DNA of 64,000 nucleotides from Flavimobilis rhizosphaerae (GTDB lineage Bacteria > Actinomycetota > Actinomycetes > Actinomycetales > Cellulomonadaceae), in assembly GCF_014852685.1 (NCBI RefSeq), contig NZ_JACZDF010000008.1:62001-126000 (forward strand), read 5' to 3'. The notes below the pieces were generated by a model. It ran no database searches, had not been told where the DNA came from, and saw only the letters and a program-made list of their open reading frames with translations. Below, piece after piece: positions 1-64,000 of the stretch. The translations under genes and the position numbers were made by a program. Within the stretch, counting starts at the first letter, position 1. Every line of letters starts with the position of its first letter.

Positions 1-586
1 CGACGACGGCTGGGTGAGCGAGCCCCGCGTAGGTACCCCGGAGGTTCTCGGGCACTGCGGGGTGCGTCATGGTGAGGCCGCGCGCGTGTGCCTCGTAGAG
101 CACCGTCTCGTGGTAGCCGTGCCGGGGCGGGCGGTCGTGACCCCAGTCGTAGAACGGGTTGACGACGACGGAGTACATCGTGTGGGGTGCGGAGTCGCGC
201 GGGTCGAGGTGATCTGCGTCGTCGAGGACGGTGCCGGAGGCGTCGCGCGTGTAGGAGAGCAGGACGTCGGAGGAGTCGATCATGCCATCGACCGCCTTGG
301 CGTAGGGGTCGAGGAGGAGCTTCGCCGGGTTGCAGCGGTGGCCCCGCGCAGGGTCGTAGGGACCGTGCACGCGGAACCCGTAGCGTTGGCCGGGCTCGAC
401 CCCAGGGACGTGGACGTGCCAGACGTGCGCGGTCGACTCCGTGACCTCGACGCGGGTCTCGGTGCCCTCGTCGTCGAGCAGGCACAGCTCGACGCGATCT
501 GCGACCTCGGAGAACAGCGCGAAGTTCGTACCACCGCCGTCGAAGGTCGCACCGAGCGGGTAGGGACGGCCGGGTCGCGTTCTCAT
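1..586 (-). CDS. glgX: Glycogen debranching enzyme GlgX, N-terminal part (runs off the window)
   Basis: Reading from the ATG at 586 leftward gives MRTRPGRPYPLGATFDGGGT, then NFALFSEVADRVELCLLDD and HVWHVHVPGVEPGQRYGFRV. This is the characteristic N-terminal CBM48/isoamylase domain of GlgX/TreX debranching enzymes, which hydrolyse alpha-1,6 branches of glycogen in the cytoplasm. About 195 codons lie in the window; the catalytic GH13 domain and stop are beyond position 1. Codons and GC match the neighbours. The ATG is preceded by a purine-rich stretch. It lies head-to-tail behind the regulator gene, with a tandem-repeat spacer between them. Assignment to GlgX rather than TreX rests on the N-terminal wording only. 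Confidence 0.85.
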   Translation of the reverse strand, partial: MRTRPGRPYPLGATFDGGGTNFALFSEVADRVELCLLDDEGTETRVEVTESTAHVWHVHVPGVEPGQRYGFRVHGPYDPARGHRCNPAKLLLDPYAKAVDGMIDSSDVLLSYTRDASGTVLDDADHLDPRDSAPHTMYSVVVNPFYDWGHDRPPRHGYHETVLYEAHARGLTMTHPAVPENLRGTYAGLAHPAVV

Positions 587-641
587 CCCCCCAGGGTCGC
601 ACGGCGACGGCGGTGCGCGCGCCGTGCGGCCAGACGGCCCG

Positions 642-686
642 GTCGCGTGCTCGTCAGTCGCGTGCTCGTCAGCCGCGTGCCGGTCA
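642..686. repeat. Three tandem 15-bp repeats
   Basis: gtcgcgtgctcgtca occurs twice back to back (642-656, 657-671), followed by a degenerate third copy gccgcgtgccggtca (672-686). The array sits immediately downstream of the regulator stop and upstream of glgX. It could be replication slippage or an operator cluster; nothing in the sequence decides. Confidence 0.8.
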
Positions 687-1517
687 GCTGCGGGGCGGCG
701 TCGGGAGCTCGGTGCGTGTCGCGGCGGCGCGCTGCGGGAACGCGGGGACCGCTCGGGAGCGGGCCGTGGTCGCTGCGTCGTCACCGCGACGGACACGCAC
801 GATGCACCGGCCGGGCGCGACGAACGTGTCGATCCGGTCGAGGACCCAGGGCCCGCGCCCGCGGGCGAGAACGCCTTCGAGGAGGCCTTCGTGCAGCCGG
901 CAGACGACCTCGGGGTGCTCGCGCGCAAGGTCGAAGAAGGGGCAGCCGTGCGTCTCGAGAACGGTGCCGTCCTCGCTCACGGCCGGGTCGAAGCCTGTCG
1001 CGGCGAGGTGGTCCTCGAGCAGCCCGAGCTGGGTGCAGCCGGCGCCCTCGGCAGGGTCGAGGTCGGTGCACCCGTCGTCGAGACGCGGCCCCTGGGCGGG
1101 CGACCCGAGGAGCGTCCCCGGGTGAAGGGACGCGTCGCGGCCGAGGTCGCGGGCACGCTCGACGTCGGCGGGCGTGCCCGCGCCGAAGCCCTGGACGAGA
1201 AGACGGAGGAGTTCCTCGCGGGCGTGCTCGTCCCGCTCGTCGGCCGCCCTGCCGGGCGTCTGGACGGGTTCAGGGGTTCTCACCGCGTGGTAGAGCATGC
1301 GCGGCCGCCCGCGGGTGCGTCGCTCCTCGGGGGTGCAGGTGACGAAGCCCGCGTCGATGAGCCGGGCGAGGTGCTCGCGCGCGGTGTTCGCGTGGATGCC
1401 GGCCACCTGCGCGAGCTCGGTGACCGTCATGCCGTCGCGGTGCTGGAGAGCGTCGAGCAGCGCGACCCGGCTCGCCGAGGCGAGCGCGCGGTACGTGGTG
1501 ACACGACGATTGCTCAT
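684..1517 (-). CDS. ArsR-family (COG2345-like) winged-helix regulator with cysteine-containing C-terminal domain
   Basis: A 277-aa protein. Residues about 5-75 form a winged helix-turn-helix (YRALASASRVALLDALQH, then MTVTELAQVAGIHANTAREH). A linker follows, then a C-terminal domain with CTDLDPAEGAGCTQLGLLEDH and HGCPFFDLAREHPEVVCRLH. This Cys pattern is typical of the SufR-like COG2345 regulators, which often sense a metal or Fe-S cluster. The ligand here is inferred from family, not shown. No suf genes are in view, so it should not be named sufR. A spaced inverted repeat lies just upstream of the start, suggesting autoregulation. Confidence 0.75.
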   Translation of the reverse strand: MSNRRVTTYRALASASRVALLDALQHRDGMTVTELAQVAGIHANTAREHLARLIDAGFVTCTPEERRTRGRPRMLYHAVRTPEPVQTPGRAADERDEHAREELLRLLVQGFGAGTPADVERARDLGRDASLHPGTLLGSPAQGPRLDDGCTDLDPAEGAGCTQLGLLEDHLAATGFDPAVSEDGTVLETHGCPFFDLAREHPEVVCRLHEGLLEGVLARGRGPWVLDRIDTFVAPGRCIVRVRRGDDAATTARSRAVPAFPQRAAATRTELPTPPRS

Positions 1518-1519
1518 GT

Positions 1520-1553
1520 CACGATTATTGACGGCCTGAGAGGGGCAATCGTG
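1520..1553 (-). promoter_or_regulatory. Candidate operator/promoter of the ArsR-type regulator
   Basis: Inverted arms cacgatt (1520-1526) and aatcgtg (1547-1553) are separated by 20 nt directly upstream of the regulator ATG (1517). Between the arms, read on the minus strand, lies an AT-rich AATAAT that could be a -10 placing the start site at or next to the ATG. The assignment as the regulator's own binding site is inference. Confidence 0.4.
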
Positions 1554-1589
1554 GGACTTCCGTCCGCGCAGGACCGGGGCTGGGCGGGG

Positions 1590-2054
1590 TTAGGGCGTCA
1601 GGACCGGCATGACGAGCCGCGTGACCGCGGCCGCTGGGTCGCCGCCCGGTGCCGGCTCGCTCACGTACTCCTCGAGGAGGTCGCCGCGTAGGTCGAGGCC
1701 GCGTGCGACCCGCTCGTCCTCGAGCCGCATCCAGACGTGCGGGAGGCACGCGTAGGCACCGCGGTGCGTCGTCACGAGGGCGGGCCCGCCCGGCAGGGAC
1801 CGCGTCGTCGCGCGGCCGTGCGTGACCATCGTGGCGGGGGAGAGCGCGACGGCGGCCGAGACGTCGGTCGCGGCTCCCGAACGTGAGTGGTACCACGCGA
1901 CGAAGGGGCCTGCGGCCGCGTGCCCGGTCGCGGCGAGCGCGAGATCGAGCTCGGCGTACGCCACGGGAAGGAAAGCGCCAAGTTCACCGACGGCGACCTC
2001 GTCGCGGATCGCCAGGACCGTCTGCGGCGGCAGCTTGACGAGCTCGACGTGCAT
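1590..2054 (-). CDS. GyrI-like / AraC-type effector-binding domain protein
   Basis: A 154-aa stand-alone small-molecule-binding domain. MHVELVKLPPQTVLAIRDEV, then GELGAFLPVAYAELDLALA, GPFVAWYHSR and a late VTTHRGAYACLPHVWMRLED match the SHS2-fold family of BmrR/Rob/GyrI effector domains, without an attached HTH. The start at 2054 follows GGGAGG four nt upstream; a longer in-frame extension to 2156 exists but overlaps the tRNA terminator and looks non-coding. It lies 72 bp upstream of the ArsR-type regulator on the same strand. Ligand unknown. Confidence 0.7.
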   Translation of the reverse strand: MHVELVKLPPQTVLAIRDEVAVGELGAFLPVAYAELDLALAATGHAAAGPFVAWYHSRSGAATDVSAAVALSPATMVTHGRATTRSLPGGPALVTTHRGAYACLPHVWMRLEDERVARGLDLRGDLLEEYVSEPAPGGDPAAAVTRLVMPVLTP

Positions 2055-2146
2055 GGGGCCTCCCGGGGTGCGCACGGTGACCTTGTCAGCATAGTCCGTC
2101 CTTGCGCAGTTCGGGTAGAACGCTCGTCGCCAGGGGACGGGAACGG

Positions 2147-2174
2147 CGAAGGCCACCCCGAGGGGTGGCCTTCG
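2147..2174 (-). terminator. Terminator of the tRNA Gly-Val unit
   Basis: A perfect 13-bp stem (2147-2159 with 2162-2174) closed by a GA loop, 7 nt beyond the tRNA-Val end. It has the same CGAAGGCC..GGCCTTCG arms as the other two tRNA-Val terminators in the window. Confidence 0.8.
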
Positions 2175-2180
2175 TGTGTG

Positions 2181-2252
2181 TGGGCGATACTGGGATCGAA
2201 CCAGTGACCTCTTCCGTGTCAGGGAAGCGCGCTACCGCTGCGCCAATCGCCC
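2181..2252 (-). tRNA. tRNA-Val (anticodon GAC)
   Basis: A 72-nt cloverleaf on the minus strand with acceptor arms GGGCGAT/ATCGCCC, anticodon loop CTGACAC (GAC) and T-arm GGTTCGATCC. CCA is not encoded. Its sequence is identical to the copy at 2598-2669. Confidence 0.95.
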
Positions 2253-2335
2253 GACGCCTGGAGGCCAGGCGGCGGAGGAGCGGATCCAAGCGACGAGCCG
2301 CCCCACGGGGCGGCTCGATCCAGAATTCTCGTCCG

Positions 2336-2407
2336 AGCGGATGACGGGATTCGAACCCGCGACCCTCACCTTGGCAAGGTGATGCTCTACCACTGAGCCA
2401 CATCCGC
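2336..2407 (-). tRNA. tRNA-Gly (anticodon GCC)
   Basis: A 72-nt cloverleaf with acceptor arms GCGGATG/CATCCGC, anticodon loop TTGCCAA (GCC), T-loop GGTTCGAATCC and a T discriminator. It is identical to the copy at 2796-2867 and is the first gene of the second tRNA unit. Confidence 0.95.
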
Positions 2408-2450
2408 ACGCCATCGCGATCCGGTCTCCCGGGCCGCGCGGTGCTCCACA

Positions 2451-2480
2451 AAGATAGTCCACGGAGGCGCGGAACTCCAA
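2451..2480 (-). promoter_or_regulatory. Promoter of the tRNA Gly-Val unit
   Basis: On the minus strand, TTGGAG (2475-2480) and TATCTT (2451-2456) are separated by 18 bp, about 44 bp upstream of tRNA-Gly. This is a sigma70/HrdB-like arrangement. Confidence 0.6.
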
Positions 2481-2562
2481 AACGAACCCCGGTGCCGCGC
2501 GCCGGGCACGACGTGAGCCCGCGGAAGCGCGAGGAGGGCCGGCAGAAGCGCGTGGAGAACGA

Positions 2563-2592
2563 CGAAGGCCACCCCCGAGGGGGTGGCCTTCG
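2563..2592 (-). terminator. Terminator of the tRNA Gly-Cys-Val unit
   Basis: A perfect 14-bp stem (2563-2576 with 2579-2592) with a GA loop, 5 nt past the tRNA-Val end. It is near identical to the hairpin at 2147-2174. Confidence 0.8.
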
Positions 2593-2597
2593 TGCTG

Positions 2598-2669
2598 TGG
2601 GCGATACTGGGATCGAACCAGTGACCTCTTCCGTGTCAGGGAAGCGCGCTACCGCTGCGCCAATCGCCC
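2598..2669 (-). tRNA. tRNA-Val (anticodon GAC)
   Basis: A second identical copy of tRNA-Val(GAC): 72 nt, arms GGGCGAT/ATCGCCC, anticodon loop CTGACAC. It is the last gene of the Gly-Cys-Val unit. Confidence 0.95.
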
Positions 2670-2686
2670 AGAGGGGTACTGCTGCG

Positions 2687-2757
2687 AGGTGGAGACGGGA
2701 TTCGAACCCGTGTGTACGGCTTTGCAGGCCGCTGCCTCGCCTCTCGGCCACTCCACC
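2687..2757 (-). tRNA. tRNA-Cys (anticodon GCA)
   Basis: A 71-nt cloverleaf with arms GGTGGAG/CTCCACC, anticodon loop CTGCAAA (GCA) and T-arm GGGTTCGAATCCC. It lies between Gly and Val; the Gly-Cys-Val order is common in actinobacteria. Confidence 0.95.
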
Positions 2758-2795
2758 GTGGACTACGCGAACCGGCGAACCGGCGCTCGTCTCCG

Positions 2796-2867
2796 AGCGG
2801 ATGACGGGATTCGAACCCGCGACCCTCACCTTGGCAAGGTGATGCTCTACCACTGAGCCACATCCGC
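2796..2867 (-). tRNA. tRNA-Gly (anticodon GCC)
   Basis: First gene of the Gly-Cys-Val unit: 72 nt, arms GCGGATG/CATCCGC, anticodon loop TTGCCAA, identical to the 2336-2407 copy. Confidence 0.95.
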
Positions 2868-2912
2868 ATGACATCGGCCTCCGGGTGTCCCCGGTGCCGC
2901 GGCACTCGCAGA

Positions 2913-2942
2913 ACATTAGTCGACACATGCGCGGACGTCCAA
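2913..2942 (-). promoter_or_regulatory. Promoter of the tRNA Gly-Cys-Val unit
   Basis: Minus-strand TTGGAC (2937-2942) and TAATGT (2913-2918) with an 18-bp spacer, 45 bp upstream of tRNA-Gly. Geometry is the same as the promoter of the second tRNA unit. Confidence 0.65.
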
Positions 2943-2999
2943 CTCACACCCGTGTGACCTGCCCCCGGACCCGTCCGTCCCCGGCCCGGAGTCGCGGGA

Positions 3000-3005
3000 T
3001 ATCGT
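3000..3005 (+). promoter_or_regulatory. -10 element of a probably leaderless pabB mRNA
   Basis: TATCGT ends 6 nt before the GTG at 3012, and no Shine-Dalgarno lies between. Transcription would start at or next to the start codon. Confidence 0.5.
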
Positions 3006-3011
3006 GGCGCC

Positions 3012-4118
3012 GTGATCTTCCACGCAGCCCAGCAAGCCGCCGCGACCGCGCGGTTCGGCGGCATCGCTGCGCGGGGGGTCATCGACGTCGTCGACCCCTC
3101 GACCCGGGCGGGTGCCGCCCGCCTCGCCGAGGGTGGGACCTGGTTCGTCCGAGCGACCTTCGAGGGCGACTGCGTCGCGTGGCGCATGGCCGAGGTCGTG
3201 GCCGACGACGCGACACCGGCCGGGGCACCGTGGGAGGGCCCCGACCCCGCGCGCTGGTCGACCTCGCTCGACGCCGACGGCTACCGCTCCGGGGTGCGCG
3301 CGGTGCGGGCCGCAGTCCACGAGGGCGACGTCTACCAGGCGAACCTGTGCCGCGTCCTCGCCGCGCCGCTCGCTCCTGCCGGGGGTGAGCCCGACGCCGC
3401 GGCGCTCGACGCGAGGCTCGCGGCGGGCAACCCGTCGCCCTACGGCGGGCACCTCCACGTCCCCGCGGACCAGCTGCTCCCCGACGGCCGTCCGGTCCCG
3501 CCCGCGTGGGTCGTCCCGGCGTCGCCCGAGCTCTTCCTGTCGCTCGACGACGGCGTCCTGCGTTCCGCGCCCATCAAGGGGACCGCGGCGACCGCCACGG
3601 GCCTCACACCCAAGGACGAGGCCGAGAACATCATGATCACCGACCTCGTCCGCAACGACCTCCACCGGGTCTGCACGCCCGGGACTGTGCGCGTCGAGAA
3701 GCTCCTCGACGTCGAGGAGCACCCCGGGCTCGCGCACCTCGTGACGACCGTCGCGGGTGAGCTGCTGCCGGGGGCGGGCTGGGACGACATCCTCGCCGCG
3801 ACGTTCCCGCCCGCGTCGGTGTCCGGCGCGCCGAAGCGCGCTGCGCTCGACCTCATCGCCGCGCTCGAGCCGGTGCCGCGCGGCCCGTACTGCGGCGCGT
3901 TCGGCTGGATCGACGCCGACGCCCGCCGAGCGCTCCTCGGCGTCGGCATCCGCACGTTCTGGTGGGAGGCCGGCGTCCTCCGCTTCGGGACGGGGGCCGG
4001 CATCACGTGGGGCTCCGACCCGGACGGCGAGTGGCGGGAGACCGAGCTCAAGGCCGTGCGGCTCGTCGGGCTCGCGTCCGTTCCTGCGCGGCTGCGTACG
4101 ACCACGGAGGACCGATGA
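3012..4118 (+). CDS. pabB: Aminodeoxychorismate synthase component I (PabB)
   Basis: A 368-aa chorismate-binding enzyme that, with a PabA-type glutaminase, makes 4-amino-4-deoxychorismate for folate. Visible motifs: YQANLCR, SPELFL, APIKGTAAT (the PIKGT Lys is diagnostic of ADC synthase rather than anthranilate synthase), DEAENIMITDLVRNDL, FPPASVSGAPK and GIRTF. It is shorter than the usual 450-500 aa because the N-terminal regulatory subdomain is reduced. No PabA gene is in the window. The stop overlaps the pabC start (ATGA), so the pair is translationally coupled. The GTG start has no SD but an apparent -10 right upstream. Confidence 0.88.
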   Translation: MIFHAAQQAAATARFGGIAARGVIDVVDPSTRAGAARLAEGGTWFVRATFEGDCVAWRMAEVVADDATPAGAPWEGPDPARWSTSLDADGYRSGVRAVRAAVHEGDVYQANLCRVLAAPLAPAGGEPDAAALDARLAAGNPSPYGGHLHVPADQLLPDGRPVPPAWVVPASPELFLSLDDGVLRSAPIKGTAATATGLTPKDEAENIMITDLVRNDLHRVCTPGTVRVEKLLDVEEHPGLAHLVTTVAGELLPGAGWDDILAATFPPASVSGAPKRAALDLIAALEPVPRGPYCGAFGWIDADARRALLGVGIRTFWWEAGVLRFGTGAGITWGSDPDGEWRETELKAVRLVGLASVPARLRTTTEDR

Positions 4119-4939
4119 CGACGACGTGGCTCGACGGCCGGATCCTGGGGGACGCCCGCGTGGGGATCCCCGTGACCGACCGCGCGCTCACCCTCGGTGA
4201 CGGCGTCTTCGAGACGCTCGCCGTCGTCCGGGGGAGGCCCTTCGCTGTGACCCGACACGTCGGTCGGCTCGCGGCGTCCGCGGCGAAGGTCGGGATCGAC
4301 CTGCCAGACGAGGACGTCGTCCGCGGCGCGATCGACGCCGTCCTGCGGGCCGATCCGACCGCCGGACGCGTGCGGGTCACCTGGACCGCAGGGGACGGCC
4401 CCGCCGGGCCGGTGCGCGGTGACGGGCCCGGTCGGCTGCTCGTCAGTGCGTCGGCCGCCCCCGTCACCGGACCGGTGCGCGCATGGCGCGCGCCGTGGGT
4501 GCGCAACGAACGGTCACCGCTCGCCGGCGTGAAATCGACGTCGTACCAGGAGAACGTCGTCACGCTTGCCGCAGCCAGGCGGCGCGGCGCCGACGAGGCG
4601 CTCCTCGCTGACACGACCGGCCGCCTCAGCGAGGCGGCGACCTCGAACGTCCTCGTGGGTGACGGTGAGTGCTTCCTCACCCCGACGCTCGCGACCGGCT
4701 GCCTGCCGGGCGTGACCCGCGCGCTCCTCCTCGCATGGTCCGCCGCGCTGCCCGTCCCGGTGACTGAGGGAGACGTCGCGTTCGACGCGCTCGAGGGACG
4801 ACCGCTCGCCCTCACGTCGGCTCTGCGCGGCGTCGCACCGGTCGTCGAGCTCGACGGCGCTGCCCAGCCCGAGGATGCGCGTACGACGGAGGTCGCGCGG
4901 GCCTTCGCCGCGCTGCGGGACGACGACCTGGACCCGTGA
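4115..4939 (+). CDS. pabC: Aminotransferase class IV, probable aminodeoxychorismate lyase (PabC)
   Basis: A 274-aa PLP fold-type IV enzyme. Evidence: VTDRALTLGDGVFETLAVVRG near the N-terminus, the Schiff-base Lys in AGVKSTSYQENV, and the conserved EALLADTTGRLSEAATSNVL block. It would release pyruvate from aminodeoxychorismate to give p-aminobenzoate. The family also contains branched-chain and D-amino-acid transaminases, but ATGA overlap with pabB makes the ADC-lyase role most likely. The next gene, a sortase, has its own promoter-like site and is functionally unrelated. Confidence 0.82.
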   Translation: MTTTWLDGRILGDARVGIPVTDRALTLGDGVFETLAVVRGRPFAVTRHVGRLAASAAKVGIDLPDEDVVRGAIDAVLRADPTAGRVRVTWTAGDGPAGPVRGDGPGRLLVSASAAPVTGPVRAWRAPWVRNERSPLAGVKSTSYQENVVTLAAARRRGADEALLADTTGRLSEAATSNVLVGDGECFLTPTLATGCLPGVTRALLLAWSAALPVPVTEGDVAFDALEGRPLALTSALRGVAPVVELDGAAQPEDARTTEVARAFAALRDDDLDP

Positions 4940-4983
4940 TCCTGCCGCACTCCGCGCAGCCCGGGGTGCGCGGTGACGACACG

Positions 4984-4989
4984 TAGGAT
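4984..4989 (+). promoter_or_regulatory. -10 element upstream of the sortase gene
   Basis: TAGGAT, 28 nt before the ATG at 5018. A good SD (AAGGAG at 5007-5012) lies in between, so a leadered mRNA starting near 4996 is expected. Confidence 0.45.
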
Positions 4990-5017
4990 GAGCGCCACAC
5001 GCAGGTAAGGAGAGCGC

Positions 5018-5788
5018 ATGGAGCACGCGACGGCCGTCGGCCGCCACGGCGCGCGTCGCGCCCCCGCCCGCATCGGCGTCCTCGGGTTCCTCGGCGAGCT
5101 CCTCCTCACAGGGGGCGTCGTCGTGGGGCTCTTCGTCGTCTGGCAGCTGTGGTGGACGGGGCTCGCCCCTGCTGCGGAGGCGCGCGAGCAGGTCACGCGG
5201 TTCTACGCGCACGTCGAGCCCGCCGCGCCCGAGGTCGTCGAGCCCGACGGCCTGCGCACCGACGACGTCCCCGAGGTCGCGCAGGTCGGCCACGGCGAGA
5301 CGCTCGGCGTCCTCATCGTCCCCGCGTGGGCTGACAAGACGCAGAACCGCATGCCTGTCGTCGAGGGAGTGACGCCCGACGTCCTCGACCGTGCCTTCGC
5401 TGGCCACTACCCGGACACCGCGGCACCGGGGCAGCTCGGCAACTTTTCCGTCGCGGGGCACCGCCGTTCGTACGGCAACAACTTCCTCCACGTGCCCGAT
5501 CTTGAGGCCGGTGAGGCCGTCGTCGTCGAGACCGCCGACACGTGGTTCGTCTACCGTGTCACGGGGCACGAGATCGTCACCCCGGACCGCACCGACGTCG
5601 TCGCTCCCGTCCCCGGCAAGCCTGGGGAGGAGCCTGACCGTCGCATGCTCACGATGACGACGTGCCACTCCCTCCGGTACGGCGCCTTCGGCAACGACCA
5701 CCGCTGGATCGTCCACGCCGAGCTCGAGGGGTGGCTGCCGCGCTCCGCCGGCACCCCGGACGTCGTCGCCGAGATGGAGGCCCCCTGA
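5018..5788 (+). CDS. srtE: Class E sortase
   Basis: A 256-aa membrane transpeptidase that attaches LPxTG/LAxTG-type proteins to peptidoglycan outside the membrane. There is one N-terminal transmembrane helix (about 20-44) and a sortase domain with the catalytic triad visible: His148 (VAGHRRSYG), Cys216 (TMTTCHSL) and Arg229 (NDHRW). The TxTTCH context and Actinobacteria background fit class E. SD AAGGAG is 5 nt before the ATG. The stop overlaps the next small gene (TGATG). No obvious LPxTG substrate gene is in the window, so this is probably a housekeeping sortase. Confidence 0.88.
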   Translation: MEHATAVGRHGARRAPARIGVLGFLGELLLTGGVVVGLFVVWQLWWTGLAPAAEAREQVTRFYAHVEPAAPEVVEPDGLRTDDVPEVAQVGHGETLGVLIVPAWADKTQNRMPVVEGVTPDVLDRAFAGHYPDTAAPGQLGNFSVAGHRRSYGNNFLHVPDLEAGEAVVVETADTWFVYRVTGHEIVTPDRTDVVAPVPGKPGEEPDRRMLTMTTCHSLRYGAFGNDHRWIVHAELEGWLPRSAGTPDVVAEMEAP

Positions 5789-5973
5789 TGTGGACGTGGA
5801 TCTTCCGGCACCTTCCCGGACCTGCGGCTGTCCGCGCGCTGCTCGTGCTCATCGTCATGGTTGCGCTCGTCGCGGCACTGTTCGTGTGGGTGTTCCCATG
5901 GGTGGCCGAGCAGTGGCCCGGGCTCGTCGGACGGCCCGACGTCGCCGTGTCCGGGACGTCCTCACAGGGCTGA
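5788..5973 (+). CDS. Small single-span membrane protein coupled to the sortase
   Basis: A 61-aa protein starting MWTWIFRHLPGPAAVRALLV with one long hydrophobic helix (about 15-40) and a short polar C-terminus. Its ATG overlaps the sortase stop (TGATG), so it is co-translated. Small one-helix proteins often follow class E sortase genes in actinobacteria; whether it is a sortase partner is unknown. It ends about 55 bp before the tRNA-Val(CAC) terminator, which may serve both strands. Confidence 0.75.
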   Translation: MWTWIFRHLPGPAAVRALLVLIVMVALVAALFVWVFPWVAEQWPGLVGRPDVAVSGTSSQG

Positions 5974-6029
5974 GCGCACCACGGTCCTCGAGGCCCCACG
6001 ACGACGCTGTCGCGCGTCCCCGAGAACGA

Positions 6030-6061
6030 CGAAGGCCCCTCCCGTCCGGGAGGGGCCTTCG
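6030..6061 (-). terminator. Terminator of tRNA-Val(CAC)
   Basis: A 14-bp perfect stem (6030-6043 with 6048-6061) and a GTCC loop, 6 nt beyond the tRNA end. It shares outer arms with the two tRNA-Val(GAC) terminators and may also stop the convergent sortase operon. Confidence 0.8.
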
Positions 6062-6067
6062 TGCTCG

Positions 6068-6139
6068 TGGGCGATACTGGGTTCGAACCAGTGACCTCTT
6101 CGGTGTGAACGAAGCGCGCTACCACTGCGCCAATCGCCC
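6068..6139 (-). tRNA. tRNA-Val (anticodon CAC)
   Basis: A 72-nt cloverleaf, near identical to the tRNA-Val(GAC) genes but with anticodon arm CTTCG-TTCACAC-CGAAG (CAC), reading GTG codons. It is a single-gene unit with its own promoter-like site and terminator. Confidence 0.95.
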
Positions 6140-6156
6140 GGCGTGGTGCGGGGACG

Positions 6157-6186
6157 ACTCTAGCGCGTCGTCGGGCGAGGTGCGAA
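6157..6186 (-). promoter_or_regulatory. Probable promoter of tRNA-Val(CAC)
   Basis: Minus-strand TTCGCA (6181-6186) and TAGAGT (6157-6162), spacer 18 bp, about 17 bp upstream of the tRNA. The -35 match is weak. Confidence 0.4.
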
Positions 6187-6265
6187 ATCGAGCGCTCCGG
6201 GGCGCCTCGAGCGTTGCCTGCGCGCCGGGCCGCAGCCCTCCGGCCACGGCCCGGCGGGGGTCCGC

Positions 6266-7954
6266 TCAGAGGAGCGGCAGCACCTGTTCACGGACCTTCG
6301 CGCGCAGCACCTTGCCGAGCATCGACCTCGGCGTGTCCGAGATCGCGACGATCCGCTTCGGCACCTTGTACGCCGCGAGGCGCGCACGGCAGTGGGCCCG
6401 CAGCGCATCCTCGTCGAGGGACGCGCCGTCCTCGAGCTCGACGGCCGCGACGACCATCTCGCCCCCACGCTCGAGCGGCTTGCCGACGACCGCCGCGTCC
6501 TTGACGGACGGGTGCTGGCGGAGCACCTCCTCGACCTCCGACGGCGCGACGTTGAACCCGCCCGTGATGACGAGCTCCTTGACGCGGTCGACGATCGTCG
6601 TGAAGCCGTCGGCGTCGACCGTGACGATGTCGCCGGTGCGCAGCCACCCGTCGTCGAGGAGTGACTTCGCGGTCTCCTCGGACTCGTGCCAGTAACCCTG
6701 GAAGACCTGCGGGCCCTTGAGGAGGAGCTCGCCCGCCTCGCCCTGCGCGACCTCGCGCGTCGGGTCGTCCTGGTCGACGACCTTCATCCACGTCGAGGGG
6801 AACGGCACGCCAATCGTGCCCGTGCGCCGGGAGGGGTGGAAGGGGTTGCCGAGCGCGACGGGCGAGGACTCCGTCATCCCGTAGCCCTCGACGAGGAGCC
6901 CGCCGGACATCGACTCCCACAGCTCGACGACGTGGTCGGGCAGGTTCATGGCACCCGAGATGCAGTACTTCGCCGAGCGCAGCGACTGCCCGCGCTCCTT
7001 CGCCGCGAGAGCCGTGCGCTCGTAGATCGGCGGGACCGCGCAGTAGACGGTCGCGGGCGACTTCTTCCAGGCGTCGAGGACCATGCCGGGGTCGAACTTC
7101 GGGAAGAGGACGAGCTTGGCCTGCTTGAGCACGCCGAACGTCAGGTAGAGCGTCATGCCGAACGCGTGGAACATCGGCAGGATCGCGAAGATCGTCTCCT
7201 TGCGACGCTCGGCGTCGAGCATCCACGCCTCGCCCTGGAGCGCGTTCGCGAAGAGGTTGCGGTGCGTGAGCATCGCGCCCTTGGGCCGGCCCGTCGTCCC
7301 TGACGTGTACTGGATGACCGCGAGGTCGTCGAGGTCGGGGTGAGGCGTCGCGGCGTCGAGCGCGGGGGAGGCGAGCAGGTCCTTCCACGCGACCGTGCCG
7401 GTCGTGCGGGCCGTGAGCCCGCGGCGCGTCTCGCGGAGCTTCGGGACCGGCAGGTGGAGCGCCGCGCGCTTGACCGCGGGGAACTCTGCAAGCAGGTCGA
7501 CCGCGACGATCGTCGGGATTGCCATGTCGGCGGGGAACTCCTGGAGCGCCGCGACCGTCTTGTCCCACGCGATCGCGACGCGCGCCTGGTGGGACTCGAA
7601 GAGGTGACGCAGCTCGCGCGAGGTGTAGAGCGGGTTGTGCTCGACGACGATCGCGCCGAGCCGCAGGATCGCGTAGAACGCGACGACGTGCTGGGGGCAG
7701 TTCGGCAGGACGAGCGCGACGCGGTCGCCGGCGCGGACGCCGAGGCGACGAAGGCCCTCCGCGACGCGGTCAACCTTGGCACCGAGCTCGGCGTACGTCG
7801 TGCGACGGCCGAAGAACTCGAGGGCGGTGTCCGGCGCTGCCTCGCGCACGGACTGCTCGAACATCGTCACGAGGGAGGTCGTCGGCATCTCGATGTCGGC
7901 GGGGACGCCCGGCTGGTACTGCGCGACCCAGGGCCGCTCGTCGGTGGAGGTCAT
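6266..7954 (-). CDS. fadD: Long-chain fatty acid-CoA ligase (FadD type)
   Basis: A 562-aa ANL-superfamily adenylating enzyme: fatty acid + ATP + CoA to acyl-CoA. Motifs: AMP-binding P-loop YTSGTTGRPKGAMLTH, GYGMTESSPVALG, DGWLRTGDIV, VDRVKELVITGGFNVAPSEVE and the C-terminal catalytic Lys in MLGKVLR. Length is usual for bacterial FadD. The substrate cannot be told from sequence. Start: ATG 7954 (MTSTDERPW) has GGAGGG two nt upstream; ATG 7963 (MEGMTSTD) is an alternative. It is monocistronic, with the panE remnant upstream on the same strand. Nothing notable is seen in 6187-6265 after its stop. Confidence 0.88.
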   Translation of the reverse strand: MTSTDERPWVAQYQPGVPADIEMPTTSLVTMFEQSVREAAPDTALEFFGRRTTYAELGAKVDRVAEGLRRLGVRAGDRVALVLPNCPQHVVAFYAILRLGAIVVEHNPLYTSRELRHLFESHQARVAIAWDKTVAALQEFPADMAIPTIVAVDLLAEFPAVKRAALHLPVPKLRETRRGLTARTTGTVAWKDLLASPALDAATPHPDLDDLAVIQYTSGTTGRPKGAMLTHRNLFANALQGEAWMLDAERRKETIFAILPMFHAFGMTLYLTFGVLKQAKLVLFPKFDPGMVLDAWKKSPATVYCAVPPIYERTALAAKERGQSLRSAKYCISGAMNLPDHVVELWESMSGGLLVEGYGMTESSPVALGNPFHPSRRTGTIGVPFPSTWMKVVDQDDPTREVAQGEAGELLLKGPQVFQGYWHESEETAKSLLDDGWLRTGDIVTVDADGFTTIVDRVKELVITGGFNVAPSEVEEVLRQHPSVKDAAVVGKPLERGGEMVVAAVELEDGASLDEDALRAHCRARLAAYKVPKRIVAISDTPRSMLGKVLRAKVREQVLPLL

Positions 7955-8044
7955 GCCCTCCATCTTCTCCCCGAGGCGCGCCGAGCGTGACGGCCACAGG
8001 TCCCGCACGGTGCGAGAAGCGTCACACGTCGCGCGGTCAGAGCC

Positions 8045-8425
8045 CTACGCCGCGAGCGCAGCGGCGCGAAGCTGGACGAGGACGAGATCGAGCAGGGGCG
8101 TGGCGACGCCGTGCTCGCGTGCACACGTCTGGAACGCTCCGAGCAGGTGCTCGGTCTCACCGTCCCGACCAGCGACGGCGTCGCGGTAGAGCGACGACGT
8201 GAAGGTCGACCCCTCGGCGGTGAGGGCCCGGACGGTCGCGTGGTGCACGGCGGGCGGCACGGGGTGCACTGCGGCAGCGACGACCGCCCTGGCCTCGGCC
8301 ACGGTGCCGAGGACGGCCTCGGTCCCGCCCGGTGCGGCGACGATGTTGCCGACGTCGTTGCGCAGGAGGCACGCGACGCCGCTTGCAGCGACGATGAACG
8401 CCCTGCCTCCCGGGGGAGGATGGTC
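8045..8425 (-). pseudogene. Remnant of 2-dehydropantoate 2-reductase (C-terminal domain only)
   Basis: The minus-strand frame ending at a TAG (8045-8047) encodes AFIVAASGVACLLRNDVGNI, then TEAVLGTVAEARAVVAAA, STFTSSLYRDAVAGRDGETE and HLLGAFQTCAREHGVATPL. This is the alpha-helical ApbA_C domain of PanE/ketopantoate reductases, including the SSLYRD..GR.TE substrate-binding segment. The N-terminal Rossmann NADP-binding half is missing; the upstream DNA is the 5' end of hrpB on the other strand. No convincing start codon or SD precedes the fragment. I read it as a truncated gene. An intact stand-alone domain cannot be fully excluded. Confidence 0.6.
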
Positions 8426-8428
8426 CTC

Positions 8429-10933
8429 GTGACCGACCCGATCGCCCGCCTGCTCGCCGCGCCGCCCGACCTTCCCGTCGCGCTGCACCTCGACGTCGTA
8501 CGGGCCAGGCTCGCGGAGGCTGGGGTGCTCGTCGTCGCGGCTCCGCCCGGGACGGGCAAGACGACGCTCGTGCCGCCGGCGGTCGCGGCTGACGTCGCCG
8601 GGCGCGTCCTCGTCACGCAGCCGCGTCGGATCGCGGCGCGTGCAGCCGCCCGTCGCCTCGCCCAGCTCTGCGGCGAGGACGTCGGCGGGATCGTCGGTCA
8701 CGCGGTCCGCGGCGACGTGCGGCGCAGCGCGCGCACGCGTGTCGAGGTCGCGACGGCCGGGCTCGTGCTGCGCCGCCTGCAGGCGGACCCGGGGCTCGAC
8801 GGTGTCGACGTGGTCGTGCTCGACGAGGTCCACGAGCGGCATCTCGACGCCGACCTCTTGCTTGCGTTGCTCGTCGAGGTACGGCGCACGCTCCGGCCGG
8901 ACCTGCGCGTCGTCGCGATGTCCGCGACGCTCGACGCCGCGGCGGTCGCGGCGCTGCTCGGCGACGGCGAGCCCGCGCCCGTCGTTGAGGTCTCTGCCGA
9001 GACGTTCCCGGTCGAGGTGCGGTGGGTGCCGCCGCCGGCTCGGGTCGCCCGGCTCGACGAGCGGGGTCCGACGCGCGGCTTCCTCGACCATGTCGCGGCG
9101 ACCGCGCGGACCGCGGTCGCGGGGTCGCCTGGCGACGTGCTCGTCATGCTGCCCGGCGCGCGGGAGGTCGACGTGGTCACCCGTGCCCTCGAGGGTGCGC
9201 GCGCGGCTGACGGGGGACCGGTCGACGTGCGTCGGCTCCACGGGCGGCTTCCGGGCGCGGAGCAGGACCTCGCGCTGCGCGAGGGGCCGCGGCGTCGCGT
9301 CGTCGTGGCGACCGCGGTCGCCGAGTCCTCGCTCACGGTGCCGGGGGTGCGGACGGTCGTCGATGCGGGGCTTGCGCGCGAGCCCCGCACCGATCACGTC
9401 CGGGGTCTCGCCGGCCTCGTCACGGTCTCGGTGAGCAGGGCGGGGGCCGAGCAGCGTGCGGGCCGTGCGGGGCGGCTCGGCCCCGGAACCGTGTGGCGCT
9501 GCTGGGCCGAGAACGAGCATCCGCGGCTGCGCCCGTTCGCGGAGCCGGAGATCCGCACGGCGGATCTCGCGTCCTTCGTGCTCGCGGCCGCGTGCTGGGG
9601 GAGCGCGCCCGATGCTCTTGCGCTGCTCGACGCTCCGCCCGAGGCCGCGCTTGCCGCGGCCCGGGCGACCCTCGGCGCGCTCGGAGCTCTCGACGACGAC
9701 GGCCGCGTCACTGCGCGCGGACGCCGCATCGACGCGCTCGGCACCGACCCTCGCCTCGCACGTGCGCTGCTCGACGGGGCCGAGCTCGTCGGTCCGCAGC
9801 GTGCCGCGGAGGTCGTCGCGCTCCTCGACGCCGACGTGCGCGCTCCCGACGCGGACCTCGTCGCGGCATGGCGACGGCTGCGCTGCGGCGCGCCGGGGAG
9901 CGAGGAGTGGCGTCGTCAGGCGCGTCGTCTCGGCGAGCGGCTCGGCAGCGCACGGGAGCCGGTGGACCGGCTCGCCGACGACGAGGCTGCCGGCCTCGTC
10001 GTCGCGCTCGCACACCCCGAGCGGGTCGCGCGACGGCGTCCTGGCGGCCGCGGGTTCCTCATGGCGGGCGGCACGGGGGCCCGGCTTCCCGAGGGCTCGC
10101 CGCTCGCCGGTGCCGCGTGGCTCGCGGTCGCGGACGCCGACCGCGGGCCAGGCCGCTCGGACGCGCTCGTGCGCTCGGCCGCGCCGCTCGACGAGGACGC
10201 GGCGCTCGACGCCGCAGGCTCGCTGCTCCGGGAGGAGTCGACGCTCGAGCATCGCGACGGTCGGCTCACCGCGACGCGCCGGACGATGCTCGGGGCGATC
10301 ACGCTCGTCGAGGAGAAGCTGCCGCGGCCCGACCGCGCGACGGTCGCCGCGGCCGTCCGCGACGGTCTGCTCCGCGACGGTCTGCCGCCGCTCTCGGACG
10401 CGGCGACGCGCCTGCGCACGCGCCTTGCGCTCCTCCACCGCACGCTCGGGGCGCCCTGGCCCGACGTCTCTGATGCAGCGTTGCTCGCGCGGCTCGACGA
10501 CTGGCTCGGACCCGACCTCGGCGACCTGCGCACTCCGGCGGACCTCGCCCGCCGTGACACGGCCGCGCTCCGCCGCCTCCTTCCGTGGCCCGACGCCGCG
10601 CGCCTCGACGAGCTCGTGCCGGAGCGTCTCGATCTACCCGCGGGCACGACCGCGGCCGTCGACTACACGGGCGACGTCCCCGTGCTCGCCGCGAAGGTCC
10701 AGGAGGTTTTCGGCTGGGGTGCGACGCCGCGTCTCGTTGACGGCCGCGTGCCCGTGCTCCTCCACCTGCTCTCGCCCGCCCGGCGGCCGACGACTGTGAC
10801 GAGCGACCTCGCGTCGTTCTGGGTGCAGGGATACCCGCAGGTGCGCGCCGAGCTGCGGGGCCGGTACCCCAAGCACGACTGGCCCGAGGACCCGACGACG
10901 GCGGTCGCGTCGCGCGGCGTGCGTCGCCGGTAG
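8429..10933 (+). CDS. hrpB: ATP-dependent RNA helicase HrpB
   Basis: An 834-aa DEAH-family superfamily-2 helicase. Walker [15 protein letters not shown] at about residue 40, VLVTQPRRIAARAAA, DEVHERHLDADLL (motif II), VAMSATLD (motif III) and QRAGRAGRLGPG (motif VI), then helicase-associated and HrpB C-terminal domains ending KHDWPEDPTTA, which is typical of HrpB. Its cellular role is poorly defined, likely RNA metabolism. Start: GTG 8429 is 9 nt after GGAGG; the ATG at 8420 abuts the same SD and is less likely. It is divergent from the panE remnant. Confidence 0.9.
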   Translation: MTDPIARLLAAPPDLPVALHLDVVRARLAEAGVLVVAAPPGTGKTTLVPPAVAADVAGRVLVTQPRRIAARAAARRLAQLCGEDVGGIVGHAVRGDVRRSARTRVEVATAGLVLRRLQADPGLDGVDVVVLDEVHERHLDADLLLALLVEVRRTLRPDLRVVAMSATLDAAAVAALLGDGEPAPVVEVSAETFPVEVRWVPPPARVARLDERGPTRGFLDHVAATARTAVAGSPGDVLVMLPGAREVDVVTRALEGARAADGGPVDVRRLHGRLPGAEQDLALREGPRRRVVVATAVAESSLTVPGVRTVVDAGLAREPRTDHVRGLAGLVTVSVSRAGAEQRAGRAGRLGPGTVWRCWAENEHPRLRPFAEPEIRTADLASFVLAAACWGSAPDALALLDAPPEAALAAARATLGALGALDDDGRVTARGRRIDALGTDPRLARALLDGAELVGPQRAAEVVALLDADVRAPDADLVAAWRRLRCGAPGSEEWRRQARRLGERLGSAREPVDRLADDEAAGLVVALAHPERVARRRPGGRGFLMAGGTGARLPEGSPLAGAAWLAVADADRGPGRSDALVRSAAPLDEDAALDAAGSLLREESTLEHRDGRLTATRRTMLGAITLVEEKLPRPDRATVAAAVRDGLLRDGLPPLSDAATRLRTRLALLHRTLGAPWPDVSDAALLARLDDWLGPDLGDLRTPADLARRDTAALRRLLPWPDAARLDELVPERLDLPAGTTAAVDYTGDVPVLAAKVQEVFGWGATPRLVDGRVPVLLHLLSPARRPTTVTSDLASFWVQGYPQVRAELRGRYPKHDWPEDPTTAVASRGVRRR

Positions 10934-10936
10934 CAT
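10931..10936 (+). promoter_or_regulatory. -10 element of thrS
   Basis: TAGCAT overlaps the hrpB stop codon. A start site near 10943 would give a leader of roughly 78 nt before the thrS GTG. I saw no T-box-like elements in that leader. Confidence 0.45.
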
Positions 10937-11020
10937 CGTCGGGTGCGGCACGTCCGCGCACGCACACCACCCACCGACGGACGGCCCCGGTACGGCCGCC
11001 CGCGAGCGCAAGGAGCTCCT

Positions 11021-13024
<2,004 letters not shown>

Positions 13025-13026
13025 GC

Positions 13027-13602
13027 ATGTCGACGGCGGACGACGCACGTGGACCCGGGGCCGAGGAGGCCCCGGGTCTTGCGGGCGTGCCCGACGGCTT
13101 CGGCAGGCTGTGGACCCCGCACCGGATGGTCTACATCCAGGGCGAGAACAAGCCGACCGACCCGGGCGAGGCCTCGTGCCCGTTCTGCGTCGCGCCGTCG
13201 CGCAGCGACGCTGATGCGCTCGTCGTCCACCGCGGCGAGGTCGCGTACGTCGTCCTCAACCTCTACCCGTACAACGGTGGGCACCTGCTCGTCTGCCCGT
13301 ACCGGCACGTGTCGGACTACACCGACCTCACCGAGGCCGAGACCCGTGAGGTCGCCGAGCTCACGCAGACCGCGATGCGGGTGCTGCGCGAGGTGTCCGG
13401 CCCCGCGGGCTTCAACCTCGGCATGAACCAGGGGGAGGTCGCGGGCGCGGGCATCGCGGCGCATCTCCACCAGCACGTCGTGCCGCGCTGGCTCGGCGAC
13501 ATGAACTTCCTGCCCGTCGTCGGGCGCACCAAGGCGCTGCCCGAGCTGCTCGCGGACACGCGAGCGCGCCTCGCGGCCGCGTGGCCCGACGCCACCCACT
13601 GA
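13027..13602 (+). CDS. HIT-family nucleotide hydrolase/phosphorylase (AP4A-type)
   Basis: A 191-aa HIT protein with catalytic triad HLHQHVVPRW near residue 150. A zinc-type CPFC pair (SCPFCVAPS) and VVLNLYPYNGGHLLVCPYRHV fit the actinobacterial branch related to AP4A phosphorylase (Rv2613c type in mycobacteria). It acts on dinucleoside polyphosphates or adenylated nucleotides; the exact substrate is not decidable here. It starts 2 nt after the thrS stop, so it is cotranscribed. Confidence 0.85.
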   Translation: MSTADDARGPGAEEAPGLAGVPDGFGRLWTPHRMVYIQGENKPTDPGEASCPFCVAPSRSDADALVVHRGEVAYVVLNLYPYNGGHLLVCPYRHVSDYTDLTEAETREVAELTQTAMRVLREVSGPAGFNLGMNQGEVAGAGIAAHLHQHVVPRWLGDMNFLPVVGRTKALPELLADTRARLAAAWPDATH

Positions 13603-13626
13603 CCCACGGCGCGCCCTGAGCGCGCA

Positions 13627-13644
13627 GGTCCGCGACCGCGGACC
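13627..13644 (+). terminator. Weak hairpin after the HIT gene
   Basis: A 7-bp stem GGTCCGC/GCGGACC with a 4-nt loop, 25 nt after the stop. It may attenuate rather than end transcription, since pgsA follows on the same strand without a clear promoter. Confidence 0.35.
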
Positions 13645-13699
13645 GCCCGCCGGGCACACCCGGCATCCAGGGCCTCGGCCCGCTGACGGAAGGACGACG

Positions 13700-14332
13700 G
13701 TGCTCGACAACCTGCGCTCGCTGTCCACGTGGCTCTTCACGCCCGTGGCCAAGCTGCTCCTGAGGCTCGGGGTGACGCCGGACGCCGTGACGATCGGCGG
13801 CACGGTCGGCACTGTCGTCGCGGCGTTGTGGCTGTTCCCCACAGGACACCTCGTCGCGGGGGCGTGGACGATCGGCGCGCTCGTGCTCGCGGACGCGCTC
13901 GACGGCATCATGGCGCGCACCGCCGGGCGCTCGGGTGCGTGGGGAGCGTTCCTCGACTCGACGCTCGACCGCGTGGCCGACGCCGCGATCTTCGCGGGCC
14001 TGCTGCTCTTCTTCCTCCGTGAGGGCTCCGACACCGGCGTCGTCGTCGCCCTCGCATGCCTGGCGCTCGGCGCGGTCGTGCCGTACGCCCGCGCCCGTGC
14101 CGAGGGGCTGGGGATGACGGCGGCCGTCGGGGTCGCCGAGCGCGCCGACCGGCTCGCGATCGCGCTCGTCGCGACCGTCGTCGTCGGCTACGGGGCGCCG
14201 CTCGCGGTGCTCGTGTGGACCCTCGGGGTGCTCGCGGCGCTCTCCGCGATCACCGTCGTCCAGCGCATGGCGACCGTGCACGCGCAGGCACGGGCCCTCG
14301 CCGCGGTGCGTCCAGCGGGCGAGGGGGAGTGA
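13700..14332 (+). CDS. pgsA: CDP-alcohol phosphatidyltransferase, probable phosphatidylinositol-phosphate synthase
   Basis: A 210-aa integral membrane enzyme with the CDP-alcohol phosphotransferase signature DALDGIMARTAGRSGAWGAF, continuing LDSTLDRVAD (D-x2-DG-x2-AR-x8-G-x3-D-x3-D, about residues 65-95), within about six hydrophobic helices. In actinobacteria the copy next to the PatA and PimA genes condenses CDP-diacylglycerol with inositol phosphate, giving the precursor of PIMs; that assignment here rests on gene context. GTG start with GGAAGGA 6-7 nt upstream. Confidence 0.85.
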   Translation: MLDNLRSLSTWLFTPVAKLLLRLGVTPDAVTIGGTVGTVVAALWLFPTGHLVAGAWTIGALVLADALDGIMARTAGRSGAWGAFLDSTLDRVADAAIFAGLLLFFLREGSDTGVVVALACLALGAVVPYARARAEGLGMTAAVGVAERADRLAIALVATVVVGYGAPLAVLVWTLGVLAALSAITVVQRMATVHAQARALAAVRPAGEGE

Positions 14333-14334
14333 GC

Positions 14335-15318
14335 GTGGACTCCGGTCGGCTCTTCGAGATCGCGTGGAAGGTCCTGCCGCGGCTCCCACGGCCCGTCGTG
14401 CGCGGGGTCTTCGCCGCGGCGGCCGATGCCGCATGGCTCGTCCGGCCCGCCGGCGTGTGCCGCCTCGAGGCGAACTATGCGAGGGTCCGGCCCGGCCAGT
14501 CGCGCCGCGCGCTGCGCAGGCTCTCCCGCGCCGGCATGCGCTCGTACATGCGGTACTACGCTGAGGCCTTCACGCTGCGTGGCATGACGCCCGAGCAGAT
14601 CGAGGCGCGCGTGCGCCTCGTCGACGCGGAGCCCGTCCTCGCGGCGCGCGACGCAGGGCGCAGCGTCGTCGGGGCGCTCGGTCACCTCGGCAACTGGGAC
14701 CTCGCCGGCGCGTACGCGGGCTTGCACATCATGCCCGTGACGACCGTCGCGGAGCGGCTCGAGCCCCCGCACCTCTTCGAGGAGTTCCTCGCGTTCCGGC
14801 AGGACCTCGGCATGGAGATCCTCGCGCTCGGGGACGACGGCGTGTTCCAGTCGCTGCTGCGTGCCGTGCGCGCGACGCCGCCGCGTCTCGTGCCGCTCCT
14901 CGCCGACCGCGATCTCGCGGCCTCGGGCATCGAGGTCGACATGTTCGGCCGTCGCGCACGCGTCGCGGCGGGCCCCGCCGCGCTGAGCGTCGCGACTGGC
15001 GCGCCGCTCGTCCCGATCTCCCTCTCCTACGAGCGGCTCGCGGGAGACCGTCGGCGGCGTGCCGGCTCGCCGTGGGGGCTCGTCATCAGGTTCCACCCCG
15101 AGGTGACGACGGACCCTGCGCTGCCCCGCAAGGAGCGCACCGCCGCCGCGACCCAGGGCTGGGTCGACGCGCTCACGAGCGCGATCGCCGAGAAGCCGGA
15201 GGACTGGCACATGCTTCAGCATGTTTTCGTCGAGGACCTCGACCCCGAGCGTTACGCGCGCACGCTCGAGCGCGCCTCACGACGCACGGAGCCCGAGCCC
15301 GAGGGGAGCGCGTCATGA
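14335..15318 (+). CDS. patA: Phosphatidylinositol mannoside acyltransferase (LpxL/HtrB family)
   Basis: A 327-aa lysophospholipid-acyltransferase-like protein. Catalytic HLGNWD (near residue 118) fits the H-x4-D motif of LpxL/HtrB enzymes; LVPLLADRDLAASGIEV and LSVATGAPLVPISL are further family blocks. Placed between PIP synthase and PimA, it most likely acylates the mannose of PIM on the cytoplasmic face. GTG 14335 is about 6 nt after GAGGGGGA; an in-frame GTG at 14329 is less well placed. The stop overlaps the pimA ATG (ATGA). Confidence 0.85.
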   Translation: MDSGRLFEIAWKVLPRLPRPVVRGVFAAAADAAWLVRPAGVCRLEANYARVRPGQSRRALRRLSRAGMRSYMRYYAEAFTLRGMTPEQIEARVRLVDAEPVLAARDAGRSVVGALGHLGNWDLAGAYAGLHIMPVTTVAERLEPPHLFEEFLAFRQDLGMEILALGDDGVFQSLLRAVRATPPRLVPLLADRDLAASGIEVDMFGRRARVAAGPAALSVATGAPLVPISLSYERLAGDRRRRAGSPWGLVIRFHPEVTTDPALPRKERTAAATQGWVDALTSAIAEKPEDWHMLQHVFVEDLDPERYARTLERASRRTEPEPEGSAS

Positions 15319-16529
15319 GCGTCCCGCTCGACGGACGGCGGCTGCGCGTCGGCATCGTCTGCCCCTACTCCTACGACGTCCCCGGGGGCGTCCAGTTCCA
15401 CGTGCGGGACCTCGCCGAGGCGCTCATGGCGCGCGGGCACGAGGTCGGCGTGCTCATCGCCGCCGACGAGGACACGGAGATCCCGCCGTACATGACGTCG
15501 GCGGGCAGCTCGATCCCGCTCCGCTTCAACGGGTCGGTCGCCCGGCTCTCGTTCGGGCCGCTCGTCGCGACGAAGGTACGGCGCTGGCTCGACCAGGGCG
15601 ACTTCGACATCCTTCACCTCCACGAGCCCGTGACGCCGAGCCTCTCGCTCCTCGCCCTGTGGAACGCGACGGGGCCGACGGTCGCGACGTTCCACACCTC
15701 GATGGTGCGGTCGCGCGCGCTCCAGATGGTGTCGCCCCTCGTGCGTCCGGCGCTCGAGAAGATTGACGCGCGCATCGCGGTCTCGGAGGACGCACGGCGC
15801 ACGCTCATCGACCACCTCGGCGGCGACGCCGTCGTCATCCCCAACGGCGTCTACGTCGAGCCGTTCCGGGTCGCGCAGCCGGACGCCCGGTTCACGGGCA
15901 CGCCCCAGGCGCCGACGATCGCGTTCCTCGGCCGGCTCGACGAGCCCCGCAAGGGCCTGCCCGTCCTCGTCGGCGCGGTGCGTGAGGTCGTCACCCGGAT
16001 CCCGGGCGCACGGTTTCTCGTCGCTGGTCGTGGCGACGCGGGGCGGGACGCGGCGATCGCCGAGCTCGGCGACTTTGCGCGCCACGTCGAGTTCCTTGGC
16101 GGGATCTCCGACGACGACAAGGCGGCGCTCCTCACGTCGGCCGACGTCTACGTCGCACCGCAGACCGGCGGCGAGAGCTTCGGCATCGTCCTCGTCGAAG
16201 CGATGAGCGCGGGGACGTGCGTCGTCGCGAGCGACCTCGGGGCGTTCCGTCGCGTGCTCGACGAGGGTGAGGCGGGAGTGCTCTTCCGCACGGGCGACAG
16301 TGCCGACCTCGCGCGGACGCTGCTCGAGATCCTCGCCGACGACGAGAGGCGCGCCGCGGTCGCAGCCCGCGGCGAGCACGCCGTGCGGCGGTACGACTGG
16401 TCGGTCGTCACTGACGAGGTGCTCACGGTGTACGAGATGGTGCTCGCGGCGTCGAACGCGACGGTGCGGGTCGACGAAGCTCAGGGCGGCCGGGGTCGGC
16501 TGTTCGACGTCGAGGGGAGCGGGTCATGA
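15315..16529 (+). CDS. pimA: Phosphatidylinositol alpha-mannosyltransferase PimA
   Basis: A 404-aa GT4 (GT-B fold) glycosyltransferase. N-terminal loop RVGIVCPYSYDVPGGVQFHV, HLHEPVTPS, TFHTSM, RLDEPRKGLPVL (donor site) and GGESFGIVLVEAMSAG (E-x7-E motif). It transfers the first mannose from GDP-mannose to phosphatidylinositol on the inner leaflet. Its start overlaps the patA stop, and its own stop overlaps the next gene. The C-terminal 30 residues (after about 375) are polar and not conserved in the family as I know it. Confidence 0.9.
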   Translation: MSVPLDGRRLRVGIVCPYSYDVPGGVQFHVRDLAEALMARGHEVGVLIAADEDTEIPPYMTSAGSSIPLRFNGSVARLSFGPLVATKVRRWLDQGDFDILHLHEPVTPSLSLLALWNATGPTVATFHTSMVRSRALQMVSPLVRPALEKIDARIAVSEDARRTLIDHLGGDAVVIPNGVYVEPFRVAQPDARFTGTPQAPTIAFLGRLDEPRKGLPVLVGAVREVVTRIPGARFLVAGRGDAGRDAAIAELGDFARHVEFLGGISDDDKAALLTSADVYVAPQTGGESFGIVLVEAMSAGTCVVASDLGAFRRVLDEGEAGVLFRTGDSADLARTLLEILADDERRAAVAARGEHAVRRYDWSVVTDEVLTVYEMVLAASNATVRVDEAQGGRGRLFDVEGSGS

Positions 16530-17200
16530 CGTGGTCGGAGGTCGTCGTCGCGGTCGTCGCGGTCCTCGGTGCGCTGCTCGTTGTCGGCTGGCGCGCGGCG
16601 ACGCGGCTCGACCGGCTGCACCGGAAGGTCGTCGCGTCACGCATCGCGCTCGACGCGCAGCTCGTCCGGCGGGCGAGCGCTGCGGGTGACCTCGTGGTGT
16701 CAGGTGCGCTCGACCCGGTCGCGGCGCTCCTCGTGGCCGACGCAGTCGTGGCGACGGGTGGCTCCGAGGGACAGGGCGGGCGCGAGCTCGCGGTCGCGGT
16801 GCCTGACCTCGCCGACGAGGTCCGTGGCGTGGCGACGGGCCGGATCATCGGGGAAGCGCTCGGCGAGGGGCTCGGGACAGAACGCACGGATGCGGAGTCG
16901 AACCTCTCGGCTGCGTTGCGTGGTGTTCTCGACACGCCTGAGGAAGTCGCCCAGGTGCGTTCGGCGCCGGGCGGCACGGACGTCCTCGAGGCGCTCTCGG
17001 CCGCCTGGTTCCGCGTCCAGCTCGCGCGTCGGTTCCACAACGAGGCGGTCGCGCAGACGCAGCGCATGCGGGCCAAGGGCTGGGTGCGGCTCGCGCGCCT
17101 CGCGGGCCGCGCAGCCATGCCGCAGACCGTCGAGCTCGACGATGCCTGGCCCGTGGGACTCGGCAGACCGGGGAGCCACGTCGACCCCGAAGAGGCATAA
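16526..17200 (+). CDS. Membrane-anchored LemA-like protein of unknown function
   Basis: A 224-aa protein, ATGA-coupled to pimA. One N-terminal transmembrane helix (about 5-24), then a helical body beginning LDRLHRKVVASRIALDAQLV, and near the end ARRFHNEAVAQTQRMRAKGW. The layout of one helix, a coiled bundle and a late FHNEAV segment recalls LemA proteins, but the match is by eye and not strong. The position after pimA is conserved in many actinobacteria, suggesting a role linked to envelope lipids, but no function can be assigned. Confidence 0.6.
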   Translation: MTWSEVVVAVVAVLGALLVVGWRAATRLDRLHRKVVASRIALDAQLVRRASAAGDLVVSGALDPVAALLVADAVVATGGSEGQGGRELAVAVPDLADEVRGVATGRIIGEALGEGLGTERTDAESNLSAALRGVLDTPEEVAQVRSAPGGTDVLEALSAAWFRVQLARRFHNEAVAQTQRMRAKGWVRLARLAGRAAMPQTVELDDAWPVGLGRPGSHVDPEEA

Positions 17201-17213
17201 CATGTGCCCGTCC

Positions 17214-17235
17214 GTACGGGGCGTCCGCCCCGTAC
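17214..17235 (+). other. Hairpin in front of pdxS
   Basis: GTACGGGGC / GCCCCGTAC stem with a 4-nt GTCC loop, 14 nt after the LemA-like gene. It lies downstream of a possible -10 (TAACAT, 17198-17203), so it could be the 5' end of the pdxS leader or the end signal of the pim operon. Confidence 0.45.
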
Positions 17236-17263
17236 CGCCACACTTTCGAACGAGGTACACATC

Positions 17264-18169
17264 GTGAGCACCGAAAACTCCTCCGCCCCCGTCGTCGGGA
17301 CGTCCCACGTCAAGCGCGGTATGGCGGAGATGCTCAAGGGCGGCGTCATCATGGACGTCGTCACGCCCGAGCAGGCGAAGATCGCCGAGGACGCTGGGGC
17401 GGTCGCCGTCATGGCGCTCGAGCGCGTCCCTGCCGACATCCGCGCCCAGGGCGGGGTCGCGCGCATGAGCGACCCCGACATGATCGCGGGGATCATCGAC
17501 GCGGTCTCGATCCCCGTCATGGCGAAGGCCCGGATCGGTCACTTCGTCGAGGCGCAGGTGCTCGAGGCTCTCGGCGTCGACTACATCGACGAGTCCGAGG
17601 TCCTCACGCCGGCTGACTACACGCACCACATCGACAAGTGGGCGTTCACGACGCCGTTCGTGTGCGGTGCGACGAACCTCGGCGAGGCGCTGCGCCGCAT
17701 TACCGAGGGTGCCGCGATGATCCGGTCCAAGGGTGAGGCGGGCACGGGTGACGTCTCGAACGCGACGACGCACATGCGGACGCTGCGTGCGGAGATCGCG
17801 CGGCTCACGTCGATGTCACACGACGAGCTCTACGTCGCGGCGAAGGAGCTCCAGGCCCCGTACGAGCTCGTCAAGGAGGTCGCGGAGGCCGGACGTCTGC
17901 CTGTCGTGCTCTTCACCGCGGGTGGGATCGCGACGCCCGCTGACGCGGCGATGATGATGCAGCTCGGAGCGGAGGGCGTGTTCGTGGGCTCGGGCATCTT
18001 CAAGTCCGGCGACCCGGCCGCGCGTGCGGCGGCGATCGTCAAGGCGACGACGTTCTACGACGACCCGGCGGTCCTCGCGCAGGTCTCGCGCGGTCTCGGT
18101 GAGGCCATGGTCGGCATCAACGTCGACGAGGTTCCCGTCGCTCATCGCCTGCAGGACCGCGGCTGGTGA
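17264..18169 (+). CDS. pdxS: Pyridoxal 5'-phosphate synthase lyase subunit PdxS
   Basis: A 301-aa TIM-barrel PLP synthase that makes PLP from ribose 5-phosphate, glyceraldehyde 3-phosphate and ammonia supplied by PdxT. Highly conserved blocks: [98 protein letters not shown] and [12 protein letters not shown] 17264 follows GAGG by 8 nt. A strong terminator follows the stop at once, so pdxS is likely transcribed alone; pdxT lies 1.7 kb further on. Confidence 0.95.
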
Positions 18170-18187
18170 CGTGGCTGACCGGCAACC

Positions 18188-18230
18188 TGCGCCCGTGACC
18201 CCCGCCTCGACGCCGGGGGTCACGGGCGCA
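18188..18230 (+). terminator. Strong terminator after pdxS
   Basis: A 17-bp perfect stem (18188-18204 with 18214-18230) and a 9-nt loop, 19 nt after the pdxS stop. Confidence 0.85.
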
Positions 18231-18239
18231 GCCCGTCCG

Positions 18240-18839
18240 ATGGTGCCAGCCTCGGCGGGATCCCGTGAGGCCGACGCGCCGCTCCATCTCGACGAGGGGT
18301 GGGTGCGTGGGCCGGATGGCGTGCGGGAGCGTTCGGCGGCGCGGGTGCTCGTGCTCGACGGTGCCGGGGCGGTGCTGCTCGTGCGGGGTCATGATGCGGA
18401 CGAGCCGGATCGGCACTGGTGGTTCTCGGTCGGCGGCGGCATCGACCCGGGGGAGTCCTCGCGGGACGCTGCGGCGCGTGAGCTGCGCGAGGAGACCGGC
18501 ATGGTCGTCGACCCTGTCGCGCTCGAGGGCCCTGTTCTGCGACGCTCTGCGATCTTTGACTTCGCGCGCGAGCACTGCCGGCAGCACGAGGAGTTCTTCG
18601 TCCTGCGGGTCGCGGACCGGCCAACGCTCAGCAGCGAGGGCTGGACGGAGCTCGAGGAGAGTTTCGTCGACGAGGTGCGGTGGCTGACGCCCGACGAGAT
18701 CGAGGCGAGCACGGACGAGGTGTTCCCCGCGGCGCTGCCCCGGATCGTCCGGGCGCTCGCCGCCGGCTGGGACGGCGTCGTCGAGGAGATCGGCATCGAC
18801 ACGGATGGCGGGGCTTGCGCAGCGCACAGCGAGTCGTGA
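18240..18839 (+). CDS. NUDIX hydrolase
   Basis: About 199 aa with a complete Nudix box, GGGIDPGESSRDAAARELRE followed by ETGM (G-x5-E-x7-REU-xEE-x-GU), about residues 60-85. It is preceded by AARVLVLDGAGAVLLVRGHD and followed by WLTPDEIEAS, typical of small actinobacterial NUDIX pyrophosphohydrolases. Substrate unknown. Start uncertain: ATG 18240 has no SD and sits just past the pdxS terminator, while GTG 18303 (VRGPDGVRERSAARV) with GAGGGG upstream would fit the domain border better. It separates pdxS from pdxT. Confidence 0.8.
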   Translation: MVPASAGSREADAPLHLDEGWVRGPDGVRERSAARVLVLDGAGAVLLVRGHDADEPDRHWWFSVGGGIDPGESSRDAAARELREETGMVVDPVALEGPVLRRSAIFDFAREHCRQHEEFFVLRVADRPTLSSEGWTELEESFVDEVRWLTPDEIEASTDEVFPAALPRIVRALAAGWDGVVEEIGIDTDGGACAAHSES

Positions 18840-18877
18840 ACGCGCAGCGCTTCGTCGACGCGCAGCGCATCGTGGAG

Positions 18878-18918
18878 ACGCCGGTGCCCGGGCGGTCGGA
18901 CCGCCCGGGCACCGGCGT
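18878..18918. terminator. Bidirectional terminator between convergent genes
   Basis: A 41-bp near-perfect palindrome (20-bp arms around G at 18898), lying between the NUDIX gene (+) and the membrane-protein gene (-). It ends both transcripts. Confidence 0.85.
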
Positions 18919-18959
18919 ACGAGGTGCGGGAAAGCGTCCGCGGAGGCTCCCGGGGGAGA

Positions 18960-19793
18960 TCAGCCGACGGGGCGGCCCGCTCCGAGGGCACGGGCCTTGC
19001 GGTTGTTCGAGGCCGCGACGCCCCACCAGATGGCGCCGGCGACGGTCATGAGGAAGGCGAGGCTGCCGAGGAGGAAGCCTCCGACGAGCATGCCGCCACC
19101 GGCCGTGAGCGTCGAGACGAGGTCGTCGAAGGCCCCGGCTGACGTGAGCACGACGTCGGCGCCCTCGGGGACGGTGACCGTGTAGGTGCCGGTCTCGGTC
19201 GTGGTGAAGCGCCCGACGAGGTCGATCCCGAGGTCGGACAAGTCCGGCGCGTTCGTCGCCCCGCTGAGGGCGACGACGGCGCCTGTGGGGTCGGTGACAG
19301 TGATGTCGGTGACGGATGGCGAGAACGTCGTGCTCTGGGTCGCCCAGATCTCGTAGGTGGATCCCGCGGCGAGCTCGGTGTCGCGGGTGCCGGGCGAGGG
19401 CACCGTGACGATCGTCTCGGTGAGCTCGGTGGTACCCTGCGCGACGGCCGAAGTGATCTGGCTGAACCCGACGACGAGGAGCACGAGCGATACGAGGCCG
19501 AGCCCGATGCCGAGGAACGTGAGGATCTTGGCGCCGCGGGTCTTGCGGACCGACGGGGCAGGCTGCTGCCAGCCGGGCGCTCCGTAGGGCTGGGGCGCAG
19601 GTGCGCCGTACTGAGGGCCGCCGGGGGTGCCGTACGGCTGCGGGGCGGGGGCGCCGTGCTGGGGAGCGCCGTACGGCCGGCCCGTCGGGGCACCGTACGT
19701 CTGGCCGTCGGGCACGCCGTAGGGCGGCGTGGTCGGGGATCCCTGACCGGGTGGGGGCGGGGTCGTGAACGGGTCGTTCCCGGGGGTCGTCAT
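18960..19793 (-). CDS. Pro/Gly/Tyr-rich two-helix membrane protein of unknown function
   Basis: A 277-aa protein. Residues 1-87 are low complexity with repeated [11 protein letters not shown] units, probably a disordered cytoplasmic tail. Two hydrophobic helices (about 90-112 and 235-260) flank an extracytoplasmic beta-rich domain of about 120 residues ([33 protein letters not shown]) that looks like a small sensor or adhesion fold. Proline-rich tails of this kind are common in actinobacterial membrane proteins; I do not recognise a family. It is read against its neighbours and splits the pdxS/pdxT pair. Confidence 0.7.
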
Positions 19794-19875
19794 GGCGCAA
19801 AAGTAGCAGGGCGGCAGTTCACGTGCGGTGCTGCTCGGTGGGCGTCGTCTCCCTCCTCATTTCGCGGCGGGCCCG

Positions 19876-19881
19876 TAGCAT
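19876..19881 (+). promoter_or_regulatory. -10 element of a probably leaderless pdxT mRNA
   Basis: TAGCAT ends 8 nt before the pdxT GTG (19890). No SD is present. Confidence 0.5.
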
Positions 19882-19889
19882 GGTGCGAC

Positions 19890-20492
19890 GTGAGACCGAC
19901 GATCGGCGTCCTGGCGCTGCAGGGTGATGTCCCCGAGCACGTGCGTGCCCTTGAGTCCGCGGGAGCGAGCGTGGTGCGCGTGCGCCGCGCGCGCGAGCTC
20001 GACGGGGTCGACGGGCTCGTGCTCCCTGGCGGGGAGTCGACGACGATGTCGCGGCTGCTCGACGTCTTCGAGCTGCGGGAGCCGTTGCTCGCGCGGCTGC
20101 GCGAGGGTATGCCGGCGTACGGCTCGTGCGCGGGGATGATCCTCCTCGCGGACAGGGTCCTCGACGGGGCTGCGGGGCAACTCGGGCTTGGTGGGATCGA
20201 CATGACGGTGCGGCGCAACGCGTTCGGGCGGCAGGTCGACTCGTTCGAGACGGCGCTCGACGTGCAAGGGGTGGCGGGGGGTCCGGTTCCGGCGACGTTC
20301 ATCCGCGCGCCGTGGGTCGAGGAGGTCGGCGAGGGGGTCGAGGTCCTCGCGACCGTCGGGTCGGGCCCGGCCACCGGTAGGATCGTGGCAGTCGCGCAGG
20401 GCCCGCTCATGGCGACGTCGTTCCATCCGGAGATCACGGGTGACGACAGGGTTCACGCGCATTTCATCCGACTCGTTTCTAAGGAGCGGTAA
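19890..20492 (+). CDS. pdxT: Pyridoxal 5'-phosphate synthase glutaminase subunit PdxT
   Basis: A 200-aa class I glutamine amidotransferase that feeds ammonia to Pdx[21 protein letters not shown] at the N-terminus, [16 protein letters not shown], nucleophile Cys in [13 protein letters not shown] (about residue 80), and His-x-Glu in [10 protein letters not shown] complete the triad. The only in-frame start that fits the family N-terminus is GTG 19890. Followed 3 nt later by yebC, with which it is cotranscribed. Confidence 0.92.
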
Positions 20493-20495
20493 GGC

Positions 20496-21251
20496 ATGTC
20501 CGGTCACTCCAAGTGGGCCACCACGAAGCACAAGAAGGCGGCGATCGACGCCAAGCGTGGCAAGCTCTTCGCCAAGCTCATCAAGAACATCGAGGTGGCC
20601 GCCCGCACGGGCGGCGGAGACCCTGCGGGCAACCCGACGCTCTTCGACGCGATCCAGAAGGCGAAGAAGACCTCCGTCCCCAACGACAACATCGAGCGCG
20701 CGGTCAAGCGTGGCTCGGGCGCTGAGGCCGGCGGCGCGGACTACCAGACGATCATGTACGAGGGCTACGCGCCCGGCGGCATCGCCGTCCTCGTCGAGTG
20801 CCTCACCGACAACAAGAACCGCGCCGCGGCCGAGGTTCGGATCGCGTTCACGCGCAACGGCGGCCAGATGGCTGACCCGGGCTCGGTCTCGTACCTCTTC
20901 TCGCGTAAGGGCGTCATCGTCGTCCCCAAGGCGGGGACCAGCGAGGACGCCGTCATGGAGGCGACGCTCGACGCGGGTGCCGAAGAAGTCACCGACGAGG
21001 GCGAGGTCTTCGAGATCCTCACCGAGGCGACGGATCTCGTCGCGGTGCGCACCGCCCTCCAGGAGGCCGGGATCGAGTACGACTCGGCTGACACGGTGTT
21101 CTACCCGTCCATGGAGATCGAGGTCGACGTCGACCGGGCGCGCGCCGTGCTGCGCCTCATCGACGCGCTCGAGGACTCCGACGACGTCCAGAACGTCTAC
21201 TCGAACTTCGACGCCTCGAACGAGGTGCTCGCTGCGCTCGAGGACGACTGA
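20496..21251 (+). CDS. yebC: YebC/PmpR-family protein
   Basis: A 251-aa protein starting [20 protein letters not shown], the invariant YebC opening, with [22 protein letters not shown] and [10 protein letters not shown] blocks. The family was first described as DNA-binding regulators; some members act on ribosomes stalled at proline runs. Which applies here is not visible. SD AAGGAG lies upstream within the end of pdxT. A strong terminator follows, separating it from ruvC. Confidence 0.93.
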
Positions 21252-21260
21252 CCATCGCTC

Positions 21261-21294
21261 GACGGCGCGTCGGCCGGCTGGCCGACGCGCCGTC
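21261..21294 (+). terminator. Terminator after yebC
   Basis: A 15-bp perfect stem (21261-21275 with 21280-21294) with a GGCT loop, 9 nt after the stop. Confidence 0.85.
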
Positions 21295-21327
21295 GTCGTC
21301 CCCGTACGGGGGCAGGAAGGGGTTCGC

Positions 21328-21897
21328 GTGAGGGTGCTCGGCGTGGACCCAGGGCTCACGCGCTGCGGCGTGGGTGTCGTCGACTCGTTGCCGGGCCGCA
21401 GGGCCCGCCTCGTCGCGGTCGGTGTCATCGAGTCGTCGCCCACGCTGAGCGTCGACCTGCGCCTGCGGACGATCGCGGACGGGCTCGACGGGTGGCTCGA
21501 CGCGCACGTGCCCGACGTCCTCGCGGTCGAGCGGGTCTTTGCGCAGCACAACGTCTCGACGGTCATGGGCACGGCGCAGGCGGCTGGCCTCGCGATGGTC
21601 GCAGCGGCGCGTCGTGGCGTCCCGGTCGCGATGCACACGCCGTCGGAGGTCAAGGCTGCGGTGACGGGCAACGGTCGCGCCGACAAGGCGCAGGTCCAGC
21701 GGATGGTGGGCCAGATCCTCGGTCTTGCCGAGGCTCCGAGACCTGCGGACGCGGCGGACGCTCTCGCTCTCGCAGTCTGCCACCTGTGGCGGCCTGCGGG
21801 GGCGCTGCAGGGCGGCGATCGTCACGAGCTCACCCCGGCGCAGCGGGCGTGGGCGGCGGCCGAGGACGCGGCGCGCCGTGGCGGGGGACGTCGGTAG
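21328..21897 (+). CDS. ruvC: Holliday junction resolvase RuvC
   Basis: A 189-aa RNase H-fold endonuclease that cleaves Holliday junctions bound by RuvAB. The four acidic residues are in context: [11 protein letters not shown] (Asp7), [11 protein letters not shown] (Glu) and [13 protein letters not shown] (two Asp). Start GTG 21328, with AGGAAGG 7-8 nt upstream. The C-terminus (last 25 residues) is a polar tail. It is separated from ruvA by an 81-nt gap that carries a LexA-box-like site, so ruvC and ruvAB may be regulated separately. Confidence 0.93.
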
Positions 21898-21920
21898 CTC
21901 TTGCTACGGTGGTCCGGTGT

Positions 21921-21936
21921 TCGTACAGGTGTTTGA
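21921..21936. promoter_or_regulatory. Candidate LexA (SOS) box upstream of ruvAB
   Basis: TCGTACAGGTGTTTGA matches the Gram-positive/actinobacterial LexA consensus TCGAACRNRYGTTCGA at 14 of 16 positions. The two mismatches are position 4 (A to T) and position 14 (C to T). It overlaps the -10 of a possible promoter TTGCTA (21901-21906)-17 bp-TACAGG (21924-21929) and lies 43 nt before the ruvA start. Damage control of ruvAB is known in other bacteria; control here is inference. Confidence 0.55.
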
Positions 21937-21978
21937 AGTCGCTGCGGCCGTGCGCCGTGGTGGCACGGAGGGAGCGTC

Positions 21979-22602
21979 GTGATCGCCTCGGTGCGTGGTG
22001 AGGTGCTCGCGGTCGGGATCGACCGCGCCGTCGTCGAGACGGGGGGAATAGGCCTTGCAGTCCTCGCTGCGCCGTCGACGCTCGCGCTGCTGCGGGTGGG
22101 AGAGCACGCGCGGCTCCACACGACGCTCGTCGTGCGTGAGGACTCGCTCACGCTCTACGGCTTCGCGGACGCCGACGAGCGCGAGACGTTCGAGACGGTG
22201 CAGACCGTCTCGGGCATCGGCCCGCGGACGGCGCTTGCGATGCTCGCGGTGCTCTCGCCCGACGCGCTGCGCGGCGCAGTCGCCGAGGGCAACCTCACGA
22301 CGCTCATGAAGGTTCCGGGTATTGGGCGCAAGGGTGCCCAGCGGCTCGTGCTCGAGCTCGCCGACCGGCTCGGCCCGGTGCGTGGCAGCGCGTCGGTTGA
22401 GACCGCGGTCGCGCCGGTCGACCACCGGACGAAGGTCGTCGAGGCGCTCGAGGGACTCGGGTGGACGGCTCGGACCGCGGAGGACGCGGTGGGCGACGTC
22501 CTCGCTGCTCGCGGTGTCGTGGCGGACGAGCCGCTTGCCGAGGGCGACGTGCCCGACGTCCTGCGCGCCGCGCTGCGGATGCTGGGCGGGCGTCGTGGCT
22601 GA
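21979..22602 (+). CDS. ruvA: Holliday junction branch-migration protein RuvA
   Basis: A 207-aa protein with the usual three domains: N-terminal OB fold ([20 protein letters not shown]), helix-hairpin-helix pair ([16 protein letters not shown] and [16 protein letters not shown]) and a C-terminal RuvB-contacting domain ([22 protein letters not shown]). The tetramer binds the four-way junction and loads RuvB. GTG 21979 follows GGAGGGAG. It overlaps ruvB by 8 nt. Confidence 0.94.
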
Positions 22603-23605
22603 GCCCGTCGCGGACCGTCTCCTCGACGGGGGTGCCGACGACGTCGAGCGTGCTGCCGAGGCGGCGCTGCGCCCTCGCAGGCTCGACGAGTTTGTCGGGC
22701 AGTCGACGGTGCGCGACCAGCTCTCGCTCGTCCTGCATGCGGCACTCGGGCGGGGCGGGAGCCCTGACCACGTGCTGCTCTCGGGCCCGCCCGGGCTCGG
22801 CAAGACCACGCTCGCGATGATCATCGCGGCCGAGCTCGGCACATCCCTGCGCGTGACCTCGGGTCCCGCGATCACGCACGCGGGTGATCTTGCGGCCGTG
22901 CTGTCCTCGCTCGAGGAGGGCGAGGTGCTCTTCATCGACGAGATCCACCGGCTCGCCCGGCCCGCCGAGGAGCTCCTGTACATGGCGATGGAGGACTTTC
23001 GGGTCGACGTCGTCGTCGGGAAGGGACCGGGCGCGAGCGCGATCCCGCTCGCCCTACCGCCCTTTGTCGCGGTGGGGGCGACGACGCGCGCCGGGCTGCT
23101 CCCGGCGCCTCTCCGCGACCGCTTCGGCTTCACGGGTCACCTCGACTTCTACGACGCGTCCGAGCTCGAGCAGGTGCTGCTGAGGAGCGCGGGACTGCTC
23201 GGCACGGTGCTCGAGGCCGACGCGGCCGCGGAGATCGCCGGCCGTTCTCGCGGCACGCCTCGCATCGCGAACCGGCTGCTGCGGCGCGTCCGCGACTGGG
23301 CGCAGGTGCGGGGCGACGGGCGGCTCGACCTGCGGGCAGCGCGGGCTGCGCTCGAGGTCTACGAGGTCGACGTGCTCGGTCTCGACCGGCTCGACCGTGC
23401 GGTGCTCTCGGCGCTGTGCACCCGGTTCGGCGGGGGACCCGTCGGGCTCTCGACGCTCGCCGTCGCGGTCGGGGAGGAGCCCGAGACGGTCGAGACCGTC
23501 GCGGAGCCGTTCCTCGTGCGCGAGGGGCTCATGGGACGCACGCCGCGCGGGCGGGTCGCGACCCCTGCGGCGTGGGCGCACCTCGGCCTCACCCCGCCCG
23601 CCTAA
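22595..23605 (+). CDS. ruvB: Holliday junction branch-migration ATPase RuvB
   Basis: A 336-aa AAA+ motor. Walker [15 protein letters not shown], Walker [11 protein letters not shown], sensor 1 [10 protein letters not shown], arginine-finger region [15 protein letters not shown], and C-terminal winged helix ending GFLVREG-like [29 protein letters not shown] 22595 lies inside the end of ruvA, so translation is coupled. This is the last gene of the ruvAB unit. Confidence 0.95.
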
Positions 23606-23613
23606 CGTCGTCC

Positions 23614-23643
23614 GGGAACCTCCCGCGAGGGAACCTCCCGCGA
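23614..23643. repeat. Two perfect 15-bp tandem repeats upstream of the yajC promoter
   Basis: gggaacctcccgcga occurs twice back to back (23614-23628 and 23629-23643), ending 10 bp before a -35-like TTGGAC. Each copy contains the short dyad GGGaacCTCCC. Position and symmetry suggest a paired operator for the yajC-secDF unit; no known factor is recognised. Confidence 0.75.
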
Positions 23644-23653
23644 CCGGCGGGCG

Positions 23654-23680
23654 TTGGACCTCCGGAACCGCAGCTAGACT
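23654..23680 (+). promoter_or_regulatory. Probable promoter of yajC-secD-secF-apt
   Basis: TTGGAC (23654-23659) and TAGACT (23675-23680). The spacer is 15 bp, short of ideal. A start site near 23687 leaves about 33 nt before the yajC ATG. Confidence 0.5.
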
Positions 23681-23719
23681 GCGGCAGGCGCAGTCCACCC
23701 TCGAAGGAGCATCCTCGTC

Positions 23720-24109
23720 ATGACCGACGTCACGAACCTCGCAGCTGCGACCGGCACCGGCGGTAGCAGCGGCATCTTCCTCTACATCGTTCTCGGCGCG
23801 CTCGTGCTCATGATGTTCTTCGGCTCGCGCCGTGCCCGCAAGCAGCAGCGGGAGGCCTCGGCGTTCCGGGACAGCCTCGAGGTGGGCACGGAGGTCATGA
23901 CCGGCTCCGGCTTCTTCGGGACGATCGTCGCGGTCGAGGGCGACCGCATCACGCTCGCCGCTGAGGACGGCGGCCGGACGACGTGGATCCGGCAGGCGAT
24001 CGCCAAGGTCGTCGAGCCGGTCGTCGAGGACGACACGCTCGACGTGCCCGAGGAAGACGGGACGGACACGACCGTGACGTCGCAAGACGAGCGGCCGACG
24101 AACGACTAG
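23720..24109 (+). CDS. yajC: Preprotein translocase auxiliary subunit YajC
   Basis: A 129-aa protein with one transmembrane helix (about 19-36, GIFLYIVLGALVLMMFFGS), a basic RRARKQQRE stretch, and the YajC cytoplasmic domain (VGTEVMTGSGFFGTIVAVEG). The tail is acidic. It associates with SecDF at the Sec translocon. SD AAGGAG is upstream of the ATG. It leads the secDF unit. Confidence 0.92.
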   Translation: MTDVTNLAAATGTGGSSGIFLYIVLGALVLMMFFGSRRARKQQREASAFRDSLEVGTEVMTGSGFFGTIVAVEGDRITLAAEDGGRTTWIRQAIAKVVEPVVEDDTLDVPEEDGTDTTVTSQDERPTND

Positions 24110-24147
24110 GCTCGGCGCGCGACGCTCACGGCGCACGTCGACTGAAC

Positions 24148-24168
24148 CGGACCAGGTCTCCTGGTCCG
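24148..24168 (+). other. Hairpin in the yajC-secD gap
   Basis: CGGACCAGG/CCTGGTCCG, a 9-bp stem with a TCT loop, 22 nt before the secD GTG. It may be an attenuator or an mRNA processing site. Confidence 0.4.
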
Positions 24169-24190
24169 CACACGGGAAGAGATCACTCTG

Positions 24191-26245
24191 GTGGCGAGCA
24201 GTACGAAGAAGACGCGTCCCCTGCGGACGCTCATCAGCCTCGCGATCCTCATCGCACTCGCGGTCGGCGGCCTCGCTGCCGGCGTGAAGTGGGGGGACGC
24301 GGACTGGACCCCGAACCTGGCGCTCGACCTCGAGGGCGGGACCCAGATCATCCTCACTCCCGTCGCGACCGACGGCTCGGCGATCACCGAGGAGGACCTC
24401 CGTCAGGCGATCAACGTCATCCGTCAGCGTGTCGACGCCTCGGGCGTCGCGGAGGCGGAGATCTCGAGCCAGGGCGGTCAGAACATCGTCGTCGCCCTTC
24501 CCGGCACGCCCGACCAGGCGACCCTTGACCTCGTGCGCAGGTCCGCGCAGATGAACTTCCGTCCGGTGCTCGTCCAGGACTACGGCTTCGCTGCCGAGCC
24601 CACGCCGACGCCGTCGGCCACGGACGAGTCGACGGACAAGGCCACCGACGAGCCGACGGACAAGGCCACCGACGAGTCGACGGACGAGGCCACCGACGAG
24701 TCGACGGACGAGGCCACGGACGGCGCGACCACCGGCTCGACGGGCGGTGAGTCGAAGGAGTCGACGGACAGCGCGACTGCGACGGCTTCTGCGACGTCGA
24801 CCGCCACGGACAACGCCACCGACGAGCCGACGAGCACGCCGACGACGCAGCCGAAGACCGAGGCGTCCAACCCGTCCGACCTCGCGCAGATCACCGACAC
24901 CGTGAAGAAGGAGTTTGACGCGCTCGTGTGCGACGACTCGAAGCTCACGGGCGGCGACTCGGGCGATCCCGACGCCGTTCTCGTCACGTGCTCGGACGAC
25001 GGCCTCTACAAGTACATCCTCGGCCCTGTCGAGATCCCGGGGACGCAGATCAAGAACGCCCAGTCGGGTCTCCGCGTCGTCAACAACGCGACGACGAACG
25101 AGTCGGTCGTCAACATCGAGTTCTCGAACGAGGGCAAGGAGGCGTTCTACCAGACCACGAAGCGCCTCGCCGAGCAGTACGCACAGGGAAGCGCGGGCGC
25201 AGACGTCGCCCCCAACCTCTTCGCGATGGTCCTCGACGGGCTCGTCATCTCGGCACCTCAGGTGACCCAGGCGATCCCGGATGGCCGCGCGGAGATCTCT
25301 GGCAGCTTCACGCGTCAGAGCGCGGCGACGCTCGCCAACCAGCTGAACTTCGGCTCGCTCCCGCTCGACTTCAAGGTGCAGAGCGAGATGGAGATCTCGG
25401 CGACGCTCGGGTCCGAGCAGCTCCAGAAGGGCCTGCTCGCGGGACTCATCGGCCTCATCCTCGTCGTCCTCTACTCGCTTGTGCAGTACAGGGTGCTTGG
25501 GTTCGTCACCGTCGCCTCGCTCGTCATGGCGACGATCATCACGTACATCGTGATCACGTACCTGTCGTGGCTTCAGGGCTACCGCCTCTCGCTCGCGGGC
25601 GTCACGGGCCTCATCGTCGCGATCGGCATCACGGCGGACTCGTTCATCGTCTACTTCGAGCGCATCCGTGACGAGCTGCGTGACGGTCGCGCCCTCGTCG
25701 GCTCGGTCGAGAAGGGCTGGGACCGCGCACGCCGCACCATCCTCGCGTCCGACGCCGTCAACCTCCTCGCCGCGATCGTGCTGTTCTTCCTCGCGGTCGG
25801 CGGGGTGCGCGGCTTCGCGTACACGCTCGGTCTCACGACCGTCATCGACGTCATCGTCGTGTTCTTCTTCACGCACCCGCTCATGGAGCTGCTCGCGCGG
25901 ACCCGGTTCTTCGGCGGCGGTCACCCGGCCTCGGGTCTCGACCCGCGCCAGCTCGGCGGACGTGCGGCGGTCTACCAGGGCCGCGGACGCGTCCGTGCGC
26001 CGCAGGCGACCGTCCGGAAGAAGGAGTCCGACGGCGTCACGCTCGGCGGCTTCGCGGGTTCGTCGGCGACCGACGTCGAGGACCGCCCGCTGACGATCGC
26101 CGAGCGCCGAGCGCTCGCGCTCCGCGAGGAGAAGCCGTCGCAGCCCGAGCCGACGACCGCCACGGACGAGGCACCCGACACCCAGGACGACGTACCCGAG
26201 GCCGCGACCACCGAGGTCGCCGGCGAGGACGAGGAGAAGCACTGA
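24191..26245 (+). CDS. secD: Protein translocase subunit SecD
   Basis: A 684-aa membrane protein that uses the proton motive force late in Sec export. One N-terminal helix, first periplasmic block DLEGGTQIILTPVATDGS, a long extracytoplasmic domain, then GSLPLDFKVQSEMEISATLG and the C-terminal RND-type five-helix bundle (VTGLIVAIGITADSFIVYFE, with the proton-path Asp). Longer than usual because of a Thr/Asp/Glu/Ser-rich insert (about residues 138-235), including four 8-residue repeats, and a polar C-terminal tail after about 585. GTG start behind GGGAAGAG. TGATG coupling to secF. Confidence 0.93.
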   Translation: MASSTKKTRPLRTLISLAILIALAVGGLAAGVKWGDADWTPNLALDLEGGTQIILTPVATDGSAITEEDLRQAINVIRQRVDASGVAEAEISSQGGQNIVVALPGTPDQATLDLVRRSAQMNFRPVLVQDYGFAAEPTPTPSATDESTDKATDEPTDKATDESTDEATDESTDEATDGATTGSTGGESKESTDSATATASATSTATDNATDEPTSTPTTQPKTEASNPSDLAQITDTVKKEFDALVCDDSKLTGGDSGDPDAVLVTCSDDGLYKYILGPVEIPGTQIKNAQSGLRVVNNATTNESVVNIEFSNEGKEAFYQTTKRLAEQYAQGSAGADVAPNLFAMVLDGLVISAPQVTQAIPDGRAEISGSFTRQSAATLANQLNFGSLPLDFKVQSEMEISATLGSEQLQKGLLAGLIGLILVVLYSLVQYRVLGFVTVASLVMATIITYIVITYLSWLQGYRLSLAGVTGLIVAIGITADSFIVYFERIRDELRDGRALVGSVEKGWDRARRTILASDAVNLLAAIVLFFLAVGGVRGFAYTLGLTTVIDVIVVFFFTHPLMELLARTRFFGGGHPASGLDPRQLGGRAAVYQGRGRVRAPQATVRKKESDGVTLGGFAGSSATDVEDRPLTIAERRALALREEKPSQPEPTTATDEAPDTQDDVPEAATTEVAGEDEEKH
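24617..24712 (+). repeat. Four 24-bp repeats inside secD
   Basis: Tandem 24-bp units starting gccac-ggacgag at 24617, 24641, 24665 and 24689, each encoding A-T-D-E-S/P-T-D-K/E. A partial fifth follows. They lie in the extracytoplasmic loop and are likely slippage-prone. Confidence 0.9.
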
Positions 26246-27324
26246 TGGCACGCCGCGGGTTCTCCCAGTGGGGCAACGACCTCCACACGGGCCGTCGCTC
26301 ATACAACATCGTCGGCCAGCGCAAGGGCTTCTTCGCCGTGTCGCTCGTCATCGTCGCACTCTGCGCGCTCGTGCTCGGTATCCGAGGGTTCAACTTCGGC
26401 ATCGAGTTCACGGGTGGCTCGGAGTTCACGGTGTCAGGAGTCTCCGACACCTCGCAGAGCATCGCGACGGAGGTCGTCGAGAAGACCGGGGTCACTGAGA
26501 TCCCGCGTGTCTCGTCACTCGGATCCTCCGCCGTGCGCGTGCAGACGGTTCCGCTCGAGCAGGCCCAGATCGACGAGGTCAAGGCCGGTCTGGCCGAGGC
26601 GTACGACGTCGGGGCCGACGCGGTCACCGTGACGACCATCGGTGCGACGTGGGGCAAGGACGTCTCGTCGAAGACGATCCAGGGACTCATCGTCTTCGTC
26701 CTGCTCGTCACGCTCGTCATGACGGCGTACTTCCGCAACTGGCGGATGGCGGCGGGTGCGATCCTCGCACTCTTCCACGACCTCATCCTCACCCTCGGCG
26801 CCTACGCGCTCGTGGGCTGGGAGGTCACCCCGGCGACGATGATCGGGTTCCTCACGATCCTCGGGTACTCGATCTATGACACCGTCGTCGTCTTCGACAA
26901 GGTGCGGGAGAACACCGACGGCATTCTCGCGCAGAAGCGCTCGACGTACGAGGAGCAGGCGAACCTCGCCGTCAACCAGACGCTCGTCCGGTCGATCAAC
27001 ACGTCCGTCGTCGCGCTCCTGCCCGTGTCTTCGATCCTCTTCATCGGCGCCTTCGTCCTCGGAGCCGGCACCCTGCGTGACATCGCCCTCGCGCTGTTCG
27101 TCGGCATGGCGGCGGGCACCTACTCGTCGATCTTCCTCGCGACGCCCATCGAGGTTGCCCTGCGCGACCGTGAGCCCGCGATCAAGGCACACACCGAGAA
27201 GGTCCTCGCGCTGCGCGCGGGCGCCGAGGCAGGCGAGCCGGCCGCGGCGTACGCCGTGACGGGCAAGCTGCTCCCCGGGCAGCACCAAGGGCACGCGGCA
27301 CAGCCGAGGCGGCGCAAGAAGTGA
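26245..27324 (+). CDS. secF: Protein translocase subunit SecF
   Basis: A 359-aa partner of SecD. N-terminal helix, FGIEFTGGSEFTVSGV (the conserved GG-E periplasmic motif), and the C-terminal helix bundle with FLTILGYSIYDTVVVFDKVRE and NQTLVRSINTSVVALLP, then a basic cytoplasmic tail. The ATG overlaps the secD stop, and its TGA overlaps the apt GTG. The unit continues into apt, an order repeated in many actinobacteria. Confidence 0.94.
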   Translation: MARRGFSQWGNDLHTGRRSYNIVGQRKGFFAVSLVIVALCALVLGIRGFNFGIEFTGGSEFTVSGVSDTSQSIATEVVEKTGVTEIPRVSSLGSSAVRVQTVPLEQAQIDEVKAGLAEAYDVGADAVTVTTIGATWGKDVSSKTIQGLIVFVLLVTLVMTAYFRNWRMAAGAILALFHDLILTLGAYALVGWEVTPATMIGFLTILGYSIYDTVVVFDKVRENTDGILAQKRSTYEEQANLAVNQTLVRSINTSVVALLPVSSILFIGAFVLGAGTLRDIALALFVGMAAGTYSSIFLATPIEVALRDREPAIKAHTEKVLALRAGAEAGEPAAAYAVTGKLLPGQHQGHAAQPRRRKK

Positions 27325-27866
27325 CCGCACCGCACCACCGGTCGGCGGACGTCGAGATCGTCGAGAGCCTGCTGCGGGAGGTTCCGGACTTCCCGCAGCC
27401 CGGCGTCCTCTTCCGGGACGTCGCCGGGGTCCTCGCCTCGGGCGAGGGCCTCGCGGCGGCGACGCGCGCGATGGCGGACCTCGCGAGCGAGCTCGGTGAG
27501 TTCGACCTCGTCGCCGGCATGGAGGCGCGCGGCTTCCTCTTCGGCGCGCCGCTCGCGACGCACCTCGGCACGGGGTTCATCCCCGTGCGCAAGGCGGGCA
27601 AGCTCCCGCCGCCGGTGCTCGCCGCGACCTACGAGCTCGAGTACGGCACCGCGACGCTCGAGCTGCGGGACGGCACGATCCCGGCGGGCGCGCGCGTCCT
27701 CGTCCTCGACGACATCCTCGCGACCGGGGGAACCGCATCGGCGGGTGCAGACCTCGTCGAACGTGCGGGGGGAACCGTCGTCGGGCTCGCGTTCCTCTTC
27801 GAGATTCCCGGCCTCGGGGGCCGGGACCGGCTCGCCGGGCGTGAGGTGCGATCCCTCATCGTCTGA
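27321..27866 (+). CDS. apt: Adenine phosphoribosyltransferase
   Basis: A 181-aa type I PRTase converting adenine + PRPP to AMP (purine salvage). LREVPDFPQPGVLFRDVAGVL at the N-terminus, GMEARGFLFGAPLA, and the PRPP-binding loop VLVLDDILATGGTASA. GTGA overlap with secF. Ends at a strong hairpin. Confidence 0.93.
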   Translation: MTAPHHRSADVEIVESLLREVPDFPQPGVLFRDVAGVLASGEGLAAATRAMADLASELGEFDLVAGMEARGFLFGAPLATHLGTGFIPVRKAGKLPPPVLAATYELEYGTATLELRDGTIPAGARVLVLDDILATGGTASAGADLVERAGGTVVGLAFLFEIPGLGGRDRLAGREVRSLIV

Positions 27867-27873
27867 CGCGTTC

Positions 27874-27918
27874 CACGACGGCGGCGTCATCCCCTCGAGG
27901 GATGACGCCGCCGTCGTG
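27874..27918 (+). terminator. Terminator after apt
   Basis: A 20-bp stem (27874-27893 with 27899-27918) and a 5-nt CTCGA loop, 7 nt after the apt stop. It closes the yajC-secDF-apt unit. Confidence 0.9.
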
Positions 27919-28034
27919 CGCGCAGGACCACCTGCTGCGCGCCGTAGACTGTCCACCTGCGCATCGTTCGACGTCGCCCGGGGCACGTAGCCCGGGCACT
28001 GGCGTCCCGGGGACGGGACGGACGGGAGGGGCTC

Positions 28035-30350
28035 ATGGCCGACGACACGAAGGTGCCGACCCCTGCCCAGCGGTCGTCCGCCGCCGCACCCACGCCCCAG
28101 ACCCCGGCGCGCCCGTCGTCGCTCATGCGCTGGTTCACGCCGCGCGCGGGCGTGTCGCCTGCGCTCGAGCCCGTGCTGCAGGCCGTGCGCACCAACCATC
28201 CCAAGGCTGACCTCTCGCTCATCGAGCGCGCGTACGTCACGGCGGAGAAGGCCCACCGGGGCCAGAAGCGACGCTCGGGCGACCCGTACATCACGCACCC
28301 CGTAGCCGTCGCGACAATCCTCGCCGAGCTCGGCATGACGGAGCCGACGATCGCCGCGGCGCTGCTCCACGACACCGTCGAGGACACGGACTACTCGCTC
28401 GACCAGCTGACGCGCGAGTACGGCGAGGAGATCGCCATGCTCGTCGACGGCGTCACCAAGCTCGACAAGGTGAAGTTCGGTGATGCGGCGCAGGCGGAGA
28501 CCGTGCGCAAGATGGTCGTCGCGATGTCGCGTGACATTCGTGTGCTCGTCATCAAGCTCGCTGACCGGCTCCACAACGCGCGGACGTGGAAGTTCGTGCC
28601 GGCGGAGTCGGCGGCCCGCAAGGCCCGCGAGACGCTCGAGATCTACGCACCGCTCGCGCACAGGCTCGGCATGAACACGATCAAGTGGGAGCTCGAGGAC
28701 CTCTCGTTCCAGACGCTCTACCCGAAGGTCTACGAGGAGATCGTGCGTCTCGTCGCTGAGCGTGCTCCAGCGCGCGAGGAGTACCTCGCGGTCGTCCGGG
28801 AGCAGATCGTCGCCGACCTGCGGTCCGCGAAGATCAAGGCGACGGTGACGGGCCGGCCCAAGCACTACTACTCGGTGTACCAGAAGATGATCGTCCGCGG
28901 TCACGACTTCGAGGACATCTACGACCTCGTCGGCACGCGTGTCCTCGTCGATACGGTGCGTGACTGCTACGCGGCGCTCGGTGCGCTGCACGCGCGGTGG
29001 AACCCGGTCCCGGGCCGGTTCAAGGACTACATCGCGATGCCGAAGTTCAACATGTACCAGTCGCTGCACACGACGGTCATCGGGCCCGGCGGCAAGCCTG
29101 TCGAGATCCAGATCCGCACGTTCGAGATGCACCGTCGTGCGGAGTACGGCGTCGCGGCCCACTGGAAGTACAAGGAGGCCGCGAAGGCCGGCACCGCCGG
29201 CCCGGATGCGGGCGCGGGCGACATGCAGTGGCTGCGCCAGCTCGTCGACTGGCAGCGGGAGACCGCGGACCCGACGGAGTTCCTTGACTCGCTGCGCTTC
29301 GAGATGGCTGGCCAGGAGGTCTACGTCTTCACGCCCAAGGGCGAGGTCATGGCGCTCCCGGCGGGGTCGACTCCCGTCGACTTCGCGTACGCCGTGCACA
29401 CCGAGGTCGGGCACCGCACCATGGGTGCGCGCGTCAACGGCCGGCTCGTGTCGCTCGACTCGCCGCTCGAGAACGGCGACGTCGTCGATGTCCTCACCTC
29501 GAAGTCCGAGACCGCGGGGCCGAGCCAGGACTGGCTCGCGTTCGTCAAGAGTCCGCGCGCCCGGAACAAGATCCGGCAGTGGTTCTCCAAGGGGCGCCGC
29601 GAGGAGGCGGTCGAGCACGGCAAGGAAGCGATCGCGAAGGCGATGCGCAAGCAGAACCTGCCGATCCAGCGGCTCCTCAGCCACGAGGCGCTCGCCGGGC
29701 TCGCGTCGGACATGCGATACGCGGACGTCTCGGCGCTGTACGCGGCCGTCGGCGAGGCGCAGGTGTCCGCCCAGACCGTCGTCACCCGTCTCGCGCAGGC
29801 GTTCGGCGGCGAGGAAGGGGCGCAGGAGGACCTTGCGGAGGTCGCGCTCCCCGGGGCGACGCGTCGCAGGTCGCGCCAGGGCGATCCGGGCGTCGTCGTC
29901 AAGGGCGTCGAGGACATCTGGGTGAAGCTCGCGAAATGTTGCACACCCGTGCCGGGCGACGAGATCGTCGGTTTCATCACGCGTGGGCAGGGCGTCTCGG
30001 TGCACCGTGCGGACTGCGTCAACGTCGAGGCGCTGCGCGACCAACCGGAGCGCTTCGTCGACGTCGCGTGGAGCGCGGGGGCGAGCACGCTGTTCCTCGT
30101 GCAGATCCAGGTCGAGGCGCTCGACCGCGCACGCCTGCTCTCGGACATCACGCGGGTGCTCTCGGACAATCACGTCAACATCCTCTCGGCGTCGGTCTCG
30201 ACGTCGTCGGACCGGGTTGCGACGTCGCGCTTCGTCTTCGAGATGGCGGAGCCCGCGCACCTCGCGACCGTTCTCAAGGCGGTGCGGAAGGTCGAGGGGG
30301 TCTTCGACGTCTACCGCGTCACCGGGTCGAAGGCCGCGCCGACACGCTGA
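28035..30350 (+). CDS. relA: Bifunctional (p)ppGpp synthetase/hydrolase (RelA/SpoT homolog)
   Basis: A 771-aa stringent-response enzyme. HD hydrolase domain with [17 protein letters not shown] and [21 protein letters not shown]; synthetase domain with [32 protein letters not shown] and [25 protein letters not shown] ([27 protein letters not shown]); zinc-finger-like [18 protein letters not shown]-terminal ACT domain. Both catalytic centres look intact. The Ala/Pro-rich first 45 residues are an actinobacterial extension. SD GGGAGG. A TAGACT -10 lies at 27945-27950, giving a leader of about 80 nt. Its 3' end overlaps the convergent AbiEi-like gene by 32 bp. Confidence 0.94.
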
Positions 30351-30960
30351 CGGCGACCGGGCGCGGGGCCGGACTGGGTCCACGACCGTCGCGTGCCGCG
30401 AGCTCGGCGACGATGTCGAGCGCCTCCGACGTGCACGGGCTTGCTCGGTGCTCCCGCAGTCGCGCGGCGGTCTGGGCCGGCGTGGCGAGGCCGGCGCTCC
30501 AGAGCTGCGCGAGAGCGGTGAGCGCAAGGTCGCGGGGCACGTGACGCGCGACGTCGACCGCGGTGCGCAGCGGCGACGTCACGTGGAGGCCCGGGAGTCC
30601 CTCGACGTCAGCCGGGGCGAGCGTCGCCTGGTGCGTGCGCAGGTCGGGCCGCCCGGGTGGTCGGTGCGTGCCAGGGGCGTAGAGGACGCTCAGCTCGCTC
30701 GGGACACCGTGACCGGTGTGGACCCAGACGGCGCTGAGCCTTCCGACGACGGTGCGTGGGGGGATGCGCGGCCCGAGGGCCGCGAGGCGGTCGGTTCGGG
30801 TGACGGACGTTCCGGCGAGGACGGCGACCCCGGGCGTCAGCTCGACGAGGTGCCCCGCCGCGCGGAGCGACGAGTACGCGATCTCGCCGCCGACCGTCGC
30901 AGGTCGCAGGGTTCGGGGGAGACCCGGCTCGGGGCGGGTGAGGGCGTGACGGAGGAGCAC
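30319..30960 (-). CDS. AbiEi-like (type IV antitoxin family) protein, orphan
   Basis: A 213-aa protein with [35 protein letters not shown], a beta-rich middle ([20 protein letters not shown]) and the conserved [20 protein letters not shown] block of AbiEi-type proteins. The usual N-terminal winged helix is reduced. No AbiEii nucleotidyltransferase toxin gene is next to it, so an antitoxin role is doubtful; orphan members are frequent in Micrococcales. GTG 30960 has a weak SD (GGGGGT) and may not be the true start. It overlaps relA tail to tail and lies downstream of the DUF349 gene behind a terminator. Confidence 0.6.
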
Positions 30961-30974
30961 ACCCCCAGGATGCG

Positions 30975-31008
30975 CGACGGCCCCGGTGAATCTCCACCGG
31001 GGCCGTCG
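30975..31008 (-). terminator. Terminator of the DUF349 gene
   Basis: A 14-bp stem (30975-30988 with 30995-31008) and a 6-nt AATCTC loop, 17 nt beyond the stop at 31025. Confidence 0.8.
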
Positions 31009-31024
31009 TCCTGTGGACGGAGCG

Positions 31025-32632
31025 TCAGCCGCGCGCGTCCTCAGCAGCGCGGACGATCTGCTCGAGCCACGCGCGCTTGGCCGTCACGGCCTCCTCGAGC
31101 GAGCGGGCATTGCGCTCGTCGCCCTTCGTGCGGGCAGCCTCGAGCTCAGCCTCGAGCTGGGCGATCGACGCCTCGAGCTGAGCGGCCGCGCCCTCGGCGC
31201 GCGCACGCGTCTCAGGGTTGGTGCGGACCCACTGTGCCTGCTCGGCGTCGCGGACCGCGGTCTCGACGGCACGCATACGTGCCTCGACGCGCCCCATGGC
31301 GTTGCGCGGGACCTTGCCGGCCGCCTCCCACCGCTCCTGGATGTCGCGCAGCGCGGCCTTGGCGCGGGAGAGGTCAGTGACGGGGACGAGTGCCTCAGCC
31401 TCGGTGAGCAGGTCCTCCTTGACCGCGAGGTTCGCCTCGAACTCGGCGTCGGTCGCGGCGTTGTCCGCGTCACGGGCCGCGAAGAAGCGGTCCTGGGCGG
31501 CACGGAAGCGTGCCCAGAGCGCGTCGTCGTCCTTGCGGTTGGCGCGGCCTGCGGCCTTCCAGCGGTCCATGAGGATGCGGTACGCACCCGCGGTGGCCCC
31601 CCAGTCGGTCGACGTCGAGAGTGCCTCGGCCTCGGCGACGAGGGCTTCCTTGGCGGACTTCGCGGCGGAGTTGCGGGTCTCGAGCTCCGCGAAGAAGTGG
31701 CGACGCTCGCGGTCGAACGTGGTCCGTGCGTGGCTGAACCGCTTCCAGAGCGCCTCCTCCGTCGGCCGGTCGATGCGCGGGCCGTTGCGCTGAGCGTCCT
31801 TCCAGTCGTCGAGGAGCTGGCGGAGTCGGTCACCCGACGGGCGCCACTGGATCCGCGACGGGTCGGTGCCCGCGATCTCCTCGGCGGCCTCGACGATCGC
31901 GGTGCGACGCTCGACGGCCGCGGCGCGGGCGGCGGTGCGCTCAGCGTCGAGCTCGGAGCGGCGCTGGGCGGCACGCTCGCGGAGCCCGTCGAGGCGCGCA
32001 CGCAGGCCGGCGAGGTCGCCCACCGCGGAGGGCTCTGCGAGGTCCTCCGTGAGGCGTGCGATCGTCTGGTCGATCTCCTTGACCGCGAGGTCGGCGGAGC
32101 CGAGCCGGGTCTCGAAGAGCGCGACCTTCGACTGGATCTCGAGGAAGCGACGCACGTAGAGAGCCATGGCCTCCTCGGCGCTCACGCCGGGGAACTGGCC
32201 GACGGCACGCTCGGTCTCGCCCTCGCGGACATAGACGGTGCCGTCCTCGTCGACGCGTCCGAACGCGGCCGCGGCGAGCGCCTCGGCGGCGTCGTCGGGG
32301 GCTGCGACAGGCGCGGCCTCCGCGGGGCGCGACTGGGCGACCGCGAGAGGGCTCGGGGCGGGACGAGGCGTGGGACGCGGGACGGGACGGGCCGCGGGGC
32401 GCGGCGCTGCGGGCGTCGCGGGCTCAGCGGCGGGCGCCGCGGCTGCCGGGGCAGGGGCGTCGGCGGCGGGCTCCTCGGTCGCGGGTGCCTCGGTCACGGC
32501 GACCTCGGGCGTGGACGTCGCGGCGTCCTCGGCGGGGACCTCAGCGGCCGTCTCGGCCTGAGCAGACTCGGGAGCGGTGCCCTCGGCGGTCTCGACGATC
32601 GGCTCGTCGGCGGTGGGGGTGGTCTCGGACAC
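31025..32632 (-). CDS. DUF349-repeat protein
   Basis: A 535-aa protein. Residues 1-115 are Ala/Pro/Glu-rich and disordered; then FGRVDEDGTVYVREGETERA, a coiled-coil segment (RLGSADLAVKEIDQTIARLT..), and several DUF349 repeats with the W-K/R-A-A-G and LWxRFxxAxxxF pattern (DALWARFRAAQDRFFAARD, EALWKRFSHARTTFDRER). The C-terminus is coiled coil. The function of DUF349 is not established. GTG 32632 has GAGGAG about 10 nt upstream. A TAGACT-like -10 on this strand at 32749-32754 would give a leader of about 110 nt. Confidence 0.85.
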   Translation of the reverse strand: MSETTPTADEPIVETAEGTAPESAQAETAAEVPAEDAATSTPEVAVTEAPATEEPAADAPAPAAAAPAAEPATPAAPRPAARPVPRPTPRPAPSPLAVAQSRPAEAAPVAAPDDAAEALAAAAFGRVDEDGTVYVREGETERAVGQFPGVSAEEAMALYVRRFLEIQSKVALFETRLGSADLAVKEIDQTIARLTEDLAEPSAVGDLAGLRARLDGLRERAAQRRSELDAERTAARAAAVERRTAIVEAAEEIAGTDPSRIQWRPSGDRLRQLLDDWKDAQRNGPRIDRPTEEALWKRFSHARTTFDRERRHFFAELETRNSAAKSAKEALVAEAEALSTSTDWGATAGAYRILMDRWKAAGRANRKDDDALWARFRAAQDRFFAARDADNAATDAEFEANLAVKEDLLTEAEALVPVTDLSRAKAALRDIQERWEAAGKVPRNAMGRVEARMRAVETAVRDAEQAQWVRTNPETRARAEGAAAQLEASIAQLEAELEAARTKGDERNARSLEEAVTAKRAWLEQIVRAAEDARG

Positions 32633-32823
32633 AGGGCATCACTCCTCGGGTTGTGACGCGTACCGGCCGGTGCGACCGGGTGACATCAGCGACTGTCCCC
32701 GCGCGGGGACCGGTGGGCACCGGTTCGGTGACGAACACGGCCGTGGCCAGTCTAGGCACTCCGGCGCGCGCTCGTGCGCGAGAGAACACCCTGTCCGCGC
32801 AGGGCGGACGGGGAACGCGCCGC

Positions 32824-32829
32824 TAGCCT
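32824..32829 (+). promoter_or_regulatory. -10 element of a probably leaderless MBL-hydrolase mRNA
   Basis: TAGCCT ends 6 nt before the ATG at 32836. The intervening GGGGG is too close to act as an SD. Confidence 0.5.
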
Positions 32830-32835
32830 GGGGGC

Positions 32836-33630
32836 ATGCCCGCCGCCGACGCGTCCACGTTCCACCTCACGACGCTCGTCGCGCCGGTTCTCGGTGCGTC
32901 GTGCCACGTCCTGTCGGCCACGGGCTCGGGCCCGTGCCTCGTCGTCGACGCGGGCGGCGGGGTCGCGCCCGCGCTGCGCACGCACCTCGACGAGCACGGC
33001 CTCGTTCCGGTGGCCGTGCTCGCGACGCATGGGCACCTCGACCACGTGTGGGACGGACCGCTCGTCACCGACGACGCCGGGATCCCGTTCGTCCTCCATG
33101 AGGCCGACGCGCACCGCCTCGCGGACCCGTTGGGGACGCTCGACCCGTGGGGCCCGCGGGGGCCGCTCGTCCAGGCGGTCGCGCAGCAGGGTGTGCAGGT
33201 TGACGAGACGCGCGTCCCGGAGCGTGTCATGACGTTCGCGGGGGAGCGCACGCTCCTCGTCGGTGCGGGCGGACTGCTCGGCGAGGACACGCTCGGGCCC
33301 GGTGTCACGGTCGAGGCCGTGCACGCACCTGGGCACACGGAGGGGTCGACGCTCTACGTCGTCTCGGCTGTGCCCGACGACTCCTCGGAGCTGCCACGCC
33401 CTGGCCGGCCTCGCGCCGTCGTGACGTCGACGGTGCTCACGGGTGACGTCCTCTTCGCGGGGAGCGTCGGGCGCACGGACCTGCCCGGCGGGGACGGTGC
33501 CGGCATGGCGCGCACGCTGCGCGACGTCGTCGCGACGCTCCCGGGCGATGCGCTCGTCCTGCCGGGGCACGGCCCGGCGACGACCGTCGGGCACGAAATG
33601 GCGTCGAACCCGTACCTCGCCCGCCGGTAG
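32836..33630 (+). CDS. Metallo-beta-lactamase-fold hydrolase (glyoxalase II-like)
   Basis: A 264-aa protein with ATHGHLDHVWD (HxHxDH), VHAPGHTEGSTLYV, TGDVLFAGSVGRTDLPGGD and LPGHGPATTVGHE, giving a full set of binuclear metal ligands. The layout matches the hydroxyacylglutathione-hydrolase-like group often placed in front of hisS in actinobacteria, where low-molecular thiols other than glutathione are used. Substrate not determined. It ends 11 nt before hisS, which has its own -10. Confidence 0.85.
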   Translation: MPAADASTFHLTTLVAPVLGASCHVLSATGSGPCLVVDAGGGVAPALRTHLDEHGLVPVAVLATHGHLDHVWDGPLVTDDAGIPFVLHEADAHRLADPLGTLDPWGPRGPLVQAVAQQGVQVDETRVPERVMTFAGERTLLVGAGGLLGEDTLGPGVTVEAVHAPGHTEGSTLYVVSAVPDDSSELPRPGRPRAVVTSTVLTGDVLFAGSVGRTDLPGGDGAGMARTLRDVVATLPGDALVLPGHGPATTVGHEMASNPYLARR

Positions 33631-33633
33631 GAT
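33628..33633 (+). promoter_or_regulatory. -10 element of hisS
   Basis: TAGGAT overlaps the stop of the MBL gene and ends 8 nt before the hisS ATG (33642). This suggests a leaderless hisS transcript in addition to read-through. Confidence 0.45.
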
Positions 33634-33641
33634 CGGGGACC

Positions 33642-35033
33642 ATGGCACGCCCCACCCCCCTGTCCGGATTTCCTGAGTGGCGCCCTGAGGGGCGCGTCGT
33701 CGAGCAGCACATCCTCGACGTCCTGCGCGAGACCTTCGAGCTCCACGGCTTCGCGGGCATCGAGACGCGGGCGGTCGAGCCGCTCGACCAGCTGCTCCGC
33801 AAGGGTGAGACCTCCAAGGAGGTCTACGTGCTGCGTCGCCTCCAGGAGGAGGAGGGTGCTGAGCCGGACAAGCAGCTCGGCCTGCATTTCGATCTCACGG
33901 TGCCGTTCGCGCGCTGGGTCCTCGAGAACGCGGGCCACCTCGCGTTCCCGTTCAAGCGCTACCAGATGCAGAAGGTGTGGCGCGGCGAGCGTCCCCAGGA
34001 CGGCCGGTTCCGGGAGTTCCTCCAGGCTGACGTCGACGTCGTGGGCGACGGCGAGCTGCCCTACCACTACGAGGTTGAGCTGCCGCTCGTCATGGCCGAC
34101 GCTCTCGGCAGGCTGCGCGACATCGGCGTGCCCGAGGTTCGCATCCTCGTCAACAACCGCAAGGTCGCCGAGGGCTTCTACCGCGGGCTCGGGCTCGACG
34201 ACGTCGAGGCTGTTCTGCGGTCGATCGACAAGCTCGACAAGATCGGGCCCGCCGCCGTCGCGGAGCTGCTCGCCGCGGAGGCGGGCGCGAGCGCAGCGCA
34301 GGCCGCCGCGTGCCTCGAGCTCGCGGCCATCAGCGGGTCCGACACGACGGTCGTCGATCGCGTGCGCGCTCTCGCCGAGCAGCACGGCGCGGTGACCGAG
34401 CTCCTCGAGGAGGGGCTTACCGAGCTCGGTGCGCTCGTCGCAGCCGCTGCAGTGCGCGCCCCGGGGGTCGTCGTCGCGGACATGAAGATCGCTCGCGGCC
34501 TCGACTACTACACGGGCTCCGTCTACGAGACGCTGCTCGTCGGGCACGAGAGCCTCGGCTCGATCTGCTCGGGCGGTCGCTATGACACGCTCGCCTCGGA
34601 CGGCAAGCGCACGTTCCCGGGTGTCGGGCTGTCGATCGGCGTCTCGCGTCTCGTGTCGCGTCTCCTGTCCGACGGGCTCGTCGTCGCGTCCCGCGGCGTG
34701 CCGAGCGCGGTGCTCGTCGCGGTGAACGACGAGGCCGAGCGGTCAGTCTCCGACGACGTTGCCGCCGCGCTACGTGCCCGCGGCATCGCGTGCGAGGTCG
34801 CGCCGAGTGCCGCGAAGTTCGGCAAGCAGATCCGTTACGCCGACCGTCGCTCGATCCCGTTCGTCTGGTTCCCGCCGACGCCTGAGCACACGCGCGCGGA
34901 CGGCTCCGTCGTGCCCGCGCAGGGGCATCAGGTCAAGGACATCCGCTCGGGCGAGCAGGTCGACGCGGACGCGTCGTCGTGGGCCCCGCCCGCGGCCGAC
35001 GCCCGCCCGACCGTCCGGGCGGCCACCGCCTGA
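33642..35033 (+). CDS. hisS: Histidyl-tRNA synthetase
   Basis: A 463-aa class II synthetase. [20 protein letters not shown] (N-terminal), [13 protein letters not shown] (motif 1 region), [20 protein letters not shown] (motif 2), the His-binding [16 protein letters not shown] and ICSGGRYD blocks, motif 3 [16 protein letters not shown], and a C-terminal anticodon domain. The last 30 residues (after [12 protein letters not shown]) are an Ala/Asp-rich tail. It is followed by a terminator, then aspS. Confidence 0.93.
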
Positions 35034-35045
35034 CCCACGCTCACC

Positions 35046-35081
35046 CGCGGGCCCCGGCCGAGGAAACGGCTGGGGCCCGCG
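35046..35081 (+). terminator. Terminator after hisS
   Basis: A 15-bp stem with one G-T pair (35046-35060 with 35067-35081) and an AGGAAA loop, 12 nt after the stop. Confidence 0.8.
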
Positions 35082-35093
35082 CCTGTCGCGTCC

Positions 35094-35099
35094 TAGGAT
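35094..35099 (+). promoter_or_regulatory. -10 element of aspS
   Basis: TAGGAT just past the hisS terminator. A start near 35106 gives a leader of about 86 nt to the aspS GTG, containing a small GTGCCGC..GCGGCAC hairpin. Confidence 0.45.
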
Positions 35100-35191
35100 G
35101 GACCGACGTGCGTGCCGCCCGCGGCACGCTCTCCTCCGGCGCCGCCCCGTCTCGGCGGACCGCCCCCAGACTTCCCGGAAGGAAGATCCCA

Positions 35192-36985
35192 GTGCTCCGC
35201 ACACACCCCGCCGGCTCCCTCAGGACCGAGCACGCAGGTCAGACCGTCACCCTCACGGGCTGGGTCGACCGACGCCGCGACCACGGTGGCGTCGCGTTCA
35301 TCGACCTGCGTGACGCCTCGGGCATCGCCCAGGTCGTCATCCGGGACGAGGCCGTCGCGCACCCGCTGCGCGCCGAGTTCGTCCTCCAGGTGACGGGCAC
35401 GGTCAACGCTCGCCCCGACGGCAACGAGAACACGAACCTCCCGACTGGTGCGATCGAGGTCGTCGCCGAGACGGTCGTCGTCCTCAACGAGTCGGCGCCG
35501 CTGCCGTTCCAGGTCTCGACCGCGCTCGACGGCACCGAGCAGATCGGCGAGGAGGCGCGCCTGCGCCACCGCTACCTCGACCTGCGTCGTCCCGCGCCGG
35601 CCTCTGCCCTGCGCATGCGCGCGAAGGCGAACGCCGCGGCGCGCCGTGTGCTCGACCGCCACGAGTTCGTCGAGATCGAGACGCCGACGCTCACCCGTTC
35701 GACGCCCGAGGGCGCGCGCGACTTCCTCGTGCCCGCACGTCTCGCGCCGGGCTCCTGGTACGCGCTGCCGCAGTCGCCGCAGCTGTTCAAGCAGCTGCTC
35801 ATGGTCTCCGGCATGGAGCGCTACTACCAGATCGCGCGCTGCTACCGCGACGAGGACTTCCGCGCCGACCGTCAGCCGGAGTTCACGCAGCTCGACGTCG
35901 AGATGAGCTTCGTCGAGCAGGACGACGTCATCGAGGTCGCCGAGGAGATCCTCGTCGAGCTCTGGCGCCTCGGCGGTCATGAGATCTCGCTGCCCATCCC
36001 GCGCATGACGTTCAAGGACGCCATGGAGCGCTACGGCTCGGACAAGCCCGACCTTCGCTTCGGGCTCGAGCTCGTCGATCTCACGGCGTACTTCGCCGAC
36101 ACGACGTTCCGCGTCTTCCAGGCCCCGTACGTCGGTGCGATCCGGTTCCCGGGCGGTGCGGCCACGCCGCGTCGTGGCTTCGACGCGTGGCAGGAGTGGG
36201 CCAAGCAGCGCGGCGCCCGTGGCCTCGCGTACGTGACGTTCGGCGAGGACGGCGAGCTCGGCGGTCCCGTCGCGAAGAACCTCTCCGACGCGGAGCGTTC
36301 CGGGCTCGCGGCGGCAACCGGTGCGGAGCCGGGCGACGCGGTGTTCTTCGCCGCGGGTCGCGCGAGCGACTCGCGCGCGCTCCTCGGTGCCGCGCGTCTC
36401 GAGGTCGGCCGCAAGGCGGGGCTCATCGACGAGTCGGCGTGGGCGTTCGTGTGGGTCGTCGACGCGCCGCTGTTCAAGCCCACGGGCGAGGACGACGACG
36501 TCGCAGTCGGCGAGGGTGCGTGGACGGCCGTCCACCACGCCTTCACGTCGCCGACGCCCGAGTGGATCGACACGTTCGAGGAGAACCCGGGCGAGGCCCT
36601 CGCGTACGCGTACGACATCGTCTGCAACGGCAACGAGATCGGCGGCGGATCGATCCGTATCCACCGCCGTGACGTGCAGGAGCGGGTTTTCCGCACGATG
36701 GGCATCGGCGAGGCCGAGGCGCAGGAGAAGTTCGGGTTCCTCCTTGACGCGTTCAAGTTCGGCGCCCCGCCGCACGGCGGCATCGCGTTCGGCTGGGACC
36801 GCATCCTCATGCTCCTCACGGGCTCGGAGTCGATCCGCGACGTCATCGCGTTCCCGAAGTCGGGCGGCGGCTACGACCCGCTCACGCAGGCTCCGGCGCC
36901 GATCACGGCGCAGCAGCGCAAGGAGGCCGGCGTCGACGCGAAGCCGGCCGCCCCGAAGGCGGAGGCTGCTCCGGCAGAGGCCTGA
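35192..36985 (+). CDS. aspS: Aspartyl-tRNA synthetase
   Basis: A 597-aa bacterial-type class IIb synthetase. N-terminal OB anticodon domain ([20 protein letters not shown]), catalytic [46 protein letters not shown] (motif 2), the bacterial GAD insertion (about 285-420) and [13 protein letters not shown] (motif 3). A C-terminal tail of about 30 residues is Ala/Pro/Lys-rich. GTG 35192 follows GGAAGGAAG. Whether it also charges tRNA-Asn cannot be told without seeing gatCAB and asnS. Confidence 0.94.
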
Positions 36986-36998
36986 GACCCCGGACGAC

Positions 36999-37041
36999 GG
37001 ACGCCCCGGTGCGCACCTTCGCGGTGCGCTCCGGGGCGTCC
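36999..37041. terminator. Terminator between aspS and the MMPL gene
   Basis: A long stem with one mismatch (36999-37017 with 37023-37041) and a TTCGC loop, 13 nt after the aspS stop. It may also serve the convergent MMPL gene. Confidence 0.8.
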
Positions 37042-37140
37042 GTGTATCTATGCGGCCTGCCCCGGACGTCCGCGCGCCCACGGCGATCCACGCGGCCAGT
37101 CTCCCTCGGCGTCGTCGTCTTGAGACCTTGGCGCGGTATG

Positions 37141-39375
37141 TCAGTGCTCGAGGCCGAAGCGTTCGTGGAGCCTGCGCAGCGGCGCAGGCGCCCACCAGTT
37201 GTACCGCCCGAGCAACGTCATCGTCGCCGGCACGAGCAGCATCCGGACGAGCGTCGCGTCGAGCGCCACGGCGAACGCGAGGGCGAACCCGACCTCCTTG
37301 ATGACGAGCAGCTCCCCGAAGACGAAGCCTGCGAAGACGACGACGATGATCGCGGCGGCCGACGTGATGATGCGGCCGGACCGCTGCAGGCCGAGACGTA
37401 CGGCCTCCTCCGACTCGTGACCTGCGTCGACGAGCTCCTTGATCCGGGCGAGCAGGAAGACCTCGTAGTCCATCGCGAGGCCGAACGCGAACGCGAGCAC
37501 GAGCGCGAAGACGTACGTCTCGATCCCGCCCGTCGACGTGAAGCCGAGGATCCCTTCGAGCCAGCCGTCCTGGAACGCGAGGACGAGCACGCCCGTCGAC
37601 GCGGCGAGGGAGAGCCCGTTCGTGAGCAACGCCTTGACGGGGACGACGACCGAGCCGGTCATGAGGAACAGCAGGATGAGGGTCGCGACGACGACGATCC
37701 CGACCGCCCACGGGGCCCGGGAGGTGAGGGCGTCGAGGAAGTCGACCTGGTTGGCGGCCTGTCCCGTCACCCACGTGCGGTGGGGCGGGTCGAGCTCGCG
37801 CAGGTCGTGGACGGCGGCGACGGACTCGGGGCCGCCGGCGTCGTCGTCGGTCGTGTCGACCGCAAGGACCGCGTAGGCACCGAGCGCGGACGGACCGCGC
37901 ACCTCAGCGACCCGCGGGAGCGCCTCGATGTCGGGGATCCAGGCGGCCGCTTCCTCGAGGGTGCCGTCGACGACGACGACGAGGTCGGACCCGGACGTCG
38001 CGGGGTACTCGGCCGAGAGCTGCTCGACGAACTGCCGCTGACTGTCGGACGCGGGAAGCAGGTCGACTCCGGAGTTGCGCAGGTGGAGGTGGCCGAGGGG
38101 GAGGGCCATCGCGCCGAGGAGGGTGACGCAGCTGACGAGCACCCACCACGGGTGCTTCTGGACGCGTGCTGCCCAGCGCGAGAAGACACCCTCGTCGCTC
38201 TCGACGTCAGCCGTGCGGGCGAGCACGCCTGCGAGCCACGGGACGCGGGTGAGGACCCCGGGCCGTTCGAGCCGCGCTCCGGCGACGAGGAGGAGCGCCG
38301 GGACGAGGGTGAGGGCGGTCGCGACCGAGATGAGGACGATGGCGAGGCCGGCAAGGCCGATCGACCGCAGGATCGACGGGTCGAAGACGACGAGGCCGGC
38401 GATCGAGATGGCGACGGTGAGGGCCGAGAAGGCGACGGTGCGGCCTGCGGTGGACATCGTGCGGACGAGTGCGACCTGGACGGCGCCGTCGCCGCGGCGG
38501 CGACGCATGCCGCCCGTGGCTTCCTGGGTCCGTGCGAGCGCGAGCTCTTCGCGGTAGCGGGAGACGATGAGGAGCCCGTAGTCGATCGAGAGCCCGATCG
38601 AGAGGAGGGTGACGACGTTGACGATGGAGGAGTCGACGTCGATGACGTACGTGAGGCCGTAGATGACGCCGAGGCCCGCGCCAATCGATGCGATCGCCCC
38701 GACCATGGGCATCGAGGCGGTGAGGAAACCGCCGAAGACGAGGACCATGATGATGAGGGCAACCGGCAGCGCGACGACCTCGCCCGTGACGAGGTCGGCC
38801 TTCACCTGATCGGTGACGGCCTCGACGACGAGGCTCGTCCCGCCGACGAGCGTCGTGGCACCGGGGATCGCTGCGACGAGCGCGTCGTCGGCGGTGGCGA
38901 ACGCCGCGACGACGGCGTTCTCCGCGGCTGCGCGGGCGTCGTCGTCGAGGGTCGGGTCGAGCTCGGCGACCATGACGAAGCCGCTGCCGGACACGGCGAG
39001 CAGGGGCGCCGCGGCAGGGTTCGCGATGCCGTCGGGAAGCGCGTACGGGTCGACGACGGAGGCGACACCGGGTACAGCGGCGACGGCGGTCCTCACGCTC
39101 TCGACCGCGGCTGGAAGCGCGTCGTCAGCGGGGTCGACGCCCGAGACCATCATCGTGAGGGTCGGCCCGGTGGTCGTGTTCTCCGCGAGGATCCGGCTGC
39201 CCTCGGCGCTCTCGGACCCGGTGACGGCGGGCTCGCCGGTGGACAGCCGGTCGAAGAGGTTGCCACCGCCGGTCCCGAGGAGCGCGATGCCTGCGCCGAG
39301 GAGCGACACGAGCGCCCAGACGACGAGGGCGCGGCGCGGATGGCGGATGAGGCTGCGGCCGAGGGATGCGAACAC
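37141..39375 (-). CDS. MMPL/RND-family membrane transporter
   Basis: A 744-aa protein with the RND duplication: helix plus extracytoplasmic domain, then six-helix bundle, twice (12 helices in all). Each bundle carries the sterol-sensing/MMPL signature: TLLSIGLSIDYGLLIVSRYRE in the first half and VLAFAFGLAMDYEVFLLARI in the second, with the proton-relay Asp in SIDYG/AMDYE. Such proteins export lipids or drugs; the cargo here is unknown. GTG 39375 (VFASLGRSLIRHPRR) fits the family start. It is divergent from rarA with an 85-bp gap, and no regulator gene is adjacent. Confidence 0.9.
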   Translation of the reverse strand: MFASLGRSLIRHPRRALVVWALVSLLGAGIALLGTGGGNLFDRLSTGEPAVTGSESAEGSRILAENTTTGPTLTMMVSGVDPADDALPAAVESVRTAVAAVPGVASVVDPYALPDGIANPAAAPLLAVSGSGFVMVAELDPTLDDDARAAAENAVVAAFATADDALVAAIPGATTLVGGTSLVVEAVTDQVKADLVTGEVVALPVALIIMVLVFGGFLTASMPMVGAIASIGAGLGVIYGLTYVIDVDSSIVNVVTLLSIGLSIDYGLLIVSRYREELALARTQEATGGMRRRRGDGAVQVALVRTMSTAGRTVAFSALTVAISIAGLVVFDPSILRSIGLAGLAIVLISVATALTLVPALLLVAGARLERPGVLTRVPWLAGVLARTADVESDEGVFSRWAARVQKHPWWVLVSCVTLLGAMALPLGHLHLRNSGVDLLPASDSQRQFVEQLSAEYPATSGSDLVVVVDGTLEEAAAWIPDIEALPRVAEVRGPSALGAYAVLAVDTTDDDAGGPESVAAVHDLRELDPPHRTWVTGQAANQVDFLDALTSRAPWAVGIVVVATLILLFLMTGSVVVPVKALLTNGLSLAASTGVLVLAFQDGWLEGILGFTSTGGIETYVFALVLAFAFGLAMDYEVFLLARIKELVDAGHESEEAVRLGLQRSGRIITSAAAIIVVVFAGFVFGELLVIKEVGFALAFAVALDATLVRMLLVPATMTLLGRYNWWAPAPLRRLHERFGLEH

Positions 39376-39448
39376 TGAGCCACTATCCCATCGGGACGAG
39401 GGCGTTCGCCACGAGCAGGGGTGGTCCGAGCGCGGGTGCGGAGCGCCG

Positions 39449-39454
39449 TAGGCT
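39449..39454 (+). promoter_or_regulatory. -10 element of a probably leaderless rarA mRNA
   Basis: TAGGCT ends 6 nt before the ATG at 39461. No SD is present. Confidence 0.5.
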
Positions 39455-39460
39455 CGGGCC

Positions 39461-40837
39461 ATGGACCTGTTCGAGACCGCTGGGACGGATGTCGCGGGCG
39501 TTCCGGAGCCGTCGCGTGGGGCTCCTCTTGCGGTGCGGATGCGACCGCGCTCGCTCGACGAGGTGGCCGGGCAGGCGCACCTGCTCGTGCCGGGCTCGCC
39601 GCTACGGCGTCTCGTCGAGCCGGGGGAGGCCTCAGGGCGCGCCGCGCCGTCGTCGGTCGTCCTGTGGGGGCCTCCAGGGACGGGGAAGACGACGCTCGCG
39701 TACCTCGTGGCACGGGCGTCGGGCCGACGCTTCGTCGAGCTGTCGGCGGTGACGGCGGGCGTCAAGGACGTGCGGACGGTCGTCGAGGACGCGCGGCGCA
39801 GGCTCGTGGCGGGCGGCGAGGAGACGGTGCTCTTCGTCGACGAGGTCCATCGGTTCTCGCGGACGCAGCAGGACGCGCTGCTGCCGAGTGTCGAGAACAG
39901 GTGGGTGACGCTCGTCGCGGCGACGACGGAGAACCCAAGCTTCTCGGTGAACTCCCCGCTGCTGTCGCGCTCGCTCCTGCTCACTCTGCAACCTCTTGCG
40001 GAGGACGACGTGCGGACGCTCGTCGAGCGGGCCGTGTCCGACGAGCGGGGGCTCGGCGGGGAGGTTTCGCTCGACGAGGACGCGCTCGAGCATCTGCTGC
40101 GTCTCGCTGGCGGTGACGCACGCAAGGCGCTCACCGTGCTCGAGGCGGCGGCGGGGTCTGCGCTCGAGGAGCGCGGGGCGGGCGCGACGGTCGATCTGGC
40201 GACGGTCGAGAAGGCGGTCGACGTCGCGGCCGTGCGGTACGACCGCGCGGGGGATCAGCACTACGACGTCGTCTCGGCGTTCATCAAGTCGATCCGTGGC
40301 TCGGACGTCGACGCGGCGCTCCACTACCTGGCGCGGATGATCGTCGCGGGGGAGGACCCGCGGTTCATCGCGCGGCGCCTTGTCATCTCGGCGGCGGAGG
40401 ACGTCGGGCTCGCGGACCCGAGCGCGTTGCAGACGGCGACGGCGGCAGCTCAGGCAGTCGCGCTCATCGGGATGCCGGAGGGGCGGATCGTCCTCGCGGA
40501 GGCCGTCGTGCACCTGGCGACGGCGCCGAAGTCGAACGCTGCGTACCTCGGGATCGACGCGGCGATCGCGGACGTGCGCGCGGGGCGGGCCGGCACGGTG
40601 CCGACGCACCTGCGGGATGCGCACTACGCGGGTGCGCAGCGGATCGGGCACGGTCAGGAGTATGTGTACGCGCACGACGAGCCACATGCGGTCGCGGCGC
40701 AGCAGTACTTGCCCGACACGCTCGTGGGGCGTCGCTACTACGAGCCGACGGACCGTGGCTTCGAACGGCAGGTGGGTCCGCGCCTCGACGCGGTGCGTGA
40801 CATCCTCGCCCGAGCGCCTCGTCCCGCCGACTCGTAG
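39461..40837 (+). CDS. rarA: Replication-associated recombination protein RarA (MgsA)
   Basis: A 458-aa AAA+ clamp-loader-like ATPase acting at stalled forks. [20 protein letters not shown], Walker [16 protein letters not shown], Walker [21 protein letters not shown], sensor [20 protein letters not shown], and the C-terminal tetramerisation domain ([46 protein letters not shown]). Length and motifs are standard. Confidence 0.93.
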
Positions 40838-40872
40838 GTGCTGAGCACCGTCGAACGGTGCTGGGGGCCTAC
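40834..40872 (+). terminator. Weak terminator after rarA
   Basis: AGCACCG/CGGTGCT stem with a TCGAA loop (40844-40862), extended by GTAGG/CCTAC outer arms. Confidence 0.5.
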
Positions 40873-40907
40873 GTGTCGGGGTGGTCGAGGGTCGCGAGGG
40901 GATCGGG

Positions 40908-41055
40908 TACGATAGACAGGTTGCCCTAGCGGGCACGCCTGGGACCTCGGCCCTGACACTGCTCCTGACCTCGCGTCTGAGGGCTGTGCGTCGGCTGGTC
41001 CCGCACCCGGTCGCCCGGGTGTGACGTCAATATCCCACGACAGGATGGAACCACC
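40908..41055 (+). promoter_or_regulatory. rpsD -10 element and 5' leader
   Basis: TACGAT (40908-40913) predicts a start near 40920 and a leader of about 135 nt before the rpsD GTG. The leader holds short stems (CCTAGCGGG region; CACCCGGTCGCCCGGGTG at about 41006-41023) and an SD-like AGGATGG. Ribosomal-protein leaders often bind their own product; that is only a possibility here. Confidence 0.45.
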
Positions 41056-41682
41056 GTGTCCTCTGTGACCCGTTCGCGCCGCCAGGTGCGTCTGAGCCGT
41101 GCCCTCGGCATCGCGCTCACCCCCAAGGCCGTCAAGCACTTCGAGAAGCGCCCCTACCCCCCGGGTGAGCACGGCCGCGCCCGCCGCCGCACCGAGTCGG
41201 ACTACGCGGTCCGTCTCCGTGAGAAGCAGCGTCTCCGCGCCCAGTACGGCCTCCGCGAGAAGCAGATGGCCCGCGCGTTCGAGGTCGCCAAGAAGGACGC
41301 CGGCCTCACCGGTGAGGCTCTCGTCGAGATCCTCGAGATGCGTCTCGACGCGCTCGTTCTCCGCGCCGGCTTCGCCCGCACGATCCTCCAGGCTCGTCAG
41401 GCCGTCGTGCACCGCCACATCCTCGTCGACGGCAAGATCGTCGACCGCCCCTCGTTCCAGGTGAAGCCGGGCCAGACGGTCCAGGTCAAGCCAAAGAGCC
41501 AGGCCACCGTCCCGTTCCAGGTCGCCGCAGCCGGTGCGCACCGTGACGTCCTCCCGGCCGTCCCCGCGTACCTCGACGTCCAGCTCGAGAAGCTCTCGTT
41601 CTCCCTGGTGCGTCGCCCCAAGCGCGTCGAGGTCCCCGTGACCGCCGAGGTCCAGCTCGTCGTCGAGCACTACTCGCGCTGA
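41056..41682 (+). CDS. rpsD: 30S ribosomal protein S4
   Basis: A 208-aa primary 16S-binding protein and translation-accuracy factor. SRALGIALTPKAVKHFEKRP, YPPGEHGRAR, EKQRLRAQYGLREKQMARAF and the S4 RNA-binding domain MRLDALVLRAGFARTILQAR, QAVVHRHILVDGKIVDRPS. There are no cysteines at all, so this is the zinc-free (C-) form. The gene stands alone rather than in the alpha operon (rpsM-rpsK-rpsD-rpoA), with its own promoter, leader and terminator. Confidence 0.95.
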   Translation: MSSVTRSRRQVRLSRALGIALTPKAVKHFEKRPYPPGEHGRARRRTESDYAVRLREKQRLRAQYGLREKQMARAFEVAKKDAGLTGEALVEILEMRLDALVLRAGFARTILQARQAVVHRHILVDGKIVDRPSFQVKPGQTVQVKPKSQATVPFQVAAAGAHRDVLPAVPAYLDVQLEKLSFSLVRRPKRVEVPVTAEVQLVVEHYSR

Positions 41683-41700
41683 TCAGCCTGAGCATCACGT

Positions 41701-41740
41701 CGGACGCCCCGCCGCTGCCTCGCAGCGCGCGGGGCGTCCG
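41701..41740 (+). terminator. Terminator after rpsD
   Basis: Outer 12-bp stem CGGACGCCCCGC/GCGGGGCGTCCG with a one-base bulge and an inner 6-bp stem, loop CTC, 18 nt after the stop. Confidence 0.85.
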
Positions 41741-41777
41741 CGTTCCCGGCCCCGTCCGCGCCGGCGTCCGCGCCCGA

Positions 41778-41824
41778 GGAATCCGCGCAGATGGTCACTG
41801 GGAGTGGCCATCAGTGCGGATTCT
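41778..41824. other. Long imperfect hairpin in the rpsD-DUF948 gap
   Basis: 41778-41799 pairs with 41803-41824 (sum 83602) through about 22 positions with one A-A mismatch and three G-T pairs, loop GGG. The outer arms are gaatccgc/gcggattc. It follows the rpsD terminator by 37 bp and precedes the DUF948 gene by 130 bp. It is unlike the GC-only terminators nearby. The rest of the gap shows no gene. Confidence 0.7.
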
Positions 41825-41952
41825 CGGGGGAACGCCGTGTGGGTGGCAGCAGCGTCGTTCGGCGTGCTCGTTCGCACGGTCGTTGAGGTCCCGCTGCAGG
41901 TAGAGTTGCCGGGTGCCCCGCCACGGGGTTCCCGCACCGGAAGGAAGCACCG

Positions 41953-42387
41953 ATGACCTCGCTCGGAGACGTGGCCGGACTCATCGCCGCGATCGCGTTC
42001 GTCCTGCTCGTCGGGCTGCTCGCCGTGCCGCTGCTCAAGCTGGGCCGCGTGCTCGACGAGACGCGCGACGCGGTGCGTAAGTTCACGGACCACACGGTGC
42101 CGATCCTCGACGAGGCGACGACGACGGTCGCGGAGACGAACGTCCAGCTCGCGAAGGTCGACACGGTGACGACGTCGGCCGCACAGGTCGCCGAGAACGT
42201 CTCTGCGCTCACGGGCCTCTACGCCTCGGTGCTCGGCGGCCCTGTCATCGCTGTCGCGAGCACGCTCCACGGCGCGCGCAAGGCAACGGCTCGTGCGTTC
42301 GCGCGCGTGCGGGGCCTCGACCCGGACGACGCCGCACCGGCGAGCCCGGCCCCCGACCTGCGCGGACGACGGGGGAGCACCCGATGA
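41953..42387 (+). CDS. DUF948 family membrane protein
   Basis: A 144-aa protein with one N-terminal helix (about 8-28, DVAGLIAAIAFVLLVGLLAV), then a helical, methyl-accepting-like heptad region (LDETRDAVRKFTDHTVPILD..) typical of DUF948, and a basic tail. Function unknown. GGAAGGAAG before the ATG. ATGA overlap with the next gene; the pair sits between rpsD and alaS as in many actinobacteria. Confidence 0.82.
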   Translation: MTSLGDVAGLIAAIAFVLLVGLLAVPLLKLGRVLDETRDAVRKFTDHTVPILDEATTTVAETNVQLAKVDTVTTSAAQVAENVSALTGLYASVLGGPVIAVASTLHGARKATARAFARVRGLDPDDAAPASPAPDLRGRRGSTR

Positions 42388-42803
42388 AGCGGCTCTTCTG
42401 GGTCGCGGTCGGCGCAGGCGTCACGGTGCTCGCCGTGCGCAAGGCCACAGAGCTGCGCGAGCGCTACAGCCCGCCTGCGGTCGTCGACCGCGCGGTCAAG
42501 GGCGCGACGGCTCAGGCGACGACGTTCGTGGGCCGCGTACGCGAGGCTGCTGCGGCGTTCGGCGGCGACCTGGCCGAGGCGCGCGACCGCCGTGAGGCCG
42601 AGCTCCACGGGGCGCTCGCCGCCGAGGGCCGGGCGCCCGCCGACCGCACGGACGCCCGGGGCCAGGCCCGCCACCTGCGCGAGCAGGCGCGCACCGCGGC
42701 ACGCTGGGGCGCGGAGCCGGTCGACCCGGCGTCGTCGGGCGGGGACTTCCCGGGCCGCACCACGCGGATCGACGACGAGGACGACCTCCCGTACTCCTTC
42801 TAG
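42384..42803 (+). CDS. Small membrane-associated protein, probable DUF6167 family
   Basis: A 139-aa protein. The short hydrophobic N-terminus MKRLFWVAVGAGVTVLAVRK is an unclear anchor; the rest is an Arg/Ala-rich amphipathic helix region and an acidic C-terminus (RIDDEDDLPYSF). It is translationally coupled to the DUF948 gene. The family name rests on position before alaS and general appearance; no function known. Confidence 0.6.
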   Translation: MKRLFWVAVGAGVTVLAVRKATELRERYSPPAVVDRAVKGATAQATTFVGRVREAAAAFGGDLAEARDRREAELHGALAAEGRAPADRTDARGQARHLREQARTAARWGAEPVDPASSGGDFPGRTTRIDDEDDLPYSF

Positions 42804-42881
42804 GGCCCTCCGGGGACCTACCCTTGACCTTCGGCGCCCGAGCGCCGACCCATGCACGACCACCAGACACACGAGGACACC

Positions 42882-45569
42882 ATGCGTACCGCCGACATCC
42901 GCCAGCGTTGGCTCGATCACTTCGAGTCCCGGGGACACCACATCGCGCCGAGCGCCTCGCTCATCTCGCCGGACCCGTCGCTGCTCTTCACGGTCGCAGG
43001 CATGGTGCCGTTCATCCCGTACATCATCGGCACCGAGCCGGCGCCGCACCCCCGCATCGCGTCGGTGCAGAAGTGCATCCGCACGAACGACATCGAGAAC
43101 GTCGGCCGCACGACGCGCCACGGCACGTTCTTCCAGATGAACGGCAACTTCTCGTTCGGCGACTACTTCAAGGAAGGCGCGATCGACCTCGCGTGGGAGC
43201 TCCTCACGGGCTCGCAGGACGCGGGAGGCTACGGCTTCGACGGCGACCGCATGTGGGTGACGCTGTGGGACGAGGACACGGAGTCGTTCGACGTCCTCAC
43301 GCGCAAGATCGGCATCGACCCGAAGCACATCGTGCGCCTGCCGCGCGAGGAGAACTTCTGGGACACGGGCCAGCCCGGTCCGGCCGGGCCGTGCGCGGAG
43401 TTCCACTACGACCGCGGCCCCCAGTACGGTCCCGAGGCTGTCGGCGGTGACGTCGACCCGGGCGGCGACCGCTACCTCGAGATCTGGAACCTCGTCTTCG
43501 ACCAGTTCCTGCGCGGCGAGGGTCAGGGCAAGGACTACCCGCTCGTGCGGGAGCTCGACCAGAAGGCCATCGACACGGGCGCGGGCCTCGAGCGCATGGC
43601 GTTCCTCCTGCAGGACAAGCAGAACATGTACGAGATCGACGAGGTCTTCCCCGTCATCGCGGCGACGCAGGAGCTCACGGGCAAGGCCTACGGCCAGGGC
43701 GGCGAGGACGACGTGCGCATGCGCGTCATCGCGGACCACGTGCGGTCCTCGCTCATGCTCGTCGGCGACGGCGTGCGTCCGTCGAACGAGGGGCGTGGCT
43801 ACGTGCTGCGCCGTCTGCTGCGTCGTGCGGTGCGTTCGCTGCGGCTGCTCGGCGTGCAGGAGGCCGTGCTTCCGCAGCTGCTGCCGGTGTCGCGTGACCT
43901 CATGATGGCGTCGTACCCGGAGATCGGTGCGGACTTCGACCGCATCGCGGACGTCGTCTACGGCGAGGAGGACGCGTTCCTCCGGACCCTGGCCTCGGGC
44001 ACGACGATCCTCGACACCGCGGTGTCGAAGGCCGTCCGGGCGGCGGGGGAGGGAACCCCGGTCCTCGGCGGCGACGAGGCGTTCGCCCTCCACGACACGT
44101 ACGGCTTCCCGATCGACCTCACGCTCGAGATGGCGGCGGAGCACGGCGTCCAGGTCGACGAGGCGGCGTTCCGCTCGCTCATGGCCGAGCAGAAGGCGCG
44201 TGCTCGGGCCGACGCGGTCGCGAAGAAGGCGGGCCACACGGACGTGGCCGTGTGGGAGTCGATCAAGGCGGACATGTCCGCGCCGGTCGCGTTCCTCGGC
44301 TACACGGAGGCGTCGGCGCGCGGCACGGTCGTCGGGCTGCTCGTCGACGGTGTCCCGTCGCCGGCGGCGACGGCGCCTGCGAACGTCGAGATCGTGCTCG
44401 ACCGCACCCCGTTCTACGCGGAGGCCGGTGGCCAGCTCGCGGACGAGGGTGTCATCCGTCTCGACGGCGGTGCCGTCATCGAGGTCGACGACGTCCAGGC
44501 GCCCATCAAGGGCCTCAACGTCCACCGTGGTCGTCTCGTCGACGGCACCCTCACGGTCGGCGAGTCGGGCGAAGCGACGATCGACACCGCGCGGCGCGGG
44601 GCGATCGCACGTGCCCACTCGGCGACGCACCTCATCCACAAGGCGCTGCAGGAGTCGCTCGGCAAGGACGCGACGCAGGCTGGCTCGGAGAACGCACCGA
44701 GCCGCATCCGCTTCGACTTCCGTCGCGGCTCGGCCGTCCCGGCCTCGGCACTCGCGGAGATCGAGGAGCGCGTCAACTCTCGTCTCCAGGAGGACCTCGA
44801 GGTCACCGAGGCGATCATGACGCTCGACGAGGCGCGCGCCTCGGGCGCGATGGCGCTCTTCGGCGAGAAGTATGGAGAGCGGGTGCGCGTCGTCTCGATC
44901 GGCGGCGACTGGTCGCGTGAGCTGTGCGCGGGCACGCATGTGCAGCGTTCGGGCGAGCTCGGTCTCGTGACGCTCCTCGGCGAGTCGTCGATCGGCTCGG
45001 GTGTGCGGCGTGTCGACGCGCTCGTCGGTGCGGGCGCGTACGCGTCGCACGCGAAGGAACGCGCGATCGTCGGTCAGGTCTCGGGGCTGCTCGGGGCGCG
45101 TGGCGAGGAGGTCGTCGACCGGGTCGCGAGTCTCATGTCGCGCCTCAAGGACGCGGAGAAGGAACTCGCCGCGCTGCGGCAGGCGCAGCTGCTCGCGGTC
45201 GCGGGCACGCTCGCGTCCTCGGCGGTCGATGCCGCGGGTGTGCGGGTCGTCGCGCACGACGCGGGCGAGGTCTCGGGGGCGGACGACCTGCGTGCGCTCG
45301 CGCTCGACGTCCGTGGCCGTCTCGGTGACTCCTCGGGTGCGGTCGTCGCTGTCGCAGGCGTGTCGGCCGGACGCCCGCTCGTCGTCGTCGCAACGAACGC
45401 GGCCGCTCGCGAGGCGGGCGTGCGTGCAGGTGCGCTCGTCAAGGCTGCGACCGCTGTCCTCGGTGGCGGTGGCGGCGGCAAGGACGACCTCGCGCAGGGT
45501 GGCGGCTCGGACGCGTCCGCCGTGCCGGCAGCGCTCGAGGCTGTGACGGCGAGCGTCGCCGCGCGATGA
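42882..45569 (+). CDS. alaS: Alanyl-tRNA synthetase
   Basis: An 895-aa class II synthetase. Catalytic core RQRWLDHFESRGHHIAPSAS, FTVAGMVPFIPYI, KCIRTNDIENVGRTTRHGTF and FFQMNGNFSFGDYFKEGAID; editing domain with HSATHLIHKAL and zinc ligands in ELCAGTHVQRSGEL; C-terminal C-Ala domain with a Gly-rich GGGGGGKDDLAQGGG segment. ATG 42882 fits the family N-terminus and has GAGGA upstream; the ATG at 42852 has no support. It is coupled to ruvX (ATGA). Confidence 0.95.
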   Translation: MRTADIRQRWLDHFESRGHHIAPSASLISPDPSLLFTVAGMVPFIPYIIGTEPAPHPRIASVQKCIRTNDIENVGRTTRHGTFFQMNGNFSFGDYFKEGAIDLAWELLTGSQDAGGYGFDGDRMWVTLWDEDTESFDVLTRKIGIDPKHIVRLPREENFWDTGQPGPAGPCAEFHYDRGPQYGPEAVGGDVDPGGDRYLEIWNLVFDQFLRGEGQGKDYPLVRELDQKAIDTGAGLERMAFLLQDKQNMYEIDEVFPVIAATQELTGKAYGQGGEDDVRMRVIADHVRSSLMLVGDGVRPSNEGRGYVLRRLLRRAVRSLRLLGVQEAVLPQLLPVSRDLMMASYPEIGADFDRIADVVYGEEDAFLRTLASGTTILDTAVSKAVRAAGEGTPVLGGDEAFALHDTYGFPIDLTLEMAAEHGVQVDEAAFRSLMAEQKARARADAVAKKAGHTDVAVWESIKADMSAPVAFLGYTEASARGTVVGLLVDGVPSPAATAPANVEIVLDRTPFYAEAGGQLADEGVIRLDGGAVIEVDDVQAPIKGLNVHRGRLVDGTLTVGESGEATIDTARRGAIARAHSATHLIHKALQESLGKDATQAGSENAPSRIRFDFRRGSAVPASALAEIEERVNSRLQEDLEVTEAIMTLDEARASGAMALFGEKYGERVRVVSIGGDWSRELCAGTHVQRSGELGLVTLLGESSIGSGVRRVDALVGAGAYASHAKERAIVGQVSGLLGARGEEVVDRVASLMSRLKDAEKELAALRQAQLLAVAGTLASSAVDAAGVRVVAHDAGEVSGADDLRALALDVRGRLGDSSGAVVAVAGVSAGRPLVVVATNAAAREAGVRAGALVKAATAVLGGGGGGKDDLAQGGGSDASAVPAALEAVTASVAAR

Positions 45570-46072
45570 GCGACGCACTTCCGCGGGGCGCTCGTCTCGG
45601 GGTCGACGTGGGCTCGGTCCGCGTCGGCCTCGCGTCGAGCGACCCCGACGGGCTCGTCGCGACTCCCGTCGAGACGCTCGCGCGCGACGGCGAGCACGCC
45701 GACGGCACGCTCCCGGCGGATCTTGTGAGGATCGCTTCCGAGGTCGGTGAACGCGCCGCAAGCGTGGTGTACGTTGGCTTGCCGAGGCACCTCAAGGGAA
45801 CCGAGGGCGCCGCTGCCGAGGCCGCGCGTGGGTATGCGGAGCGGCTCGCGTCGCTCGTGGCTCCCGTCGAGGTTCGTCTTGTCGACGAACGCATGACGTC
45901 CGTCTCGGCCCACCAGGCGCTCCACGCGTCGGGTCGTGCCGGCCGGAAGCATCGTGCGGTCGTCGACCAGGTAGCAGCCGTCATCATCCTGCAGACCGCC
46001 CTCGACGGCGAGCGTGCGAGCGCCCGTCGTCCAGGCATCCTCGTCGACGTCCCCGCCCCGACCGACGACTGA
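45566..46072 (+). CDS. ruvX: RuvX/YqgF family nuclease
   Basis: A 168-aa RNase H-fold protein. LGVDVGSVRVGLASSDPDGL (first Asp), YVGLPRHLKGTEG, VRLVDERMTSVSAHQAL (Glu) and KHRAVVDQVAAVIILQTAL (Asp). The family is linked to 16S rRNA 5' processing and was earlier proposed as a Holliday resolvase. Overlaps alaS by 4 nt; the usual alaS-ruvX-mltG-aroE order follows. Confidence 0.9.
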   Translation: MSDALPRGARLGVDVGSVRVGLASSDPDGLVATPVETLARDGEHADGTLPADLVRIASEVGERAASVVYVGLPRHLKGTEGAAAEAARGYAERLASLVAPVEVRLVDERMTSVSAHQALHASGRAGRKHRAVVDQVAAVIILQTALDGERASARRPGILVDVPAPTDD

Positions 46073-46088
46073 GCACGAAGGACCACGC

Positions 46089-47288
46089 GTGACCGACCTG
46101 TTCTCCCAGCCCCAGCCCCGTGCGCCCCAGGCATCGCAGCCTGCGCGTTCCCGTGCTGCGAGCCGGAACAACCCTGCTGCTCGCCGCCGTCGCAAGCAGC
46201 GGCGGATGCGACTTGCCGTCATCATCGTGGCTGCTCTTGTCGTCGTCGGCGGCACGGGCGTCTTCCTCGCTGGCAAGCTGCCCGAGCTGTTCTCGACGGA
46301 GAAGGTCGTCGCGGACTACCCAGGGCCGGGCAGCGGTGAGGCTCTCGTCAAGGTTCCCCGCGGGGCGTCGAACTCTGCGATCGGCGCGGCGCTCGTCGAC
46401 GCGGGCGTCGTGAAGTCGCAGGAGGCGTTCGCGGAGGCGCTGAGCGCGCACGCGACGGCGCAGGGCACGGCGGCCGTCCTCAGCTACGGCACATACTCGC
46501 TCAAGGAGGGCATGACGGCGAAGGACGCGCTCGCCGCAATGCTCGACCGTAAGAACCTCAAGCAGGACGGGGTGACGGTCATCGAGGGGCGCTGGGTGTC
46601 CGAGACGTTCGAACGACTCTCGAGCGTCACGGGGATCCCCCTCGAGAACTTCGAGAAGGCCGCTGAGGACACCGATGCGCTCGGGCTGCCGGAGGTCGCC
46701 AAGGGTGATCTCGAGGGTTGGCTCGCACCTGCGACGTACCCGTTCGAGAGCGACACGACCGCGGAGGACCTGCTCTCGACGATGATCGCGAAGCAGAAGA
46801 CTGTTCTTGATGATCTGGGTGTCGACCTCAAGGATGCGCACGAGCTCTTGACGAAGGCATCGATTGTCGAGGCCGAGTCGCACGCTGACGACCGGGCGAA
46901 GGTGGCACGAGTCATCGAGAACCGCCTCGAGCAGGGGTGGACGCTCGGCATGGACTCGACCGTGCTGTACATCCTGGGCAAGCGGTCGGCCGACATGGGC
47001 ATCTCGAAGGCCGACCTCGACAACGACAGCCCCTACAACACGCGTAAGCACGCGGGCCTCCCGCCGGGACCGATCGGGTCGCCGGGCAAGGCCTCGATCG
47101 AGGCCGCGCTCAAGCCGGAGCCCGGAAACTGGATGTTCTTCGTCACCGTCAACGGTGAGACCGGTGAGACGGTGTTCTCCGAGACCGCTGTCGAGCACGC
47201 CGCCGCCAAGCTCCGCTTCCAGGAATGGCAGAAGGACTACAACGAGCGGATGGCCGCGAAGGAGAATGACGAGGAGACGTCCGAGTGA
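46089..47288 (+). CDS. mltG: Endolytic murein transglycosylase MltG
   Basis: A 399-aa enzyme: a basic cytoplasmic N-terminus, one transmembrane helix (about 43-63, AVIIVAALVVVGGTGVFLAG), a LysM-like domain, and the YceG catalytic domain with the glutamate in TKASIVEAESHADDRAKVARV, then MDSTVLYILG and SPYNTRKHAGLPPGPIGSPG. It cleaves nascent glycan strands to set their length. GTG 46089 has GAAGGA upstream. Overlaps aroE (GTGA). Confidence 0.92.
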   Translation: MTDLFSQPQPRAPQASQPARSRAASRNNPAARRRRKQRRMRLAVIIVAALVVVGGTGVFLAGKLPELFSTEKVVADYPGPGSGEALVKVPRGASNSAIGAALVDAGVVKSQEAFAEALSAHATAQGTAAVLSYGTYSLKEGMTAKDALAAMLDRKNLKQDGVTVIEGRWVSETFERLSSVTGIPLENFEKAAEDTDALGLPEVAKGDLEGWLAPATYPFESDTTAEDLLSTMIAKQKTVLDDLGVDLKDAHELLTKASIVEAESHADDRAKVARVIENRLEQGWTLGMDSTVLYILGKRSADMGISKADLDNDSPYNTRKHAGLPPGPIGSPGKASIEAALKPEPGNWMFFVTVNGETGETVFSETAVEHAAAKLRFQEWQKDYNERMAAKENDEETSE

Positions 47289-48154
47289 CCCGTGCGGGGG
47301 TCCTCGGCCATCCGATCGAGCACTCGCTGTCGCCCGTCCTTCACCGCGCCGCGTATGCGGCGCTCGGGCTCGACTGGGAGTACGACCGGCACGACGTCAC
47401 GGAGGACGAGCTCGGCGCGTTCCTTGCCGAGTGCGGTCCGGAGTGGGCGGGCCTGAGCCTCACGATGCCGCTCAAGCAGACGGCGCTCGGCCTGTGCGAC
47501 CACGTCGAGCCTCTCGCCGAGGTCGTCGGTGCGGTCAACACGGTGCTGCTGCAGCGATCAGGTCGTGTGCGCACCGTCGTCGGCGCGAACACGGACGTCC
47601 ACGGGATCGTTGCTGCGCTCCGAGAGGCGGGCTACTGCACGCCAGAAGGGCGGGCCGCCCGGGCCGTCGTGCTCGGCGCCGGGGCGACGGCCGCCTCGAC
47701 GCTCGCCGCGCTCGGCGAGCTCGGCATCACCGACCCGCTCGTGCTCGTGCGGTCGCTCGCACGCACGGGATCGCTGCGTCGTGCAGCCCACCGCATGGGT
47801 GTTGAGCCGACGTTCGGGCGGCTCGAGGACGCGCCACGGGCACTCGTCGGCGCGGACGTCGTCGTCTCGACCGTGCCCGGCGCGGGAGCCGACGCCGTCG
47901 CGGACGGACTCGTCACCCGTGGCGAGAACGTCGGGGGAGTGCTGCTCGACGTCGTCTACGACCCGCGGCCCACGGCGCTGCAGGCGGCGTGGCGCCGCCT
48001 GGGCGGCGTCGACGCCCCGGGGGAGCGCATGCTCCTCCACCAGGCGGCCGAGCAGGTGCGCCTCATGACGGGCCACGTGCCGCCGCTCGTGGCCATGAGC
48101 GACGCGCTCGAGGCGGAGCTCGCGCGCCGCGGGTCGACCGACGCCATCACGTAA
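47285..48154 (+). CDS. aroE: Shikimate dehydrogenase
   Basis: A 289-aa NADPH-dependent enzyme, dehydroshikimate to shikimate. GHPIEHSLSPVLHRAAYAAL (S-x-S substrate site), LTMPLKQTAL (the catalytic Lys), AVNTVLL, ANTDVHGIVAAL and nucleotide fold VLGAGATAASTLAALGEL, with VSTVPGAGAD and LLDVVYDPRPTALQAAW. The rest of the aro cluster resumes 12 kb away at aroC, after the pilus locus. Confidence 0.92.
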   Translation: MTRAGVLGHPIEHSLSPVLHRAAYAALGLDWEYDRHDVTEDELGAFLAECGPEWAGLSLTMPLKQTALGLCDHVEPLAEVVGAVNTVLLQRSGRVRTVVGANTDVHGIVAALREAGYCTPEGRAARAVVLGAGATAASTLAALGELGITDPLVLVRSLARTGSLRRAAHRMGVEPTFGRLEDAPRALVGADVVVSTVPGAGADAVADGLVTRGENVGGVLLDVVYDPRPTALQAAWRRLGGVDAPGERMLLHQAAEQVRLMTGHVPPLVAMSDALEAELARRGSTDAIT

Positions 48155-48180
48155 TGATCCTGTGAGAACGCGTTCATCCG

Positions 48181-48209
48181 CTTCAGAGAACGTCGCAGTC
48201 TGCCGATAA
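48181..48209 (+). promoter_or_regulatory. sigma28 (FliA/WhiG)-type promoter of pilB
   Basis: GCCGATAAC (48202-48210) is a perfect sigma28 -10. The -35 (TTCAGAG, 48182-48188, 13 bp upstream) is a weak match to CTCAAGT. A start near 48216 gives a leader of about 36 nt before the pilB ATG. Confidence 0.55.
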
Positions 48210-48251
48210 CCCGAGGTGCACCATCCGCGGTGCGACGGGAGGACGGCAGAC

Positions 48252-49931
48252 ATGAAGCAGCTCGGTGAGATCCTGCTCGAGGAGGGCCTCGTCGACGAGG
48301 CCCAGCTCATGCACGCGCTCGACGTGCAGATCGAACGCGGGTCGTCGCTCGGGCGCGTTCTCGTCGAGCTGGGCATCCTCTCGGAGGACGACCTCGTCCG
48401 CGCGCTCGCCCAGCAGGTGGGTCTCGAGTACGTGGACCTCGACGAGTATCCGGTCGACAGGGCCGCGGTGGCGGCCGTCCCGGGCTCCGTCTGCCGTCGG
48501 TACAACGCGCTGCCGGTGCGCTACGACGGCGGCGTCCTCGTCGTCGCGATGGCGGACCCGGGCAACGTCATGGCCGTCGACGACATGCGATCGGTCTCGG
48601 GGATGCCCATCCGCACCGCCGTCGCGTCGCACGACCCGCTGGCACGTGCGATCGACCGCTACGTTCGCGCCGACGGGGAGCTCGAGAACCTCCAGAACGT
48701 CCTCGAGGAGGAGCAGAACGCGACGCTCGAGGAGCTCGACCTCGCAAATCTCGGGAACGTCTCCGACGAGGACGCGCCTATCGTCCGCTACGTCAACCTG
48801 CTCGTCACGCAGGCGATCACCGACCGCGCGTCCGATATCCACATCGAGCCGGCCGAGCACGAGCTGCGCGTCCGGTACCGCATTGACGGCGTGCTTCACG
48901 AGATGCAGCGGTCTCCTAAGCAGATCGCCAACGGAGTGATCTCTCGTGTCAAGATCCTCTCGGACATCGACATCGCGGAGCGGCGCAAGCCGCAGGACGG
49001 TCGTATGTCGGTGACGCACAACGGCAAGAAGATCGACCTTCGTGTCGCGACGCTGCCGACGGTGTGGGGCGAGAAGATCGTCATGCGAATCCTCGACAAC
49101 TCGACCGCGCGGCTCGACCTGCGCGACCTGTCCTTCGGCGAGGAGAACTACCGGATCTACGAGGAGTCGTACAAGAAGCCCTACGGCATGATCCTCGTGA
49201 CGGGCCCGACGGGGTCGGGCAAGTCGACGACGCTGTACGCGACGCTCAACGCGGTCTCGAAGCCGGAGATCAACGTCATCACGGTCGAGGACCCGGTCGA
49301 GTACCGGCTCGATGGCATCAACCAGGTGCAGGTCAACCCGAAGGCGGGTCTGACGTTCGCGAGCGCGCTGCGCTCGATCCTGCGATCGGACCCGGACGTG
49401 GTGCTGCTCGGTGAGATCCGTGACCACGAGACGGCGCAGATCGCGATCGAGGCAGCGCTCACGGGTCACCTCGTGCTGTCGACGCTCCACACGAACGACG
49501 CGCCGTCGGCGGTGACGCGTCTCGTCGAGATGGGGATCGAGCCGTTCCTCGTGGGCTCGGCGCTCGACTGCGTCGTCGCGCAGCGGCTTGCGCGCAAGCT
49601 GTGCGACAAGTGCAAGGAGCCGTACGTGCCGTCCGACGAGGAGCTCCTCGGTGCTCGGTTCCCGTGGATGCCGGGGGAGGCCAAGCCCACGTTGCACCGA
49701 CCGGCCGGGTGCACGTCCTGCTCGAAGACCGGCTACCGGGGGCGGCTCGCGCTCCACGAGGTCATGCAGGTGACCGAGGCGCTCGAGCGGCACGCAGTCG
49801 CTGGCTCGTCGGCTGCCGAGATCTCGAAGTCGGCGATCGCGGATGGCATGACGACGCTGCGCGACGACGGTTGGCGGAAGGTCGTCGAAGGTCGGACGTC
49901 GATCGAGGAGATCCTCCGCGTCGTCGCGTGA
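48252..49931 (+). CDS. pilB: Type IV pilus extension ATPase PilB
   Basis: A 559-aa GspE/PilB secretion ATPase that powers pilin polymerisation. N-terminal MshEN-type domain (LGEILLEEGLVDEAQLMHAL, LGRVLVELGILSEDDLVRAL), then SDIHIEPAEHELRVRYRIDG, Walker A ILVTGPTGSGKSTTLYATLN, Asp box VITVEDPVEYRLDGINQVQV, Walker B RSDPDVVLLGEIRDHETAQI, His box GHLVLSTLHTNDAPSA and the tetracysteine zinc site CDKCKEP..CTSCSKTGYRGR. ATG 48252 follows GGGAGGA. It is first gene of the pilus locus, alone between its own sigma28-type promoter and that of pilT. Confidence 0.95.
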   Translation: MKQLGEILLEEGLVDEAQLMHALDVQIERGSSLGRVLVELGILSEDDLVRALAQQVGLEYVDLDEYPVDRAAVAAVPGSVCRRYNALPVRYDGGVLVVAMADPGNVMAVDDMRSVSGMPIRTAVASHDPLARAIDRYVRADGELENLQNVLEEEQNATLEELDLANLGNVSDEDAPIVRYVNLLVTQAITDRASDIHIEPAEHELRVRYRIDGVLHEMQRSPKQIANGVISRVKILSDIDIAERRKPQDGRMSVTHNGKKIDLRVATLPTVWGEKIVMRILDNSTARLDLRDLSFGEENYRIYEESYKKPYGMILVTGPTGSGKSTTLYATLNAVSKPEINVITVEDPVEYRLDGINQVQVNPKAGLTFASALRSILRSDPDVVLLGEIRDHETAQIAIEAALTGHLVLSTLHTNDAPSAVTRLVEMGIEPFLVGSALDCVVAQRLARKLCDKCKEPYVPSDEELLGARFPWMPGEAKPTLHRPAGCTSCSKTGYRGRLALHEVMQVTEALERHAVAGSSAAEISKSAIADGMTTLRDDGWRKVVEGRTSIEEILRVVA

Positions 49932-49946
49932 ATATCGTCCGGATCG

Positions 49947-49975
49947 CTCAAGTGCGTGGTCTGGCGCGCCGATAA
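49947..49975 (+). promoter_or_regulatory. sigma28 (FliA/WhiG)-type promoter of pilT-pilC
   Basis: CTCAAGT (49947-49953), 14 bp, GCCGATAA (49968-49975). Predicted start near 49982, leader about 44 nt to the pilT GTG. Confidence 0.75.
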
Positions 49976-50025
49976 CGAGATGACGCGTGTGCCGCGCGTC
50001 GCAGTCGAGAGGCGAGAGGCTCAAC

Positions 50026-51885
50026 GTGAGCGAGATCTTCACCCCGGAACCTGGCCGCGGGGCTTCCTTTGCGAACGCGCTTGCGTCGTCCCGCGTGGAT
50101 CCGGAGCAGACCTGGGCACGTCAGGCGGAGACTCCGCCGGAGCCGGTTCGTCGCGAGCCCGTCCTCGGACAGCAGTGGGTTGCGGCATCCCGCGCAGCCG
50201 CAGCGGGTCCCGTGGCTGCTCCGGCGGCCGCACCCCAGGCGGCGTACGACCCGTTGCAGCGAAGTGCGGCGGTGCGCGCTGTGAGCCCGCAGAGCCGAGT
50301 CGCGCAGTCGCAGGCGAGCCCGGGGGCACCGGGCGGCGCGCCCGTCGGGCACGCCGGTCCGCCGACGCGGGCTGCAGCTCCTGCATCCGCTGCGGGGCGG
50401 GCTCCTGCACAGCAGGCGGCCTCGCCGCACGCGGCGCGCGCGCAGGCTGACTCGCCCCGGGCCGCGGCTCCGGTGCTCAACGGGCGGGTCGGCATGGCGC
50501 AGCGTTCCGAGGACGGCGATGTCAGTCTCGACCACCTGCTGCGTCGGACTGTCGAGGAGCGGGGTTCCGACCTTCACCTCACGGCGCGCGCGCGTCCGTC
50601 GATCCGCCGGGACGGAAAGCTGCAGCCGCTCGACGACACCGAGGTGCTCGAGGGCGAGGCGCTTCGACGCTCCATCTACCAGATCCTCTCGCAGAAGCAG
50701 CGCGAGCGTTTCGAGGAGAACCTCGAGCTGGATCTCGCGTACCAGGTTCCCGGCGGATCACGCTTCCGTGTCAACGTGTACCAGCAGCGGGACAACGTCG
50801 GTGCGGCGTTCCGTGTCATCCCGACGGAGATCAAGCCGCTCGAGGACCTCGGCGTGCCGGCGATCGTCGGGTCGTTCGCCAACCTGCCGCGTGGCCTCGT
50901 CCTTGTCACCGGGCCGACGGGCTCGGGCAAGTCGACGACGCTTGCCTCGGTCATCGACCTTGCGAACCGGACGCGCGCCGAGCACATCATGACGGTCGAG
51001 GACCCGATCGAGTTCCTTCACGAGCACAAGAAGGCGATCGTCAACCAGCGTGAGGTCGGCACCGACACGACGTCGTTCGGGCAGGCGCTCAAGCACGTGC
51101 TGCGTCAGGACCCGGACATCATCCTCGTCGGTGAGCTGCGTGACCTCGAGACGATCTCGGTCGCGCTCACGGCTGCCGAGACGGGCCACCTCGTCTTTGC
51201 GACCCTCCACACGCAGGACGCCGCCCAGACGATCGACCGCATCATCGACGTGTTCCCCCCTGAGCAGCAGGACCAGGTCCGGGTGCAGCTCGCGGGCGCG
51301 ATCCAGGGCGTCGTCTGCCAGACGCTCTGCAAGCGGTCGGACGGTCCTGGCCGTGCGGTTGCGACCGAGGTGATGGTGGCGACGCCAGCGATCCGGAACC
51401 TCATCCGTGAGGGCAAGACGCACCAGATCTACTCCGCGCTCCAGGCGGGCAAGTCTCTCGGCATGCACTCGATGGATCAGCACCTGGCGGACCTCGTGCG
51501 GCAGGGGCGCATCTCGTACGAGACGGGCCTGGAGAAGTGTCACTTCATCGAGGACTTCAACCGTCTCTCGGGGCGGTCCGGCAGCACGGGTGCCGGAATC
51601 GCTGCGTCGTCGATGGGCGCTCAGGCGGTCGACGAGGAGGCGATGGCGGAGATCAACGCCCAGGTGTACGGCGGCGCACCTGCTGGTGGCGGCTATCAGC
51701 CGGGTGGCGGCTACCAGCCGGGCGGCGGGCTCCCGACGGCTCCCGGTGGGTACCAGTCCGGCGGCGCACAGGGCGCTGGCGGACCCTTCGCGCCGACGGG
51801 CGGTGACGTCCCGGCCGCTGGACACGCGCCCGTGTTCGACCCGGGCGCCTACGTGCCCGGCCAGATCGGTAGGAGCGAGCGATGA
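50026..51885 (+). CDS. pilT: Type IV pilus retraction ATPase PilT with long low-complexity extensions
   Basis: A 619-aa protein, far longer than the usual 340-370. Residues 1-170 are Ala/Pro/Gln-rich and disordered; the PilT core follows: SLDHLLRRTVEERGSDLHLT, Walker A VLVTGPTGSGKSTTLASVID, VEDPIEFLHEHKKAIVNQRE, Walker B DPDIILVGELRDLETISVAL, His box GHLVFATLHTQDAAQTIDRI and the PilT-specific AIRNLIREGKTHQIYSAL. There is no tetracysteine, which separates it from PilB. The last 80 residues hold GGYQPGG repeats. GTG 50026 has GAGAGG six nt upstream. ATGA overlap with pilC. Confidence 0.93.
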   Translation: MSEIFTPEPGRGASFANALASSRVDPEQTWARQAETPPEPVRREPVLGQQWVAASRAAAAGPVAAPAAAPQAAYDPLQRSAAVRAVSPQSRVAQSQASPGAPGGAPVGHAGPPTRAAAPASAAGRAPAQQAASPHAARAQADSPRAAAPVLNGRVGMAQRSEDGDVSLDHLLRRTVEERGSDLHLTARARPSIRRDGKLQPLDDTEVLEGEALRRSIYQILSQKQRERFEENLELDLAYQVPGGSRFRVNVYQQRDNVGAAFRVIPTEIKPLEDLGVPAIVGSFANLPRGLVLVTGPTGSGKSTTLASVIDLANRTRAEHIMTVEDPIEFLHEHKKAIVNQREVGTDTTSFGQALKHVLRQDPDIILVGELRDLETISVALTAAETGHLVFATLHTQDAAQTIDRIIDVFPPEQQDQVRVQLAGAIQGVVCQTLCKRSDGPGRAVATEVMVATPAIRNLIREGKTHQIYSALQAGKSLGMHSMDQHLADLVRQGRISYETGLEKCHFIEDFNRLSGRSGSTGAGIAASSMGAQAVDEEAMAEINAQVYGGAPAGGGYQPGGGYQPGGGLPTAPGGYQSGGAQGAGGPFAPTGGDVPAAGHAPVFDPGAYVPGQIGRSER

Positions 51886-53114
51886 GCACGTCGACGAGCG
51901 GACGGCTGTACGAGTACAAGGTCCGCGACAAGCAGGGCCGGATCGTCAAGGGGCGGATCGAGGCCGCCAACGAGGGCGCGGTCGCGAGCCGTCTCAAGAC
52001 GATGGGGGTGGCCCCGCTCGAGATCTCCGAGGTCTCGACGACGGGCCTCAACGCGGAGATCAAGCTGGGCTTCGGTTCGGGGGTCGGCCTCAAGGACCTC
52101 GCGGTCATGACGCGTCAGCTCGCGACGATGGTCTCGGCAGGCCTCTCGCTCCTGCGCGCTGTCTCGATCCTTGCCGAGCAGACCGAGAACAAGGTGCTCG
52201 CAGGCATCCTCGGGCAGGTCCGCGGCGACATCGAGACGGGTCACTCGCTCTCGGTCGCGTTCGCGAAGCATCCGCGCGAGTTCCCGCCGATCATGATCAA
52301 CATGGTGCGTGCGGGTGAGACCGGCGGCTTCCTCGAGAAGTCCCTGCTGTCGATCGCCGCGAACTTCGAGGCTGAGGTCAAGCTCCAGCAGAAGGTGAAG
52401 TCCGCGATGACCTATCCGGTCGTCGTCTTCGTCATGGCGATCCTCGCGGTCATCGGCATGCTCCTCTTCATCGTGCCGATCTTCTCGGGCATGTTCGAGT
52501 CGCTCGGTGGTGAGCTGCCGGCGCCGACGAAGGTGCTCGTGTGGCTCTCGGGCGTCCTCAAGGTGGCCGGCATCCCCATCGCGCTCGTGCTCGTCGCGAT
52601 CGCGATCTGGTGGGGGCGTCACAAGAACGACGAGTCGGTGCGTCGCAAGGCGGACCCGATGAAGCTCAAGGCGCCGATCTTCGGTCCGCTCGCGCAGAAG
52701 ATCTCGATCTCGCGCTTCACGCGGAACTTCGGCACGATGCTCGGCTCGGGCGTGCCGATCCTCCTCGCGCTCGACATCGTCGGCGAGACGGCCGGCAACA
52801 TCGTCGTCGAGGATGCGGTCAAGGATGTTCGCGAGGCGGTCCGCAAGGGCGAGGCGCTGACCGCACCACTGTCGCGGCACTCCGTGTTCCCGCCGATGGT
52901 CGTGCAGATGATGGCGGTCGGTGAGGACTCGGGCTCGCTCGAGCTCATGCTCGAGAAGATCTCGGACTTCTACGACGACGAGGTCGAGGCGACGACGGAG
53001 CAGCTGACCTCGCTCATCGAGCCGCTCATGATCGGAGTCCTGGGTGTCATCGTCGGCGGCATGCTCATCGCTCTCTACATGCCGATCTTCTCGATCTTCG
53101 AGCTCATCGGGTGA
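51882..53114 (+). CDS. pilC: Type IV pilus inner-membrane platform protein PilC
   Basis: A 410-aa GspF-family protein with two copies of the T2SSF domain, each ending in hydrophobic helices (VVFVMAILAVIGMLLFIVPI in the first half; PLMIGVLGVIVGGMLIALYM in the second). LYEYKVRDKQGRIVKGRIEA at the start, MTRQLATMVSAGLSLLRAVS and FTRNFGTMLGSGVPILLALD mark the repeats. It is the rotor platform on which PilB/PilT act. Coupled to pilT. Confidence 0.95.
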   Translation: MSTSTSGRLYEYKVRDKQGRIVKGRIEAANEGAVASRLKTMGVAPLEISEVSTTGLNAEIKLGFGSGVGLKDLAVMTRQLATMVSAGLSLLRAVSILAEQTENKVLAGILGQVRGDIETGHSLSVAFAKHPREFPPIMINMVRAGETGGFLEKSLLSIAANFEAEVKLQQKVKSAMTYPVVVFVMAILAVIGMLLFIVPIFSGMFESLGGELPAPTKVLVWLSGVLKVAGIPIALVLVAIAIWWGRHKNDESVRRKADPMKLKAPIFGPLAQKISISRFTRNFGTMLGSGVPILLALDIVGETAGNIVVEDAVKDVREAVRKGEALTAPLSRHSVFPPMVVQMMAVGEDSGSLELMLEKISDFYDDEVEATTEQLTSLIEPLMIGVLGVIVGGMLIALYMPIFSIFELIG

Positions 53115-53141
53115 TTGCGCCGAAGAAGTTGCATGTCAGGC

Positions 53142-53169
53142 CTCAAGTCTGTGCGCCGGCTGCCGATAC
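53142..53169 (+). promoter_or_regulatory. sigma28 (FliA/WhiG)-type promoter of pilA
   Basis: CTCAAGT (53142-53148), 13 bp, GCCGATAC (53162-53169). Predicted start near 53176, leader about 55 nt. Confidence 0.7.
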
Positions 53170-53230
53170 AGAGATGACCGGCCCGAGAGGGTTGGTCACC
53201 ACCACTCAGTTTGAACTCTAGGAGATCATC

Positions 53231-53659
53231 ATGATCGCTCGCGTTTCCAAGGCGCTCAACAAGAAGGACGGAGACAAGGGCTTCACCCTCGTCGAGCTCC
53301 TCGTCGTCGTCATCATCATCGGCATCCTCGCGGCCATCGCGATCCCGATGTTCCTCAAGCAGCGTGAGAAGGCCTGGGAGAAGCAGGTCGTCTCGGACAT
53401 GAAGAACTCGATCACGGCCGCCGAGGCGTTCGCGACGTCGAACAACGGCAAGTACAACGGCATGACGACGGCCACGCTCGTCACTAACGGCTACCGCGCG
53501 ACTCCCGACGTGACGATCACGGCCACGCCCAAGAGCACGGGTCTTGGCTACGACCTCACGGGCTCGCACGCGAACCTCACGGGCAAGTCCTGGACGTACA
53601 ACTCCGACGAGGGAATCATCAAGGAAGGCGCGGCCCCGACGACCCCGGCGAATCCGTGA
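53231..53659 (+). CDS. pilA: Major type IV pilin PilA
   Basis: A 142-aa prepilin. Leader of 17 residues ending DKG, then FTLVELLVVVIIIGILAAIA: class III cleavage G|F and Glu at mature position 5. The mature protein is about 125 residues, with a globular part rich in Thr/Asn (NNGKYNGMTTATLVTNGYRA) and no cysteines, so the usual disulfide-bonded D-region is absent. Excellent SD (AGGAG, 53220-53224). A strong terminator follows, consistent with a highly expressed single-gene transcript. Confidence 0.94.
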   Translation: MIARVSKALNKKDGDKGFTLVELLVVVIIIGILAAIAIPMFLKQREKAWEKQVVSDMKNSITAAEAFATSNNGKYNGMTTATLVTNGYRATPDVTITATPKSTGLGYDLTGSHANLTGKSWTYNSDEGIIKEGAAPTTPANP

Positions 53660-53672
53660 CGCTCTGACGTCG

Positions 53673-53710
53673 ATGCAGGCGCACAGGGTCTCGACCCTGT
53701 GCGCCTGCAT
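53673..53710 (+). terminator. Strong terminator after pilA
   Basis: Perfect 18-bp arms (53673-53690 with 53693-53710), followed by a T-rich stretch, 13 nt after the pilA stop. The genes behind it have no clear promoter, so partial read-through is likely. Confidence 0.88.
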
Positions 53711-53743
53711 ACCGTTGCCGTTCTGATGCCGCCTGGGGAGAAG

Positions 53744-54235
53744 ATGCGCACCAACCGCTCGCTGTCGTCGGACCGAGGCATGAGCCTCGCCGAGCTCCTC
53801 GTTGCGATGACCATCGCGATGATCGTGCTCGCCTCGCTCGTGCCCTTCCTCGTGAGCGCCTTCCGTTCGTCGGCGAGCAGCGTGCGGACCGCAGGAGCGA
53901 CCGAGCTCGTCAACACCCGCATCGACCTTGCCCAGTCACGCGCGAGCTCGGGCACGTGCGTGGCCTTCGGGAAGTTCGTCGGCACGTACGCCGCCGCGCA
54001 GACCGTGACCGACTCGCGGCGCAAGATCACGTACGAGGTGACCCAGGCCGTCGGTGCCGCCGACGGTACGACGCTCACCACCGAGGCGGCTGCGACCGCC
54101 CACTGCCGTGATGTCGAGACCTCAGCCGCCTCCGGCACTACCTACTACCTCGCCGTCAAGGTCGTCGACAAGGGCCTCAACAAGGAGCTCGCCCGTGCGG
54201 CGACCTGGGTCGCCGTCCCGGGGTTCGGGGCATGA
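53744..54235 (+). CDS. Minor pilin / pseudopilin (PilV-like)
   Basis: A 163-aa prepilin-like protein. 12-residue leader MRTNRSLSSDRG, then MSLAELLVAMTIAMIVLASL with Glu at mature position 5. Two cysteines (GTCVAF, AHCRDV) could form a disulfide. ATG 53744 has GGGGAG close upstream; ATG 53726 would add six residues to the leader. Coupled to the next gene by ATGA. The role (priming complex at the pilus tip) is inferred from order and family. Confidence 0.82.
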   Translation: MRTNRSLSSDRGMSLAELLVAMTIAMIVLASLVPFLVSAFRSSASSVRTAGATELVNTRIDLAQSRASSGTCVAFGKFVGTYAAAQTVTDSRRKITYEVTQAVGAADGTTLTTEAAATAHCRDVETSAASGTTYYLAVKVVDKGLNKELARAATWVAVPGFGA

Positions 54236-54885
54236 CCGCGATGATCCAGCGTCTGCGCGCGCGTCACGTCCGGTCCGGGGATGCGGGCCTGACGCTCGTC
54301 GAGCTCCTCGTCTACATGCTCCTGCTGGGCATCGTCATGACGATCATCCTCACGATGACCGTGACGACACTCCGCAAGCAGACCGAGGTCACCCGGATCT
54401 CCCAGGCGAACGACACCGCACAGAACATCGTCAACGAGGTCGATCTTCTCGTCTCGAACGCCTCGGCGTTCACCGTGCGCTCGATCGGGTCGGACATCGT
54501 CGTCCTCTCCCAGACACGCAGCACGCAGGACGGCGCCGCCGAGTTCGGCGTGACCCGCTGCGCAGCTCTCTACTACACTGCCGACACCCGCCAGGTGTAC
54601 GTCTCCCGCCGCTTTGCCGACCCGGCCGGGGCTAACCAGACGCCCAAGCCGCTCACCTCGCGTCCAACGTTCGGTCCAGGGTGGACCAGGCTCGCCGAAG
54701 GTGTCTCCCCGGGTGACGGGAGCAGTGCGGTCTTCGCGCTCAAGAACGTCGCTGGCGTGACGGACGCCACCAAGCTCGTGACGTCGCTCGCGATCGACAC
54801 GACGACCGGGAAGCCCCCGGTGACCCTCACGACCACGACAGGGACGCGCGGCCTCGGGGTCGCGACCGAAGGACGGTGCTGGTGA
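54232..54885 (+). CDS. Minor pilin / pseudopilin (PilW-like)
   Basis: A 217-aa prepilin-like protein. 19-residue leader ending GDAG, then LTLVELLVYMLLLGIVMTII with Glu at mature position 5. The C-terminal part is beta-rich and Thr-rich, with two cysteines (TRCAAL and the penultimate Cys of GRCW). It overlaps its neighbours on both sides (ATGA, TGATG) and is probably cotranslated with them. Confidence 0.82.
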   Translation: MTAMIQRLRARHVRSGDAGLTLVELLVYMLLLGIVMTIILTMTVTTLRKQTEVTRISQANDTAQNIVNEVDLLVSNASAFTVRSIGSDIVVLSQTRSTQDGAAEFGVTRCAALYYTADTRQVYVSRRFADPAGANQTPKPLTSRPTFGPGWTRLAEGVSPGDGSSAVFALKNVAGVTDATKLVTSLAIDTTTGKPPVTLTTTTGTRGLGVATEGRCW

Positions 54886-56585
54886 TGCGCAGGTTGGCTC
54901 GGCCCACGGACGACAAGGGCAATGCCATGGTGCTCGTGCTCGCGAGCGTCATGCTCATCACCTTGCTCATGGGGGTCATGCTCAGCTCCCTGATGTTCAC
55001 GATCGGCCAGACGACGGCGACCCGCGCGCACTCCCAGGCGCAGGCCGCCGCAGAGGGCGGGGCGCAGCAGGTTGGACGCGCACTTCTCACCCGGTCAGAG
55101 GCAGAGTCGACAGCCTGCACGGGTGTGACCGGACTGGATCCCCACGGGTGGACCGACTACACCGTCGACAACGTCCGTTACCAGGCGGTCAAGAACGGCC
55201 CTTGGGTGGAGTGTCTCTCGGGCGGAAAGATCCCCAAGCTTGCGGAGGCCGTCCAGGTGCAGACGACGGGCTTCGCCAAGTCGATCGGCCAGAACGGGAA
55301 CACCCGGGGCAACAAGGCGACGGTCGAGGTGACGTTCACGCGTCCGAAGTCGATGGGGCTCGACCAGGCCGTGTTCGGGGATCTCGACGTGCTGTCGAAC
55401 ACGAACTTCAACCTCTACCCGGACCCAGCCCACCCTTCGCGCCCGCACACGGACAAGTCGCCGGACATCGTGACGAACAAGAAGTGGACGTGTCCCGCTT
55501 CGGGAACGCTCTCGGGGAGCGTGTATGCGCTCGGTGGGGCGACGGTGAGCAACAACTGCGTCATCGAGGGTGACTTCTACGTCTCCGGCTCGTTGCACAT
55601 CGGGTTCAAGCTCGAGGTGCACGGCAACCTCTATCTCGACGGAAAGCTCTCTGGGTCCCAGACCGTGGTCCGCGGTGACACGCTCGTCAACGGTAACGTC
55701 GAGCTGTCCTCCGAGGGGCACTCGTTCTGGGGAGACGTCCGGGCCTACGGGAAGTTCACATCGTCCAACAAACTGCCAGCAGGCTTTGTCGGCGGCACCT
55801 TCTACACCACGGGCGCGGCCGACACAGGGTGGAACAGCAAGCAGACCACCATGGCGTTGGGGTCACGGTTCGTGCCGAACTACGTCGTGCCGGCAGGCGA
55901 CAAGACCTGGCTCCTGCCGTCGATCCTCGACAACCCCATGAACCCGCAGACGGCCGAGGACAAGAAGACGATGTCCTTCCCGATGCTCAAGGACGACCAG
56001 GAACCCTGGGACACGTTCACTGAGGCCGACTGGTCGACGCTCACCGCCGGAAGCCTTGAGGGCAGCCGGTGCAACGCATACAACTACAGCAAGCCGCTCG
56101 TCATCGAGACGCCGACGAAGGTCGATCTCACCGACTGCGCCACGTGGACCGTCGGGCACATCAACATCGTCCTCAACGCCGACCTCGTGATCTTCACGAA
56201 GAACGCGGTGAAGAACGGCTCCTGGACCGTGCGCACTGGCAACGGACCGGGCGACGAGAAGCGCCACACCCTCTACATCGTCGCTCTTCCTGACGCGGGG
56301 CAGACCGCCTGCGCGGGGAACAAGGGCAAGAACATCACGTGGTCGACCAACGGGTGGAGCCAGCTCGACACGGATGGCAAGCTCCGTTCGAAGGTCGTGC
56401 TCTACTCGTCGGGCAAGACGACGCTGAGCTCGAAGCCGAGCGGCACCTTCAACGGACAGCTCTACGGCTGCGAGGTGAGTGCGCAGTCCGGCATCGACAT
56501 GATCTTCGCCCAGGGCGGCGAGGACTACACCAACACGCTGTGGGACCTGCGGGTCGGTGCCATGCGTGATATCACGGTCCGGTGA
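54885..56585 (+). CDS. PilX-like large minor-pilin protein with bactofilin-like solenoid
   Basis: A 566-aa protein. Short basic leader MRRLARPTDDKG, then a hydrophobic helix NAMVLVLASVMLITLLMGVM that lacks Glu5, as in GspK/PilX-type pilins. Residues about 200-300 contain short turn-rich repeats (SGSVYALGGATVSNNCVIEG, SLHIGFKLEVHGNLYLDGKL) of the bactofilin or polymer-forming beta-helix kind. A C-terminal half of unknown fold follows. There are eight cysteines, against none in PilA. Start: ATG 54885 overlaps the previous stop; GTG 54882 is also possible. Best guess is a pilus-tip or adhesin subunit. Confidence 0.7.
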   Translation: MRRLARPTDDKGNAMVLVLASVMLITLLMGVMLSSLMFTIGQTTATRAHSQAQAAAEGGAQQVGRALLTRSEAESTACTGVTGLDPHGWTDYTVDNVRYQAVKNGPWVECLSGGKIPKLAEAVQVQTTGFAKSIGQNGNTRGNKATVEVTFTRPKSMGLDQAVFGDLDVLSNTNFNLYPDPAHPSRPHTDKSPDIVTNKKWTCPASGTLSGSVYALGGATVSNNCVIEGDFYVSGSLHIGFKLEVHGNLYLDGKLSGSQTVVRGDTLVNGNVELSSEGHSFWGDVRAYGKFTSSNKLPAGFVGGTFYTTGAADTGWNSKQTTMALGSRFVPNYVVPAGDKTWLLPSILDNPMNPQTAEDKKTMSFPMLKDDQEPWDTFTEADWSTLTAGSLEGSRCNAYNYSKPLVIETPTKVDLTDCATWTVGHINIVLNADLVIFTKNAVKNGSWTVRTGNGPGDEKRHTLYIVALPDAGQTACAGNKGKNITWSTNGWSQLDTDGKLRSKVVLYSSGKTTLSSKPSGTFNGQLYGCEVSAQSGIDMIFAQGGEDYTNTLWDLRVGAMRDITVR

Positions 56586-56637
56586 TTCTCTCGCTCACCC
56601 TGTCTGCCCTCGGTGGTCCGACTGCGGCGGATGACGC

Positions 56638-57414
56638 ATGACCGGGGTCGCCATCGTCCTCTCGTGCGTCCTCGGTCTCGCGGTCGGGTCCTTCCTCAAC
56701 GTCGTCGTGTGGCGCGTGCCGCGCGGCGAGTCAGTGGTCCGCCCGGCCTCTCACTGTCCGCGGTGCGAGCACGTGGTGCGCTCACGCGACAACATCCCCG
56801 TCGTCTCGTGGCTGCTGCTGCGGGGCCGGTGCAGGGACTGCGGCGAACCCATCAGCCCCCGCTACCCAGCGGTCGAGCTCGGCACGGCCATCGCCTTCGG
56901 GCTCGTCGCGTGGTGGATCGGCTGGTCGGTGCTCCTGCCTGCCTACCTGTACCTCGCTGCGATCTCGGTGTGCCTGAGCCTCATCGATCTCGACGTGCGA
57001 CGACTTCCTGATGCGATCGTCCTCCCGTCCTGGATCGTCGCACCCGCACTCCTCGGCCTCGCGGCCGTCGCCGAGGGAGACGGCGCTGCGATGCTGCGAG
57101 CGTTGGCCGGTGCTGCAGCAGTCGGCCTGTTCTTCCTCGTCGCCGCGATCGCCTATCCCGCAGGGATGGGGCTCGGTGACGTCAAGCTCTCTCCCGTGCT
57201 GGGCCTCTACCTCGGCTACGTCGGCTGGGGTGCGGTCGTCGTCGGGATGTTCGGCGCGTTCCTGCTCGGCGCGATCGTCGGCGTCGCGGTTCTCGTTGTC
57301 ACGCGTGACCCCAAGGCTGGCATTCCCTTCGGACCGTGGATGATCGTCGGGACCTGGATCGGGCTCGTCGTCGGGCAGTCGCTCTTCGGGAGCTATCTGT
57401 CGCTGCTCGGCTGA
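56638..57414 (+). CDS. pilD: Prepilin peptidase PilD
   Basis: A 258-aa polytopic aspartic protease that cleaves the class III leader and N-methylates mature pilin. LGLAVGSFLNVVVWRVPRGE at the N-terminus; two zinc-type Cys pairs (C40-x2-C43, C65-x2-C68) that mark the bifunctional form; catalytic Asp in LIDLDVRRLPD (D117/D119) and GMGLGDVKL (D181). About seven helices. It is the only prepilin peptidase in view and fits all four prepilin leaders in the locus. Confidence 0.94.
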   Translation: MTGVAIVLSCVLGLAVGSFLNVVVWRVPRGESVVRPASHCPRCEHVVRSRDNIPVVSWLLLRGRCRDCGEPISPRYPAVELGTAIAFGLVAWWIGWSVLLPAYLYLAAISVCLSLIDLDVRRLPDAIVLPSWIVAPALLGLAAVAEGDGAAMLRALAGAAAVGLFFLVAAIAYPAGMGLGDVKLSPVLGLYLGYVGWGAVVVGMFGAFLLGAIVGVAVLVVTRDPKAGIPFGPWMIVGTWIGLVVGQSLFGSYLSLLG

Positions 57415-57438
57415 CCCCGGAGACGGCACGAGCTGAAC

Positions 57439-57467
57439 CTCAAGTCGTGCACCCAAGACGCCGATAA
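57439..57467 (+). promoter_or_regulatory. sigma28 (FliA/WhiG)-type promoter of pilMNO
   Basis: CTCAAGT (57439-57445), 14 bp, GCCGATAA (57460-57467), the same spacing as at pilT. Predicted start near 57474, leader about 38 nt. Confidence 0.75.
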
Positions 57468-57511
57468 CACGTCGGAGCGTCAACGTGGCGTCACGGACGG
57501 AAGGATCACGA

Positions 57512-58570
57512 GTGGCCAGGAGAAAGGTCGTGGGGCTCGATATCGGCACCACGCACGTCCGCGGTGCGGAGGTGAGCTACGGCAGCGGCGGGTCCACCTC
57601 CACGGGCTCGCTCGGGAGCTTCGCGTCGGTCGAGCTGCCTCACGGCGCTGTGCGTGACGGTGAGGTGGTCGAGGTCGAGGTCGTCGCGTCGGCGCTGCGC
57701 ACGCTGTGGAGCAGGGGCAAGTTCTCGACGAAGGACGTGGTCATCGGCATCGGGAACCAGCGTGTCGTCGTCCGCGACCTCGAGGTCGCGGCGATGCCGC
57801 TCGGCCAGCTGCGCAAGTCCCTCGGCTTCCAGGCCGCCGACATCCTCCCCATGGCGGCCGACGACGCTCTCATGGACTACTACCCGATCGCTCAGGGCGA
57901 GGGCCAGAACGGTCCGGTGCTCAACGGGCTCTTCGTCGCCGCCGTGCGCGAGACAGTCGAGCAGAACATCAGCGCGGTCGTGCGCGCCGGGCTCAACCCT
58001 GTGCAGGTCGACCTCAACGCCTTCGCGCTGCTGCGCGCACTGCACCACGGCGAGCGGGTCAACCGAACCGTCGCCTACGTCGATGTGGGCGCGCGCATCA
58101 CGGACATCGTCATCGCGCAGGCCGGCGTGCCGCACTTCGTGCGCATGCTGCCCGCGGGTGGTCAGGACATCACGGATGCGATCGGATCGGTCATGAAGCT
58201 CAACGGCGGCCAGGCCGAGCAGCTCAAACGAGAGATCGGCGTCGGTTTCGCCGTCGCACCCGGCCTCGAGCCGGCAGCCGACGCGGCGACGACCGTCGCG
58301 CGCTCCCTCATCGAGAACGTCCGTAACACGGTCGCGTTCTACACACAGTCCAACCCGCAGAAGCCGGTCGAGCTCCTCGTCCTCAGCGGCGGCGGCGTGC
58401 TCCTGCAGGGCCTGGGGCAGGCGCTCGCGACCGCGACACGTCTCCAGGTGACGCTCGGGCGCGCCGTCGACAACCTCAAGGTCTCGCGCGGCCCTGCCGC
58501 CGCGATCGCTGAGGTCGGCGAGCAGGACGTCACGATCGCCGTGGGACTTGCGACGGCGGTGGCAGCATGA
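57512..58570 (+). CDS. pilM: Type IV pilus assembly protein PilM
   Basis: A 352-aa actin-like ATPase. VVGLDIGTTHVRGAEVSYGS (phosphate 1), TVAYVDVGARITDIVIAQAG (phosphate 2), AVRETVEQNISAVVRAGLNP and LVLSGGGVLLQGLGQALA (adenosine region). It binds the cytoplasmic tail of PilN and links the PilNO ring to the motor. GTG 57512 follows GGAAGGA. Coupled to pilN. Confidence 0.93.
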   Translation: MARRKVVGLDIGTTHVRGAEVSYGSGGSTSTGSLGSFASVELPHGAVRDGEVVEVEVVASALRTLWSRGKFSTKDVVIGIGNQRVVVRDLEVAAMPLGQLRKSLGFQAADILPMAADDALMDYYPIAQGEGQNGPVLNGLFVAAVRETVEQNISAVVRAGLNPVQVDLNAFALLRALHHGERVNRTVAYVDVGARITDIVIAQAGVPHFVRMLPAGGQDITDAIGSVMKLNGGQAEQLKREIGVGFAVAPGLEPAADAATTVARSLIENVRNTVAFYTQSNPQKPVELLVLSGGGVLLQGLGQALATATRLQVTLGRAVDNLKVSRGPAAAIAEVGEQDVTIAVGLATAVAA

Positions 58571-59277
58571 GCCTCCAGCTGAAGATGCCGCGACGCACGC
58601 GCGCCGCGGCGTCGCTCGCCGACGTCGGTGCGCCACCCCTCGCCCAGGTGAACCTCCTGCCTTCAGGCGTACGCAACCTCTCGCGCGAGAGGTTGGTGCG
58701 AAACGTCATGATCCTCGTCGTGCTCGTCGCGGTCGTCCTCGCAGGTCTCCTTTGGCTCATGGGAACACTCACGGTGAGCAGCGCCCAGGACCAGCTCGAC
58801 GTCGCTGAGACCCGCACGCGAACCCTGACGGCGGAGAAGCTCTCGCTCGCTCCGGTCCGTGCGGTCGAGGACCAGCGGGTCACCGCCGAGCTGGCGCAAC
58901 AGGTCGGCATGTCGACGGAGATCGCATGGACGCCACTCGTGGCGGCCATGGCGGCTCAGCTCCCCGAGAACTCCGTCATCAACGAGATCGTCATGGTGCA
59001 GGAAACACCTCTGGCGGTCCTCGAAGCACCGACTGACTCTCTCGTCCCCGGGCGCGTCGCAACCTTCACCGTCGTGACACGCTCGCCCGAGGAGCTCGAG
59101 ACCTCCGAGTGGATCTCTAACCTGGATGCGATTCCGGGCTTCGCCCACGCTCGGATCCTCAAGGTTGTGCGTGGGGGTGACGAGTCGGACGTCTGGTTCG
59201 ACACGACGACAGCCGTGACCGTTGAGGAGAGCGCATTCTCCATGCGTTTCGCCGTCGACGCCGAGGGGGGTAAGTGA
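58567..59277 (+). CDS. pilN: Type IV pilus assembly protein PilN
   Basis: A 236-aa bitopic protein. The cytoplasmic tail contains the PilM-binding motif QVNLLPSGVR (about residues 27-36), a transmembrane helix at about 45-68, a coiled coil and a small extracytoplasmic ferredoxin-like domain (ATFTVVTRSPEELETSEWIS). ATGA overlap with pilM, and it runs into pilO. Confidence 0.9.
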   Translation: MSLQLKMPRRTRAAASLADVGAPPLAQVNLLPSGVRNLSRERLVRNVMILVVLVAVVLAGLLWLMGTLTVSSAQDQLDVAETRTRTLTAEKLSLAPVRAVEDQRVTAELAQQVGMSTEIAWTPLVAAMAAQLPENSVINEIVMVQETPLAVLEAPTDSLVPGRVATFTVVTRSPEELETSEWISNLDAIPGFAHARILKVVRGGDESDVWFDTTTAVTVEESAFSMRFAVDAEGGK

Positions 59278-59279
59278 CT

Positions 59280-60101
59280 ATGGGTGTCTCACGTGACAAG
59301 TTCTGGATCGCGGGCGGCGCAATCGTCGCAGTTCTGATCCTCGTCGCCACGTTCGTGCTGTCCTACAAGCCCGCACTCGACGAGGCGAGCGACCTGGGGG
59401 ACAAGCAGGATCTCGCAGAGATCCAGAACGCGAAGCTCACGGGCGAGATCAAGCAGCTGCGCGCTATCGAGGCGCGTCTTCCGGAGATTCGAAAGCGGAT
59501 CGCTGAGCTGCAGGTCGGCATCCCCGTCGCCGCAAACATCGATGAGTTCGAGGCGTATCTCTCGGAACTCATCCTGGAGAACGACGCCTACCTCCTCGAG
59601 ATCACTGGCCTCGAAGCGCGGGTCGCGGTGCCAACCTCGACCCAGACGGCCGCGCCCTCACCTGCGCCGGCCCCGACAAGCACTGCAGCACCTGAGCCGG
59701 GAGAGGTCACAACGACCGCCGCTCCGATAAGCGACGAGACCGAGAAGCCGGTCGCCGAGCGGGTGCCGTCAAAGGTCCCGGCGATCGAGGGCTTCCATGT
59801 CTTCGACTGGACGATCAGCGTTGGCGGGACCTACGAGCAGGTGTCCGCGATCCTCGAGGCACTCCAGACGACGAGCTCGCGGCACTTCCTGGTGAGCGGG
59901 CTCGAGATCCAGACGTTGCTCGCGGACAAGGCAGCGAGCAACGGCCTGCCTGACCGACCCGCCGGCGAGGTCGACTACAAGATCTCCGGTTCGACCTATG
60001 TGCTCGAAGGGCCGCAGCAGCCCGAGGAGCCCGAGGTCGAGGAGCCGAAGATGCCGTCGACCAAGGACGACCCGTTCGCCGACGTCATCGGCGCCAAGTA
60101 G
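59280..60101 (+). CDS. pilO: Type IV pilus assembly protein PilO
   Basis: A 273-aa bitopic protein. Transmembrane helix at about 11-30, coiled coil (LDEASDLGDKQDLAEIQNAK.. to about 80), and a C-terminal fold FHVFDWTISVGGTYEQVSAI. A Pro/Thr/Ala-rich linker of about 50 residues (about 120-165) interrupts the domain. ATG 59280 is 9 nt after GAGGGGGG; GTG 59274 is an alternative. It partners PilN. No PilP or PilQ follows; the locus ends at a terminator. Confidence 0.88.
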   Translation: MGVSRDKFWIAGGAIVAVLILVATFVLSYKPALDEASDLGDKQDLAEIQNAKLTGEIKQLRAIEARLPEIRKRIAELQVGIPVAANIDEFEAYLSELILENDAYLLEITGLEARVAVPTSTQTAAPSPAPAPTSTAAPEPGEVTTTAAPISDETEKPVAERVPSKVPAIEGFHVFDWTISVGGTYEQVSAILEALQTTSSRHFLVSGLEIQTLLADKAASNGLPDRPAGEVDYKISGSTYVLEGPQQPEEPEVEEPKMPSTKDDPFADVIGAK

Positions 60102-60115
60102 CGACTCTTGATCGC

Positions 60116-60154
60116 CGCCCCCGCCACGACCGCACTGCGGACGTGGCGGGGGCG
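60116..60154 (+). terminator. Terminator ending the pilus locus
   Basis: A 13-bp stem CGCCCCCGCCACG/CGTGGCGGGGGCG (60116-60128 with 60142-60154) with a small inner hairpin, 14 nt after the pilO stop. Confidence 0.88.
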
Positions 60155-60182
60155 TCGTCGTCGCACGTGAAAGGATCGCGTC

Positions 60183-61397
60183 ATGCTGCGCTGGTTGACC
60201 TCAGGTGAGTCTCATGGCCCGTCGCTCGTCGGAGTGATCGAGGGCCTTCCTGCGGGTGTCGAGGTGACGAGCCAGGACGTCCGTGACGCGCTGGCCCGCC
60301 GCCGCCTCGGGTACGGGCGCGGCGCCCGTCAGAAGTTCGAGCAGGACGAGCTCCGCGTGCTCGCGGGCGTGCGCCACGGCGTCACGCAGGGTGGGCCTGT
60401 GACGTTCGAGATCGCGAACTCGGAGTGGCCCAAGTGGGTCGACGTCATGGCGCCGGACCCCGTCGAGTCGTCGGCCCTCCAGGTCGACGCGGGCACGGGC
60501 GACGTCCGTGAGATCGCCCGCAACAAGAAGATCACGCGGCCCCGCCCCGGCCACGCGGACCTCGTCGGCATGCGGAAGTACGGCTTCGACGACGCCCGGC
60601 CCGTCCTCGAGCGTGCCTCCGCACGTGAGACTGCGACACGCGTCGCGCTCGGCGTCTACGCCGCGGCGTTCCTCGAGCAGGCGGTCGGCGTGCGCCTCGT
60701 GTCGCACGTCGTCGGCATCGGTCCCGTCGCCGTCCCCGACGGCGCCGCGATCCCGACGCCCGACGACGTCGCCGCGCTCGACGCCGACCCGGTGCGCTGC
60801 TTCGACGCCACCACGTCGGCCGCGATGGTCGCCGAGATCGACGCCTGCCACAAGGCCGGCGACACGCTCGGGGGAGTGGTCGAGGTCCTCGCCTACGGCG
60901 TGCCGACCGGGCTTGGCACGTACGTCCACTCCGACCGGCGGCTCGACGCACGCCTCGCCGCCGCGATCATGGGCATCCAAGCGTTCAAGGGCGTCGAGGT
61001 CGGCGACGGCTTCCGCACCGCCACCCGACGCGGTTCGCAGGCGCACGACGAGATCGACGTCGCAGGCGGCCGCATCACGCGTGCGACCAACCGCGCCGGC
61101 GGCGTCGAGGGCGGCATGTCCAACGGCGAGGTCGTCCGCGTGCGCGGTGCCATGAAGCCCATCTCGACCGTTCCGCGCGCACTGCGCACCGTCGACACGG
61201 CGACGGGGGAGCCCGCCCAGGCCCAGCACCAACGCTCCGACGTCTGCGCCGTCGCCCCGGCCGCCGTCATCGCCGAAGCCATGGTCGCGCTCACTCTCGC
61301 CGACGCCGTCCTCGAGAAGTTCGGTGGCGACTCCGTCGCCGAGGTCCGCCGCAACTACGAGGCCTATCTCGAGGCAATCCCCGAGCACATGCGCTGA
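60183..61397 (+). CDS. aroC: Chorismate synthase
   Basis: A 404-aa FMN-dependent enzyme, EPSP to chorismate. [119 protein letters not shown] and [21 protein letters not shown] 60183 follows GAAAGGA. It starts the aroC-aroK-aroB group directly downstream of the pilus locus. The shikimate genes feed the chorismate used by PabB. Confidence 0.95.
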
Positions 61398-61443
61398 CCG
61401 CACTGCGCGGCGGACGTCGAGCCACCGACGGCGTGCGCCCGGG

Positions 61444-61449
61444 TACCCT
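61444..61449 (+). promoter_or_regulatory. -10 element of a probably leaderless aroK mRNA
   Basis: TACCCT ends 7 nt before the GTG at 61457. No SD is present. Confidence 0.5.
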
Positions 61450-61456
61450 CTCCTAC

Positions 61457-62023
61457 GTGCCTCACACCGTCATGCCCCGCGTCGTCCTCGCCGGTCCGCC
61501 CGGCTCCGGCAAGTCCACGGTCGCTGCGGCGCTCGGCGCCGCGACAGGCTGGCAGGTTCGTGACACGGACGCCGACGTCGAGGCCCGCGCCGGCAAGCCG
61601 ATCAGCGACATCTTTCTCGACGACGGCGAGCCGGCGTTCCGTGCTCTCGAGCGCGAGGCGGTCGCCCGTGCGGTGGCGGAGCACGACGGTGTGCTTGCGC
61701 TCGGCGGGGGAGCGGTGCTCGCTCCCGAGACGCAGGACGTCCTCGCGGCCTACGCCGCCGCGGGCGGCACGGTCGTGTTCCTCGACGTGTCGCTTGCCCA
61801 GGCGGCGCCGCGCGTCGGTTTCAACGTGTCGCGGCCGCTCCTGCTCGGGAATCCGCGCGCGCAGTGGCAGCAGCTCATGACGGCGCGGCGGCCCGTCTAC
61901 GAGAAGGTCGCGACGCTGCGCGTCGACACCGACGACCTCACGCCCGACGAGGTGGCGGCCCAGATCCTTGCGGCGCTCGGCGCTGCACCCGAGACCGCAC
62001 CCACCGTGGAGGACCCGAAGTGA
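61457..62023 (+). CDS. aroK: Shikimate kinase
   Basis: A 188-aa NMP-kinase-fold enzyme, shikimate to shikimate 3-phosphate. Walker A LAGPPGSGKSTVAAAL, shikimate-binding DTDADVEARAGKPISDIF, FRALEREAVARA and LALGGGAVL; LID Arg in GFNVSRPLLLG. GTG 61457 (VPHTVMPRVVLAG) or ATG 61472 could be the start; the -10 spacing favours 61457. GTGA overlap with aroB. Confidence 0.92.
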   Translation: MPHTVMPRVVLAGPPGSGKSTVAAALGAATGWQVRDTDADVEARAGKPISDIFLDDGEPAFRALEREAVARAVAEHDGVLALGGGAVLAPETQDVLAAYAAAGGTVVFLDVSLAQAAPRVGFNVSRPLLLGNPRAQWQQLMTARRPVYEKVATLRVDTDDLTPDEVAAQILAALGAAPETAPTVEDPK

Positions 62024-63147
62024 CCACCGCACCCGTCCGCGTCACCGTGCGCGGCGACCAGCCGTACGACGTCGTCATCGGCCGCCACCTCCTCGGCGAG
62101 CTGCCCGCCATGCTCGGACCCGACGTCCGCCGTGTCCTCGTTCTCGCGCCGGCCGCGCTCGGCGCGACCGCCGAGGCGATCCGTGCCGACCTCGTCGAGC
62201 AGGGCTACGAGGCCATCCAGGCCGAGGTGCCCGACGCCGAGGAGTCGAAGACCGCGCAGGTCGCCGCGTTCTGCTGGCAGGTGCTCGGCCAGGCCGGCTT
62301 CACACGCTCGGACGCGATCGTCGCCGTCGGCGGCGGCGCGACGACCGACCTCGGCGGGTTCGTCGCCGCCACCTGGTTGCGCGGCATCAAGGTCGTCCAG
62401 GTGCCGACGACGATCCTCGCGATGGTCGACGCAGCCGTCGGCGGCAAGACCGGCATCAACACCGCCGAGGGCAAGAACCTCGTCGGCGCGTTCCACCCGC
62501 CGGCGGGCGTCCTGTGCGACATCGACGCGCTCGAGACCCTGCCCCGCTGGGACTTCGTCGCGGGCCTCGCGGAGATCGTCAAGTGCGGCTTCGTCCACGA
62601 CGCCCGGGTCCTCGAGCTCGTCGAGGCCCACGCGTCCGAGCTCACGCAGGGCGCGACGCACGTCCCCGAGGACGTGCTCGTCGAGCTCATCGAGCGTGCC
62701 GTCGCGTGGAAGGCCGCCGTCGTCGCCGAGGACCTCAAGGAGTCCGGCCCGCGCGAGTTCCTCAACTACGGCCACACGTTCGGTCACGCGATCGAGCACG
62801 TCGAGCGTTACCAGTGGCGCCACGGCGCCGCCGTGAGCGTCGGCATGGTCTTCGTCGCCGAGCTCGCCCGCCTCGCCGGCCGACTCTCCGACGCCGACGT
62901 CGACCGTCACCGCACCGTCCTCGAGGCGCTCGGGCTGCCGACGACGTACCGCGGGGACCGCTGGGAGCAGCTCCTCACAGCCATGCGCCGCGACAAGAAG
63001 AGCCGCGGCGACACGCTGCGCTTCGTCGTCCTCGACGGCCTCGGCCGACCGAGCCGCCTCGAAGGTCCTGACCCGACGCTCCTCGTCGCGGCGTACGCCG
63101 AGATCGCGGCCGACGCCCCCGCACAGGGCCGCCGCGTCAGTATGTAG
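62020..63147 (+). CDS. aroB: 3-Dehydroquinate synthase
   Basis: A 375-aa NAD- and zinc-dependent enzyme, DAHP to 3-dehydroquinate. VAVGGGATTDLGGFVAATWL, VPTTILAMVDAAVGGKTGIN, GKNLVGAFHPP, AGLAEIVKCGF, NYGHTFGHAIEH (zinc His) and KKSRGDTLRFVVL. It is coupled to aroK. Nothing terminator-like is seen in the 124-bp gap to the esterase gene. Confidence 0.95.
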   Translation: MTTAPVRVTVRGDQPYDVVIGRHLLGELPAMLGPDVRRVLVLAPAALGATAEAIRADLVEQGYEAIQAEVPDAEESKTAQVAAFCWQVLGQAGFTRSDAIVAVGGGATTDLGGFVAATWLRGIKVVQVPTTILAMVDAAVGGKTGINTAEGKNLVGAFHPPAGVLCDIDALETLPRWDFVAGLAEIVKCGFVHDARVLELVEAHASELTQGATHVPEDVLVELIERAVAWKAAVVAEDLKESGPREFLNYGHTFGHAIEHVERYQWRHGAAVSVGMVFVAELARLAGRLSDADVDRHRTVLEALGLPTTYRGDRWEQLLTAMRRDKKSRGDTLRFVVLDGLGRPSRLEGPDPTLLVAAYAEIAADAPAQGRRVSM

Positions 63148-63201
63148 CTCTGGAGAGACTCCTTCCTGACTGAGTTGGACATAGAGGTTCGATACTGGCT
63201 A

Positions 63202-63230
63202 TTGCCAGGAAAGATCTGTGTCGGTAGTTT
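63202..63230 (+). promoter_or_regulatory. Promoter of the cutinase-like gene
   Basis: TTGCCA (63202-63207), 17 bp, TAGTTT (63225-63230). The leader is about 35 nt, with AAGGAG (63261-63266) before the GTG. Confidence 0.6.
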
Positions 63231-63271
63231 TGCGATGCCCGCGCAGTACTCGTACTCAAGAAGGAGAACCC

Positions 63272-64000
63272 GTGCGAAGATTCGCAACACTCGTAGTTGC
63301 TGGACTGCTGCTGCTCTTCGGCAGCGTGGCCCCCGCCAATGCGAAGGCCGAGGTCGTCCAGGACTCCAGTCTCTCGAAGGAAGTCATCACCAAGAGCTGC
63401 AAGGCGCAGGTCGCCGTGATCGGGGCGCGCGGTTCGGGCGAGGGGCAGAGCGCAGGGACGATTCCCGGCTTCGGGACCCGCGTGAGCCCCGTCGCACAGT
63501 CGATTCGCTCCAAGATGGCTAACGGCACGAAGATCCGCTACCTCTCGGCGATCTACCCTGCGGTCGAGGCGTCGAACGCCGTGACCGCGCCGAAGGTCTA
63601 CCAGAACTCGGTCAACTACGGCGTCTCGAGCGTCAAGTCGATGGTGACGAAGCTCGTCGACAACTGCCCCAAGACGCGCATCGTCCTTGCTGGCTACTCG
63701 CAGGGCGCTCAGGTGATGCACGGTGTAGCGCGACAGCTCACGGGCAAGTATCAGAAGGCGATCAGCAGCATCATCCTCATCGCCAACCCCGTCAACAACA
63801 TGTCGGACCCGCTGATGCTCTCGTTCACGGGCGGCGAGAAGCTTGCCAAACCGCAGACATGGCGCGGCGTCCTCGCGCGAGGAGCCAACCTGCCGAGCGC
63901 CTACGGAATCAGGGTTCTCTCGGTCTGCGCACCGAAGGACGTCGTGTGCAACGCAAAGCCCATCGACCTGTTCGCTGGCCCGATCGTGGCGTCCTTCAAG
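63272..64000 (+). CDS. Secreted cutinase-family esterase (cut off at the window end)
   Basis: 243 codons in the window with no stop yet. Sec signal peptide of about 24 residues (VRRFATLVVAGLLLLFGSVA, then PANA). Alpha/beta-hydrolase of the cutinase family: nucleophile Ser143 in LAGYSQGAQV, catalytic Asp223 in CAPKDVVC, probable disulfides C43-C132 and C219-C226. The catalytic His is expected beyond position 64000. Substrates in the family range from cutin and polyesters to cell-envelope lipids; not decidable here. The coding sequence has clearly more A/T third positions than its neighbours, hinting at a different origin. SD AAGGAG before GTG 63272. Confidence 0.85.
   Translation, partial: MRRFATLVVAGLLLLFGSVAPANAKAEVVQDSSLSKEVITKSCKAQVAVIGARGSGEGQSAGTIPGFGTRVSPVAQSIRSKMANGTKIRYLSAIYPAVEASNAVTAPKVYQNSVNYGVSSVKSMVTKLVDNCPKTRIVLAGYSQGAQVMHGVARQLTGKYQKAISSIILIANPVNNMSDPLMLSFTGGEKLAKPQTWRGVLARGANLPSAYGIRVLSVCAPKDVVCNAKPIDLFAGPIVASFK

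Follow-up and report, generated by a model that had tools for sequence, protein, structure and literature searches.

A type IV pilus locus was identified in the window, i.e., the whole 64-kb stretch of Flavimobilis rhizosphaerae DNA analysed here, with all its genes on the + strand. The pilB gene (48252-49931) encodes an extension ATPase with an MshEN domain (Pfam T2SSE, 4.1e-141; MshEN, 5.5e-20) and is followed by a gene for a retraction-type ATPase (50026-51885; T2SSE, 7.3e-45), assigned as pilT and not pilB by its position and the name it bore in the initial annotation, and by pilC for the platform protein (51882-53114; T2SSF, 1.8e-66). The major-pilin-like gene pilA (53231-53659) and two further pilin-like ORFs (53744-54235 and 54232-54885) all match the pilin N-methylation motif (N_methyl; 3e-9, 1.5e-5 and 7.6e-6, respectively). 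Downstream are a 566-residue ORF inside the cluster without a Pfam match (54885-56585), the prepilin peptidase gene pilD (56638-57414; A24_N_bact, 6e-36; Peptidase_A24, 3.2e-11), pilM (57512-58570; PilM_2, 5.7e-38 for the ORF taken from 57485) and two ORFs (58567-60101) standing where pilN and pilO would be expected, which had no Pfam match and are named by position only.

Four putative WhiG-type promoters, all on the + strand, precede genes of this cluster, and their sequences were confirmed where the initial annotation had placed them, before pilB, pilT, pilA and pilM. Those of pilT-pilC (49947-49975) and of pilM with the following ORFs (57439-57467) read CTCAAG-N15-GCCGATAA and score 28.3 and 28.1 bits, respectively, with the pil matrix. 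The pilB element (48181-48209) is a variant, CTTCAG-N15-GCCGATAA, and the pilA element (53142-53169), CTCAAG-N14-GCCGATAC, is an exception with a gap of 14; both score 21.8 bits. Between the -10 octamer and the chosen start codon lie 42 nt for pilB (ATG 48252), 50 nt for pilT (GTG 50026), 61 nt for pilA (ATG 53231) and 44 nt for pilM (GTG 57512), a range slightly longer than the 36-55 nt given originally. The rule for sigma28 (flagellar/WhiG) promoters in PMC8325347 is a -35 TAAA and a -10 GCCGATAA with at most two mismatches in all. The -10 is perfect at pilB, pilT and pilM and has one mismatch at pilA; in the -35, the TCAA within CTCAAG of pilT, pilA and pilM has one mismatch to TAAA, and the TTCA or TCAG of pilB has two. 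All four -35s are within the two-mismatch rule, but are not the literal TAAA consensus. The elements look sigma28-type, as had been suggested.

The pattern CTCAAGT-N{10,18}-GCCGATA occurs three times in the 64 kb (49947, 53142 and 57439; + strand in each case), and none of 100 shuffles contains it. Three copies of GCCGATAA in the window (pilB, pilT and pilM) compare with 0.38 expected, at least three being reached in 2 of 100 shuffles. Across the 3.06-Mb genome CTCAAG-N{11,16}-GCCGATA has seven matches, against none for the reversed control, and pilus genes lie behind four of them: three in the window, the fourth upstream of a second pilT-like gene.

The sigma28-type gene anticipated from the promoters was found: one FliA/WhiG-family factor in the genome exceeds the model cut-off (260.3 vs. 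189.6 bits). Among solved chains it comes closest, with 290 bits, to the sigma chain from the RsiG-WhiG complex of Streptomyces (FliA entries reach 152), and a quick tree places it among WhiG-class genes, with the FliA class on a long branch and one FliA-class sequence misplaced. The gene is located on another contig (C16), away from the pil locus, in the order integrase-family gene, whiG, M23 peptidase, rpsB and tsf; in Streptomyces, whiG adjoins rpsB-tsf. Judged by these comparisons, this single factor is a WhiG ortholog. No candidate for FlhA, the flagellar family searched, and no match to a FliA-type factor in the family-model search were found in the genome. F. rhizosphaerae seems to lack flagella, and a tie of its pili to the flagellar state, as proposed initially, finds no footing; FliA as the reader of the promoters in this genome was rejected on the same grounds. 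The five congeners sampled have both FlhA and FliA-type factors.

The motif is kept in orthologous pil loci of relatives, as had been expected, with at least one site in 67 of 80 named loci and none in 13. In the scoring behind these figures, the matrix applied to the held-out half was derived from one trained on all 80 loci, and the split is therefore only partly blind. Pil loci without the element include those of Salinibacterium genomes. Sites of at least 13 bits precede pilM in 59/64, pilB in 57/73, pilA in 52/77 and pilT in 29/74 named loci, compared with 1/65 for aroE, 0/79 for pilC, 1/68 for pilD, 3/61 for pilN, 1/52 for pilO and 1/50 for aroC among control genes, 1/288 for shuffled sequences and 3/288 for the opposite strand. 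In these loci their distance to the gene is 31-91 nt at pilB and 27-87 nt at pilM. Among pil regions fetched from WhiG genomes, 16/16 have a site of at least 12 bits within 300 nt of pilB, pilT, pilA or pilM (eight of these regions recur in the set of 80 named loci, so that a test pooling both sets counts eight genomes twice), vs. 0/4 from PilM-positive genomes without WhiG. The order contains five genomes of the latter kind, one of which (a fragment match) was left out. The G142 region contains pilM, pilD and pilA, with pilB and pilT not in the region. A chance origin of the elements was rejected in view of the window shuffles, the reversed genome control, the conservation in named loci and the matrix scores.

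At the order level, with classes set by bit score (189.6, the cut-off, for WhiG; about 116-189.7 for the FliA class), WhiG agrees with PilM in 141 of 149 genomes (64 with both, 3 with WhiG only, 5 with PilM only, 77 with neither) and with FlhA in 126 (53/14/9/73, in the same order), and the corresponding counts for FliA and FlhA are 60/3/2/84. Fisher p-values for the 149 genomes overstate the associations because the genomes are related; counted by genus, WhiG vs. PilM gives 24/1/2/34 and WhiG vs. FlhA 20/5/7/29. In five genera (g1, g9, g21, g33 and g42) some members lack FlhA and all sampled members have WhiG and PilM. At the class level the association of WhiG with PilM is looser (55/46/19/176, family f37 included), WhiG being counted there in 101 of the 105 genomes over the cut-off, with G324, G354, G374 and G429 (190-198 bits, FliA-like) excluded. 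Some of the class counts do not include family f37, whose 27 genomes were regarded as Streptomyces.

It had been asked whether flagellar genes share the pil element; flagellar regions of relatives carry another version. Among the 161 sites with a gap of 14 or 15 in the 80 named pil loci, the gap is 15 in 143 and 14 in 18, whereas in flagellar elements of relatives it is 14 in 67 and 15 in 2. The pattern is almost certainly real, the pilA site of F. rhizosphaerae with its gap of 14 standing against the pil spacing rule. The -10 elements of FliA and WhiG are nearly identical, and the difference in gap suggests that the two factors are perhaps kept apart partly by one base; that spacing is itself the cause of their specificity appears moderately likely. 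With neither FlhA nor a FliA-type factor found here and a 14-base gap in the flagellar elements of relatives, pili and flagella appear to form separate regulons under two paralogous sigma factors. The promoter types would be CTCAAG-N15-GCCGAT for WhiG and CTYA-NN-N14-GCCGAT for FliA, where one base of spacing and the AG after CTCA probably help to separate the regulons.

A search for RsiG was positive in 105 of 296 class genomes (RsiG vs. PilM, 56/49/18/173, family f37 included), F. rhizosphaerae being negative. The absence of any RsiG relative here was nevertheless rejected, as a divergent family of RsiG-like proteins, about 135 residues long, has a copy in F. rhizosphaerae (E 1.7e-33 with a query alignment of 19 sequences that does not include this species). 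With PF22802 the copy reaches 18.1 bits, short of the curated cut-off of 27, whereas some other members pass it (e.g., G082 with 36.2 bits; E down to 1.7e-8). Over the 149 genomes the RsiG-like protein agrees with WhiG in 145 (64/1/3/81), and no match was found in three WhiG genomes from the family of F. rhizosphaerae (G017, G072 and G077). A WhiG-type promoter precedes its gene in 24 of 29 loci (a thirtieth was dropped, its signature not being found), and among 30 further matches of the query alignment, exact CTCAAG sites directly precede the copies in G098, G116, G132 and G147; this usual presence of a WhiG-type promoter suggests negative feedback.

The alignment of the RsiG-like profile with that of RsiG (hhalign) is colinear over both helices (E 6.7e-5, with a probability of only 64), and in a profile search of solved chains Rubrobacter RsiG (E 0.19-0.21) ranked after designed proteins and apolipoprotein E. 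The predicted structure comprises two long helices (pLDDT 84-85). RsiG chains took four of the first seven rows in a first Foldseek search (E 0.7-1.4) and rank 1 in a second (E 0.36-1.2), neither being significant, and VIA-align returned common coiled coils, RsiG not being among the 50 matches listed. For the c-di-GMP motif E(X)3S(X)2R(X)3Q(X)3D, the 22 aligned sequences retain E in 0, S in 3, R in 20, Q in 4 and D in 22 cases in helix 1, and E in 12, S in 0, R in 11, Q in 0 and D in 6 in helix 2; on this alignment most motif residues are lost.

We propose that all four elements serve as promoters for WhiG, the genome's single FliA/WhiG-family factor, and consider it very probable that WhiG drives them. 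Its regulon would comprise pilB; pilT-pilC; pilA with the pilin-like genes and pilD; pilM with the two ORFs that follow; and the second pilT-like gene, while flagellated relatives would use a separate FliA for flagella. Control of the pil regulon by WhiG, with flagella controlled separately in relatives, we likewise hold with considerable confidence. A FliA-type factor could instead read the pil promoters, the sites here being relics from an ancestor with flagella, or being recognised by WhiG only through overlap. Such a reading would accommodate the near-identical -10 elements, the congeners with FlhA and a FliA-type factor and the pil sites with a gap of 14, but it appears very improbable given that the factor present here is WhiG, that the five genera with FlhA-less members have WhiG and PilM in all members sampled, and that 15:14 gap counts are 143:18 for pil and 2:67 for flagellar elements. 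Only the conservation and regular place of the elements speak for operator sites of a DNA-binding pilus regulator; their match to the flagellar/WhiG consensus given in PMC8325347, their promoter-like spacing and the fact that they track WhiG, and not PilM alone, leave this a very slim prospect.

Given the WhiG-type promoter before its gene, the RsiG-like protein probably completes a negative feedback loop by binding WhiG, and an anti-sigma role towards WhiG is what we would expect of it with fair confidence. The pil promoters may, on the other hand, be WhiG promoters while this protein is a WhiG-dependent coiled-coil protein weakly resembling RsiG and no anti-sigma. That is unlikely, but in keeping with the PF22802 score below the cut-off, the non-significant Foldseek and solved-chain matches and the loss of most c-di-GMP-motif residues; against it are the colinear hhalign match, the PF22802 E-values of other members, the place of RsiG near the top of the Foldseek lists and the co-occurrence with WhiG. 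The whole scheme for Cellulomonadaceae and neighbours, i.e., FliA with flagella at gap 14, WhiG with pili at gap 15, and WhiG checked by a c-di-GMP-blind RsiG descendant that it switches on, has in our estimate about an even chance of being correct.

In Streptomyces, WhiG is known for sporulation and forms a switch with RsiG. A WhiG ortholog and an RsiG-related partner are common to both cases, but sporulation is the theme there and pili here, and both c-di-GMP motifs are kept in Streptomyces RsiG. In the FliA-FlgM flagellar checkpoint the anti-sigma gene is served by its own sigma factor, which would also be the arrangement of the RsiG-like gene as a candidate anti-sigma, though no export step is known for the latter. 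Control of pili by WhiG is already known from Rubrobacter radiotolerans, where, according to PMC8325347, type IV pili are governed by a (RsiG)2-(c-di-GMP)2-WhiG switch, with three mapped promoters; shared with it are a WhiG-family factor and flagellar-type promoters within the pilus cluster of a unicellular actinobacterium. Unlike in that account, no RsiG is over the cut-off here, and there is instead a divergent relative with the c-di-GMP motif mostly lost and a WhiG-type promoter; the -35 is CTCAAG, no dgc or pde genes were seen next to the genomic sites matching the exact pattern, and a FliA regulon of other spacing exists alongside in relatives of F. rhizosphaerae. Zoospore pili of Actinoplanes missouriensis, as told in the same paper, are under FliA-family factors, again a flagellar-type sigma factor over pili in an actinomycete, but tied to flagellated zoospores, whereas neither FlhA nor a FliA-type factor was found here.

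A hint from a single locus becomes a testable scheme for many actinobacteria, in which WhiG looks like a pilus sigma factor and the spacing offers a natural case of sibling sigma factors, perhaps separated by one base pair. Where the c-di-GMP-binding RsiG is missing, the RsiG-like protein is a candidate restraint on WhiG, and it raises the question of how a ligand-dependent anti-sigma can lose its ligand; if the whole scheme is true, a simple feedback loop has been made out of an ancient second-messenger switch. Neither the split between gaps of 14 and 15 nor a divergent RsiG from Cellulomonadaceae was found described in a literature search that had most subscription journals outside its reach.

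No known pilus gene lies at the remaining three of the seven exact CTCAAG matches. One was taken as a chance match because it lies between convergent genes; the other two point to candidate targets, an 85-residue ORF starting 8 nt downstream and a zinc-ribbon protein of 133 residues 36 nt downstream. The promoter of the RsiG-like gene in F. rhizosphaerae, GCCGATGA, was missed by the exact-pattern genome searches; such searches miss weaker sites, and the regulon list is therefore incomplete. CTCAT variants of the element gave three further matches in the genome.

The type IV pilus cluster, flanked by aroE and aroC, consists of pilB, pilT-pilC, pilA with pilin-like ORFs and pilD, and pilM with two more ORFs. 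All four elements that the initial annotation claimed as sigma28 (FliA/WhiG)-type promoters, before pilB (48181-48209), pilT (49947-49975), pilA (53142-53169) and pilM (57439-57467), were found in the sequence. The CTCAAGT and GCCGATA pair is perfect at three of them (exact pair: three matches in 64 kb vs none in 100 shuffles), and the fourth, at pilB, reads CTTCAG-N15-GCCGATAA.

A weight matrix trained on 80 named pil loci located upstream sites of at least 13 bits at 59/64 pilM, 57/73 pilB, 52/77 pilA and 29/74 pilT genes, with next to none in control genes and in shuffled and reversed sequence. At least one site was present in 67 loci; the 13 loci lacking any include all four of Salinibacterium and that of marine actinobacterium PHSC20C1. 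In a split test, not fully blind as the starting matrix had seen all 80 loci, a matrix refined on the first 40 detected sites in the other 40 before pilM (25/31), pilB (18/34), pilA (17/37) and pilT (8/35), and none before pilC (0/39) or pilD (0/31). The proposal of a pil regulon is supported, and the elements are kept before pil genes in relatives. The pilB promoters of the named loci have -35 sequences of their own (CTCAGG 15, CTCACG 9, CTTCAG 9 and CTCATC 7 of 57); CTCAAG is outside their six commonest, yet dominates at pilT, pilA and pilM. Against the nearest congener, best segments (window 47285-61397) are 95% identical in aroC and 91% in aroE, and 85% in pilB, 69% in pilT, 68% in pilC, 54% in pilM, 51% in pilA, 28% in pilO and 26% in pilN. 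As the pil genes are less identical than their flanks, the cluster was either replaced or evolves very fast, with its promoters staying.

The same annotation placed the genes under a motility/development sigma factor, for which WhiG is the candidate here. The whole genome encodes one member of the FliA/WhiG model above cut-off (260.3 bits); the runner-up (113.6 bits) is a sigma factor of 595 residues with regions 1.2 to 4. The whiG gene lies between an integrase-family gene and, in this order, an M23 peptidase gene, rpsB and tsf; among solved structures its product comes closest to the sigma subunit in the RsiG-WhiG complex of Streptomyces. FlhA, present in 5/5 sampled congeners, had no candidate in the genome, which therefore probably makes no flagella. 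Among 149 genomes at order level, WhiG agrees with PilM in 141 and with FlhA in 126, and FliA-type factors agree with FlhA in 144; the three that have WhiG but not PilM show a completeness of 73-89%. Genus-level counts (both/first only/second only/neither) were 24/1/2/34 for WhiG and PilM and 20/5/7/29 for WhiG and FlhA, and five genera, including this one, have members without FlhA and keep WhiG and PilM in all sampled members. Sites of at least 12 bits, no more than 300 nt ahead of pilB, pilT, pilA or pilM, occurred in 16/16 fetched pil regions of WhiG genomes, eight of these genomes being also in the named-locus set, and in 0/4 from PilM genomes without WhiG; two of the 16 had weak sites (14.3 in G006, on a 5.1 kb contig, and 13.9 in G147). 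Taken together, these sequence comparisons make it very probable that WhiG, not a flagellar factor, stands behind the pil regulon.

Two points of wider interest surround this regulon, a spacing rule and a proposed RsiG-like brake. The pattern tallied was CT[CT]A plus two unconstrained bases, any gap of 11-18 (between the -35 hexamer and the -10) and [GAC]CCGAT[AG]. Flagellar regions had 27 sites at gap 14 vs one at 15 in seven genomes, 33 vs one in eight further genomes, and seven vs none in eight genomes without WhiG. Named pil loci had 18 at gap 14 and 143 at 15; the 16 pil regions with WhiG had three and 29, and the four without WhiG had zero at either gap. The flagellar and named pil gaps differ with an odds ratio of 266 (p 2e-38), sites being treated as independent although they are not. 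AG follows CTCA in 105/143 pil sites at gap 15 vs 3/67 flagellar sites at gap 14. The pilA site of the window breaks the pattern, with gap 14. From these sequence patterns it appears somewhat likely that the gap difference causes WhiG/FliA specificity. Gap 11 is likewise in excess in the named loci (19 v about six in shuffles), where examples resemble coding sequence.

The RsiG model PF22802 had no match in the Flavimobilis genome; across the 149 relatives its matches, mostly weak, fell in 23 genomes of the same family, all with WhiG. The matched proteins belong to a conserved protein family, 127-155 residues long and invariant in 16 alignment columns (19 sequences), and its profile was positive in 59/149 genomes, including this one (E 1.7e-33, contig C14). 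WhiG is present in 41/41 profile-positive genomes of the same taxonomic family, where three WhiG genomes lack a profile match; profile or PF22802 combined agrees with WhiG in 145/149 (64/1/3/81). WhiG-type sites of at least 14 bits precede 24/29 copies examined, all outside matrix training (0.15 expected in shuffles, 0 on the other strand), and the Flavimobilis gene begins about 46 nt downstream of CCTCAAG-N15-GCCGATGA. Structure prediction gives two long helices; of the c-di-GMP-motif residues, R (20/22) and D (22/22) of helix 1 are the only ones well kept. The protein is probably homologous to RsiG, though this falls short of proof; by the c-di-GMP motif and the model cut-off it should not be classified as RsiG. 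It would act as an anti-sigma served by its own sigma factor, like RsiG or FlgM, and might be free of c-di-GMP control. PilB (48252-49931) contains an MshEN domain (Pfam, 5.5e-20), a domain capable of c-di-GMP binding in other bacteria, so this nucleotide might act on the pilus machine, not on pil transcription.

Among 296 class-level genomes, with a family taken as Streptomyces left out, RsiG and WhiG agree closely (70/8/4/187) and the PilM link is looser (55/19/19/176 with WhiG, 56/22/18/173 with RsiG). In four genomes of another family (L267, L268, L269, L270) pil genes adjoin a WhiG-like gene and a PF22802 match; a pattern search for the strict c-di-GMP motif found none in these loci. These data are consistent with control of pili being a long-standing function of WhiG, and agree with the WhiG-controlled pili described for Rubrobacter (PMC8325347). 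At L271 (G286:C1:1480788-1481823), in a genome without a PilM match, a WhiG-like gene stands head to head with a PF22802 match.

Beyond the cluster, an exact site lies 9 nt upstream of a second pilT-like gene in this genome (L004 1501-1550) and in the nearest congener (L324); with the start codon so close past the -10, both transcripts are predicted to be nearly leaderless. In congeners, exact sites, two with gap 14, precede proteins that by eye look secreted (L325, L327, L328, L330). Exact CTCAAG-GCCGATA pairs before a 133-residue zinc-ribbon protein (L007 1200-1370) and an ORF of 85 residues, one end of which looks membrane-like (L005 1400-1530), mark these as possible further WhiG targets.
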